DNA of 39,998 nucleotides from a virus: IMG/VR virus record IMGVR_UViG_3300001352_000026, positions 1 to 39,998 of that record; one strand, given 5' to 3'. Under the pieces are notes generated by a model. The model saw only the letters and a program-made list of their open reading frames with translations. It searched no databases and was not told the origin of the DNA. Shown piece after piece: positions 1 through 39,998 of this stretch. Position 1 is the first letter of the stretch. Every line of letters starts with the position of its first letter. The translations under genes were made by a program, and so were the position numbers.

Positions 1-1
1 A

Positions 2-298
2 TGTCAACACTACAGCTTAACAGCTGAGATGGAGTATGAAGAGTGTGGAGAAGATTTTGCTGGCATAGCTAAGTTTGACAAACATGGAATAACAGAGCAT
101 CAAGAAATGACTTATCATGAGTACAGATACCATGATGATATCAGTTCTTGGATGGACAACTTGTACTATAATTTCGAGGATGAAACCGACAGAGAAGAGT
201 TAGAACACGCTATGAAAGAACATGATTATGCAGAAGAAAAGCACATAAAAGAATTCATAGATATGGTGTTAGAAACCAATTCTGTTGTTAATTCGTAA
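2..298 (+). CDS. Partial acidic hypothetical protein (5' end outside window)
   Basis: The reading frame is open from the window edge to the TAA ending at 298, so this is probably the 3' part of a longer gene; an in-frame ATG at 29 would give an 89-aa protein. The product is very acidic and rich in Glu, Asp, His and Tyr. Its N-terminal part has CGxDF followed by F-x2-H-x4-H, which vaguely recalls the second half of a C2H2 zinc finger, but a clear first Cys pair is missing, so zinc binding is only a possibility. It is followed at once by a terminator-like hairpin. The family was not recognised. Confidence 0.6.
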   Translation, partial: CQHYSLTAEMEYEECGEDFAGIAKFDKHGITEHQEMTYHEYRYHDDISSWMDNLYYNFEDETDREELEHAMKEHDYAEEKHIKEFIDMVLETNSVVNS

Positions 299-317
299 CA
301 AGCGTTTTTTGGGTATA

Positions 318-355
318 ACGGCGTATCTTTTTGGGTACGCTGTCGTATCTTTTTT
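318..355 (+). terminator. Rho-independent terminator after the partial gene
   Basis: An 8-bp stem with one G-T pair (ACGGCGTA at 318-325, TACGCTGT at 336-343) has a 10-nt loop and is followed by a T6 run at 350-355. The motif CGTATCTTTTT occurs twice here (322 and 344). The position, 20 bp past a stop codon, fits an intrinsic terminator. Confidence 0.6.
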
Positions 356-388
356 AAAAAAAACAGTGCAGTTATGACATATTTATAG

Positions 389-396
389 TACCTTTA
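389..396 (+). promoter_or_regulatory. Possible Bacteroidetes-type -7 box (TACCTTTA)
   Basis: TACCTTTA matches the Bacteroidetes -7 consensus TAnnTTTG in all but the last base. It lies 32 bp before the ATG at 429 and just after a terminator, where a new transcript would be expected. No good TTG -33 box is visible, and such a match is easy to obtain by chance in AT-rich DNA. Confidence 0.3.
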
Positions 397-428
397 CAAA
401 CCAAGTATAATTAAAATTTAATCAAATT

Positions 429-602
429 ATGAGCATATTACAAAAACTTTTCGAGTCGTTTGACCCAAGCGACCCTATCACAAGAAACAACGCTATCCAC
501 ATGGCTATGTGTCAAAATATAATAAACAATGTTGACGACGAAGAAAACACAATTGATGTTGAGTATGAGGAAGTAGAAGATGAATATCCACTGGGAATAT
601 AG
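429..602 (+). CDS. Small acidic hypothetical protein (57 aa)
   Basis: This short frame starts MSILQKLFESFDPSD and ends DEYPLGI. It is strongly acidic in its second half (runs of Asp/Glu). An A/T-rich leader (AAAATTTAATCAAATT) of the kind seen before the other genes precedes the ATG, and a terminator hairpin follows the stop. It has its own promoter-like box upstream and a terminator downstream, so it may be a single-gene transcript. Small acidic early phage proteins often bind host proteins, but nothing here shows a function. Confidence 0.6.
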   Translation: MSILQKLFESFDPSDPITRNNAIHMAMCQNIINNVDDEENTIDVEYEEVEDEYPLGI

Positions 603-641
603 TTAGCCATTAATCTGAATTGTAGTTGATTCAAACAATCG

Positions 642-668
642 CCTCCATGTTAACGCATGGGGGTTTTT
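642..668 (+). terminator. Strong terminator / possible attenuator
   Basis: CCTCCATG (642-649) pairs with CATGGGGG (656-663), 8 bp with one T-G pair, around a 6-nt loop TTAACG, and is followed by T5 at 664-668. It ends the 57-aa gene but stands only 21 bp before the ATG of the next gene. There is hardly room for a promoter in between, so the hairpin may work as a leaky terminator or attenuator controlling the recombination genes. Confidence 0.7.
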
Positions 669-689
669 GTGGTACAAAACATAACGAAA

Positions 690-941
690 ATGGATATAAA
701 CAAAAAATACTGGACGACCACCAGCTCTGACCAAGGGAAGGTTGAAACGCCATCTTACTACGATGGTAAAAATAATTACAAAGCTATAGATGTAGTGACC
801 AATTTTGATTTAAATTACAACCTTGGAACTGCATGTACTTATATCTTGAGAGCATACAAAAAACACGAGTCTCCGAACGAGGATATTCAGAAAGCAATAG
901 ATCACTTAAATTTTGAATTAAACAAACTAAAAAACCAATAG
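690..941 (+). CDS. DUF3310-like protein (nucleotide-kinase-annotated family)
   Basis: I start this gene at ATG 690 (MDINKKYW, 83 aa). The upstream in-frame ATG at 657 lies inside a terminator hairpin stem, and the residues it would add look non-coding. The C-terminal half carries the family pattern: NYKAIDVV, then NYNLGTACTYILRAYKK, then EDIQKAIDHLNFEL. This is the I-x-DV ... N-x-GNA-x-KYI-RA-x-KK ... DL-x-KA-x-WYL layout of DUF3310 (PF11753), a small phage protein often labelled nucleotide kinase without proof and without a P-loop. The gene directly abuts the next ATG (942), so the two are probably co-translated. The family call is recognition from memory; function is unknown. Confidence 0.75.
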   Translation: MDINKKYWTTTSSDQGKVETPSYYDGKNNYKAIDVVTNFDLNYNLGTACTYILRAYKKHESPNEDIQKAIDHLNFELNKLKNQ

Positions 942-1235
942 ATGAAGAGAGACATATTTGATGTTTATGCTACAGCAATAGCAAAGAAATTTCATATCAC
1001 ATTAGATGATATGTTTACTAAAAACAGAAGACGAGATATTGTAGATGCAAGGCAGCTGCTTTATTATTTATGCATGGAGAGACCAATTAGAGTTTCCTAC
1101 ATAAAAAGATTTATGGAAGAGAACGGACACGCCGTTACGCACTCCAACATTCTTTACAGCTACAAGAAAGCTAAAGAGTTGATTGATGGGGATGCTGACT
1201 TTCAAAACTTTATAACAGAAGTATTAAAAAAGTAA
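942..1235 (+). CDS. DnaA domain-IV-like DNA-binding protein
   Basis: This 97-aa protein is almost only a DnaA C-terminal (Bac_DnaA_C) helix-turn-helix. It has a lead helix AIAKKFHIT, the basic stretch KNRRRDIVDARQLLYYL corresponding to the SKxRxRxIVxARQxAMYL signature, and GHAVTHSNILYSYKKA where DnaA has RDHTTVxHAxxKI. The AAA+ ATPase and domains I-II are absent. Known DnaA proteins use this domain to read DnaA boxes, so a stand-alone copy could mark the phage origin, compete with host DnaA, or act as a repressor. The critical Asp-His of the signature loop is altered (AVTHS), so box specificity may differ. It sits at the head of the recombination genes, one base before the next ATG. Confidence 0.75.
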   Translation: MKRDIFDVYATAIAKKFHITLDDMFTKNRRRDIVDARQLLYYLCMERPIRVSYIKRFMEENGHAVTHSNILYSYKKAKELIDGDADFQNFITEVLKK

Positions 1236-1236
1236 A

Positions 1237-1635
1237 ATGTATAGTCTAAAAGAAATATTGAACCAAGCATCTGAACAGAGTCAGGCAGTTATAAGTGACC
1301 AGCCTGTCGGTTTTAATGTTATAAAAAGAGGTGTTAAGATTCAAAAATTTAGTGACCGAATTGAAATACTAAATACTGGTAAAGGTGGTTCTTATTATAA
1401 AGAATGTACACCAATAGAATATTCTTATTTCTATGAGGATGGTTGGAACGTGGGCTGTGTAAAATTAGGCATATCGAATTGTCTGCACAAGCTGGAGCTT
1501 ATTGAGGCAAAAATCAAGAATGAAGTGAACACACGGAAAAACGACAAACACATTAAGAACTTAAAAAATAGAAGAGAAGTAGCTTTGAATAAGTATGCAG
1601 AGCTGCAGTTAAAATTAAAATCAATTATTAATTAA
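1237..1635 (+). CDS. Hypothetical protein, coiled C-terminus
   Basis: The 132-aa protein is not recognised. Its N-terminal half is mixed alpha/beta with Gly and aromatic residues (TGKGGSYYKE, YSYFYEDGW). From about residue 80 to the end it is a Lys/Glu/Leu-rich helix likely to form a coiled coil (LHKLELIEAKIKNE, then AELQLKLKSI). It lies between a DnaA-like protein and the Sak3-like annealing protein with almost no spacing, so it is probably expressed with the recombination module. Confidence 0.65.
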   Translation: MYSLKEILNQASEQSQAVISDQPVGFNVIKRGVKIQKFSDRIEILNTGKGGSYYKECTPIEYSYFYEDGWNVGCVKLGISNCLHKLELIEAKIKNEVNTRKNDKHIKNLKNRREVALNKYAELQLKLKSIIN

Positions 1636-1646
1636 ATTAAAATCAA

Positions 1647-2270
1647 ATGAGTACAAAACAAAGTTATTTTGAAAAGCTTGTTGCAGTAAATGTAAAGAGC
1701 AAGGTAGAGAAAAAAGGTAACCTCGATTACCTATCATGGGCAAATGCGTGGGCATACCTAAAATTACAGCATTCCGATGCACAAAGAAATGTATACGAAT
1801 CTCCTGAGACTGGATTAAACTGGTTCACTGATGGAGTTACAGGATACGTAAAGGTTGGAGTAGTAGTCAACAGTATTGAGCATATTGATTATCTTCCAAT
1901 TAAGGATTTTAGAAACAAGTCAATTACGGTTGACAAGATTACATCTATGGATGTTAACACAGCTATTCAAAGAGCAACAGCAAAAGCGATTGCTATGCAT
2001 GGACTTGGATTAAGCTTGTATGCTGGAGAAGACCTATTAGAGACTACAGGACAGGATATTGCAAAAGCACCAGCAAAGGCCAGTGCCTCTAAAAAAACTG
2101 TCACTACATACGAACTTAATATTGGAGACACAAACTGGAGCAAGGTGCTGACTTATGTTTCTAAAAACAAAGAGTTAGGGTTAGCTACAATAGTAAAGAA
2201 TCTTAAGACCAAGTATAAGATTAGTGCTAAGGTTAAAACTGAAATCGAAAAAAACATAAAGGATGACTAA
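1647..2270 (+). CDS. Single-strand annealing protein, Sak3 / DUF1071 type
   Basis: The 207-aa product carries the DUF1071 (SSAP_Sak3, PF06378) pattern: FEKLVAVNV near the start, NLDYLSWANAWAYL (about residues 25-38), a GYVKVGVVV strand, the sequence LPIKDFRNKSI, and DVNTAIQRATAKAIAMHGL with GLSLYAGEDL around residues 110-137. The last part is the conserved helix shared by Erf/Rad52-like annealing proteins. About 60 residues of Lys-rich C-terminal extension follow. Such proteins pair complementary single strands during phage recombination, usually with a 5'-3' exonuclease; here the next gene, overlapping by 8 bp, is such a nuclease. The leader AAATTAAAATCAA is typical for this genome. Confidence 0.85.
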   Translation: MSTKQSYFEKLVAVNVKSKVEKKGNLDYLSWANAWAYLKLQHSDAQRNVYESPETGLNWFTDGVTGYVKVGVVVNSIEHIDYLPIKDFRNKSITVDKITSMDVNTAIQRATAKAIAMHGLGLSLYAGEDLLETTGQDIAKAPAKASASKKTVTTYELNIGDTNWSKVLTYVSKNKELGLATIVKNLKTKYKISAKVKTEIEKNIKDD

Positions 2271-3003
2271 AGCAGATATACTCAAGGCTCTTGAGGATGA
2301 CAGCAAATACTATGGAGAGTTTGGACAGCAATACCTGTCTAACTCTGACATAGGTAAGCTGCTCAAGAACCCTACGCAATTTAGAGTTAGCTCTGAATTT
2401 ACAAAGCCCATGTTAGAGGGCAGATACTTCCATACTAAAATTTTAGAGCCACACAAGTTAGATGACTTTCAAGTTGTTGATGTAGCGTCACGTAATACTG
2501 TGCGTTATAAAGAGAAGGAGGCTGAAGTTGGAGAAATGCTTTTACTTAAAAAAGAGAAAGAGCATCTTGATTTTCTGTGTACTAAGATGACATCCAACAT
2601 GGAGATGTGTGACCTCATCTATGAGGAAGGAAATCAGTTTGAAGTTCCTGAGATTCAAAAAATAATGAATTTAGATTGGAAGGGAAAAGCTGATATTATA
2701 AACAACGGCAGCGAGTTAATTATTGACATTAAGACCAGTTCTGATATTGATAAATTTATGTACAGTGCAAAGACTTATAATTATGACAGTCAAGCTTACA
2801 TTTATCAGAGACTGTTTAATAAGCCTCTTGTATTTTTTGTTATCGACAAGAGAACTGCAAGACTCGGTATTTTCGATTGTTCTTCTACTTTTTTGAAAGG
2901 TGGACAGGAGAAGGTAGAGAAGGCTGTTGAAGTTTACCATAAATTTTTTAGCAATGAATCAACTGAAGACATCAGTGCGTACATACATAGACAGACTCTG
3001 TAG
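2263..3003 (+). CDS. RecE-like PD-(D/E)XK exonuclease
   Basis: The 246-aa protein has the layout of phage exonucleases of the RecE/lambda-exo (PDDEXK_1, DUF3799) group. It shows an entry motif YLSNSDIGKLLKNP, then LEGRYFHTKILEP (about 51-63), then WKGKADII with D144, LIIDIKTSSD with D155 and K157 (the D...DxK core), and the QAYIYQ motif at about 177-182. These residues would bind the metal and cleave the 5' strand to make 3' overhangs for the annealing protein encoded just upstream. The start overlaps the Sak3 stop by 8 bp, which suggests coupled translation. The 3' end overlaps a small ORF in another frame. Confidence 0.85.
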   Translation: MTKADILKALEDDSKYYGEFGQQYLSNSDIGKLLKNPTQFRVSSEFTKPMLEGRYFHTKILEPHKLDDFQVVDVASRNTVRYKEKEAEVGEMLLLKKEKEHLDFLCTKMTSNMEMCDLIYEEGNQFEVPEIQKIMNLDWKGKADIINNGSELIIDIKTSSDIDKFMYSAKTYNYDSQAYIYQRLFNKPLVFFVIDKRTARLGIFDCSSTFLKGGQEKVEKAVEVYHKFFSNESTEDISAYIHRQTL

Positions 3004-3136
3004 TCTGTTTAAGTTAACGCCAAAAGAAACTGTTATGTGGATAGAAGTTCCAATGTCCTGTAACAGCGTAGAGCAGAAAAATAAAATTATGCTATCTACA
3101 TTAAACCATATGGAGCAAACAATTAAAATTAAATAA
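2954..3136 (+). CDS. Small hypothetical protein overlapping the exonuclease 3' end
   Basis: This is a 60-aa frame, MNQLKTSVRTYI to MEQTIKIK. I chose ATG 2954 rather than a codon at 2927 because it has a plain ATG and a shorter overlap. It still overlaps the exonuclease by 50 bp, which is long for this genome. In favour of its being real, the frame fills the gap exactly and its stop is one base before the ATG of the next gene. No family was recognised. Confidence 0.5.
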   Translation: MNQLKTSVRTYIDRLCSLFKLTPKETVMWIEVPMSCNSVEQKNKIMLSTLNHMEQTIKIK

Positions 3137-3137
3137 A

Positions 3138-3395
3138 ATGAGTGAACAAAAAGAGAAAATTTACGTAGGAAGTGGAAAGTCAAAGTTCGATGGAGACCAA
3201 GTGGCTGTATCGGTATGTTTAACTGATCTTCCGAAAGAGTTTATTTTTGAGTACAATAACAAAAAGTATGTCAAGCTTATTGTACAGAAAAAGAGAGAGG
3301 CTGACCAGTATGGAAAGACTCACTACGTAGCTATTGACCAGTTCAAACCTGAACAACAAGTAAAAGAAGAGGTAAGCGACGGCCTTGACTTTTAA
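3138..3395 (+). CDS. Small protein with SSB-like acidic C-terminal tip
   Basis: This 85-aa protein is rich in beta-strand and basic residues in the middle (KKYVKLIVQKKREADQYG, then HYVAIDQFKP), and ends in an acidic tail closing with DGLDF. Bacterial and phage ssDNA-binding proteins end in a similar acidic tip with a last Phe that recruits repair partners. Given its place right after an annealing protein and an exonuclease, a role as a minimal ssDNA-binding protein or recombination accessory is a reasonable inference, not shown. Two hairpins with T-runs follow, so it is the last gene of the recombination unit. Confidence 0.65.
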   Translation: MSEQKEKIYVGSGKSKFDGDQVAVSVCLTDLPKEFIFEYNNKKYVKLIVQKKREADQYGKTHYVAIDQFKPEQQVKEEVSDGLDF

Positions 3396-3415
3396 ATTTA
3401 CGGAGCGATAAGACG

Positions 3416-3438
3416 AAGGGGCTTTTGCCCCTTTTCTT
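3416..3438 (+). terminator. Rho-independent terminator ending the recombination unit
   Basis: A perfect 7-bp stem AAGGGGC (3416-3422) / GCCCCTT (3427-3433) with a TTTT loop runs into TTTTC. It lies 21 bp after the stop of the small SSB-like gene. Confidence 0.8.
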
Positions 3439-3449
3439 TGCTTCAAACT

Positions 3450-3468
3450 GTGACGAATGTCACTTTTT
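3450..3468 (+). terminator. Second hairpin with T5 (tandem terminator or operator)
   Basis: GTGAC-GAAT-GTCAC (3450-3463) is a perfect 5-bp palindrome followed by TTTTT. It may back up the terminator just before it. Because it is a short symmetric site at the edge of the AT-rich region, it could instead be a protein-binding operator. Confidence 0.45.
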
Positions 3469-3469
3469 A

Positions 3470-3622
3470 GGGGTTATACTGGACTCTATAATAAAAAAAT
3501 TAAATCAACTATTACTTATCTATATTTTTAACATTATTATTAACATTATCAACATTAAATAATATAAATAGTTAAATATCAGTAAAATAGATAAAGTTAA
3601 AACGACATAAAATCGACATAAA
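3470..3622. other. AT-rich intergenic region with short direct repeats, possible replication origin
   Basis: This is the longest gene-free stretch of the early arm that is not taken up by terminators. It is extremely AT-rich. It holds three copies of AACATTA (3530, 3542, 3551) and two of CGACATAAAA 11 bp apart (3603, 3614), the second running into the ATG of the primase-helicase at 3623. A TATATTTT box (3521-3528) is a weak -7 match. An AT-rich, iteron-like tract directly before a primase/helicase gene is where phage origins are often found. The promoter for that gene must also lie here. Confidence 0.35.
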
Positions 3623-6034
3623 ATGGACATTACAATATTTAAAGACATAAAACAGACATCACAGCCCTTCTATAGAAACATAAATTTAATACTTACAAGG
3701 ATACAGGACGGAGCTTCAAAAGATATAGTAAAAAAGATTAGAGCAGAGAAAGACAAAGAAAACAGAAACATTTTAAAACAAAAATTACCAGCAATTTGTT
3801 TCAGTGGCCTCTTTTCTAAAAGAGCTGACAATGCACTGAAGGAACACAGTGGATTTATCTGCTTAGATTTTGATGGTTACAAATCAAACAGAGATTTGCT
3901 GCAAGAAAAAGAGAGACTATCAAAAGATAAATACGTGTACTCTGTATTTATTTCTCCAAGTGGGAATGGATTAAAGGCACTGGTAAAAATACCACCTATT
4001 CAAGACAACCACAAAAGTTACTTTTTAAGCCTTCAAAATTACTTCGATAGCGAATACTTTGATAAGACCTGTAAAAATGTCTCACGTGTCTGCTATGAGT
4101 CTTATGACCCACTAATTCACATTAATGCACAATCAAGTTTATGGGATAAAATTGAAGAGCAAGAGTACGTAGAAATAAATAAGCACTCAGATATACCTAC
4201 CATCCCTTTAACAGATGAGAACAAGATAGTAGACATACTTGTAAAGTGGTGGACTAAAAAATACCCAATGAATGAAGGACAGAGAAATAACAATGCTTAT
4301 GTTTTGGCTGCAGCTTTTAATGATTTTGGAATTTATCAGTCTTTAGCTGAGTCACAGCTGATGAACTACAGAACAAAAACATTTACAATATCAGAGATTA
4401 AGAGAACTATAGACAGTGCATACTCACAGAAACATAATCACGGAACTAAGTACTATGAAGACGAGGACAAGGTTAACAACGTGAGAATGAAGCTAAAACG
4501 TGGTGTGTCAAAAAAAGATATCAGAGTTGAGCTTGAGAACTCTGATGTTGAAACAACGACAATAGAGAATGTCATATCAAGATTAGACCAAGAAAATGCA
4601 AACAATCAGTTTTGGACTAAAAACGATAAGGGTGTCATAAAAATAGTACACATTCTTTTTAAACAATTTTTAGAAGAAAATGGATTCTTTAAATTTAATC
4701 CTGAAGGCAGTAAAAATTATGTGTTTGTAAAAGTAACAAACAATTTAATAGACCACACTTCAGAAAAAGAAATAAAAGATTTTATTCTTAATTATCTGCT
4801 GGAGGTAGATGACCTGTCTGTTTATAATTATTTTGCTGAACACACACGTTATTTTAGAGAAGAGTTTTTAACTTTACTATCTTCAATAGATGTTTACTTT
4901 ATAGAGGACAACAAAGATACTGCATACTTGTACTACAAAAACGGAGCTGTTAAAGTTAAACATGACTCTGTAACAAGGATTGATTATTTAGACTTAGGAG
5001 GATACGTTTGGAGTGATCATGTAATTGACAGAAATTTTCAACTATGTGATGGAGATGGATGTGACTACCAGCAGTTCATTACTAACATATGTGGTCAGGA
5101 TGAAAGCAGAATAAAATCTATGAAATCTACAATAGGATATCTTCTGCACCAATGGAAAAACTTATCCTACTGTCCAGCTGTCATTTTAAATGATGAGGTT
5201 ATTTCTGATAATCCTGAAGGTGGAACTGGCAAGGGTTTATTTATGAACGCACTAAGCCACATGAAGAAGTTAGTGTTTATAGATGGTAAGTCTTTTAATT
5301 TTGAGAAAAGCTTTGCTTATCAGACTGTTAGTGTTGACACACAGGTTTTATGTTTTGATGATGTTAAAAAGCACTTCGATTTTGAAAGATTGTTTAGTGT
5401 TATAACAGAGGGATTGGTGTTAGAGAAAAAGAATAAAGACGCTATAAAGATACCATTTAGTAAGTCTCCAAAAATTGCTATTACAACTAACTATGCTATC
5501 AAAGGTCAAGGTTCATCTTTTGCCAGGAGAAAGTGGGAGCTGGAATTAGCACAGTACTATACAAAAGATTTAACACCATTAAAAGAATTTGGTAAGCTTA
5601 TGTTTGGAGAGTGGGATGATGAAGAGTGGTGTAAGTTTGATAACTACATGATTGGATGCCTGCAGCAATACATGATGCATGGATTGATTAAATCAAAGTT
5701 TGTAAACTTAAAAATCAGACAGCTTTCTGCTGCAACTTGTCATGAATTTTTAGAGTGGTGTGGGTTGATTGGAACTAACAACATAAATGAAAAGTTAGCT
5801 AAGGGTTACAAGGTTTATAAAAACGATTTGTATTTAGATTTTGTAGAAGACAACCCTGATTTTGCTCCTAAATCTAAAATGACTGTATCAAGAACTAAGT
5901 TTAACAAGTGGTTGGAAGCATACTCAATGTTTAAGTATGACTGTAAGCCTGAAGCTGATAGGGATTCTGTAGGTAGATGGTTACGTTTTAGAACAAAACA
6001 TGAGTTAGAAACTAACGGTAATTTTGATTTTTAA
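3623..6034 (+). CDS. Primase-helicase: VirE_N/BT4734-type primase plus SF3 helicase
   Basis: The 803-aa protein has a two-part layout. Residues about 1-180 resemble the BT4734/VirE N-terminal domain, a divergent archaeo-eukaryotic primase-like fold: FICLDFDGY with D82 and D84, SPSGNGLKALVKI (111-123), and the SRVCYESYDP strand (154-163). About 200-275 looks like a primase C-terminal helical domain (EGQRNNNAYVLAAAF). The C-terminal third is an SF3/D5-type helicase: Walker A EGGTGKG (K537; Gly instead of Ser/Thr after Lys, as in related phage and plasmid proteins), Walker B VLCFDD (D579, D580) and sensor-like IAITTNY. It should prime and unwind phage DNA. The repeat region ends at its start codon, and its stop is one base before the next ATG. 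Confidence 0.85.
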   Translation: MDITIFKDIKQTSQPFYRNINLILTRIQDGASKDIVKKIRAEKDKENRNILKQKLPAICFSGLFSKRADNALKEHSGFICLDFDGYKSNRDLLQEKERLSKDKYVYSVFISPSGNGLKALVKIPPIQDNHKSYFLSLQNYFDSEYFDKTCKNVSRVCYESYDPLIHINAQSSLWDKIEEQEYVEINKHSDIPTIPLTDENKIVDILVKWWTKKYPMNEGQRNNNAYVLAAAFNDFGIYQSLAESQLMNYRTKTFTISEIKRTIDSAYSQKHNHGTKYYEDEDKVNNVRMKLKRGVSKKDIRVELENSDVETTTIENVISRLDQENANNQFWTKNDKGVIKIVHILFKQFLEENGFFKFNPEGSKNYVFVKVTNNLIDHTSEKEIKDFILNYLLEVDDLSVYNYFAEHTRYFREEFLTLLSSIDVYFIEDNKDTAYLYYKNGAVKVKHDSVTRIDYLDLGGYVWSDHVIDRNFQLCDGDGCDYQQFITNICGQDESRIKSMKSTIGYLLHQWKNLSYCPAVILNDEVISDNPEGGTGKGLFMNALSHMKKLVFIDGKSFNFEKSFAYQTVSVDTQVLCFDDVKKHFDFERLFSVITEGLVLEKKNKDAIKIPFSKSPKIAITTNYAIKGQGSSFARRKWELELAQYYTKDLTPLKEFGKLMFGEWDDEEWCKFDNYMIGCLQQYMMHGLIKSKFVNLKIRQLSAATCHEFLEWCGLIGTNNINEKLAKGYKVYKNDLYLDFVEDNPDFAPKSKMTVSRTKFNKWLEAYSMFKYDCKPEADRDSVGRWLRFRTKHELETNGNFDF

Positions 6035-6035
6035 T

Positions 6036-7268
6036 ATGGAGTTTAGAGACTATCAAAAATCAATAATAAATAAGGCCAAACCTCTATTGCAAAAACATAA
6101 ATTTGTTTATCTTGCGATGGAGGTACGAACTGGTAAAACTCTCACGAGCTTGGGTGTAAGTGCGCTTTTGCCAGTATCGAACCTTTTGTTTATTACAAAG
6201 AAAAAAGCCATAAGCAGTATTGAAAGTGATTATAAACTTCTTAATCCATCATACAGCATTACAGTTATAAATTACGAGTCATTACATAAAATAGACCAAT
6301 TAGGTTGGGATATGGTAATATGTGATGAAGCTCATGGCATGGGAGCATTTCCAAAAAGAAACAAAAGGTCAAAACAAGTTCGTTCTTTGATCTTGGAAAA
6401 CGACCCTTTTGTAATATTCCTGTCAGGAACACCAACACCTGAATCATTCAGTCAAATGTACCATCAGGTTTCTGTAGTTCGTAGGCATCCATTTAGTGAC
6501 TATGTAAACTTTTATAAGTTTTCTAAACAATACGTAAACGTTAAGCAAAGAAAAATCAATTCTTTTATCATAAACGATTACTCTGATGGTCTACAAACTA
6601 TTATAGACGAAATGAAACCATATACAATTTCATATACTCAAAAAGAAGCTGGGTTCAAAGTTAATACCAAAGAACATGTATTAGAGGTAGAGATGAATTC
6701 AAGGACCTATGACCTTACAGCTAAACTAAAAAAGCATTTAGTTATTGAAGGTAATAATGATGTTATATTGGCTGACACACCAGTAAAGCTCATGATGAAA
6801 CTTCATCAAATGTATTCTGGTACTGTTAAATTTGAGTCTGGTAACTCTATGATATTAGATTTAAGTAAGGCACAGTTTATCCATGACAATTTTGCTGATG
6901 TACAAGTAGGAATATTCTATAAGTTTAAGGAAGAATTGAATGCACTAAAAGAAGTTTATGGCAAACAATTATGCACAGAGCTTGAAGAATTTAATAGTAC
7001 AGATAAAACTATAGCTTTGCAAATAGTAAGTGGAAGAGAAGGTATATCTTTAAGGAAAGCTGCATGCCTGGTGTATTACAATATTGATTTTAGCGCAACC
7101 AGTTACTGGCAGTCAAGAGATAGAATGACAACAAAAGACAGATTGGAAAGTGATGTATACTGGATTTTTTCAAGAGGTGGCATTGAGAAAGATATTTATA
7201 AAGCTGTAACGAAGAAAAAAGATTATACCTTAAGACATTTTAAAAGAGACTTATTAACTTCAAATTAA
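6036..7268 (+). CDS. SF2 (SNF2/DEAH-like) DNA helicase
   Basis: The start is taken at ATG 6036, one base after the primase-helicase stop; an upstream TTG would overlap it without benefit. The 410-aa protein has the SF2 series: FRDYQ (Q-like, residues 3-7), Walker A EVRTGKT (29-35), DEAH (97-100), SGTPTPES (130-137), then a C-terminal lobe with LQIVSGREGISL (about 327) and QSRDRMTTKDR (about 357-367), the motif V/VI region with Arg fingers. The compact two-lobe form is like phage SNF2-type helicases used in replication or strand remodelling. The DNA substrate is inferred from the family. Confidence 0.88.
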   Translation: MEFRDYQKSIINKAKPLLQKHKFVYLAMEVRTGKTLTSLGVSALLPVSNLLFITKKKAISSIESDYKLLNPSYSITVINYESLHKIDQLGWDMVICDEAHGMGAFPKRNKRSKQVRSLILENDPFVIFLSGTPTPESFSQMYHQVSVVRRHPFSDYVNFYKFSKQYVNVKQRKINSFIINDYSDGLQTIIDEMKPYTISYTQKEAGFKVNTKEHVLEVEMNSRTYDLTAKLKKHLVIEGNNDVILADTPVKLMMKLHQMYSGTVKFESGNSMILDLSKAQFIHDNFADVQVGIFYKFKEELNALKEVYGKQLCTELEEFNSTDKTIALQIVSGREGISLRKAACLVYYNIDFSATSYWQSRDRMTTKDRLESDVYWIFSRGGIEKDIYKAVTKKKDYTLRHFKRDLLTSN

Positions 7269-7273
7269 ATACA

Positions 7274-7747
7274 ATGAAAAAACACACGGCAATAGAACTA
7301 AGCCTTGCAGAAATTAACATCTGTAAATTTATAGGAGAACAACGATCACTTTTAGCAAGATCTAAAGGTGTAGTAGACGCGAAGATGGGGCAGCATGATG
7401 GAACAGTTGCAGATATCCAAGGATTTAAAGCAGAATATGCATTTGCTAAATTTAAAAATGTATTTCCAGACTTTGGATTAAGTGTCAGAAGTGGAAGCTG
7501 CGATGGTGTTACACATAAAGGTAATAGGTATGATGTAAAGTCTACAAACAGAATGGATGGTAATTTACTGTCCACATTAAAAGTAAATAATGATGTAGAT
7601 ATTTATGTACTTGCTGTAGTTCAATATAATATTGTGCATTTAATTGGATGGGCAAAAAAACAAGATTTAATAAAACCTGAAAACATTAAAGACCTTGGTC
7701 ATGGAAAAGGATATTTTTTAAGCAGAAATAAACTAAATAAATTTTAA
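7274..7747 (+). CDS. Putative PD-(D/E)XK nuclease
   Basis: The 157-aa protein contains GFKAEYAFAKF (E54), CDGVTHKGNRYDVKST (D77, then D87-V-K89) and a following beta strand DIYVLAVVQYN. The order helix-Glu, strand-Asp, strand-(D)xK is that of PD-(D/E)XK endonucleases, including restriction-enzyme-like and resolvase-like proteins. The last third (VHLIGWAKKQDLI) resembles the end of restriction-endonuclease-like folds. In a phage replication operon it could degrade host DNA or resolve recombination intermediates. It lies five bases after the helicase gene. The fold call is from motif reading only. Confidence 0.65.
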   Translation: MKKHTAIELSLAEINICKFIGEQRSLLARSKGVVDAKMGQHDGTVADIQGFKAEYAFAKFKNVFPDFGLSVRSGSCDGVTHKGNRYDVKSTNRMDGNLLSTLKVNNDVDIYVLAVVQYNIVHLIGWAKKQDLIKPENIKDLGHGKGYFLSRNKLNKF

Positions 7748-7762
7748 CTATACTTTTACTGT

Positions 7763-7951
7763 ATGAAGTTTATAAAATTTTTTTTAATTTGGTACAGTCA
7801 ACAAATGGCGATACCTTTTTGGATAATTGGACACGTACATTTACATTTTGCCACCTGGCATGACCTATATGAATACGCTTTGTCTATATTTTTACACGTT
7901 ATGGTTGCGGTTGGATTTTGGATTGATTGGAAACAAAACGGAAAAAAATGA
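7763..7951 (+). CDS. Small membrane protein (two TM segments)
   Basis: The 62-aa protein has two hydrophobic stretches, about residues 4-25 (FFLIWYSQQMAIPFWIIGHV) and 38-55 (YALSIFLHVMVAVGFWI), and a Lys-rich C-terminus (WKQNGKK). This predicts a helical hairpin with both ends inside. It overlaps the next gene in an ATGA. Two-TM phage peptides can be holins or superinfection-exclusion proteins. Its early position beside nucleases does not favour a holin, so the role is open. Confidence 0.6.
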   Translation: MKFIKFFLIWYSQQMAIPFWIIGHVHLHFATWHDLYEYALSIFLHVMVAVGFWIDWKQNGKK

Positions 7952-8187
7952 CAGAGCAACAGATACAGAACAAAAGAATTAAAGAGCTTGAAGCAGAGGG
8001 TTATTATGTTATAAAACTAAAACTTACAAATAAAAATGGTATACCTGATTTAATTGCTTTACCTCCAAATTGTGACGTGCTTTTTTCAGAAATAAAAAAA
8101 CCAAAAGGAGTTTTGTCAGAGCTACAAAAATATAGATTAAAAGAATTAGAAAAGCATGGGTTTAAAACCGAAGTATATAAAGGATAA
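7948..8187 (+). CDS. VRR-NUC domain nuclease
   Basis: The start is ATG 7948, overlapping the previous stop (ATGA); an upstream TTG is not needed. The 79-aa protein fits a minimal VRR-NUC domain (PF08774): helix NKRIKELEAEGYYVIKL, then NGIPDLIAL with the PD motif, FSEIKKPKG with the ExK motif, and a closing helix QKYRLKELEKHGFKTEVY. Stand-alone VRR-NUC proteins of this size occur widely in phages and can act as structure-specific (Holliday-junction-like) nucleases. A role in resolving replication intermediates is inferred. Confidence 0.82.
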   Translation: MTEQQIQNKRIKELEAEGYYVIKLKLTNKNGIPDLIALPPNCDVLFSEIKKPKGVLSELQKYRLKELEKHGFKTEVYKG

Positions 8188-8473
8188 AGGATATGAGGTT
8201 GAAGATAATTTTATTGATTCTTTATCTGAACTAAGCGATATAACTCTCAAAATACTTATATCTGATTATATAGACAATAACTTAAAAGAGTACCCTATAA
8301 ATGAGCTTACAACATACGTGGTTGGTGGGGTTGTAATACATAGAGATGAACCAGTATATTTTGCAATAGAAATTTTAAGGTCTGCTGGGGAGTTTCTTAC
8401 ACTAACGGATTTTCACATCATAGAATCTGATGAATACTTAGACTTAATAAATTTAAAATCATATATAAAATGA
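8156..8473 (+). CDS. Hypothetical acidic protein (105 aa)
   Basis: No family was recognised. The start at ATG 8156 makes a 32-bp overlap with the VRR-NUC gene, but no later in-frame ATG is suitable. The protein is acidic with helical segments (IDSLSELSDITLKILISDYI) and a short beta region (TTYVVGGVVIH). It ends in an ATGA overlap with the next gene, so it belongs to the same translationally coupled chain. Confidence 0.65.
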   Translation: MGLKPKYIKDKGYEVEDNFIDSLSELSDITLKILISDYIDNNLKEYPINELTTYVVGGVVIHRDEPVYFAIEILRSAGEFLTLTDFHIIESDEYLDLINLKSYIK

Positions 8474-8994
8474 AATTATCTCTTAAAGAAAAAACAATAG
8501 AGGCCATAATACTAAATGTGGAAGAAGTGCTGGGACTTGACCCAAGATTAAATACACGAAAACGTGAGTATGTATTTGCAAGAGCTGTTGTATACGATAT
8601 TTTACGAAAACATTTGCGAATGAGCTTAATGGATATTGCAAAAGTTTTCAACAAAAACCATGCAACTGTATTGCATAGTCTAAAACAGCTCCCTTACATA
8701 ATAAAATATGATCCTGACATACAATTTTCATACAATAATATTGTAAATAATTGGCTTGAAAATGTTGAAAACTTTGATTCAATACTTGAATCTGATTTAA
8801 AAAACAGAATAAAATTTCTCGTAAATCAAAATAAAAAGTTAAATTTGGAGTTAAGTGACTTGAGGAAGGAAGTAAGTCACTACACTGGCAAGTATAAAAA
8901 GTTCTATAAACTGGTCGCTGATATTGAACATAGAACAGGAAATAAATTTTCAGCTTTTGAACGAAAAATAAATACATATTTAAATGGATTATAG
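8470..8994 (+). CDS. DnaA domain-IV-like protein with coiled-coil tail
   Basis: The 174-aa protein begins with a DnaA C-terminal type helix-turn-helix: LGLDPRLNTRKREYVFAR (the basic SKxRxxxxVxAR segment), a helix AVVYDILRKHLRMS, and NKNHATVLHSLKQL, which matches the DnaA signature RDHTTVLHAxxKI well. After about residue 95 a Leu/Lys/Glu-rich stretch (IKFLVNQNKKLNLELSDLRK) predicts a coiled coil, so it may dimerise. There is no ATPase domain. It is the second protein of this kind in the early arm and keeps the signature loop better than the first. Likely roles are origin recognition or transcription control. It joins its neighbours by ATGA and an 11-bp overlap. Confidence 0.78.
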   Translation: MKLSLKEKTIEAIILNVEEVLGLDPRLNTRKREYVFARAVVYDILRKHLRMSLMDIAKVFNKNHATVLHSLKQLPYIIKYDPDIQFSYNNIVNNWLENVENFDSILESDLKNRIKFLVNQNKKLNLELSDLRKEVSHYTGKYKKFYKLVADIEHRTGNKFSAFERKINTYLNGL

Positions 8995-9214
8995 CGTAGA
9001 AGACATAGATAAAATTTTAAATTATAAAACCTGGTCTGACAAAAAGAAAATTGATACCCTTTTATTTATAGACTGCTGTCTTTACACAAACATGGGTAAA
9101 GAATCCACACAAACAGAACGACACGCAACTAAAGTCAAGTCAAGAAAACTTTATAAAGCCATTGGCAAAATAGATACAGCTGTAGGAAAACAAATACTTA
9201 ATTCCTTAGATTAA
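8984..9214 (+). CDS. Hypothetical protein (76 aa)
   Basis: A small, Lys-rich, mostly helical protein (MDYSVEDIDKILNYKTW, then KSRKLYKAIGKIDTAVGK). The start overlaps the DnaA-like gene by 11 bp and the stop shares its last base with the next ATG (TAATG), so it is part of a coupled gene chain. No family was recognised. Confidence 0.65.
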   Translation: MDYSVEDIDKILNYKTWSDKKKIDTLLFIDCCLYTNMGKESTQTERHATKVKSRKLYKAIGKIDTAVGKQILNSLD

Positions 9215-9408
9215 TGTCAAACCCTGTTTCTGCTGATGATATTCAAGCTATTACACATATCAACTATGTGACTAACAACTTGCATTCATTGACTGATAAT
9301 ATTTACGAAGACTTAATGGACAGGGATCACGAGGCAGCTAAAAAAAAAGCTAAAAATATTATACAGACTATGAGTGAGCTAATAAAATCTTTGTCAGATG
9401 AAATCTAA
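9214..9408 (+). CDS. Hypothetical helical protein (64 aa)
   Basis: The frame MSNPVSADDIQAITHINYV to MSELIKSLSDEI is helical with regular hydrophobic spacing. TAATG links it to the gene before, and its 3' end overlaps a 38-aa frame at 9398. No family was recognised. Confidence 0.6.
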   Translation: MSNPVSADDIQAITHINYVTNNLHSLTDNIYEDLMDRDHEAAKKKAKNIIQTMSELIKSLSDEI

Positions 9409-9514
9409 AACAGACACAAAACTTTCTGTTATAAAAGAAATATTAAGACTCAAAAAATTACCTCAGTCTTCTAAAATTTTATTAAAGATACAGAAACTAC
9501 AACAAAAGCTATGA
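9398..9514 (+). CDS. Very small basic protein (38 aa)
   Basis: A 38-aa frame (MKSKTDTKLSVIKEI to KLQQKL) with Lys/Leu spacing of an amphipathic helix. It fills the gap between the 64-aa gene (11-bp overlap) and the 106-aa gene (ATGA overlap). The exact fit with both neighbours is the main evidence that it is translated. Function unknown. Confidence 0.5.
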   Translation: MKSKTDTKLSVIKEILRLKKLPQSSKILLKIQKLQQKL

Positions 9515-9831
9515 ATAAAGGAATAGCTACAGAATTACAGGATTTCTGTGAAACTATCGCACAAAGATACTCTGATACTAAAAGAGTAGGAAATATAGGT
9601 AACGAATCTTTTTCGGTAGAAGAAATTATACCAACATCAGACCATAGTGCATGTGTTAATTTTTCTAAATCAGGAGGTAAAACTGCTGTTGCTTTCTTTT
9701 ACTATATTAATAGAGGGAGGTCTAAAGGCTGGAAATATTTTTTTCCAACAGACTCTCACGTAAATGGATTCCAAGCGTTTTTATATTATAAACTTGAAGC
9801 GGAACGCAGAAATTTCTCTAAGAATTTTTAG
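9511..9831 (+). CDS. Hypothetical protein, last gene of the early arm (106 aa)
   Basis: Not recognised by name. N-terminal helix (ELQDFCETIAQRY), a central beta section (EEIIPTSDHSACVNFSKSGG), an aromatic segment FFYYINRGRSKGWKYFFPT, and a basic C-terminal helix. It starts in an ATGA overlap and its 3' end overlaps the convergent late-arm gene by 14 bp. No terminator is visible between the arms. Confidence 0.65.
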   Translation: MNKGIATELQDFCETIAQRYSDTKRVGNIGNESFSVEEIIPTSDHSACVNFSKSGGKTAVAFFYYINRGRSKGWKYFFPTDSHVNGFQAFLYYKLEAERRNFSKNF

Positions 9832-10057
9832 CTTTACACTTGGCCCAATGTATTTCAGCACACTTCTCATAGTCTTCCCTGGACTCAAAATAATACCTAA
9901 CTAAATCGTATACATCATCATCCATTACAATCACAGCTCGTGTAGGGTCGAACACTAATTCAACTTCATCAAACTCTTCCAGCAACGTGCTAAAAGAGTC
10001 TTTGCCAGTCAAAATTCTATAACTTTGCAGCATACAAAGGTGTTCGTTAAATGCCAT
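9818..10057 (-). CDS. Acidic hypothetical protein, last gene of the late arm
   Basis: A 79-aa acidic protein (SFSTLLEEFDEVELVFDPTR, then VMDDDVYDLVRYYFESREDYEKC) with four Cys residues. It starts 5 bp after the stop of the giant late gene and so should be made from the late transcript. Its 3' end overlaps the last early gene tail to tail. No family was recognised. Confidence 0.6.
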   Translation of the reverse strand: MAFNEHLCMLQSYRILTGKDSFSTLLEEFDEVELVFDPTRAVIVMDDDVYDLVRYYFESREDYEKCAEIHWAKCKAKNS

Positions 10058-10062
10058 ACATT

Positions 10063-13000
10063 TTAATTATACATTTCATCAAGCATTTGTTCTCTTCGCT
10101 CTTTCTGTTGTCTTTTAATTTCTTGTTTTTGACGATACATATCAGAGTTTTTATATTCTTCTTGTAACCTCATTTTCTCTTCATATTGCTCTGGGAAATA
10201 TCTTTCTAATTCTTTGTTAGTTAGCTTTTTACCCTTTGGTTTTCGTGTAGTTTTCTTAGCATCTGCTCGTTCTTCTTTAGAAAGAATTTGATAATCAGAA
10301 AACTGCAAAGCTCTCATTATTAATTCTGTACCAGAAGCTTTTCCGCTTAATATTTCATCTGCATTTTTAACTAAACGATCTAACTGTATTAATGGTAATC
10401 CAGCGTTAGACACATTCCAAAAAGCTTTTTTTATAGCAGCTTCTTTGCCTGCTTTACTTTTTTGAATAGCTTCAGCTGTTCTTTGTTTTCCGTTTTTATC
10501 AAATGGAGTTACATTAAATCTATTAGCTTCGTTTAGTTCTCTAAAAAACTTTAATCCTATTGTTAGTATAGGAACAGCTGATTCATCTTGTCCTGTCCAT
10601 GGTTTAGCAGTTAAGTAATCTCCAAACGCTTCAACAAAACTACCTATAATAAATAACCCATTTAAATTTCCTAAAGCCGCAGCTCTTAGTAATGTTTCTT
10701 CATCTTCCTCTTCCCAAGGAGCTAAAACACCAGGGAGACCAGCTGAAATAAATTGGAATACAACTGGTAAAATAGAATGATACATGGCTAAAGTTTTAAA
10801 ATTTTCCCAATAAGTACCTTTTCCTTCTTTACCGCCACTCTTTATTTTTCTATAAAGATTTCGTGTTGTTGTCATTTCCTTTCTCAAGTATTGTTTTACT
10901 GAAGTCAAAAACATATTTAAACTTCTATTAAAAGCCCCACCTGTTTGGAATTGATCTTTATCTTGTATATCACTTGATTGCTGAGATGTTTTTGTGTCTC
11001 TCTCAAACATTTTTATTGCATAATCAATTACTTCTTGATTAGTTGCTGTAGGATTTTTCTTTCTATACTGGTCTTTGTAAAAAGCATAGTTAGGAACACC
11101 GCCAATAACAATTGCACCTTTATCACCTTGTTTAACTAAATACATTAATACATTAACAATGTCACCCATAGTTTCTGATGGAACTAATGTTTGAACTTTA
11201 CCTGGCGCATAACTTTCTATTGTTCTTAAGATTGATTCACCATATCTATCTTGTATATAAATAGAGTTATCGGTAATTTCTTTCCAGTTAGATTTCATCT
11301 CAGGCAACTTCATAGTTCCATATTTCATCCAATTTCTAAATCCAATACGCACAGCGTAAGCTGGCGCTGAAGTTAACTGTTTAATAAATATTGTTGGATT
11401 AATAGATAATCTACCTATAACAAACGCTGAAGTCACATTATTTATCCAGTCCATTCCATATTCTGATCTAACACCTTTTTTAGATAAAGTATCAATCATT
11501 GTATCAATACTCTTCATAGGACCAATACCATATTGGTTTGTTATAGCTTTTCGTATATCTTGATTAGAAAAAATATTATTTACGTCATTTAAATTTTCAC
11601 CAAAAGCAGCAAAATAATTCATGTCATTAACATAAGTCATTAAAGCGGCCATTTGGTCCATACTTTTTATAGCTTTTTTGTTTTTTAATCTAACTTTTGT
11701 TGAAGCAGGTGAAGCCATACCTTTGTAAGCTCCTTTTTCATTTGATAAAACATCACCACCAACTTCAGAGTCTGTACCTTCTCTATATATACGACCTGCA
11801 TAATGTTCATTCCATGGCATAGTTGTTCTGTATACTTTTTTATACACTTCATTATATCCTTCATATAGTGATGGAAAAAATTCTTCAACTTGCCATTTCA
11901 TTATTTCTTTAACCTCATCGTTTAGTAAGGCTTCCATTTCTTCCATTACTCTCTTATAATCCTTGCCATATTTAGTTTCATACGAAGCCTCATTTGCAGG
12001 GTCTCTGTATTGATTTACTAAATATGCCATTTGATTTTGACTAAGCTCTTCTATTTCTACACCACTTGACATAAGAATACCTGTGGGAGCAGGAATGCTA
12101 TCTTTTTGAGATTTTGATCTCCATTTTTTTGTGCCATAAATCTCTTCAAGTTTTGCATTTATAAGCATAGTCGTAGTCATTTTTCGAGCTTTATAGTCAT
12201 TGGTCGATTCGTCTATTTTAAATGTAACCATCTCTTGGAGTTCACCACCAAATAATTCACCAGGCATTTTACCTATTTTAGACATTAGATTTAATAAATC
12301 ATTATTACCTATAACAAAAGCAACCATTCCCTCTGTCAATTGAGAAAACTTAACCTTAGCTCTATTTATTACTCCCTTTTTTCGTGCAGTAGATATTGCT
12401 TCATAATCTCTAATTATTTGTTCACTATCTGGATTTTTTATTTCTTTTGGATTTGATTTAGACTCTACTTGTAATTCATTGTATTCAGGATTAGGAATAT
12501 ATAAACTTACTTTAGTTCCTGTAATTTCATAAAATGCTTTTTCAAAATTAGAAACATAATGTAAATGTTTAGCTCGTAAAGAAGCTTCCATTTCAGTTTT
12601 ACCTTGATCAACTAAACTGTTTAAATCGTTTATTACATCTTGTAAATCTTGAGTTTTGTCAACTGTAACCTCTGGACTTAATTGTGCATTAAAATAATTT
12701 AAAACCACTCTCAAATCAGCGACATCAGTTCTTTGCTTTTCATTTTGAAATGTTTCAGATTCTATTTTAGATATTCTATTTTCTAATTGTTGAACCATAT
12801 CTTCAACTTCAGTTACATCTGTTTTACTGTTAACATTTCCTATTTCTTTTTTTATGTTTTCTAATCGTACACGTATTTCGTCTGAAACTTTATAACCTTT
12901 TTTTCTACCTGACTGTGTGTCTTGATATTTTCCTTCTAATATTTCGTTAATTTTTTTAGTTAATTCTTTGTTTGTTCTGGTGTTTACAAATTCTAAAACT

Positions 13001-16000
13001 TCTTCTTTTAAATTTTCTATATTTTTTGTATTGGCGTTAGTTACCTTATTAATTAATTTAGTAACCTCTGGTTTCACAAACACAAAACTTGGCAGAGATT
13101 GTCTTATAAAGTTTCTAAGATCTCGTTGTGTAGTTTTTAAATCAGCAGTAGATCTTCCTTTTATCAACTTACGTGCTGCTTTAATCCTTGCATAAGCATC
13201 TCCTTTAGTTATTCCTTTCTCAAATGCGTTCATCATTTGTGAGGTCATTTGAGCTTGCATAGTGCTATATGCACCGTTGTTTGACTCAGCTCTATATTCA
13301 GGTTGACTCTGTAAAAAATCTAATGTTTTGTTATCAATTTCTTGTTGAGTAAATTTGTAAAACTTTTTATTTGTGTTTTTGGCTTTTTGTTGAATAACAG
13401 CTATTTCTTGCTGTAATTTTTTTATTTTATTTTCAATTTTTTCTGATTTTTTTGCATCAAATAAATCTCCTTGAGAAAGATTAGCTTTCTGCTCATCAAT
13501 TTTTTCATTGAGTTTTGATATTTTTTTACCAGTTGGAGTTAAGTTATTGTCTAATAAATTTTTTCTGAATTCATATATTTTATTAAACACTTTGACACCA
13601 GCTGTCATTCCTCCTGATATGTTTCCAAAAACAGTGGGTACGTTTTTAAGAACAAAATTACTTACCTTCATTAAAGGTTTTATGTCTCTCATCAGAAGAC
13701 CTGTTTTTCTTTTTAGATAATCAACAATAGTATTGTCTTTAATATTATTTTCTCTACCTATTTTTATAATATCAATTGGACTTTTATTTTCTCTTCCTAT
13801 TTCACCCATTGATTGTTGTTTTCTAACACCAGCTCTTGGGTTAAAAAATCTTGGTTTACCATTTTGAGTAACACCATCAGAAAAATAATATCCAGCAACT
13901 TGACCTTTTTTATACCCTTCTTTATATATAGCTCTTTCTACTCTTAAACCTAATCTTCTTGCTGATCTTTGTAGTTCACCAAGAGGTATAGTGTTTGGCA
14001 TAAACCCTTTAAGATTCATTTTAAAAAGCAAACCTAACTTTTCTGCATCCGACTTTTGTTTTCTTACACTTGGAGCCTCTACTTTACTTTCTGATTCAAT
14101 AGAAACTTCTGTTTCAGGAGATATTACTTCACCAGCAACCACACTTACGTTTCTTACAGCGTAAGGTTTTCCAGACTTCTGTACTAAAACTTCTCCTCCT
14201 GGTTGTCTGTTTTTAAATAAATGTAGTACAGGCTTTGACCCATCTTTTAATGAAATATGAAATGGATAGCTTGGATGAGAATCTTCATTAACTTCAACCT
14301 CACTATTTATTTCTATTGCAGCGTATACATCGCCTACATTTAAACCTTTAGTTAGTTTTTCAGCAGCAACTTTAGCAATTAAATCTACAAGAGATTGTGA
14401 ACCTGGCCCTTTGACTCCTTTTTTAGTGTTACCTACACCAACATTTTTATTTACATCACCACCTAAAAATTCAGCTATAGCAGCTTGACTTTCTTTTGGT
14501 AAATTTTTAGCTATTTCTCCAACAATATCTTTCACTACAAAACCTCTTTTTTCAAAAGTACTTGTGTTAGGGTTTGTAAAATATTTTTTAATATCTGTTT
14601 TTAAATCTTTAGCACTTTGTCTTAAATTAATTTTTCCTTGAGCTTTTTTAACAGCTATAGATACTGCTGATCTAAACATTGAAGGACTAATTAAATTATT
14701 ATCTAACATGGTGTTTAGTATTGCTAATGTTGAATTAACACCTGAAGCACTACTTACTAATTTAGCATCTGTTCCTTTAGTTAAAACTAAATATGCCTTG
14801 CCTCCATTGTTTTCTAACTGTTTATTTAAACTATTCTTTATAGTATTTGCAGTTCCTACTTTTCCAGAAGCCCACACATCTCCAAACTTAGTAACAAAAA
14901 ATACTCCTCCTTCTCCTTCAAATATAACTTTATTATTATATTTAATTTCCCCAGCTAACATATCATCAGGAGCTGTAATGGTAACCTCTTGACCTTGCAT
15001 AAAAGATATATCTTGAGGCTGAGTAATTAATCCAGCTTTCATCATATCTGCAATACTCTCTTGTTGAGTATAAGTAACTTCAAAACCACCTACTGATTTT
15101 CTTGCTAAAGCATCAGCTGGATTTTCAACTTTTTTACCTCCTTTAAAATCATCTATTACTTTAAGATCTCCTTCAGTAATTTGTTCTCCAGTTTTAGTTT
15201 TTCGAGCAATAGTATTTAGCAACTCTACAACATCTGCTTCCGACTGACCTATTTCAATACCAAGTCCAGCGGCAATCTTTTCAACCCATTTTCTCACAAC
15301 TGATTTAGAACTAACATCTAATGACGTATAGTTGTCAGCAATCATTCCTACAATTTCAGATAAATTTTCTTCGTTTTGTATTTCAGAATCGTAGTTTTTA
15401 ATGAATTTTTTTAGTTCAGTCCTTGTGGCTTTATCTAAAGTTTTAGAACGTGATAATGCTTGAACCATTTTTTTTGTAACAACTTGTGCTACCTTATCAT
15501 TCATTTTTAACTTATTCAATAATACAGCATGGAATATTTCATGAGCAACAGTCCTACCGTTAGCTTTGGATAAATTAATATGAATTGTATTATCCTTTGG
15601 CTGGTACATTCCATTATCATTATCAGCATCTATTTTACGATACTGTTCGTTGTCTCTATGTACTACAATTTTTAAGTTAGGAAATATTTTTGATATTGCT
15701 TTTGCAGCATTTTTTGCTTGTTTTAAAACTTGATTAGAAAACTTATTCTCTTGCTCTGTTTTTCCTTTTTTAGTAAAAGACAGGTTTGGACCTTCTTCAT
15801 TTACTTGAATATCAACATCAACACCTTTGTCATTAGATACTGTTTGTTTTCTACCTGGAAGGTTATCTATATCTGATTCAACTTTAGACTCTGGATCAAC
15901 TAAAGCTTCAAAATCAGAGGCCTCATTAGGATCTATTTCCTCCTCGGTCTTCTCCCTGTTTTGAGTTTCGGTTTCGGTTTGGCTCTGTTGGGTAGGCTGG

Positions 16001-18807
16001 CTGTCGGGTACTCTTTGTCCCACCTCTTCGCTACTTCTGGAAGATTCTTGTGCATCCAGGCTCTCTGTGCTTTGCTTTTGTAAGGCATCTTGTTCGGTTT
16101 TAATTTGTTCTGGTGTAGGGTTTTCTATTCCCTGTTCTTTCAACGAAACAGCAGCATCTTCCTCTGTAATTATTTTCTCTTCATCTTCAACTCTACCTAA
16201 GTTTGGACTTTCAGTAGCTGCCAACGCATCTCTTCCTATATTCTCAAGAGTTGTATTGATATCGTCTATTTTGTCCTGAATTGATTTAACAGACGATGGG
16301 TCTTTACCAGCAATACTTTGCTCTAATTTTTGTTTATTTAATAAAAGACCTAAAGCTATTTTCTTTTGATCTGTTGTATAGTCACTTGGTATTTGATTAT
16401 AAACTCCTTTTAGTTCGTTAAATATATCTTGCTGTTCTTTAGCTTGTTTAACTGTTAGTTCTCCGCTATTTATTTTGTTTTTTAACTGAACATCTATTAG
16501 CTTAGTAGAAGTGCCGTCTCCAACCATATCTTCAAAAACCTCAAAGACACCATTATCTAATCTCGTAAAGTCTTTTGAAGCTGCTGCGTTTGACATGGCT
16601 CCTGGGACACTCATTATCCATCCACCAACCATTTCTTGTGCGCCAGCTTTTAATACTTGATTAAAGCCTTCTCTAAATGATTCAGGAGTTTGAAACATAT
16701 TAGCGTCTTTAATATTATTATATATAGCTTTAGCAGATATGTCTGCTATTTCTTGTGCTGCACCTGTTTCAAATTCAGCTACACCACCAGCTGCAATAGT
16801 AAGAACACCACGTGATATCATGTTGTCAACCTCTTGTCTTACAACGTCTTGAAAACCTCTTCCTTGTACTTGCCTTAAACCTTTGTATTTACCTAAAGCC
16901 TTTAAAAGAACTTTATTCATTAAACCTTTTTGTTTAACAACATTTCTCAATCCTACTGATTCGAGAACTGCAACTACTGTCCCTAATGGTAATGCAATAG
17001 CTAATTTTTCTTTTTCTGAAATATTTTCAAAATCAGGATCATTAAACATTTCTTCATTTAAATGATCACTGACCTGCATAAACATAGCAGTTGTTCTTTG
17101 CGCCCATCCAGCTGGACCTGCAGCTCCTGCCATTGCTGGCAAAGATTCCATTAAACCTAAATATGCGCCACCCCAAAATCCTTCTTTCATTAAATCGCTA
17201 TATTCAGTTGTAGTGGAAGCTGAACCTAAAACCTCTTCTGGAGCTGTTCTTAAAGTTTTTACTATAGACCCTGAACTTACATCACTAATATTAGTTGCCA
17301 TTGCAGTATCAGAATAACGACCTCCACCTGCAAGTTCTTTAATTTTAGCACCTCCATCTTCTTGCCATTCATATATGTCAAATTTAGCTTGTTTTGCAAG
17401 TATATCTCTGGTTTTAGTATCTACTTCTTTTTGTTGCTCTTCAGTTAAAGACATTTTATATCCATCAAATTCATCTCCTTCAATTCTATCTAACTGTTTT
17501 CTTATACCAAACATTTTTAATGCAGTGTCTTGATAAAGTCTATTGAATGCTTTTTCACCAGCACCTCCATATTCTCCACCAAATGCGGCTGCATCAACAA
17601 TGTAACTATAAGCACCAGATAATTGTCGACCAACACCATTCCAAATATTATCTAAAGTTGCACCAGAAAGCTGACCTCTTTTAGCCTGCATTTCTGTATA
17701 CCTACCCATTGTTTGGTCTAAAGTATAGCCTTGAGTTTTTAAGTCATTATCACGAGCTATTATCCTTGCTCTTTCTTTGTTGTTTTGAGATCTTGCTGCT
17801 ATATAATTATTGTACAGTTCTCGTGTACCTGGTTGGTTTAATTGTTCTTGAGTTAAGTTATTAAATTGAGCGCCTTCTACATCTAAAGAATTTTTTGCTT
17901 GTAGCCACGACTGGACTTGTTTGTTAAATAAATTTGCTTGTGTATTTAATACAGAAACTGAAGCATCAATATCTTCTCTGTCAAATATTTTTCTTTCTAA
18001 ATCACTATATCCGTTCTCTAATAAACTTAATCTTCTGCTGTCTGCTTTATTTTTTTCTAAAAAAGCCTGTAAAGCCGTTCCTTCTTCTGCATCATTTGAA
18101 CTAAAAAAATTATCTAAATCAACGTATAGACTTTCACCATTTGCTGACGTAACATTCATTCCATCACCCATCATATCAGTAGGTTCAAAATTAAAACCAT
18201 ACTGATTAAAATGATAATTTAATAAAGGCACTGCTTGTTCTTCAGATCCGCTAATCAAATCTTGATTAACAGCTCGCATTGAGTTTGTAAAAGGATCTTC
18301 AGTTTGTTGATTTATTTTATTATTAGCATCGACAAATTCATTAAATTTATCTTCAGAAACTTCTTGATTATTAATTGAAGATTCTGTTGTTATTTGGTTT
18401 GCAATAGTTGCTTGTGCTAAAGCAGACTCTTCTGGAGCTAAAGGTTCATCAACCTCTGGCTGATTAGTACCATTTTGAGGATTCTCGTTGTTTAATGGAT
18501 TTGTGTTGGTATTTAATTGTGAAGAATCCGAATCGCCATCGTTCTGTTCTGATTCCATAGCTTCCTCCACCCCAGCAGAAAGCTGGTCTTGTAAATCGAC
18601 TTTTTTTTTTACTTTAACTTTTTCAGACCAAACATCTAAAGGTTCTCTTTCAGTAAAAGTTTTATCTACACCAGTTAACCACGAATACATTTCTAACGCA
18701 AAATCATCCTCTTGCATGTTATTTTGAAAATCATCAAAAGTATATCTTCCAGAATAAGCATAATTTGTATCAAGCCAGCTATATAATTCTACTAAATATT
18801 CATTCAT
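10063..18807 (-). CDS. Giant virion polyprotein (2914 aa), putative gp16-like ejection protein with zincin motif
   Basis: One uninterrupted 8.7-kb frame, no frameshift. Visible parts: N-terminus with LYSWLDTNYAYSGRYTFDDF; Ala/Gly-rich hydrophobic stretches about residues 540-570 and 670-760; a Glu/Gln-rich low-complexity linker about 860-980; a metalloprotease-like segment with HEIFH (H1089, E1090, H1093) and a candidate third ligand E1151 in ENLSEIV; coiled coils about 1760-1815 and 1940-2150; a helical C-terminal region about 2170-2740 resembling the polyvalent-protein-associated regions of giant phage proteins, with IGRLSINPTIFIKQ and SQQSSDIQD; hydrophobic segments about 2680-2732; a highly charged tail. 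It follows gp14-like and gp15-like genes, the place of T7 gp16, so I infer it is packaged and ejected into the host. No transglycosylase or RNA polymerase motif was seen. Confidence 0.85.
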   Translation of the reverse strand: MNEYLVELYSWLDTNYAYSGRYTFDDFQNNMQEDDFALEMYSWLTGVDKTFTEREPLDVWSEKVKVKKKVDLQDQLSAGVEEAMESEQNDGDSDSSQLNTNTNPLNNENPQNGTNQPEVDEPLAPEESALAQATIANQITTESSINNQEVSEDKFNEFVDANNKINQQTEDPFTNSMRAVNQDLISGSEEQAVPLLNYHFNQYGFNFEPTDMMGDGMNVTSANGESLYVDLDNFFSSNDAEEGTALQAFLEKNKADSRRLSLLENGYSDLERKIFDREDIDASVSVLNTQANLFNKQVQSWLQAKNSLDVEGAQFNNLTQEQLNQPGTRELYNNYIAARSQNNKERARIIARDNDLKTQGYTLDQTMGRYTEMQAKRGQLSGATLDNIWNGVGRQLSGAYSYIVDAAAFGGEYGGAGEKAFNRLYQDTALKMFGIRKQLDRIEGDEFDGYKMSLTEEQQKEVDTKTRDILAKQAKFDIYEWQEDGGAKIKELAGGGRYSDTAMATNISDVSSGSIVKTLRTAPEEVLGSASTTTEYSDLMKEGFWGGAYLGLMESLPAMAGAAGPAGWAQRTTAMFMQVSDHLNEEMFNDPDFENISEKEKLAIALPLGTVVAVLESVGLRNVVKQKGLMNKVLLKALGKYKGLRQVQGRGFQDVVRQEVDNMISRGVLTIAAGGVAEFETGAAQEIADISAKAIYNNIKDANMFQTPESFREGFNQVLKAGAQEMVGGWIMSVPGAMSNAAASKDFTRLDNGVFEVFEDMVGDGTSTKLIDVQLKNKINSGELTVKQAKEQQDIFNELKGVYNQIPSDYTTDQKKIALGLLLNKQKLEQSIAGKDPSSVKSIQDKIDDINTTLENIGRDALAATESPNLGRVEDEEKIITEEDAAVSLKEQGIENPTPEQIKTEQDALQKQSTESLDAQESSRSSEEVGQRVPDSQPTQQSQTETETQNREKTEEEIDPNEASDFEALVDPESKVESDIDNLPGRKQTVSNDKGVDVDIQVNEEGPNLSFTKKGKTEQENKFSNQVLKQAKNAAKAISKIFPNLKIVVHRDNEQYRKIDADNDNGMYQPKDNTIHINLSKANGRTVAHEIFHAVLLNKLKMNDKVAQVVTKKMVQALSRSKTLDKATRTELKKFIKNYDSEIQNEENLSEIVGMIADNYTSLDVSSKSVVRKWVEKIAAGLGIEIGQSEADVVELLNTIARKTKTGEQITEGDLKVIDDFKGGKKVENPADALARKSVGGFEVTYTQQESIADMMKAGLITQPQDISFMQGQEVTITAPDDMLAGEIKYNNKVIFEGEGGVFFVTKFGDVWASGKVGTANTIKNSLNKQLENNGGKAYLVLTKGTDAKLVSSASGVNSTLAILNTMLDNNLISPSMFRSAVSIAVKKAQGKINLRQSAKDLKTDIKKYFTNPNTSTFEKRGFVVKDIVGEIAKNLPKESQAAIAEFLGGDVNKNVGVGNTKKGVKGPGSQSLVDLIAKVAAEKLTKGLNVGDVYAAIEINSEVEVNEDSHPSYPFHISLKDGSKPVLHLFKNRQPGGEVLVQKSGKPYAVRNVSVVAGEVISPETEVSIESESKVEAPSVRKQKSDAEKLGLLFKMNLKGFMPNTIPLGELQRSARRLGLRVERAIYKEGYKKGQVAGYYFSDGVTQNGKPRFFNPRAGVRKQQSMGEIGRENKSPIDIIKIGRENNIKDNTIVDYLKRKTGLLMRDIKPLMKVSNFVLKNVPTVFGNISGGMTAGVKVFNKIYEFRKNLLDNNLTPTGKKISKLNEKIDEQKANLSQGDLFDAKKSEKIENKIKKLQQEIAVIQQKAKNTNKKFYKFTQQEIDNKTLDFLQSQPEYRAESNNGAYSTMQAQMTSQMMNAFEKGITKGDAYARIKAARKLIKGRSTADLKTTQRDLRNFIRQSLPSFVFVKPEVTKLINKVTNANTKNIENLKEEVLEFVNTRTNKELTKKINEILEGKYQDTQSGRKKGYKVSDEIRVRLENIKKEIGNVNSKTDVTEVEDMVQQLENRISKIESETFQNEKQRTDVADLRVVLNYFNAQLSPEVTVDKTQDLQDVINDLNSLVDQGKTEMEASLRAKHLHYVSNFEKAFYEITGTKVSLYIPNPEYNELQVESKSNPKEIKNPDSEQIIRDYEAISTARKKGVINRAKVKFSQLTEGMVAFVIGNNDLLNLMSKIGKMPGELFGGELQEMVTFKIDESTNDYKARKMTTTMLINAKLEEIYGTKKWRSKSQKDSIPAPTGILMSSGVEIEELSQNQMAYLVNQYRDPANEASYETKYGKDYKRVMEEMEALLNDEVKEIMKWQVEEFFPSLYEGYNEVYKKVYRTTMPWNEHYAGRIYREGTDSEVGGDVLSNEKGAYKGMASPASTKVRLKNKKAIKSMDQMAALMTYVNDMNYFAAFGENLNDVNNIFSNQDIRKAITNQYGIGPMKSIDTMIDTLSKKGVRSEYGMDWINNVTSAFVIGRLSINPTIFIKQLTSAPAYAVRIGFRNWMKYGTMKLPEMKSNWKEITDNSIYIQDRYGESILRTIESYAPGKVQTLVPSETMGDIVNVLMYLVKQGDKGAIVIGGVPNYAFYKDQYRKKNPTATNQEVIDYAIKMFERDTKTSQQSSDIQDKDQFQTGGAFNRSLNMFLTSVKQYLRKEMTTTRNLYRKIKSGGKEGKGTYWENFKTLAMYHSILPVVFQFISAGLPGVLAPWEEEDEETLLRAAALGNLNGLFIIGSFVEAFGDYLTAKPWTGQDESAVPILTIGLKFFRELNEANRFNVTPFDKNGKQRTAEAIQKSKAGKEAAIKKAFWNVSNAGLPLIQLDRLVKNADEILSGKASGTELIMRALQFSDYQILSKEERADAKKTTRKPKGKKLTNKELERYFPEQYEEKMRLQEEYKNSDMYRQKQEIKRQQKERREQMLDEMYN
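15529..15543 (-). other. Codons of HEIFH zinc-protease motif inside the giant protein
   Basis: The five codons encode H-E-I-F-H at residues 1089-1093, preceded by a strand (NTIHINLSKA) and ARG/VAHE-type helix start. This is the usual strand-helix arrangement of zincins. A Glu suitable as third ligand stands 58-62 residues later (E1147/E1151). Confidence 0.7.
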
Positions 18808-18808
18808 C

Positions 18809-21076
18809 TTATCCTATTTTTTTAAATTGTACATCTACCTTTCCATAATCTACATGAAGATAATCTCCTACTGGTACAGCTGCCCATGGTACTTCTTGCG
18901 CCATAACACCTGTGAAAACACCTTTTTCATAAACTCCTTCTTTATAAGTCCAGCTGTAAATATTTATTCCACTGTTAGATTTTCCTATTAAATTAATATT
19001 TTCTTTTAATCTAATATCTGATGGCGGTAAACCTCCAGTATTGGTTGAGCCTGCATTTTTAGTATTATATGCGTTTATAATTTTATTTATTTCTGCATCT
19101 ACTTCACTTTGTAGTAAGGTGTTATCAGCATCATACCTGAAAGTTTTACTTACGTTTTGATTTGTAGATGGATCCTTGTATTGTACTATAATATCATTTG
19201 TTGCTCCAGACGTATCGTTTGTAGATACTGTAACTCCTAATGAAGAACCAAAGTTTCTTTCCAGTTTTTCCAGTCCTTTTGTAAATGCTTTTTTAACAAC
19301 TGGAGCTGCCTTTAAGAAATTATCAGTTTCATCTGGTATAGCTGCAAATTCAGAATTCATTGTAGTTGTCATAGTTGAATCAACAAAAGCATTATCTGAG
19401 TTATAAGTATTTATAGGCTGGAAGTTTCTTGTTGTTCCAAATTCTTCATCACCTTTCCATAAAGGATTTGCTGCTCCATTTATAAATCTTGGTGTCCATT
19501 TATTATTAGGATCAGACTGAACTAACTCATCAAACGACATGTTTCTAACAACCTCTCTTGGAAGTATTTCTCTATATAATTTTTTTGCAATAATCTCAGT
19601 CTCTAAAGGTTTAGTTGTATCTATCTGACCATTGGTTTTACCATACTTATCTATAGTTTCTGTTACAGTTCGACCACTAATTTCTTTAGTAATAATAATT
19701 GTTGGTCCAGTTCTATCAATAGAAATAATTTTAGTATTTCTGTCAGTAGCATTGTTAGAATTTAAAAACTGCTGATTCATGTCTGTTATTCTATCTTCAG
19801 CAACCATAGTTGCGTCTTGACCAGTCACAGTAATAATGTCATTTATATCATTAAAATACCCTTTTCTTTGTCTCTTTAAATTATTGTTTCCAATAGTTGT
19901 GCCTGTCGCTTGTTGTTCTTGTTGACCAGAAAAACCTTGAGACATTTTTTCTATATGATTAACCTGCGACTCAACAGCTATATCAGCAAGCCTACGAGCT
20001 TGTGTTATTTGAGCAGCAGTCATTTCAGGAACTGGTTGTCCTGAACTCATATCTACTTTAATCATTTTATCAAGACTTACTTTTGGATATTTTTCTTTAA
20101 ATTGACTTTCTGTTTCTGCAAAGAAAAAATTACCTGAGTTAGTTAAAACTTGAGCAGCATTCATGTTGTCCGATTCTCCAGGCGCTCCAACCATAGCATC
20201 TATTTGTGCTACTTTCCACATATCATAAGTTAATGGGTCTCCGTTTAAGTCCTTACCAAAATCTCCTAAATTCCTAAAATCTTCCACAGAAGTAACTTGA
20301 CCTCCTCCATTTAATACAGAATATTTATTAGCTTTATCAACAGCAGATTTTATAATATCTGCTATCTGAGCAGTTTGAGCAGTTGCCAAATTATCAACAT
20401 CAACTCTATCTTGCTCAAACTTCATAAAGTTCATTATCTGATTAGGATTCTGATAGTCTTGTTTTCTTTTTTCGTAATCAGGCATTACATCATACAAGCC
20501 AGTTTTTGAATTCTTACCCATTGTTACTAACTGCATTTTACCATTAGTAGGGTTAGACCATAGTTTTTTATTTCTTAAATTACCTAAAGCTTCAACAGAT
20601 AAATTTGAAAATATTTCCAGCTCAGAAGCTGTTGCACCTCCATCTTTTGCAGCTTGTAATCTTTCTTTTGCTTTAACAGCCCAGTCATCCCATCCTTTTA
20701 CAGCTGTACTTAAACTTGAATAGCCATTTTTTTGTTGCTGCATATACAGCTTATAATCTGAAGGACTAATTAAACCACGCTTTAATAAATTGTTTTGTTC
20801 TTGTATACCTTTTACAGACATACTTGAACCGTTTATCAGTAAAGATGCAGCATCTTGAGTTCCAGTCTCTGGAACCTTGCTTAACTGTTCTATGGCGTTT
20901 TGAGTAGATTCTTCAATCGCAGCTTTACGAGCAGCTCTATCTGCCTGTATGGTTTGCAGTCCAGTCACTAATTCTTTGGACGCTGCGTTCCAGTCCATTT
21001 GAGTGCTATCTACACTTCTTTGAGCATATATAGAATATTTATTTGCCCCTGAAGGTCTTGATGTATCTTCCGCCAT
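18809..21076 (-). CDS. Putative internal virion protein (gp15-like) with C-terminal S74 chaperone domain
   Basis: The 755-aa length is close to T7 gp15 (747), and it lies between gp14-like and giant gp16-like genes. Residues 1-680 are mostly helical, Gln/Asn/Lys-rich, with many short repeated helices and no named domain. The last 70 residues are clearly a Peptidase_S74/intramolecular chaperone (ICA) type domain: SDIRLKENI (S686, D687, R689, K691), then GINIYSWTYKE, then GVFTGVMAQEV and a closing HVDYGKVDV. In tail spikes this domain trimerises the protein and cuts itself off just before the Ser-Asp. Its presence on a core-protein-like chain is odd, so the alternative is that this is a tail fibre/spike component. 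The stop is one base before the ATG of the giant gene. Confidence 0.8.
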   Translation of the reverse strand: MAEDTSRPSGANKYSIYAQRSVDSTQMDWNAASKELVTGLQTIQADRAARKAAIEESTQNAIEQLSKVPETGTQDAASLLINGSSMSVKGIQEQNNLLKRGLISPSDYKLYMQQQKNGYSSLSTAVKGWDDWAVKAKERLQAAKDGGATASELEIFSNLSVEALGNLRNKKLWSNPTNGKMQLVTMGKNSKTGLYDVMPDYEKRKQDYQNPNQIMNFMKFEQDRVDVDNLATAQTAQIADIIKSAVDKANKYSVLNGGGQVTSVEDFRNLGDFGKDLNGDPLTYDMWKVAQIDAMVGAPGESDNMNAAQVLTNSGNFFFAETESQFKEKYPKVSLDKMIKVDMSSGQPVPEMTAAQITQARRLADIAVESQVNHIEKMSQGFSGQQEQQATGTTIGNNNLKRQRKGYFNDINDIITVTGQDATMVAEDRITDMNQQFLNSNNATDRNTKIISIDRTGPTIIITKEISGRTVTETIDKYGKTNGQIDTTKPLETEIIAKKLYREILPREVVRNMSFDELVQSDPNNKWTPRFINGAANPLWKGDEEFGTTRNFQPINTYNSDNAFVDSTMTTTMNSEFAAIPDETDNFLKAAPVVKKAFTKGLEKLERNFGSSLGVTVSTNDTSGATNDIIVQYKDPSTNQNVSKTFRYDADNTLLQSEVDAEINKIINAYNTKNAGSTNTGGLPPSDIRLKENINLIGKSNSGINIYSWTYKEGVYEKGVFTGVMAQEVPWAAVPVGDYLHVDYGKVDVQFKKIG

Positions 21077-21081
21077 ATCTT

Positions 21082-21945
21082 TTATCTGTTTAAAATGTCA
21101 TAAAAAGCTTGATCATATATGCCAGTTTTTCTATACCCTTTTAATTGCTCAGGCGAAAACCTTCCATCTTGTAATCTTGCTATAACTTGATTTCTTCCTA
21201 AAGGTTGAGTTACAGTTGGAGCAAATAACGCCGCTTTGTTCATGTCGTAATTTGCGCTTTTTGGATCTGAAAGATCTGCATAAGTTTTCATCCCCTCAGC
21301 TGTTGTACCTGGTTGGTTTACAGATGTTGTTTTTAATAAAGATTGATCTAAACCATCTGCCATTTTAGAAGCTCGTCTGTCTGCTGCACCTTGAGGAAAT
21401 AATGAAACCATACCTGCAGCACCTTGCACTGCTTGCCCAACTGACGCAACGCCTTGCTGCATTGCTGCTGCTGAAGCTTCTTCAGAATCTCTTGATATTT
21501 GTTGTTGATCTGCTGCTGCCCCAACTTTAAAATCTTTTAAGTCTTGATTAATATCAGACTGTTCTTGAACTTGCATTTTTTGTAAATCAAATAATTCTTT
21601 ACCAAACGCAATACGTGAGTTTTCAGCTGACTCAGTAGCACCTGCTCCAACAATACCAACTCCTGCTGCTAAGTTACGAGAATCACCTTCCTGAAGTGCT
21701 TGTATGTTTTGTTGTTGACCTTGTATAATTTGACGCTCTTCTCTTCCATAAGCATCTAAAGGTACATTTAACTTTTGCATGAACTCAACTTCGGCCTTAC
21801 GCTCTGCCTCTTTCATTAATTCTTTACTTGCTTTCTGTGCTTTTTCACCTTGCTTTCTTGCTTTTGCTGCTTGAGAAAAACTCATACCAGCAGAAGTGGC
21901 ACTAATTAAAACCCCTGTTGCTGCTATTGCTGTTGCTGCTGCCAT
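21082..21945 (-). CDS. Putative internal virion protein (gp14-like)
   Basis: The 287-aa protein starts with an Ala/Gly/Ser hydrophobic segment (about residues 2-22, AAATAIAATGVLISATSAGM) followed by a long Ala/Gln/Glu/Lys helix (SQAAKARKQGEKAQKASKEL and on). Another Ala/Gly-rich stretch lies near 165-185, with a small folded C-terminus. This is the pattern of podovirus gp14-type internal core proteins, which leave the virion first and form an outer-membrane pore. There is no sequence signature beyond composition and order, but gene order (gp14-like, gp15-like, gp16-like) and sizes support it. Five bp separate it from the next gene. Confidence 0.65.
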   Translation of the reverse strand: MAAATAIAATGVLISATSAGMSFSQAAKARKQGEKAQKASKELMKEAERKAEVEFMQKLNVPLDAYGREERQIIQGQQQNIQALQEGDSRNLAAGVGIVGAGATESAENSRIAFGKELFDLQKMQVQEQSDINQDLKDFKVGAAADQQQISRDSEEASAAAMQQGVASVGQAVQGAAGMVSLFPQGAADRRASKMADGLDQSLLKTTSVNQPGTTAEGMKTYADLSDPKSANYDMNKAALFAPTVTQPLGRNQVIARLQDGRFSPEQLKGYRKTGIYDQAFYDILNR

Positions 21946-21946
21946 A

Positions 21947-22354
21947 CTATATTTTTTTTATTATTTCATGAGACACTTTTGTATCTACGTTATACCCTAA
22001 TTTTTTGTGAGTATCTATTAAATGTTTATTTCTACCAATACTGAATATATATTTTTTGCCATTAGCCTTTATGTATTCTTCACATGTTAAAATTAAAAAC
22101 TCAATAGCATCCTGCCTGTCGTCATCTCTATAAGAAGGATTAGAAACAATCCACTCTAATAAAACTCCCTTAGAGTTTGTAAAATACATAAATCCCGCAA
22201 CAATAGGAGTGCCATCTTTCTCTACCATCAAACCGCCTGTGCCATTATCTGGTAAAAAATCTTTTGGAGGATTTTGCCAATCTGGCCACTCATCCCACCA
22301 AGACACTAATGTGTCCCAATCCTTTTCTTCAAGCTTTCGTATATTAAATTCCAT
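21947..22354 (-). CDS. GNAT-fold acetyltransferase-like protein
   Basis: The 135-aa product has the elements of a small GNAT domain: beta1 FNIRKLEEKDWDTL, strands GGLMVEKDGTPIVAGFMYFT and GVLLEWIVSNPSYRDDDRQD (the V-x-P region and acetyl-CoA-loop position, though the classic R/Q-x-x-G-x-G/A loop is not intact), helix AIEFLILTCEEYI and the closing THKKLGYNVDTKV. Similar genes occur within tail gene clusters of marine T7-like podoviruses, where their target is unknown. A promoter-like box lies 17 bp upstream of the ATG, so it heads the ejection-protein transcript. Whether it is catalytic is uncertain because of the altered loop. Confidence 0.72.
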   Translation of the reverse strand: MEFNIRKLEEKDWDTLVSWWDEWPDWQNPPKDFLPDNGTGGLMVEKDGTPIVAGFMYFTNSKGVLLEWIVSNPSYRDDDRQDAIEFLILTCEEYIKANGKKYIFSIGRNKHLIDTHKKLGYNVDTKVSHEIIKKI

Positions 22355-22370
22355 TAAATATAATTTAATA

Positions 22371-22384
22371 ACAAAGATAGCAAA
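22371..22384 (-). promoter_or_regulatory. Late promoter box (TTTGCTATCTTTGT) before the GNAT/ejection genes
   Basis: On the minus strand TTTGCTATCTTTGT contains TATCTTTG, a perfect Bacteroidetes -7 box (TAnnTTTG). It lies 17 bp before the ATG at 22354. The same 14 bases occur before the connector gene at 31185. The -33 region would fall in the end of the upstream gene; no clear TTG box is seen there. Confidence 0.6.
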
Positions 22385-22387
22385 TTT

Positions 22388-23203
22388 CTATGGATAACTT
22401 TTCATGACGCTACTACCTACAGAAAACAGTTCTACTGGGTCTGTTGAGTCATTCTTAAGCTTAAATTCTAAATAATATCCTCTTGCTCCATGAGACTCTG
22501 CTACAGCATTTTTTATAAACATTATAAACTGTCCAATCGTTGGCGTTGTAGCAGATGCTGACGAACTATCTATTGTTATCGTTGTAGATGTTTTACCAGT
22601 AACTACTCCTGCTAAAATAGGCTGTGTTGTTGCAACTCCAGCTGTCAGAGTAGCGGCATAAACATTATCTCCAATATTTAATATTGATCCAATAGGAGTT
22701 GAAAATGTAACCACAACAGCAGTGTTTGGACCGCTTACATTAGTACATACACCTACGCCATTAGCTGATCTTTGCTTCCAGTTTACTGTTCCAGAATTTG
22801 TTCTAAGATAGCTAAACCACTCTCCTTCTTTCTCTTCAAAATAAGTGTCTAACATAGATCCTGGGTTGCCATCTGTCAAATCAGTAAACAACTCTGTACA
22901 TTCCCATCTTGCTTGATTAGTATCATCCACAGTTGTAGTGGCTTCATATGATAATGTTTTAAATAATTTTATACTTAGTGTTGGCTCAGGATTAAAAACA
23001 CTTTTTATAGTAGCACTTCTAAATTGATCATAATAAGTATTACGATTAGCTCCAGTGTTATGTCTCCATATATTACCTCCTTTAAAACTATAAAAGTAAC
23101 TATTCATCCCTATCATAAAGTCAGGGTTAAATGAATAAAACGACGGCCACCCTTTAGATGTTTCGCTGTATGATAATGTGTATGACTCGCAATTTAAACT
23201 CAT
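22388..23203 (-). CDS. Tail protein with muzzle/stabilization-like repeats
   Basis: I start at ATG 23203 (MSLNCESYTL, 271 aa), because the upstream extension of the frame would run into the preceding gene and an A/T-rich leader stands just before this ATG. Residues about 8-120 have the propeller-like pattern seen in large podovirus stabilization/muzzle proteins: SETSKGWPSFYSFNPDFMIG, then YSFKGGNIWRHN, then PEPTLSIKLFKTLSYEA and EKEGEWFSYLR. From about 175 a beta-rich Thr/Gly section (ILNIGDNVYAATLTAG) is inserted, and the end is YYLEFKLKNDS. It looks like the missing C-terminal part of the 1595-aa tail protein carried on its own gene. Role: tail tip structure (inferred). Confidence 0.65.
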   Translation of the reverse strand: MSLNCESYTLSYSETSKGWPSFYSFNPDFMIGMNSYFYSFKGGNIWRHNTGANRNTYYDQFRSATIKSVFNPEPTLSIKLFKTLSYEATTTVDDTNQARWECTELFTDLTDGNPGSMLDTYFEEKEGEWFSYLRTNSGTVNWKQRSANGVGVCTNVSGPNTAVVVTFSTPIGSILNIGDNVYAATLTAGVATTQPILAGVVTGKTSTTITIDSSSASATTPTIGQFIMFIKNAVAESHGARGYYLEFKLKNDSTDPVELFSVGSSVMKSYP

Positions 23204-23219
23204 ATAATATATATTTTTA

Positions 23220-24482
23220 TTATTGTAAACAATGTATTGTATCGTTACACCCTGGTCTTGCCTGTCCATTTAAAACAGTTGAGGTTGCAGGCCCTGGTTG
23301 ATTTACTGAAATGACAGTACCACAATACACTGCTCCTGCTCCTGGAGTACCAGTCTGAATTTCTATAACGTCTCCAAGAACGTTGTTGTATGTGTTTACT
23401 GCGTTTTCTATATTTCCTGTTTCGCAACCTTCAATAACTATATTAGATCCAGTAGAACCTCCTGAACAAGCCACAGATGAAACAACAACTCCATTTCGTA
23501 CACCTATTGCAGTCGTTCCAGCTACTATGTAATAAAGTAAAAGAGACGTGTCATTTAAATATGTAGATCCGTCTGAATTTGTAAAAACAAAGTTACCCAC
23601 GTTTGGAATTATATTTGTGTCTACCGTAAACACATTAGATGTTCCTACGGCATTTCTTGCAAAATAGTATGTTGTTGTCGATGTTGCACAAGCTGTTGTG
23701 CTTTGAGACGCTGATGCATAAAAACTTGGTAAAGACACTGGACAATCTACCTCCCATTTAAAAAATGTACCACACATAGGCGCAGCAATTAAAAGGTTTA
23801 TTGAAGTTACTGCCGCTGAAGTTTTAGGAACAACCATTGTAAAAACTTTACTCGCTGTTCCTGGATTAACTCCAATTTCGTTTGAAGCTACAGTTACTGT
23901 TTCAAAAGTCCCTTGAGCAACATACGCGGATCCAGTATATGTATAATTCTGAGGCTTATCACCTGATGTACAAGAACCAGATGGTGTATTATTATAAGGC
24001 GAATCACTTAATAATGATGGATTACTATTTCCAACATAAGTAATTCTTCCAGTGCCTTGATTAAATACACCTGCATAATCAACTTGATTATTAGCTCCAT
24101 CAACGATAGTATCAGTATTGTGGTTTCCGTGACAAGTAAGTCTGTTGTATGTATTAGAGTTATATGTAGCTAAAACACCATCAGGTATAGAAGAACCCAT
24201 ATAAAAATATAAAACTACTGCCCCAGTATCACTTGCTAAGTCAATATCTGCACTAAAGAATCCATTGCTACTAAAAGAAGCATTGATACCTGATCCACAA
24301 GGAACCAAGCATTCTCCACAAGGTTGTGCATTTAACAGCACACCATTTAATTGTTGTCTTATAATATTTCCCTGAGAATACCATCCGTCAGGAGATAGGG
24401 TTGTTAATGTTGAATCTGTATACAAAGCCGTAGCTTGTGAAAAATTTAATCCATCAAAACAATATGTTCCTAATGCTGCCAT
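23220..24482 (-). CDS. Tail/receptor-binding-like protein with Cys-bounded modules (420 aa)
   Basis: The protein is almost all beta, rich in Thr, Ser, Gly, Asn and Val, with regularly placed Cys. The N-terminal module (about 1-55) has YCFDGLNFSQATALYTDS, DGWYSQGNIIRQQLNG and ends in Cys. A second module (about 264-343) has NVFTVDTN, GNFVFTNSDGS, GVRNGVVVSSVAC, closely matching the C-terminal module of the neighbouring 1595-aa protein. Such short modules ending in V-x-x-G-x-V-x-x-x-x-C are frequent in Bacteroidetes phage tail proteins and suggest a surface or glycan-binding role (inference). It lies 12 bp after the 1595-aa gene. Confidence 0.65.
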   Translation of the reverse strand: MAALGTYCFDGLNFSQATALYTDSTLTTLSPDGWYSQGNIIRQQLNGVLLNAQPCGECLVPCGSGINASFSSNGFFSADIDLASDTGAVVLYFYMGSSIPDGVLATYNSNTYNRLTCHGNHNTDTIVDGANNQVDYAGVFNQGTGRITYVGNSNPSLLSDSPYNNTPSGSCTSGDKPQNYTYTGSAYVAQGTFETVTVASNEIGVNPGTASKVFTMVVPKTSAAVTSINLLIAAPMCGTFFKWEVDCPVSLPSFYASASQSTTACATSTTTYYFARNAVGTSNVFTVDTNIIPNVGNFVFTNSDGSTYLNDTSLLLYYIVAGTTAIGVRNGVVVSSVACSGGSTGSNIVIEGCETGNIENAVNTYNNVLGDVIEIQTGTPGAGAVYCGTVISVNQPGPATSTVLNGQARPGCNDTIHCLQ

Positions 24483-24494
24483 TTATTATTTTAT

Positions 24495-27400
24495 TTATGG
24501 GCATGTAGTTACCGCAGTAACTAAGCCAAATTGATTAACTGTTATATAATCTGTTGCACTTACCTTATATAGTCCTACTCCTAAATTACTACCAACTGCA
24601 CCATCTGATGCATAATATACAAAATCTCCATATGCTGGCAAAGTTCCGCTACCTGAATGATAGTATGTAGCATTTAATGGTTGGTTACAAACGTTTGCTT
24701 CTACGGTAAACACAGTACTACTTGGGTAAGCGGTGTATGTAAACGCACAGTCACAGCATGCTGATGCAGCTGAACTTGCGTCATAACAAAACTCTTGACA
24801 GCTAACTAATCTGTAATCATATATTAAATACAAATATTGATTTGCAGTAGGTAATGACAAACTACTAATAGTTGTTTGATACAGGCCTGCAGATGGATTG
24901 GTTACCGAACTGTCTGGCACTGTAGTTGCAGCTGCTAACAACGACGCTATATCAGCCTGGTTATTAGAGTATAAGGTATTGCTTGATAAATATTTAAAAT
25001 TATCGTTAGGATAATTCCAGTCATATGTATCAAAATTAATCTTATTAGATCTGATTGTTAAATCAATACCATCATATGGAAAAACTCCTAAAGATCTTAC
25101 TCCAACTTGTGTGTCATAGTAAGATGCTGTTAAATTATCATTACCAAACTCTGCTAAATCTGAATCTACTGGACTAATATTTACACTATCCTCCCAAAAA
25201 TATTCAGCATGAATAAATTCTCCACTTTCATTTGGAGAGTTCATAACTACTTTTACAACCGTTATAGACTCTGATTCAACACAGTTAGCTGTTACAACAA
25301 ACGATGCTGTTGATACAGCTGTGATCGTTACTTCTGCATTAGAAGGACTGTTTAAAGTTTTATCAAATGTAAATGTTCCAGAACCTGTTAGCGTTGAACT
25401 TGTTGTTGTTGTTCCATTCCATAGTACAGAAATAATTATTGAACCAGCAGTAACGTTATAATTAAATCCTGCTGTACCAATTAATAATCCATAATTTATA
25501 TTACTAACAATTGCATTAGACGCCCCAACAGCTAAATTATTTCTTTGTAGTTTATATCCACATTGATAAATCTCTGGTGGTAAAGGAACTTCGTTACAAT
25601 TCATTCCTAAAACATATTCATCCATATAAGGATCATATCCTCCTAATTTCTGCGTTTGTATTGAGTTATGAAATTCATCTCTAAACCACGACCTCATTCC
25701 CATATCAGAAATTACTTCTAAAGAATCGTTGTTTCTGCTTGTACCTCTTAATTTTAACACAGCACTTCTTTTTACGTCAGTAAAAAACATATCATAACCA
25801 TGAGAAACAAAACTTTCTGGGTTATAACTAATACCATATTCTTCAATACGTGCAATTTGAGTTCCTAATATCTCAGGAATAGATGCAATAACACCCCCAC
25901 CTGTACTGTCACTTATTAAGTTTTTACTTGACAAAACATAAGTAATTCTATCTTCTTGTAAAACTAATATGTCAGTTTCTCTTGGATGCATTTTTTGTAT
26001 AGGACCAAAAGATGTTTCACAATCTTTAAAGTTTACTAAACCTAAATTAAATTCATTTAAGTTATTAACACCACTATTGCTACTATAGATTCCACTGTAT
26101 GTTATACCTTCAAATCTATCAGCTTCTTTAAAATCTTGATTAGATACAGCTAATGTTCTTTGACCTAATTGAAAAGGTCTTCCAGCTAACTGATCTTTTA
26201 TTTTAAAACTTTCAACACCATTTCCAAAAGTATAACAATCTATAAAATTTAAATTTATTACAGCATCTTGTGAAGCAGTTTGATTTTGGTCTCCTAAATC
26301 TGAATTAGTTCCAGACATATGAAATCCATCAGGTTGAGATATAGGAAAAGATTGAGATGCATCATAATATAATTCAGCATTTGCATCGTTTGGTTCTGTT
26401 TCAAAAACCATTAATGTGTTTGCTCTAAAAACTATAAGCTCAACTTCTAAATCAGAAGTTCTGTCAGGATTAAAAGGTCTATTACACCCTTTTACTCCAG
26501 ATGAAACGCCTAAGTATAAGGGGTCATTAACACCTTGACTACTATTTTGTATCCATTGAAATGTTACAGCCCAAGTTGTACACGCCATATTATTTGCAAC
26601 ACTGTTACCACTAAAGTATGGAGTTGCTAAAGTAGTATCATTTATTATATCTGTTTCTGCTGAGATATTTCCAGGTAATCCAAGTGATGGGTTTATATTA
26701 TCTCCAACCCACCATCTTCTCATGTCAACATAATCTCTACTTGCAATATATTCTTGCTCCCACTTCCACTCTCTTTCTTCACAGCTATTTCCATTAAATG
26801 TATCATTACGAAACATTCTTACTTCTATTCTAATAACTGAACCTCCTGGAACTTCATAGTTTGTAGTGACACCTGTATCAGGATCTGTAGTAAAACATTT
26901 ATAACCAATTTTTCTGGCATTTGTACATCCTCTTACAGCACTCCTTTTTATTATCTGTCCAAACTCAATAATAGAATCCTCTGGAATAACAATGTCAAAA
27001 TTTTGATTTTTAATTAACATGTAAAGACCTTTAAGCTGAAAAGAGTCTTCACCATATTCATTTACGTCATTTAAAAAATTAGATGGCTCTGCACTTATTT
27101 CTAAAACCTCACATTTTTCTACTCTTGTTAAAGCACCACTAACGTCAGCCTTAACCACAAGAGTTTGTCCTTTTTGAACTTTGTTTGCGTTGTCACCTTC
27201 AAGCCTAAAAAACACCATATTATCACTTGGCCTAATATAATAAAAGTTAGAAAAAATAGTTTCATAACCTCCCTTACTCGGCTTCACTACAAACTTATAT
27301 CGTTCTGCCCAATAAGGCGCCCTTGAAGATATAGCTACTTGTATACTATTTGCTGTAACACTATTACCAGGCTCTACATAAACAGTATTATACTCAGAAA

Positions 27401-29282
27401 CTAAAACTGTAGATGATCTTCCATACTCGTCGCTATAAACAATACCTGTTTCAAAATCACGATCACTATGTAAACTACCTGTATCTAAATCTGTATTAAA
27501 TGACCCTTGAACACTAACAAACCTAAAGTATTCATATAGCGTAGTTACTACTGGAGAAGAGGGATTAGTTAAATCCGTACTCTGAAAAGCCATAGCAATT
27601 ACTTGAATGTCACACGTATTTGATCCTGGAGCAAAATTAGAAAGTGTAAAACCTTGCTGATTAGTCGCGTCTGTAATACTACTATTGTGTTTAACAAAAG
27701 GATATGTTCCTATGGCTGGAGAAGAAAGTTCATTATTAAAAAAATCTGTTAATGAGTTTCCTTGATCTGCTGTAGCAATAGGTTCAAAGTTTGTGTTAAG
27801 AATAGTTCCAATACGTTCTGCAAACAGAGGGCTATTAAAAAAATCATATGGAGTTGCATAGTCTTGATCTAAAGTTATATTTACATTAAGAGTAAATGGT
27901 TGGTTTTGAAAATTAACATTTTCTGTAGCTGCAGTAGTGTTAGACGGAAAGAAAACTCTTTTATCACTATCAAAATCAAATGTCAATCCTATCAAAGCAT
28001 TAGCATTTAATTTATCAGCTATCAATGTTAAGTCTATTGTAACTTTAGAGTTCTCTATGTTTTCGCTCTGTCCTGGATTAGGATCTATTGTATATGTTTC
28101 ACCATTATTTAGTAAGCCAAAAGGTAATTCAGAAAAACCTAAAAGTGTATTAACTAAACTTGTGTTATAGTCAATAGCAATGTTATTTCCATCCGCATCT
28201 GGTCTTGTTATATTGTATCCATCTACATAATTACCATACATCAATCTGTTTCCTTGTATGGTTTGAGCTTTTGCTAACCTTGGAACATTGTCATATTGTC
28301 TTAGTAATTCATCATTACCTAATACTGTATATATTTTATTGTTAGTAAATGTGTAGGTTTTATTTGTGTTATTTGCCCAGCCATAATCTTCTTTCTTAAA
28401 TCTTTCAATTACATTTAAAGTAGTAGAGTTTGTATCTTTAAATAATAAATCTATTTCTTTTACTCTTGAACTACCTGTAGAAAATTTAACCTCTACACCA
28501 TTATAAAGATTTAGCATTCCATCATTACAATAATTTTTTGTACTAAACTGAAAAGGCTTAGGTACAAATGCTGGATTTGTAAATAAAGATGTTGCACTGT
28601 ATTGACCATCATCATATCTATATCTGTAAGCAAAACATAAAAATCTGTTTTCAATATAGTTTTGGTTTCCTGCAATATTTAAAAAATTTATTGTTGGCGC
28701 TGGCAATGGAACATGTGTCCCTACAGCACTTTCAAAACCAGGTGGTTTTACAACCACTGATATATCTTCCTCTACAATTTGATCTACGTTTGAAATAGGC
28801 TCTGCATAACTTCTATTTATATTTATTGTTCTTGGAGGATTTTTATCATCAGTCCAAAACAAAAGGTCTTCGATTAAATCAACACCTGTAATTAAAAACT
28901 TAGGATCAAAATTCAATAAATCTACTGTTACTACGTGGTAATTAACTATCTCATTTGTAGTGTTATAAGAAACCACTAAATCAACTACCCCTTTAGGGTT
29001 TTGAGTGTTTGAACCATCATGAATAAACCAATAAATATTTTCCCTAACACCATCTTCATACGCTCCTATACAGACAGCAGAAGAGCTTAGAGGAACTCCA
29101 TTGTATTGTATTGTAGTTAGTTGCTCGTTTCCTTTTGAGTTCTCTACAGCTCCTATTTCAGTAGATTCAGTAGATCCTAAACGAACATTCATAGCGTCAA
29201 TGTATTCACCTGGTGGAAGAAGTCTTTCATCCACAGATTTATTCATTCTACCTGCAATAAAATTTGTTGTAACTATTGGCAT
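24495..29282 (-). CDS. Large tail protein, muzzle/nozzle (stabilization) type, 1595 aa
   Basis: The N-terminus, NFIAGRMNKSVDERLLPPGE then YIDAMNVRLGSTE and ENSKGNEQL, is the opening pattern of phage stabilization/nozzle proteins (P22 gp10-like; muzzle of crAss-like phages), which close the tail channel below the connector. A long beta-rich body follows, with ENIYWFIHDG, LLFWTDDKNPPRTININ and FLCFAYRYRYDDGQYSA as typical propeller blade edges. Around residue 1190-1240 come YGISYNPESFVSHGYDMFFT and MRSWFRDEF...GGYDPYMDEYVLGMN. The last ~100 residues are a Cys-rich module (CQEFC, ACCDC) ending LVTAVTTC that is paralogous to one in the next protein. It abuts the connector gene (1 bp gap). Confidence 0.82.
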   Translation of the reverse strand: MPIVTTNFIAGRMNKSVDERLLPPGEYIDAMNVRLGSTESTEIGAVENSKGNEQLTTIQYNGVPLSSSAVCIGAYEDGVRENIYWFIHDGSNTQNPKGVVDLVVSYNTTNEIVNYHVVTVDLLNFDPKFLITGVDLIEDLLFWTDDKNPPRTININRSYAEPISNVDQIVEEDISVVVKPPGFESAVGTHVPLPAPTINFLNIAGNQNYIENRFLCFAYRYRYDDGQYSATSLFTNPAFVPKPFQFSTKNYCNDGMLNLYNGVEVKFSTGSSRVKEIDLLFKDTNSTTLNVIERFKKEDYGWANNTNKTYTFTNNKIYTVLGNDELLRQYDNVPRLAKAQTIQGNRLMYGNYVDGYNITRPDADGNNIAIDYNTSLVNTLLGFSELPFGLLNNGETYTIDPNPGQSENIENSKVTIDLTLIADKLNANALIGLTFDFDSDKRVFFPSNTTAATENVNFQNQPFTLNVNITLDQDYATPYDFFNSPLFAERIGTILNTNFEPIATADQGNSLTDFFNNELSSPAIGTYPFVKHNSSITDATNQQGFTLSNFAPGSNTCDIQVIAMAFQSTDLTNPSSPVVTTLYEYFRFVSVQGSFNTDLDTGSLHSDRDFETGIVYSDEYGRSSTVLVSEYNTVYVEPGNSVTANSIQVAISSRAPYWAERYKFVVKPSKGGYETIFSNFYYIRPSDNMVFFRLEGDNANKVQKGQTLVVKADVSGALTRVEKCEVLEISAEPSNFLNDVNEYGEDSFQLKGLYMLIKNQNFDIVIPEDSIIEFGQIIKRSAVRGCTNARKIGYKCFTTDPDTGVTTNYEVPGGSVIRIEVRMFRNDTFNGNSCEEREWKWEQEYIASRDYVDMRRWWVGDNINPSLGLPGNISAETDIINDTTLATPYFSGNSVANNMACTTWAVTFQWIQNSSQGVNDPLYLGVSSGVKGCNRPFNPDRTSDLEVELIVFRANTLMVFETEPNDANAELYYDASQSFPISQPDGFHMSGTNSDLGDQNQTASQDAVINLNFIDCYTFGNGVESFKIKDQLAGRPFQLGQRTLAVSNQDFKEADRFEGITYSGIYSSNSGVNNLNEFNLGLVNFKDCETSFGPIQKMHPRETDILVLQEDRITYVLSSKNLISDSTGGGVIASIPEILGTQIARIEEYGISYNPESFVSHGYDMFFTDVKRSAVLKLRGTSRNNDSLEVISDMGMRSWFRDEFHNSIQTQKLGGYDPYMDEYVLGMNCNEVPLPPEIYQCGYKLQRNNLAVGASNAIVSNINYGLLIGTAGFNYNVTAGSIIISVLWNGTTTTSSTLTGSGTFTFDKTLNSPSNAEVTITAVSTASFVVTANCVESESITVVKVVMNSPNESGEFIHAEYFWEDSVNISPVDSDLAEFGNDNLTASYYDTQVGVRSLGVFPYDGIDLTIRSNKINFDTYDWNYPNDNFKYLSSNTLYSNNQADIASLLAAATTVPDSSVTNPSAGLYQTTISSLSLPTANQYLYLIYDYRLVSCQEFCYDASSAASACCDCAFTYTAYPSSTVFTVEANVCNQPLNATYYHSGSGTLPAYGDFVYYASDGAVGSNLGVGLYKVSATDYITVNQFGLVTAVTTCP

Positions 29283-29283
29283 A

Positions 29284-30207
29284 TTATTTTATAATTTTAT
29301 TTTGACCTCTTAAATTCATTAAAAGTCTTCCAGGATGTATATTACTTAAACGTATTTTTGCATTTCTTAGTAAAGAAGATTTATCTTTTCTTGCTCTATT
29401 TACGACATACTCCTGAACTCCTAATCTACCATTTAAAATAGAATATCTAATGTAAGCATATATATACTCTTCAAATAACTTATTTAATTGTACTTCACTG
29501 TCTACACCATTTTTCATTCCGTCCGACACATACTCTAAAACAACTGATGCAGCTCCTGATATATTACTAAAATTAATTACACCAGATTGTTTATCAATAG
29601 TGAATGTAGGATTTGCATTTGCAGTCTCAGTGTTCAAGCCAAAACGTGATCCTATAGGGTAGTCAAAATACCAGCCGCCTTCATAGTTATATCCTTCAGC
29701 TCCATTGTATTGACTGTTTTGATTTAAATAAATACTTTTGTTTCCTCTTAAAATAGTTGACAAATCAAGCTGTGAATCCTGTGGTCTTAAAACGTTTCCA
29801 TTTTCATCAAACAAAACATTAGACTGATTATCTTGTAAGTAAGAAGAAGACCAGTTTGTTTGTATGTTTTCTGACAAAGGATATAAACCACCGTTCTTAA
29901 ATTGAGAAATTCTAACCCAATTTACATAATCCTGTGGTAATACAAATCTTAATTGTTGTGTGATGTCTAATTGAAGAATTTTTATCTCCTTCATTGCATC
30001 ATAATTTAATTCCTGTATTCCTCTTTTAGCGTGAAATAATATCTGATATCTTTCAATGTTATTTATTAGCTCATGATTTCCTTGATACATTAACATAAAG
30101 TTGTTAACTATATCTGCTAATGAAACATACTGATATGATCCCCAGTTTGAATTAGTTGGAGTTGCTCCTGAGTTTGCGTAATACGCGTAGTCGTTTATAT
30201 ATGCCAT
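29284..30207 (-). CDS. Head-tail connector / ring (tail tubular A-like) protein
   Basis: The 307-aa protein has the pattern known from podoviruses of Bacteroidetes: VSLADIVNNFMLMYQGNHEL, FHAKRGIQELNYDAMKEIK, a beta strand QQLRFVLPQDYVNWVRISQF and a helical C-terminal section FEEYIYAYIRYSILNGRLGV, which then ends with a basic stretch. The helix bundle plus beta-barrel layout fits adaptor proteins (T7 gp11/P22 gp4 function; ring proteins of crAss-like phages) that join portal and tail. It starts directly at the stop of the 325-aa connector gene with no gap. Confidence 0.75.
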   Translation of the reverse strand: MAYINDYAYYANSGATPTNSNWGSYQYVSLADIVNNFMLMYQGNHELINNIERYQILFHAKRGIQELNYDAMKEIKILQLDITQQLRFVLPQDYVNWVRISQFKNGGLYPLSENIQTNWSSSYLQDNQSNVLFDENGNVLRPQDSQLDLSTILRGNKSIYLNQNSQYNGAEGYNYEGGWYFDYPIGSRFGLNTETANANPTFTIDKQSGVINFSNISGAASVVLEYVSDGMKNGVDSEVQLNKLFEEYIYAYIRYSILNGRLGVQEYVVNRARKDKSSLLRNAKIRLSNIHPGRLLMNLRGQNKIIK

Positions 30208-31185
30208 CTATCCTTGTGTTATTTGTTCTTGTTGTAATTCTTGAGTACCAAAATTATAAACGTCAGCCTCTCTTATTTCTATACCTACATACTGACATAT
30301 TTTTGCAATCAATGCAGGTTCATCTGATAAAGGTAGTTCAAAATCTTGATAATCTGCTGCAGTTGGATCAAACAAAGGTTCGCCAGCCAGCAAAGTAGCA
30401 TAAGTCCAATTTGGTGTAAATGGATACCTAACATACTGTGATGTAAGTTGTCCTATTTTATTTATTGTGATAGGAAAAGCTTGAGCGACTAAAGCGTCTT
30501 GAGTATATGCAGGATATCCTAAAGTTGGTTTCGTTAATATAGAATTATTTAGCATAGTTATCTTAGCTTGTGAAACGCGTTCAGCATCCATAACATCATT
30601 AGCTGAATATATGTTGTATGTTTTCCCCACAGCATTCCATACTTGTACGCCTGTTGTTGCAAACACTAAAAGATTAGTCGCGCTAACTACTTGTGAAATT
30701 ACAGTATTATAAACCACTCCATTTGTAATAGTAGAAACTATATCTCCTACCGCTACTCCTGCCGCAATAAAGTCCGCTGTAGTGTCGTTTACCGCCACAG
30801 CGCCGCCATTGGTCGAAGTGGTAACGCCTGAAGCTAATTCTTTTGTGTATACCATCATCTTATTAATTAAATAATAATCAGCTGGCAGTGTGTATAAATT
30901 AGTTTGTATACCACCCAACTGCGTTGTTGCAGAGTTTAATAAAGGTGTATCCACATAAAAAGTATCAATAACTTCCGCTAAACCTTTTGTTATATCTGCG
31001 TATCCAGTACCTGAAGTTCTTTGGTTCTCTTTTACTAACTGATTATTATATTGATAAAAATAATCTTCAAACATATCCATTTGCGCTTGAGAAGCATAAA
31101 GATTAAAATCTTGTGGAGATATGTATCCGTAATTATTTTTATTAGCTATTGCTAACACAGTATTTCTTACTTCATTTATTGGCAT
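30208..31185 (-). CDS. Head-tail connector / ring protein (325 aa)
   Basis: The N-terminus, MPINEVRNTVLAIANKNNYG then YISPQDFNLYASQAQMDMFE and DYFYQYNNQLVKENQRTSGT, is a pattern I recognise from connector proteins of Bacteroidetes podoviruses. After about residue 115 there is a small beta domain (AAGVAVGDIVSTITNG, then TYNIYSA) followed by a conserved-looking helical/beta end (FPITINKIGQLTSQYVRYPF, DEPALIAKICQYVGIEIREA). Its likely place is the ring stack between portal and muzzle. A perfect -7 box lies just before its start and a terminator lies further upstream, so it begins the tail-protein transcript. Confidence 0.75.
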   Translation of the reverse strand: MPINEVRNTVLAIANKNNYGYISPQDFNLYASQAQMDMFEDYFYQYNNQLVKENQRTSGTGYADITKGLAEVIDTFYVDTPLLNSATTQLGGIQTNLYTLPADYYLINKMMVYTKELASGVTTSTNGGAVAVNDTTADFIAAGVAVGDIVSTITNGVVYNTVISQVVSATNLLVFATTGVQVWNAVGKTYNIYSANDVMDAERVSQAKITMLNNSILTKPTLGYPAYTQDALVAQAFPITINKIGQLTSQYVRYPFTPNWTYATLLAGEPLFDPTAADYQDFELPLSDEPALIAKICQYVGIEIREADVYNFGTQELQQEQITQG

Positions 31186-31199
31186 AATTAATTCTTTTC

Positions 31200-31213
31200 A
31201 CAAAGATAGCAAA
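31200..31213 (-). promoter_or_regulatory. Late promoter box (TTTGCTATCTTTGT) before the connector/tail genes
   Basis: On the minus strand TTTGCTATCTTTGT ends 14 bp before the ATG at 31185. It contains the perfect -7 box TATCTTTG and is identical over 14 bp to the box before the GNAT gene. It comes directly after an intrinsic terminator, where a fresh promoter is expected. Confidence 0.65.
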
Positions 31214-31253
31214 AAAAAAGAGGCCTTATTTTTTTTAAAACCTTACTATAATA

Positions 31254-31285
31254 TAAAAAAAAAGCTACCCTTTTGAGGTAGCTAA
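31254..31285 (-). terminator. Rho-independent terminator after the capsid-associated gene
   Basis: Read on the minus strand, AGCTACC (31283-31277) and GGTAGCT (31269-31263) form a perfect 7-bp stem with a 7-nt loop, followed by a T9 run (31263-31255). It lies about 25 bp past the stop of the 251-aa gene. Confidence 0.88.
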
Positions 31286-31307
31286 TTTTCAGTTAGTTGT
31301 ATTTATA

Positions 31308-32063
31308 TTACTTTATCTTGTTTTTCAAAAGCTTATACACTTCTAAACCATCATCACTTTTCATAAATGATGCTACAATAAAATTGGGGTCTTCACCAAA
31401 TGGAATAGTAAGCATTTTCTTCTTGTTGTTTGGAAGATTATAGTAAACATCTTTTCCATTGTTTCTTGTGGATAAAAGTGATAAGTTAAAAAACTGATAC
31501 ACATCATCCATAAGCTCTAACATTGGATCATTTACAGTGTCTAAGAAATCATCTGGATTGTTTTTAGCGTAAACTAATATATCTCTTTTTAGTTCGGCTG
31601 TTGTCATATTTTCTACAGCATTACCCATCAATACTCGACATACTTGCGTCAACTTAGAAAGATCTGTAGTTACTTTTTTAGCTTCTAATTGAGCTTCTAA
31701 TTCAAACTCTACTTGTTCTAATTCTGAGACAGCATCACGCTCTTTGTTTATTTCTTCAAACACATATCCATTACTTGGATGTATTGACAGAAACTTCTGT
31801 AATACTTGATTTTCTTTTGAAACTGATAACATACCATCTTCAAACACAATAGGTTCTAAAATAGCATTTCCATCTTGTTCGTTTTCAAAAGGTGACTTTT
31901 GATTACGTGCATAACGTAATGGTTCATTGACTCCTGTTTTTTCGTCAAAATATAATAAGGGTGATCTTTGTGAATGTCGTGAAGATAACATGTATGATAG
32001 AGGCGCTTTGTCTCCTTTTAGTCTATACGACTTTGCTTTGTACTGTTCTTTTTTTGCTTTCAT
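31308..32063 (-). CDS. Capsid-associated structural protein (251 aa)
   Basis: The pattern RYARNQKSPFENEQDGNAIL, EPIVFEDGMLSVSKENQVLQ, KFLSIHPSNGYVFEEINKER, VEFELEAQLEAKK and a helical FLDTVNDPMLELMDD is one I recognise from proteins encoded directly after the major capsid gene in crAss-like and related Bacteroidetes phages. The exact role is not known to me (capsid-bound or inner protein). The N-terminus is basic (KAKKEQYKAKSYRLKGDKAP), which could contact DNA. It is flanked by terminators on both sides, so its level relative to the capsid protein depends on read-through of the first. Confidence 0.72.
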   Translation of the reverse strand: MKAKKEQYKAKSYRLKGDKAPLSYMLSSRHSQRSPLLYFDEKTGVNEPLRYARNQKSPFENEQDGNAILEPIVFEDGMLSVSKENQVLQKFLSIHPSNGYVFEEINKERDAVSELEQVEFELEAQLEAKKVTTDLSKLTQVCRVLMGNAVENMTTAELKRDILVYAKNNPDDFLDTVNDPMLELMDDVYQFFNLSLLSTRNNGKDVYYNLPNNKKKMLTIPFGEDPNFIVASFMKSDDGLEVYKLLKNKIK

Positions 32064-32084
32064 TATAATATAATTTAATTTGAT

Positions 32085-32124
32085 TTAAAAAAAATAATTA
32101 CCCCCGTCTTTATAACGAGGGTAA
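32085..32124 (-). terminator. Rho-independent terminator after the major capsid gene
   Basis: Read on the minus strand, TTACCCTCG (32124-32116) pairs with CGGGGGTAA (32106-32098), 9 bp with one T-G pair, followed by TTATTTTTTTT down to 32087. It lies 17 bp after the capsid stop codon, with the next gene starting soon after, so partial read-through is expected. Confidence 0.85.
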
Positions 32125-32140
32125 ATATTACTACTGTCTA

Positions 32141-33601
32141 CTATGCATCTTGGAATAAGAAGAAGTTGTTTGCACCTAAAGTACATACAGCTCTCTCACT
32201 CAAGAAGTTTACTTCCATAGCATCTAAGTCACTTGTTCTTGCTCCACCAGCTGAACCAGTGATCCAAGACTTGTAACGTCTGTCTTCAGTTTCTGAAGCT
32301 CTATATCTAACGTGTAAGAATGGTCTCTTAGCGTTTTTACCTAATACTTGATCGTACACAGTTGTAGATCCTGCTGGTACTAAAAGTCCATTGACTTTAC
32401 CTGCATTGATACCACCTCTCATTGTAGGATCGTTTAAGTATTTCCAGTCAGACTTATAGAAGTCATATCCTCTTCTAAATCCTGTAAAACCTAAGTTTAA
32501 CGCCATATCTTTATCATTATCAAATAAACCATATGAAGTACCACCTGCATATCCTGCATTTTGAGCAGCTAACATGTCGTCAATATCAAAAGAGAAATCT
32601 CTATCTACGAAAATAACATTTTCTTCAATAGCTCCTTGCTTATCAAGTCTTTGAATTATAGTATCAAATTGAGCTAAAGTCGTTGGGTTTCCTCCACCGA
32701 ATACGTTACCTCTATTTCCTACTACATAGAAAATCCCTTCAGATCCAGACTCATTAGCTACAGAAGCTCCTACCGCTGTACCTTGTAAGTAATCTCCTGC
32801 ACCAGAACCTGCTGCTGCTGGTACTGCTTCAATCATTGCTGTTTCTAAGTAATCTTCAAAACGCAATCTTGTGTCGTGTTCAGATTTTAAATACCATAAG
32901 TATCCGTTTGCTCCGCCTTCACTTGTTACTTCTACCCATCCAATTTGAGCCATATCAGAACCAGAAACAGAATACTTGTCTTTGATAATGATTGGTTTGT
33001 TTTGGAAAAAGAAATCATCAGATTCTAAAGAACCTTGCATTCCATTTACTCCTTTTGCAAATTCAGAACCATATACAAATATATCACATGAAGTTCCAAG
33101 AGCCATTGCTTGTCCACCCGCTTCATAGTAAGCAATTGTTACTTGGTTTGGATTAGCAGCTGTTGGAGCTACAGATATGATACCTTTGTTTTGTAAAGTT
33201 GAACCTGCTGTGTTGTCAGAGATCATTACAGTTTGACCAGCTCTTAAAGCTGCTTGACTTGCTGTTCCACCTAAAGCTGGATTGAAGTTAGTAATGTTAT
33301 TTGGAATAGTCCAAACACCATCATCAGATCCAACAGCCGCAGCTGATGTACAAGCTTGATATTTAGTGTGTAATCTTCCTTGTTCTGCCCATTTGATAAG
33401 GTCAGAATTAGAAGGCATTTCAGCGCCTACCATTCTTAAGAATGATGCTACTGATCTATTTCCATAACGCTCAAATTCCTTTTCATGAACATCTGGAAGA
33501 TATTGGTTCAAGAAATCAAAGTTAGTTATGTAGTTTGTTGATAAAGGAGTTTGTTGCGCGCTTGGCTGCAAGTCAAATCCTGGGGTTACATTTACTGGCA
33601 T
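32141..33601 (-). CDS. Major capsid protein
   Basis: The 486-aa protein has the sequence pattern of crAss-like/Bacteroidetes podovirus capsid proteins: NYITNFDFLNQYLPDVHEKE, FERYGNRSVASFLRMVG, LIKWAEQGRLHTKY, then IIIKDKYSVSGSDMAQIGWV, FEDYLETAMIEAV, NVIFVDRDFSFDIDDML, YKSDWKYLNDPTMRGGI and FLHVRYRASETEDRRYKSWI near the end. These proteins have the HK97 fold. The N-terminal arm shows no obvious protease delta domain. Order after terminase, portal and an acidic scaffold-like protein agrees, and it is followed by its own terminator. 18 bp separate it from the scaffold stop. Confidence 0.9.
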   Translation of the reverse strand: MPVNVTPGFDLQPSAQQTPLSTNYITNFDFLNQYLPDVHEKEFERYGNRSVASFLRMVGAEMPSNSDLIKWAEQGRLHTKYQACTSAAAVGSDDGVWTIPNNITNFNPALGGTASQAALRAGQTVMISDNTAGSTLQNKGIISVAPTAANPNQVTIAYYEAGGQAMALGTSCDIFVYGSEFAKGVNGMQGSLESDDFFFQNKPIIIKDKYSVSGSDMAQIGWVEVTSEGGANGYLWYLKSEHDTRLRFEDYLETAMIEAVPAAAGSGAGDYLQGTAVGASVANESGSEGIFYVVGNRGNVFGGGNPTTLAQFDTIIQRLDKQGAIEENVIFVDRDFSFDIDDMLAAQNAGYAGGTSYGLFDNDKDMALNLGFTGFRRGYDFYKSDWKYLNDPTMRGGINAGKVNGLLVPAGSTTVYDQVLGKNAKRPFLHVRYRASETEDRRYKSWITGSAGGARTSDLDAMEVNFLSERAVCTLGANNFFLFQDA

Positions 33602-33619
33602 AATTTTGTTTTTTTTTAA

Positions 33620-34768
33620 TTATTTTTTTCTACTTTTAATTTTGAGTCCTCTTCCACTATCGCTGCTTACACTCATAGGTCTAATCGTAATTCCATTTTT
33701 GGAAACCGATTGAGATTGTTGTCTAACATCCATATTAATGTTTTTTGATTTTCTTGAAACATTATCAACAGTTGCCGCAACTCCCTGTTCGTAAAAGTGC
33801 TTTGCAAATTTATCAGGATTCATAGCTACCGAAAAGGCCTTATGATATCCAACAGGATCCGCAATTAAACCATCTTTATCCATAAATTTGTTAATGAAAT
33901 TATTAACATCAGATTGGACATTTTTTAGTTCTTGTGCATCTCCTGGTTTAAAAGAAATATTTTTTTCACCAACTGAAAACTCAAAACCTTTGAACTCGTT
34001 GTTAAAAACCGACTCGGTTTTATCTAAGAAATAACTGTACCTCTTTTTGTTTAAATCTTCAATACTTTTAGATTCCTCCATATACTTTTTATAAGCATTG
34101 ATTTTTTCTTGTTGATCATTTGACAACCCATCCCCGCTTGACTCAAGAGGAACTTTATATTTGTCTTTCTGTTCATTAAGAAACTTCTTTGCCTTAGAAA
34201 GTTCTCTTTTTTTCGCTAATTTTATTTTTCTAATATCTTTTTCATCATCTAAGTCTTCATCATATGAAAACTTATCATTAATAATGTCTTGAATATCATC
34301 AGAATCTAACCCTTCTTCAGTCGATTCATAATAATTAGCAAGTACAGCATTGTCATCCATAGCATCAATGTCTTTTTGTAATTTATAAAAGTCATTAATT
34401 CCACGACCAGTTTCCTGCTTGTACTTCAAATACGCAGATACATCTTCTGGTAATTCCTCGTTTGAACTTTTTTCCTCAAACAAATCATCAATAGAATTTA
34501 TATCCTTATTGTATCTTTTCTTTATATACGAAAGAACATCATCATCGCTAAACTCTGGTAACGATGTTTCTTCGGTTTTAGTTTCATCAACCGATATTTC
34601 TTCGGTAGTTGAATTTTGATTTTCACTTAAATCTACTTTTTCTGCTTGATGAGAATTATCTTCTTGGTTTTCAAATTGTTCTGCATGTTCTTTTAATAAT
34701 GCTTCTTCAACTTGCGCCCTTGATTTTTCTTCAACGTTTGCGTCTACTGCTTTTACTTTAAATTCCAT
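33620..34768 (-). CDS. Putative scaffold protein
   Basis: The 382-aa protein is highly charged and low in complexity: an acidic N-terminal half (KTEETSLPEFSDDDVLSYIK, EEGLDSDDIQDIINDKF), a Lys/Glu helix region in the middle (IKLAKKRELSKAKKFLNEQK), and a Ser-rich basic C-terminus (RGLKIKSRKK). Position between portal and major capsid genes, predicted helical character and the basic capsid-binding-like end are typical of scaffolding proteins. No protease domain is visible. A TAACTTTG box stands 16 bp before the ATG. Confidence 0.75.
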   Translation of the reverse strand: MEFKVKAVDANVEEKSRAQVEEALLKEHAEQFENQEDNSHQAEKVDLSENQNSTTEEISVDETKTEETSLPEFSDDDVLSYIKKRYNKDINSIDDLFEEKSSNEELPEDVSAYLKYKQETGRGINDFYKLQKDIDAMDDNAVLANYYESTEEGLDSDDIQDIINDKFSYDEDLDDEKDIRKIKLAKKRELSKAKKFLNEQKDKYKVPLESSGDGLSNDQQEKINAYKKYMEESKSIEDLNKKRYSYFLDKTESVFNNEFKGFEFSVGEKNISFKPGDAQELKNVQSDVNNFINKFMDKDGLIADPVGYHKAFSVAMNPDKFAKHFYEQGVAATVDNVSRKSKNINMDVRQQSQSVSKNGITIRPMSVSSDSGRGLKIKSRKK

Positions 34769-34784
34769 TTGATTATATTTTTAA

Positions 34785-34792
34785 CAAAGTTA
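34785..34792 (-). promoter_or_regulatory. Promoter -7 box (TAACTTTG) before scaffold-capsid genes
   Basis: On the minus strand ATTAACTTTGTTAAAA contains TAACTTTG, a perfect TAnnTTTG match, 16 bp before the scaffold ATG and inside the 53-bp gap after the portal gene. This is the only sizeable gap between terminase and capsid, so a capsid promoter here is sensible. No -33 TTG is clear. Confidence 0.5.
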
Positions 34793-34821
34793 ATATTTAT
34801 TTTAATTAAATTTTAGGGTAT

Positions 34822-37257
34822 TTATCTTGGATTAAATTCAGCTAAATCAAAACCATCTAAACTATCTTCGTTAGACTCAAAGTTTATCGCTGGAAGGTCT
34901 CTCTTCTTTTGCTCTATCATTTTTGACGTCTGAGTAGACTGTTGACTTATTCTGCTGTCTTTTGCTTTTTCTCTTTCAGTTTCTCTGGATTGTAAATTAG
35001 AAGCTTCCATACCTTTTAATTGCATCTGCATTTGGAATTCCACTTGCATCAACTGCTGTTTTAGCTCTGCTTCTTTTTGCAATTTTTGTATATCAAAATT
35101 AACTTCTGCTTCTTTCAAAGCCATCTTAGATTGTGTTTCAGCCTGTTGTGTTTGCATTGACAACTGAGCTTGAGCTTGTTGTGCTTGCATTTGCATTTGT
35201 GCCTGCATTTGCTGTTGTTGCATTTGCTGTTGCTGTTCCCTATCTTGTTTAGCTTTTCTTTTTACTTTAAGTAATTGATTAGCCATTTTTATATTAGAAA
35301 TTTCTCTAATATCTATAGCATCTTCTAAACTTATATTTTCTTTAGATAAAGCCATTTGTATATTTTGTTCCAACATAGCTTTTTGTTCTTCATCAGGCAT
35401 CAGCTCTATAAATATCCCAAAGTCATGTAAATACAAATTTTTAATATCCTCTAATATTGATAAATTATATTTACCAATCTGCATAGCAAACTCATCCTTA
35501 AAATCAGCATACTCTAAAACATCTGCTGTTCTTATAGATAAACACTCAGCTAAAGTTTTTGTTATATATAAACTTGCATTTAAAATATGTCTTGTTGCTA
35601 CATTTGAATTTAATGCAGCTAATTTTTGAACACCAACTAAAGAGTTAGGATCTGGACTTGATCCGTCACGAGCTTCATTTAAACCTGTTACAGACCTAAT
35701 CATATCTAAGTAATGATTATAGTTACCGATAAGCATTTGCATCTTACTCGCTCCACTATTAGCAGTCAATTGAGTGATTGGAACTCGCGCATTATTATAT
35801 TCTCCATCTTGAGTATAACTTCTACCAATAACACTACCTGTTTGGAAATAAAGTCTTAAAGCATCTTCTGGATTGTATGCGTTTCCTGTTCCTAAATCAA
35901 CTTCATTTAAACCATCAGCATCTATAAAAACACCATCTGGAACTACTCTTGAAACTACTTGTTGTATTTTTAAATGACTAATCTGAATTAAATCAGCAAA
36001 AGGTATCATTCTTTTAACTAAAGACTCTAACTGACCCTTGTACATTTTTGGTGCGCATGCAACATAATTAGGCATTGCATACTGACTTGATGATTTTGGT
36101 CTTACCATATTTTCTCCAAGTTTCCACTGGAGCATTATATTAGTTCCCATAACCATAACACCATCATACCATACGTCAATAGTTTTAGTTACTTTTTCGA
36201 AACCTCCTTCATCCATCATTTCTTGTGGAGGATTGAATTGATCATCCTTCTCAACAGTTTTAAATGTACCATCAGGCATACTTTTCTTTTTGTAAACAAA
36301 AGTGTGAGTGGTCTTGTAATTAAAGTATAATAAAGTAGCTGTGTCTCTATGAAACATACTGTTTTCATAAAACTGCTGTGAATTATAATAGTCGTACCAA
36401 GATTGACTGTACTTGGAAATTTCTTTTAAATCCTCGTTAGTCAAAGAAGGATCTATTTTTATTAATTCAGTTATTGGAACTGTTTTTATTTCCCCCCAAT
36501 AAAATGTGTCTTTAAAATAAGGATCTTCAGTATAGCTGTAAACAACATTAGCAGGATCAACATACTCAACTTTTACACCTTCACCTGGCATAAAAAGATG
36601 CTTTGCCATACCAATACCTAAAGTAGTAATATCCATATCAACTCTCTTTCGAGTGTCACTATAATGGCTTTCTTGAAATAAAGTATCTATAGCTTCTTCT
36701 GTTGCAATCTCAATAGCAGGCTTGTAATTCATTTGCATGAAAAGCTCTAATTCTGCATCATTTTCTGGTAAATCTTCTTCTTTTGTTTGAAAGGCATCAA
36801 TACCAAAATCAGATTCTATTTGTTGTAGTAATGGTTTAGCGAGCATATCTCCTTCAACCATTTCTTGATATTCATTTCTTTTTTCTGCTGACAATGCATC
36901 TTGAGCAACAGCTTTTACTTTAAAAAGCCTATCGTTCATTCCATTAACTACAATGTCTACAAATTTTGGTATTATAGGCACTGGTGTCCAATCTAAATTT
37001 AAATAACTTAAATCACCATCTATTGCTAATTCATTTTTATATTTAGAAACTGATTGTTCTCCACGAGCATAAAGTCTTAGTTTGTTAAAATCACCCCATT
37101 GTGAATAAAACCTACAAGAACCACTATCTCTCCTAAACCATTCGTATTGTATTGCTTGCCCAACCTGTAGTCCAAACTCCATTGTGTCTTTAACAGAATC
37201 TGAAACAAATTGGTCTGGAAATGCAGAGGCATTTACTTGTATCTTTACGTCTTTCAT
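34822..37257 (-). CDS. Portal protein
   Basis: The 811-aa protein matches the large portal of crAss-like and related phages in layout: YEWFRRDSGSCRFYSQWGDF, LRLYARGEQSVSKYKNEL, WTPVPIIPKFVDIVVNGM (the clip/wing core), DITTLGIGMAKHLFMPGEGV, VDPANVVYSYTEDPYFKD, and AQIS-type stem helices (DLIQISHLKIQQVV, HRDTATLLYFNYKTTHTFVY). After about residue 670 comes a Gln/Met-rich coiled coil of nearly 100 residues (QQQQMQAQMQMQAQQAQAQ) before the end, which probably forms the portal barrel/crown inside the capsid. The start overlaps the TerL stop in an ATGA, so the two are coupled. Confidence 0.88.
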   Translation of the reverse strand: MKDVKIQVNASAFPDQFVSDSVKDTMEFGLQVGQAIQYEWFRRDSGSCRFYSQWGDFNKLRLYARGEQSVSKYKNELAIDGDLSYLNLDWTPVPIIPKFVDIVVNGMNDRLFKVKAVAQDALSAEKRNEYQEMVEGDMLAKPLLQQIESDFGIDAFQTKEEDLPENDAELELFMQMNYKPAIEIATEEAIDTLFQESHYSDTRKRVDMDITTLGIGMAKHLFMPGEGVKVEYVDPANVVYSYTEDPYFKDTFYWGEIKTVPITELIKIDPSLTNEDLKEISKYSQSWYDYYNSQQFYENSMFHRDTATLLYFNYKTTHTFVYKKKSMPDGTFKTVEKDDQFNPPQEMMDEGGFEKVTKTIDVWYDGVMVMGTNIMLQWKLGENMVRPKSSSQYAMPNYVACAPKMYKGQLESLVKRMIPFADLIQISHLKIQQVVSRVVPDGVFIDADGLNEVDLGTGNAYNPEDALRLYFQTGSVIGRSYTQDGEYNNARVPITQLTANSGASKMQMLIGNYNHYLDMIRSVTGLNEARDGSSPDPNSLVGVQKLAALNSNVATRHILNASLYITKTLAECLSIRTADVLEYADFKDEFAMQIGKYNLSILEDIKNLYLHDFGIFIELMPDEEQKAMLEQNIQMALSKENISLEDAIDIREISNIKMANQLLKVKRKAKQDREQQQQMQQQQMQAQMQMQAQQAQAQLSMQTQQAETQSKMALKEAEVNFDIQKLQKEAELKQQLMQVEFQMQMQLKGMEASNLQSRETEREKAKDSRISQQSTQTSKMIEQKKRDLPAINFESNEDSLDGFDLAEFNPR
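35090..35245. repeat. Low-complexity Gln/Met codon tract in the portal gene
   Basis: CAA/CAG and ATG codons alternate here (seen as TTGCTGTTG and TTGCATTTGCAT on the plus strand), encoding the Gln/Met-rich coiled coil. Such tracts can change length by slippage while staying in frame. Confidence 0.6.
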
Positions 37258-39503
37258 TTATTAAGTAATTGACTAACTGAATTCTTATTATTATATCTTG
37301 CAAAGTTAATGCTTATTTTCGATTTTTCTTTAGCTGGGGTATACAAGTGTTTCTGATTAGCCATGATTGCTAACCCTGAACTTATAGAAGCATCAAACTT
37401 AGTTCTGTTGTTAATATCAAACTTTGCCCAATCCTCTAATGTTCTTTGAAAATACATTACACCCATCTCATCACTATCTCTATAATTTTGAACTAAATCT
37501 AAACCTACATGCTTTTCTATGTAAGATTCTATTGCAGAAGCGTGAGACTGTTTTACATCCTCACTTGAATTTGGTATTCCTCCTAATTCCTTTTCTGTTT
37601 TAGATAATTTATTAAATGTTTTGTCAGGCCTATTTGTACTAAACCCTCTATAGCCTCTATTTTTAAAATGATAGAGTAATCGAGGTTTGTTGTTTTCACA
37701 CAATATTGGCATCCCATAAAACACACAAGCCATTAACACTTCTTCAAAAAATATTTCTGCAGTCTGAGGACGTGCTATATATTCTAAAAAAAACTCATTA
37801 CTTGGAGCATTATCCATATTAAACTTTGTCATACCATGCAAAGAACCATTAGATCCCTTACCCACTACAACTCCAGAAATATCATAAGAGTCACAACCGA
37901 ACGATCCAATATGCTCGTTCCCTGGATATTTTCTCCCATTTTTTATTGTTACTTTATTTTGTAACGACATTTCTGGTAACCAAGATACAAAAAATCTTCC
38001 TCTTTTATCTGGAGTCCAAATTACCTTGGTATCTTTGATTCCGTTATGCCAAGAAAACGATCCTTGAGTTATATTTTGACCCATAATCAATGAGTCATTA
38101 TAATCAATCTGTTGATATATTTTAGTTAAATTAAATAAGGATTGTTTACTCTCATCTCTAAATGCGTGAGACTCAGTTCTTGGAAACTGTCTATAGAATT
38201 CATTTAAAGCATCAGGATCATTAGATAATGAATCAACTTCGTTCTGCCAATAATCTATAGCACCTTGATGTATCATCTCACCGTCAATCCCTAATACTGG
38301 ACTTGATGGATTATTAAATACAGGCATTCCATACCTATCTATAAAACCTTCCATATTCCATTCCATTGGGATGAAAAGTGAATATAACCCACTTTTAGTT
38401 TGACCATTAGAGTTTCGTGATCCCACATTAGAATCGTTATATAATTTTTTAAAATTACCACCACCTTTTTCTAATGCATTAGATGTAGAACCCATCATAC
38501 ACTTACCAACTATTTTACTACCTAAACGTAAACAAGTTTTTGTAACCCTCCAGTTATTTAAAATATTATCAGGTCGCTCCCATTTACCACTTTCATCATG
38601 TAGAAGTAATCGAAGCTTCTCACCATCATAACTGTTGTCTCCAGTATTTTTCCAGTCAATAGTAGTATCTAATCCTTCAAGCTCTTGCTCTTCGTTTAAA
38701 TACATATTTTTTTTAGTAATTTTTGCAGCAGGAACTCTATAAGCTAATTCTGTTTTTGGTTTATCCATACCATCTTGTATGGGTTTAAAAAAGAATGGAT
38801 AATTATTAGATATAGGAACAATTTTATCTGTAAACATTTTTTTTGCATCAGACCCTGTTTTAGAAAGTATACCTATACGAGCATCTTTAGTTATTGTACC
38901 CATATTAACTCCCTCGCATGAGGCCATAAATGAAAACCCAGAACGTCTTATTTTTAAGTAGTCCATTCCAAAACTTCTTTTATCTGCCTTACAGGCTTCC
39001 CAAAAAATATAAAATATTCTGTTAGCTTCTCTAAAGTCTGGGAATCCAACATCAATTTTAGTCCACTGTAAATACATGTAATGCGTTCCAGTGATGTAAG
39101 TAGGAACTCCTTTATTTATAAACCAAAAACCTTCTTCTCTAAAATTAAATTCATTTTCAATATAATCTACCCACTCGTTTTTAAAACTCGAAGGAGTATC
39201 ATGCCATTGAAATATAGATTTAATTCTTGTTAATTGTTTTGGTAGTATTTTAGGCTCCCAGTATTGTTCTTCTTTTTTTTTAGATCTTTTAAAAATGTTT
39301 TTAGGAGCTTTAGGAAGCGCAACATTTAATCCACTAATATTTATTATCTGATCAATTTGACCTGTTTTAGATACTACAACAAAATTGTATTTTTCATTAT
39401 AACCGTAGGCCCAGGTTCTTGCTTTGTTTTTTGTAGTCAAAACATTTTTAGGAACTATATTTTTTAGTTCTATATATAGTTTATTTTGATCTTGATTCTG
39501 CAA
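37254..39503 (-). CDS. terL: Terminase large subunit
   Basis: The 749-aa protein has both terminase domains. ATPase: a degenerate Walker A in KIRRSGFSFMASC (R186-S191), an adenine-side region before it (NKGVPTYITGTHYMYLQW), Walker B LRLLLHDE (D303, E304) and coupling motif GKCMMGSTS (about 333-341). Nuclease (RNase H fold): GCDSYD with D538, ILCENN with E603 and a third acidic residue in KFDAS near 705. The RR-G-S type Walker A and the overall layout resemble crAss-like phage terminases. It cuts and pumps DNA into the procapsid through the portal, encoded next with ATGA overlap. A long N-terminal extension of about 100 residues precedes the ATPase. Confidence 0.92.
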   Translation of the reverse strand: MQNQDQNKLYIELKNIVPKNVLTTKNKARTWAYGYNEKYNFVVVSKTGQIDQIINISGLNVALPKAPKNIFKRSKKKEEQYWEPKILPKQLTRIKSIFQWHDTPSSFKNEWVDYIENEFNFREEGFWFINKGVPTYITGTHYMYLQWTKIDVGFPDFREANRIFYIFWEACKADKRSFGMDYLKIRRSGFSFMASCEGVNMGTITKDARIGILSKTGSDAKKMFTDKIVPISNNYPFFFKPIQDGMDKPKTELAYRVPAAKITKKNMYLNEEQELEGLDTTIDWKNTGDNSYDGEKLRLLLHDESGKWERPDNILNNWRVTKTCLRLGSKIVGKCMMGSTSNALEKGGGNFKKLYNDSNVGSRNSNGQTKSGLYSLFIPMEWNMEGFIDRYGMPVFNNPSSPVLGIDGEMIHQGAIDYWQNEVDSLSNDPDALNEFYRQFPRTESHAFRDESKQSLFNLTKIYQQIDYNDSLIMGQNITQGSFSWHNGIKDTKVIWTPDKRGRFFVSWLPEMSLQNKVTIKNGRKYPGNEHIGSFGCDSYDISGVVVGKGSNGSLHGMTKFNMDNAPSNEFFLEYIARPQTAEIFFEEVLMACVFYGMPILCENNKPRLLYHFKNRGYRGFSTNRPDKTFNKLSKTEKELGGIPNSSEDVKQSHASAIESYIEKHVGLDLVQNYRDSDEMGVMYFQRTLEDWAKFDINNRTKFDASISSGLAIMANQKHLYTPAKEKSKISINFARYNNKNSVSQLLNK

Positions 39504-39756
39504 ATCCTTTTGGTGTGTTATTTACTTTAGTGTCAACTCCTTCTAATAAATCTTTTTCTTCTTGTATTTTTTTTAAAATTTCAAAAGCATCCATGATACA
39601 TAGCTTTTTTGTAGCAGCTGCATTCTTTAATCTATCTGCAGCTAACTCATCATCTGTACCATATTTAATAATGTCTTCCTTCGCTACTTTGATCAGTTGC
39701 CTGACCGCCTCGTGACCCGCTTCTATTATTTTTAATTTTGTTTCTTTTGTATTCAT
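39481..39756 (-). CDS. Small protein before terL, terminase small subunit candidate
   Basis: The 91-aa protein is helical and charged: TKLKIIEAGHEAVRQLIKVA, ELAADRLKNAAATKKLCIMD, AFEILKKIQEEKDLLEG. It overlaps the start of terL by 23 bp. Small helical proteins in this place are usually terminase small subunits, which bind the packaging site as rings, but no helix-turn-helix is obvious here. I recognise similar sequences from related Bacteroidetes phages, so the gene is likely conserved, while the terS role is inference from position. Confidence 0.65.
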   Translation of the reverse strand: MNTKETKLKIIEAGHEAVRQLIKVAKEDIIKYGTDDELAADRLKNAAATKKLCIMDAFEILKKIQEEKDLLEGVDTKVNNTPKGFAESRSK

Positions 39757-39832
39757 TTTTAATACGCTTTACTTTTTTTATTGGATAAATTTCTTCACTT
39801 AAATCATCCATCCAATCCCATTCTCTACTCAT
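39665..39832 (-). CDS. Possible small protein overlapping the terS-like gene (55 aa)
   Basis: The frame begins MSREWDWMDDLSEEIYPIKK and has a Lys/Arg/Asn-rich second half. It overlaps the terS-like gene by 92 bp and the SET-like gene's stop by 8 bp. The Trp/Asp-rich first 20 residues look like protein, and the upstream overlap (ATG within TATGAGTAG) is typical of this genome. The long downstream overlap makes the C-terminal half doubtful. Confidence 0.4.
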   Translation of the reverse strand: MSREWDWMDDLSEEIYPIKKVKRIKNEYKRNKIKNNRSGSRGGQATDQSSEGRHY

Positions 39833-39998
39833 AATATTCTTTATTATAGGTGTGATGTCTGTAATTAACTAATATTTCATCTTCAGAAAGAATATCTTTT
39901 TCAGCTATTAAAACTAAATTACTGTTTTTTTTAATATAATAAAATTTAGCATTGTTTAAATTAGAATGATTTGTATATCTACCTGCTAAAGTTCTTGT
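39825..39998 (-). CDS. Partial SET-domain-like protein (3' end, 57 aa)
   Basis: The frame runs from the window edge to TAG. The visible C-terminus reads AGRYTNHSNLNNAKFYYIKK, NSNLVLIAEKDILSEDEILV, NYRHHTYN. This matches the C-terminal half of a SET methyltransferase domain: the R-x-x-NHS-x-x-N-A motif that forms the pseudo-knot and SAM site, the l-x-l-x-A-x-x-D-I strand-turn, and the GEEI-x-V-x-Y motif (here EDEILVNY with the catalytic-site Tyr). The first half (G-x-G motif) is outside. SET proteins methylate lysines in proteins, and small SET-like proteins exist in some phages. The target here is unknown; it lies upstream of the packaging genes. Confidence 0.72.
   Translation of the reverse strand, partial: TRTLAGRYTNHSNLNNAKFYYIKKNSNLVLIAEKDILSEDEILVNYRHHTYNKEYYE

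Follow-up and report, generated by a model that had tools for sequence, protein, structure and literature searches.

The window analysed here, a stretch of viral DNA of 39,998 nt, carried a virion operon on its minus strand, running from terminase, portal, capsid-type and tail proteins to a GNAT-like, a gp14-like and a gp15-like gene and ending in a giant gene (Table 1). The giant formed one uninterrupted frame from an ATG start, as a preliminary description of this DNA had stated without giving the strand, and its share of the window, put there at over one fifth, was measured at 22%. The encoded protein has a mass of 327 kDa. The GNAT assignment of the 135-aa gene was made by eye and from the annotation of MW202828. 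An A9 run was present in the coding strand of TerL (window 39273-39281, ~codon 75-77, SKKKEEQ).

Table 1. Features of the virion operon and of the giant gene (window coordinates; aa numbering of the giant protein unless a gene length is given).
Feature	Position	Strand	Description	Basis or remark
Terminase	37254-39503	-		
Portal	34822-37257	-		
Major capsid-type protein	32141-33601	-		
Large PHROG virion protein	24495-29282	-		
Stand-alone GNAT-like gene	21947-22354	-	135 aa	kept at the same place across the family
gp14-like gene	21082-21945	-	287 aa	
gp15-like gene	18809-21076	-	755 aa	S74-type C-terminal domain
Giant virion/cargo gene	10063-18807	-	2914 aa, ATG start, one frame	full-length relatives, dN/dS
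N-terminal tag	18613-18807	-	aa 1-65	~30-aa motif present as two related copies, YSWL...FDDF / YSWL...LDVW
A10 run (T10 on the plus strand)	18601-18610	-	codons 66-69, GTA-AAA-AAA-AAA-GTC	proposed slippage/frameshift site, tag-exchange junction
Putative -1-frame tail	18464-18600	-	...KKKSRFTRPAFCWGGGSYGIRTERWRFGFFTIKYQHKSIKQRESSKWY, stop codon 18464-18466	read after +1A slippage or -1 frameshift
Hydrophobic segment	16948-17004	-	aa 602-620, within a mostly helical region (aa ~565-960)	hydropathy, model
Zincin-type metallopeptidase domain	15166-15855	-	aa ~985-1214 (~230 aa)	
HEIFH active-site motif	15529-15543	-	aa 1089-1093	64/64 aligned relatives
Payload in swappable slot	14128-15063	-	aa ~1249-1560	YTH-like fold candidate
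Conserved C-terminal region, predicted all-helical	10066-13800	-	aa ~1670-2914	

Full-length relatives of the giant without internal stops were found in viral contigs and in cultured phages, and relatives were 66-99% identical over the matched length. Comparison with a relative of 87% amino-acid identity gave a dN/dS of 0.15 over 2914 codons. Given this ratio and the uninterrupted relatives the ORF is coding; the gene is under purifying selection, and we have very high confidence in it as a coding gene in a gp16-type slot. T7 gp16 has 1318 aa. The giant, described earlier as several times that length, is indeed larger, but only ~2.2-fold, and its size is ordinary within its own family, in which 72 non-redundant full-length relatives had a median of 2975 aa (range 1691-3859). 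Searches with the whole protein against Pfam, PHROGs and PDB sequences gave nothing useful: no Pfam domain was matched in the window's own giant, the PDB sequence search returned no relative with E < 0.1, and weak matches to DUF1664 and fibrinogen were dismissed as coiled-coil noise. Neither an RNA polymerase motif nor a transglycosylase signature had been seen in the giant before. We likewise obtained no Pfam polymerase match, and DxDxD-like strings were not conserved even in close relatives; for the transglycosylase the statement holds as far as sequence can tell.

In most of ~60 loci the order was a ~134-aa GNAT-like gene, gp14-like gene, gp15-like gene, giant and strand switch, with a gap upstream of the giant of usually 3-30 nt. 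Immediately before gp14, the ~134-aa GNAT-like gene was present in almost all loci of this family. The giant was the last gene of the virion operon also in Elemovirus (3694 aa), MW202828 (3859 aa), Gundel_1 (2482 aa), phi13:2 (1990 aa), Panino (1829 aa) and phi38:1 (1691 aa), and ~110 further loci came from viral contigs searched with the peptidase and C-terminal parts. Hosts of the related phages were Flavobacterium, Tenacibaculum, Cellulophaga and Maribacter. In cultured relatives the proteins encoded in this slot carry structural annotations, and one of them, phi18:3 gp123, is annotated as a virion structural protein from experimental MS/MS. The sequence link between phi18:3 and the window is indirect and runs through phi13:2, which matches Gundel in one part, and Gundel, which matches the window in another. 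The preliminary description had the giant following gp14-like and gp15-like genes, which do directly precede it, and regarded it as most likely packaged and ejected cargo in the gp16 slot. The conserved gene order and the MS/MS record of gp123 support this. The window giant is very probably a virion protein, while the packaging and ejection of this particular protein are inferred. The C-terminal end of the gp15-like protein (given as window 20700-21076) carried an S74-type (endosialidase chaperone) domain, which is unusual for an ejection protein; it was found in the closest relatives of the window and was absent from L008, L018 and L020.

Six residues in the peptidase region (H1089, E1090, H1093, E1146, E1147 and G1207) were invariant in all 64 aligned relatives. 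Together they include a zinc-ligand pattern, HExxH with the downstream glutamates E1146 and E1147, either of which could be the third ligand. The first half of HExxH belonged to one of the search patterns; H1093, the glutamates and the glycine did not. HExxH was also present in all 26 full-length giants that had been fetched by the C-terminal block alone (chance ~0.008 per protein). Collagenase and M30 peptidase domains aligned to the model of the peptidase region with Z 5.3-5.6. A Foldseek search of the peptidase-payload model (mean pLDDT 67.5) against the PDB gave no match below E 0.001, with E ~0.2 for the zincin fold, an assignment that is tentative at the level of structure. We are confident that the giant contains an active metallopeptidase, cleavage itself being inferred, and the protease-like part of the preliminary description can be identified with this conserved HExxH domain. 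A second HExxH (HE[ILV]QH) was seen 560-900 aa past the first, in the payload region, in L041, L052, L054, L061, L062, L073 and L092. DUF6782 or M78-type peptidases were among the payload matches of relatives.

Pairs of giants with 70-98% identical flanks differed by whole non-homologous segments. The left edge of the exchanged cassette lay 125-144 aa past HExxH, where the peptidase domain ends, in 14 of 18 near-relative pairs representing six lineages. The right edge kept a constant distance from the C-terminus within each clade. Payload domains in relatives included ART-PolyVal (3e-17), Kinase-PolyVal (3e-32) and DNA methylase (5e-20), as well as GNAT, LPD23 and additional metallopeptidases. 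In L071 an ART domain occupied a ~290-aa insert (~aa 1707-1995) that was missing in relatives 82-86% identical to it. We have little doubt that the payload slot is exchangeable. L018 and L020 were 95-100% identical to the window in their ring, nozzle-type, fibre-type and GNAT genes and 96-100% identical in the first 200 aa of gp15, whereas the end of gp15 was ~25% identical and their giants only ~33% identical to that of the window. L018, L020 and L113, all 95-100% identical to the window in tail genes, differed from it by a switch that started inside gp15 (~aa 200-400) and took in the rest of that gene together with the entire giant.

The payload of the window is common to Elemovirus, and payloads of this type, recognised by two motifs, made up 25 of 63. 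Their conserved residues were W1312 (GDVWAS; the same 25 of 63 payloads) and HPSY (1511-1514). No Pfam domain was matched by the window's peptidase or payload. When the payload model was compared with known structures, the best 17 matches were all YTH domains (Z 6.1-7.9, 10% identity, rmsd ~3.4 A over 115-138 residues), and a Z of 7.9 is at a level that can be reached by chance. No VIA match besides YTH stood out, which says nothing about other families. A YTH-like payload is a tentative, model-based lead and not an identification.

The long helical parts reported previously were recovered as predicted helical regions in the models. Residues 1670-2800 were predicted to be all-helical (mean pLDDT 74.9, 26 sequences), and the predicted C-terminal fold matched the corresponding regions of viral proteins that bear the name polyvalent, ART-PolyVal or LPD. 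The hydrophobic parts also had a counterpart in hydropathy, in the segment listed in Table 1 and in a second stretch within the C-terminal region (aa 2678-2697); both are candidates for membrane contact. What the preliminary description missed was the normal family size, the conserved zincin-type domain, the payload slot, and the A10 run with its second frame.

Runs of at least nine A's were concentrated near the 5′ end of the giant genes. Of these runs, 63 fell within the first 360 nt across the 72 genes, against four in the remaining 621 kb, a ~380-fold enrichment, and four in 330 kb of upstream late genes. The longest run was exactly A10 in 58 of the 72 genes; runs of 7-8 A's were absent at the site. 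With phi13:2, Panino and L029 included, where it is located just upstream of the annotated body frame, the run was present near codons 15-75 in 65 genes and missing in 7, and in 62 it was in frame. Since the run occurred in all three codon phases (46, 8 and 4 genes), it is the run itself that is kept and not the peptide. At the site KKK was encoded as AAA-AAA-AAA in 52 of 54 cases, compared with 2 of 196 elsewhere. KKK as a conserved peptide signal was dropped, as in genes without KKK the A10 persists in another codon phase.

A10 was found in four Elemovirus genomes and in Calle_1. Five isolates (phi13:2, phi18:3, phi19:3, phi46:3 and Panino) had A9, with tag and body frames that differ exactly at the run and are joined only if one A is added; a homopolymer sequencing error cannot be excluded for them. 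L029 had A12, and its tag and body were also out of frame. In public annotations of PP540027 (Panino), phi13:2, 18:3, 19:3 and 46:3 the giant is broken at the A-run: the body is given a start other than ATG, and the part before it is called as a small ORF or not called at all. The N-termini of a clade lacking A10 (L061, L052, L055 and L068) carried a six-threonine run (SRTTTTTT). No run of at least nine A's was seen in the stretch of crAss001 that was read.

The tag before the run had a median length of 60 aa. The two motif copies in the window tag were weakly alike (P 0.07), and a tandem duplication was significant in 37 of 52 relatives (direct-repeat test, P<=0.01). Tags were unrelated between relatives with near-identical bodies, homology beginning at the run; such exchanges were found among L042/L091/L088/L081/L092, in L060/L099 and between phi13:2 and phi18:3. 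There were some clear co-swaps of tag and gp15 tail, with FVPPSDAV tags and with LPSPSDVL tags. Docking of the tag on the C-terminal tail of gp15 is not claimed, the all-pair correlation being weak (Spearman 0.11, partial 0.09).

One A added by slippage and a -1 shift of the ribosome lead to the same frame, and in the window the predicted product of tag plus -1-frame tail would have 114 aa and 13.9 kDa. The -1 frame stayed open for a mean of 35.4 codons, compared with 5.6 after synonymous randomisation, in which the in-frame peptide was kept and codons were redrawn from the gene's own usage; openness was individually significant (P<0.05) in 82% of 62 genes. Among 32 diverse genes, pairwise similarity in the -1 frame was 31.9 against 20.7 +/- 0.3 for randomised sequences, and thus exceeded even that of the in-frame peptide (26.9), while similarity in the other alternative frame rose less (26.9 vs 22.6 randomised). 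The signal in the -1A (+1) frame, to which the small ORFs annotated in phi13:2 and its relatives (phrog_24532) belong, was much weaker (28.5 vs 12.9 codons, P<0.05 in 23% of genes). Tail profiles built from half of the lineages recovered 40 of 96 held-out tails, against 3 of 960 after randomisation, and a six-frame search of all fetched DNA gave matches to the tail profile nowhere but at the 5′ end of giants. Codon-position rates were flattened in the tail stretch (0.142/0.158/0.188 vs 0.229/0.184/0.364 further on), and -1-frame synonymous substitutions accounted for 29% there and 16% further on (disjoint pairs, Fisher P 7e-6). Related sequences and lineages are not independent, and the P values are overstated.

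The -1-frame tail was cationic, aromatic and glycine-rich (consensus KKKRxfxxyxsrgxyGIxyxxsxgryFfGyrr; median net charge +9, 22% aromatic). The core of this motif was present in L089 without any A-run, so part of it may follow from the in-frame DGS-type motif. On these comparative data we think that the -1 frame is quite probably under selection. With less assurance, we lean towards expression of the small product by transcriptional slippage, where both expression and mechanism are inferred. The small product was not found in phi18:3: there the giant was detected, yet the ORF of the tag (gp122) is listed as 'hypothetical'. Among the open papers searched there was none on such slippage in phages, which is weak evidence.

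The tail could also be reached by -1 ribosomal frameshifting on A-AAA-AAA/G in place of transcriptional slippage. The better conserved alternative frame is indeed the one to which this common bacterial slippery heptamer leads, and the A9 isolates hold A-AAA-AAG in the tag frame. Seven A's would however suffice for a ribosome, and yet runs of 7-8 are absent and ten strongly preferred. The search for a stimulatory RNA structure near the run gave nothing clear (mean z -0.34 downstream, -0.50 upstream). Ten A's equal the length of the RNA-DNA hybrid of RNA polymerase (9-10 bp, PMC5009743), and bacterial RNA polymerase slips efficiently on nine A's or T's, with ~50% altered product in Thermus dnaX (PMC5009743). 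Ribosomal frameshifting is thus unlikely, but it remains a possibility to be kept in mind.

We find it improbable that the A10 has no decoding role and is merely a recombination joint for tag exchange, the -1 frame being open because of the composition of the in-frame linker; the giant would still be polyvalent cargo. Such a joint would fit unrelated tags with homology starting exactly at the run, the recurrence of in-frame linker motifs such as ESD-DGS, and the -1-frame motif of L089. It does not explain why synonymous randomisation, which leaves the in-frame peptide intact, destroys both openness and similarity of the -1 frame, nor the flattened codon-position rates and the relative enrichment of -1-frame synonymous changes, and it has no need for exactly ten A's.

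A different doubt concerns the metallopeptidase, which might act during assembly, as a protease for virion (prohead) maturation, making the giant a structural or scaffold protein and not delivered cargo. There is a precedent in DdrB of phage P1, a polyvalent protein that is processed before packaging (PMC5512222). The swappable neighbours of the peptidase are however effector-type enzymes (ART, kinase, methylase, GNAT) and not assembly factors, and the shorter same-slot proteins of phi38:1, phi13:2 and Panino lack HExxH altogether, which leaves this explanation rather doubtful. Finally, a DNA-level phase-variation (contingency) switch turning the giant on and off in the phage population, as might be read from the out-of-frame A12 of L029 and A9 of the five isolates, is very unlikely in view of the 58 genes with exactly A10 and the 62 in frame, the identical A10 in four Elemovirus species and in Calle_1 and phi38:1, and a conserved -1-frame tail for which it offers no reason.

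We suggest that the giant is likely to be the third of the ejection proteins in a short-tailed phage of Bacteroidota, in the position of T7 gp16 and the N4/DEV virion RNA polymerase, and by its architecture a member of the polyvalent class, combining a peptidase, a payload and A10 slippage; no experiment has been done on this phage. It would be packaged with the gp14-like and gp15-like proteins and would enter the host early in infection; storage in the head and ejection are proposed by analogy with gp73, gp72 and gp71 of DEV. The peptidase (aa 985-1214) may cut itself or the payload free, or may act on a host target. Release of the payload is suggested because the peptidase adjoins an exchangeable effector, as proposed for polyvalent proteins (PMC5512222). 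The C-terminal helical half presumably carries the protein. At the A10, RNA polymerase (or the ribosome) would slip, and a ~100-aa protein of tag and -1-frame tail would also be made. Its co-production with the giant is expected because RNA polymerase slips efficiently on runs of this kind. The small protein may plausibly set its ratio to the giant cargo during assembly; that it could compete for tag docking sites and so limit the copies of the giant is a guess. We also incline, by a small measure, to the wider proposal of a large and ecologically widespread group of Bacteroidota podoviruses in which programmed A10 slippage behind an exchangeable tag yields a giant injected polyvalent protein and a small protein with its tail in a hidden, selected -1 frame, the pair setting the number of giants per virion.

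On this proposal an anonymous giant ORF becomes a delivery system open to testing, in which a conserved protease is combined with interchangeable payloads, and the payloads could be read as a catalogue of what phages send into Bacteroidota. A decoding signal with a hidden conserved frame would extend across a phage group in which annotation pipelines miss or split it (phi13:2, Panino). Both claims can be checked directly, as the pairs Flavobacterium BAL314/Elemovirus, Cellulophaga/phi38:1 and Cellulophaga/phi18:3 are available in culture.

Among the closest known systems are the polyvalent proteins of phages and conjugative elements (Iyer et al. 2017, PMC5512222). As in these, a giant multidomain protein lies beside late virion genes, the window giant has a zincin-like metallopeptidase (a common, not obligatory, hub domain), the exchangeable ART-PolyVal, Kinase-PolyVal, LPD23, GNAT and methylase domains occur in its relatives, and its C-terminal fold matches annotated polyvalent proteins. 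Disparate activities in one polypeptide are found in the near relatives; the window itself has a clear peptidase and, as payload, only a fold candidate. Unlike in that account, there is a fixed order of peptidase then payload, a sharp swap boundary, an A10 and a -1-frame tail; the main text of PMC5512222 makes no mention of frameshift or slippage. The virion RNA polymerases of N4 and DEV (Schitoviridae; PMC10925440) are likewise third ejection proteins of ~3000-3400 aa beside gp14- and gp15-like proteins. DEV gp73, gp72 and the giant gp71 are the equivalents of T7 gp14, gp15 and gp16 (PMC10925440), and the N4 enzyme also contains a metallopeptidase domain (PMC5512222). In the window giant, in contrast, no RNA polymerase signature was found, and the payloads vary between near-identical phages.

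The gene neighbourhood is of the same type as that of the cargo proteins gp45-gp50 of PhiCrAss001, also a Bacteroidota podovirus, whose large helical cargo is stored in capsid and tail (PMC10172136). The outgroup in that study was phi13:2, a relative of the window phage. The crAss cargo differs in including RNA polymerase subunits of up to 277 kDa (PMC10172136). The giant last genes of Elemovirus, Gundelvirus, Callevirus, Baltivirus and Panino share the slot and the conserved A9-A10 run, with partial homology to the window in Elemovirus (aa 994-1541, 31%) and Gundel (aa 2291-2696, 24%), but they differ in length (1691-3694 aa), tags and payloads. For the run itself, the nearest parallels are the slippage sites of Thermus thermophilus dnaX and Shigella spa13 (PMC5009743), where an in-frame homopolymer of at least 9 likewise gives a long product and short out-of-frame ones. 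The run of the window differs from these in its position, close to the 5′ end within a phage gene of ~9 kb, and in its alternative frame, which does not end quickly but encodes a conserved tail.

Follow-up and report, generated by a model that had tools for sequence, protein, structure and literature searches.

Does a lone HEXXH motif in the giant protein of a phage mark a working zinc protease and, if so, what would it cut? The window examined here is an entire virus record of 39,998 bp (classed with IMG/VR), in which a first-pass annotation had placed a gluzincin-like segment within a 2914-aa ORF. The segment was proposed to cut the polyprotein itself for maturation or to act on host proteins after ejection. 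In outline this idea is already in print, as both self-cleavage and cleavage of host proteins were proposed in 2017 for the zincin-like MPTases in the available text of PMC5512222.

The genes for the terminase, portal and virion structural proteins lie on the minus strand and are followed by two more ORFs, then by ORFs of 135, 287 and 755 aa, with the giant last (Table 1). A comparable order was observed in relatives (i.e. smaller ORFs, one of ~450-840 aa and then the giant), and in most of them the next genes lie on the other strand. The gp50 (vRNAP) of phage N4 is likewise a giant virion protein whose gene ends its late operon, adjoining two smaller virion genes for 66-kDa and 16.5-kDa proteins. 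There is also a likeness to gp14/15/16 of T7. The product of 10063-18807 is probably an internal virion protein that is ejected; its gene context was seen directly and ejection is what we infer from it. The only PHROGs match in the giant was phrog_1009 (aa 1727-1815), whose function is unassigned there, and the 287-aa neighbour had no match in Pfam or PHROGs. Two further observations concern the smaller ORFs. The 755-aa protein contains a Peptidase_S74 (endosialidase chaperone) domain at aa 686-730 (26.6 bits against a cut-off of 22), overlapped by phrog_6121; as such domains usually terminate tail fibres, its place in a presumed partner ejection protein is odd. The 135-aa ORF (21947-22354, minus strand) matches phrog_17252, also of unassigned function there, and resembles a GNAT acetyltransferase by eye, with no Pfam match.

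Table 1. Features of the 39,998-bp window discussed in the text
Feature	Position	Strand	Basis
Terminase large subunit	37254-39503	-	PHROGs name
Portal	34822-37257	-	PHROGs name
Virion structural proteins	32141-33601, 30208-31185, 29284-30207, 24495-29282	-	PHROGs names
287-aa neighbour, presumed co-ejected protein	21082..21945	-	Position only
755-aa neighbour, presumed co-ejected protein, C-terminal Peptidase_S74	18809..21076	-	ORF list, Pfam
Giant ORF, 2914 aa, presumed internal/ejected virion protein	10063..18807	-	ORF call, late-gene position, relatives' gene order
Acidic, Gln/Ser-rich linker-like stretch, ~aa 861-1019, upstream of the domain	15751..16227	-	Composition
Predicted zincin (MPTase) domain, ~aa 1020-1215	15163..15750	-	Alignments, AF2 model, hhalign to N4 vRNAP zincin
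H1050, end of first strand	15658..15660	-	76/78; strand 27-31 of AF2 model
HEIFH, aa 1089-1093: two putative zinc His and putative catalytic Glu E1090	15529..15543	-	Conservation
E1147, best candidate third zinc ligand	15367..15369	-	78/78; sister family; N4 type by motif
E1151, probable second-shell residue	15355..15357	-	78/78; Val in L118; non-Glu in sister family
C-terminal block, ~aa 1680-2880, common to giants of the motif-free test	10168..13770	-	Sequence comparison

The elements named in the first-pass annotation were all located in the translation: HEIFH at aa 1089-1093 (window 15543-15529, minus strand), the strand NTIHINLSKA before it at aa 1073-1082, and NEENLSEIV after it at aa 1145-1153, containing E1146, E1147 and E1151. 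HEIFH is the only HEXXH in the giant, as compared to 0.005 expected from the composition of the ORF. A whole-protein search with six peptides, none touching the HEXXH, returned six IMG/VR relatives, all of which contained HEIFH. Conservation was then scored over a larger set, composed of the best 80 of 240 relatives from a profile search of IMG/VR, seven further loci, Flavobacterium phage elemo (L001) and the window; the 88 relative rows gave 77 distinct domains, or 78 with the window. Seven residues (H1089, E1090, F1092, H1093, E1146, E1147 and E1151) were identical in 78/78 distinct domains, and H1050 and H1076 were each present in 76. Loss of the His or Glu residues among relatives, looked for as a sign against the protease, was not observed in this set. 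As the search patterns covered both the HEXXH and the Glu helix, the 78 domains were split by the pattern matched (both, 28; HEXXH only, 21; Glu helix only, 29). The HEXXH was invariant in the 29 domains found by the Glu pattern and the Glu site was invariant in the 21 found by the HEXXH pattern; as each of these groups was recruited by a single pattern, the search could not have enriched for its other site.

Domain dN/dS values of 0.18 (L004), 0.15 (L003), 0.14 (L002) and 0.35 (L016) indicate purifying selection on the domain. In the comparison with L004, the linker and domain had dS values of 0.64 and 0.78, as compared to 0.42-0.47 in neighbouring parts of the giant, while for L002 and L003 the domain dS was below that of most of the remaining giant. 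These differences suggest that linker and domain (window 15163-16227) may have recombined between phages as a module. The giant of elemo, annotated as a 'structural protein' (MT497072), is longer (3694 aa versus 2914 aa) and has 31% identity to the window giant over aa 994-1541, rising to 46% in the domain, where HEIFH and NEEKLSE are kept; outside aa 994-1541 blastp matched only a weak stretch at window aa 554-981.

A search independent of the motif was performed with the C-terminus of the giant alone (aa 2300-2700), and the best 80 of the 163 relatives found were taken. The zincin domain was present in 62 of these 80, whilst nine lacked it and stop upstream inside the locus (one, L117, being a 981-aa fragment that starts near the locus end) and nine were cut at the 5' side. 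Wherever the stretch was present in these relatives, the HEXXH and EE pair was kept, including in L128 and L184 with altered spacing. Counting was restricted to ORFs of at least 2000 aa, which number 68 (62 distinct). The 12 shorter loci of the 80 that were left out are mostly cut by contig ends; among them, the domain of L169 is encoded in a different frame, and only a second-type HEXXH is in view in L132. An HEXXH was found in 65/68 ORFs (59 of the window family and six of a sister family), against a composition-based expectation of 0.0015-0.0053 per ORF in the eight checked. Giants sharing this C-terminus therefore almost always have a zincin, of variable family and place. The three without HEXXH (L181, L182 and L188) have the C-terminal block in common with the others but are shorter (2090-2164 aa), with no Pfam match in L181 and L188; they are natural comparators lacking a zincin, which is thus not strictly essential. 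Two other counts were set aside: an earlier 66/66 for the domain holds by construction and is not evidence, and blastp coverage underestimates the C-terminus, a segment of L015 missed by blastp having been found by tblastn.

The sister HEXXH has the form NT-x-(I/V)-HE-(M/Y/F)-GH-(I/V)-W in L123, L130, L134, L137 and L142, giants without the window-family domain, and in the 5'-open L125. It lies shortly before the C-terminal block. In L123, the common N-terminal block ends where the window domain starts (window 1034 = L123 980) and the sister domain is at 1744. The two families gave an hhalign match of 93.6% over 169 columns with a score of 53.5, as compared to scores of at most 21.0 in 100 column shuffles, and are homologous on this profile comparison; the sister family may have come about by exchange or by divergence with relocation. 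A sub-threshold GNAT acetyltransferase match was noted at aa 1051-1143 of L123, immediately beyond the expected site of the zincin, and another at aa 971-1060 of L028.

The window profile was also compared with 12 N4-type vRNAP zincins (i.e. N4 and 11 of 219 matching records). hhalign gave 92.5%, an E-value of 4.8e-7 (from a pairwise comparison, and so not a database-search E-value) and a score of 54.6; 100 column shuffles scored no higher than 24.3, and a control with the unrelated C-terminal block scored 17.1. The sister family had no direct match to the N4-type zincins (probability 7.2 and 1.9), so that its link to N4 runs through the window family only. When the N4 domain was used to scan IMG/VR, no record other than N4 itself was returned. 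The zincin subdomain C1 of N4 gp50 (residues 2124-2375; PDB 9pnt) has an HEXXH, a later Glu and a strand-helix order as in the window. The two differ in the distance from HEXXH to Glu (64-86 residues in N4 type, 48-63 in the window family) and in the Glu motif (NE[FYL]MA versus EExLAE). N4 vRNAP also has a polymerase and probably a different C-terminus; no polymerase was matched in the window giant by Pfam, PHROGs or NCBIfam profiles, and the C-terminal block compared with N4 2376-3500 (a single N4 sequence) gave a probability of 0.2.

The first-pass annotation had offered E1147 or E1151 as the third zinc ligand, and the three families separate these candidates. The EE of the sister family aligns to that of the window family and reads EEALA, EEAMV, EEAMA or NEALA. 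The NE[FYL]MA motif is present in 12/12 N4-type sequences, in which the Glu was matched by motif, the hhalign alignment covering only the strands and HEXXH helix. In L142 and in N4, Asn stands in place of E1146. Val replaces E1151 in L118, and neither the sister nor the N4 family has Glu there, which argues against E1151, whilst E1147 is kept in all three families and, as the sole Glu common to them, is the better third ligand. The best reading is of a putative zinc site formed by H1089, H1093 and E1147 with E1090 as the base, these roles being taken from the fold family. In the structural model described below, E1147 lies within a helix of aa 1146-1162.

An AF2 model of the domain was generated from 76 of the 78 distinct domains, leaving out the near-duplicates L012 and L014, and had a pLDDT of 81.3 and a pTM of 0.72; a first model from six sequences was poor (pLDDT 57) and was kept out of fold searches. 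DSSP assigned a helix at 3-19, strands at 27-31, 47-50 and 55-59, the HEXXH helix at 67-80, further helices and the Glu helix at 127-143 (add 1019 for giant numbering). This is the order of a zincin-like MPTase (i.e. N-terminal helix, three strands, HEXXH helix and Glu helix), with extra helices between. Among the 50 matches listed by VIA-align were N4 vRNAP (9pnt residues 2157-2366; Z 6.1, 164 aligned), lethal factor (Z 6.3-6.9 for its residues 51-257 and 5.0-5.3 for catalytic 591-775), and the PPEP-1/3, collagenase H (ColH) and SprT zincins; these Z-scores, all below 8, are middling, and unrelated helical proteins were listed at equal Z. The M34-type zincins (lethal factor catalytic domain, PPEP-1/3) may share the overall fold, with ~120-137 residues aligned, but at a Z of only ~5, with 11-18% identity and without significance in Foldseek against the PDB; they are secreted bacterial proteins, unlike a part of a phage virion. 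Foldseek found nothing significant in the PDB (best E 0.25) and eight matches at E <0.001 among viral models, one of them an elemo structural protein. Sequence searches of the PDB gave no zincin below E 0.7, the best being IrrE (E 0.7-0.97). Structure comparison by VIA-align and Foldseek thus gave no clear single-family assignment. The zincin/gluzincin assignment made at first pass is supported by conservation, fold order and the profile match to a recognised phage zincin, the last being stronger evidence than the structure comparison, and there is little doubt that aa ~1020-1215 form an intact zincin domain.

No Pfam or meaningful NCBIfam match to the domain was obtained above cut-off, and sub-threshold Pfam names (DUF5700, DUF6361, DUF445) were not relied on. 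According to the available text of Iyer 2017 (PMC5512222), no domain is commoner in the polyvalent proteins of phages and plasmids than the zincin-like MPTases, which are also present in N4 vRNAP. The window domain shares with them the fold, HEXXH and Glu, a mid-protein position and a large phage protein as host. It differs from the widespread phage clade described there in having no Asp three residues after the HEXXH and in its conserved His, which ends the first strand rather than the second. Of the MPTases of polyvalent ejected proteins, for which 12 clades have been published, the domain represents a branch that is uncatalogued as judged by Pfam and NCBIfam. It is regarded as a new branch of a known kind because the 2017 class and N4 are known and because relatives carry polyvalent companions (LPD23 in L021, L061 and L091; RadC in L028); no other recognised polyvalent domain was found in the window giant with Pfam, PHROGs or NCBIfam.

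Polyvalent proteins sometimes have more than one MPTase in the same account, and here a second HEXXH, HE(I/V/L)QH, was observed in 6/66 complete giants (L021, L061, L064, L065, L082 and L091) and also in L131 and L132. It adjoins LPD23 in L021, L061 and L091, and the second zincin of L091 matched DUF6782 (39.0 bits against a cut-off of 27) and Peptidase_M78 (25.9 against 22). In annotated phages, the window domain matched only 68 elemo records, as did the domain of L026; the whole protein also matched two Tenacibaculum records, and the L028 domain search (E limit 1) also listed three Klebsiella records. Plasmid searches at E limits of 10 and 1 gave no relatives of the domain, and none of 65 stretches matching a pattern in genome_contigs was confirmed as a relative.

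What such a domain would do was weighed from these data. A chance HEXXH in a helical protein might be suspected since Pfam and NCBIfam name nothing and no PDB match is significant, but an expectation of 0.005, conservation in 78/78 domains and the profile match to a known zincin reduce its probability to a negligible level. The zincin fold might instead have been retained for a structural or packaging role, or the domain might be some other HExxH metalloenzyme that does not cleave proteins; this would accord with N4, in which the region containing the MPTase is needed for encapsidation according to the available text of PMC5512222. In the sections available of the N4 structure paper (PMC12633501), the HExxH subdomain is noted and the motif is said to occur in radical-SAM/alphaKG enzymes as well, with no report of protease activity. 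Retention of E1090 in 78/78 domains, and of the equivalent Glu in 5/5 sister and 12/12 N4-type sequences, goes beyond the need of a scaffold, however, and makes a non-proteolytic role quite improbable. A maturation role, as first suggested, would have the giant or another virion protein cut ahead of assembly or in its course. Its precedent is DdrB of P1, which has a C-terminal MPTase and is reported in the available text of PMC5512222 to be processed before packaging. This precedent is unsure because, in the portion of P1 proteomics available (PMC9024508), virion DdrB is listed at 108.7 kDa (59.5% coverage, 39 peptides) and the protein said to be processed is DarA; N4 vRNAP, moreover, is packaged uncut according to the available text of PMC5512222, and a maturation protease is accordingly an improbable reading.

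An active protease acting after packaging is the reading that we consider probable, with the giant itself or co-ejected partners as the likeliest substrate. That the zincin persists although the blocks around it vary speaks for a necessary catalytic step that acts on something shared by these proteins. The acidic stretch just before the domain was counted for self-processing; in 66 giants, E/Q/S/T/N/D/P make up 0.53-0.56 of residues at -160 to -80 from the HEXXH, as compared to 0.41 overall. The giant would be packaged first, and the protease would become active during or after passage into the cell. H1089, H1093 and E1147 would bind zinc and E1090 would activate water, as in the fold family, and the giant or its co-ejected partners would be cut, so that modules may be released inside the cell. 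Self or partner processing after packaging is in itself a serious possibility, held with some reserve. Alternatively, the active protease could have a host substrate after ejection, as an early effector (e.g. against a defence or cell-envelope protein). Such roles are among those proposed for the MPTase class in the available text of PMC5512222. In the comparisons with L004, L002 and L003, linker and domain have a dS unlike that of other parts of the giant, which would fit exchange between phages; giants with the same C-terminus may have the distinct sister zincin; and a second zincin accompanied by LPD23 is present in some relatives. An accessory effector would, however, be expected to be lost more often than a zincin kept in 65/68 giants with an invariant active site, and a host target is considered possible but unlikely.

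The presence of zincin domains in the giant proteins that phages eject was predicted in 2017 (PMC5512222), and one was seen in the N4 structure (PMC12633501), as far as the available text of both goes, and the literature searched gave no assigned activity or target for them. Open literature on zincins in podophage or ejection proteins did not contain a near-universal zincin in giants chosen by their C-terminus, and no paper describing the giant protein of the elemo phages was found there. The present analysis adds an uncatalogued branch with invariant active-site residues and a reasoned third ligand, E1147, together with evidence, obtained without recourse to the motif, that a zincin persists in relatives despite changes of family and position. 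Tentatively, these giants may represent a flavophage-like podophage lineage whose ejection protein nearly always has a protease, drawn from two diverged zincin families, the sister lying elsewhere in the protein after loss of the first. If true, post-ejection proteolysis would be a general and selected step of genome delivery in phages with giant ejection proteins, overlooked in N4.

One related locus, L027, has a giant (7013-14451) in a broken frame and was left out of the evidence. A natural split into ORFs of 1654 and 838 codons was rejected, because the two frames overlap and no plausible start is present where they join; for the same reasons, the break is probably an assembly or sequencing frameshift.
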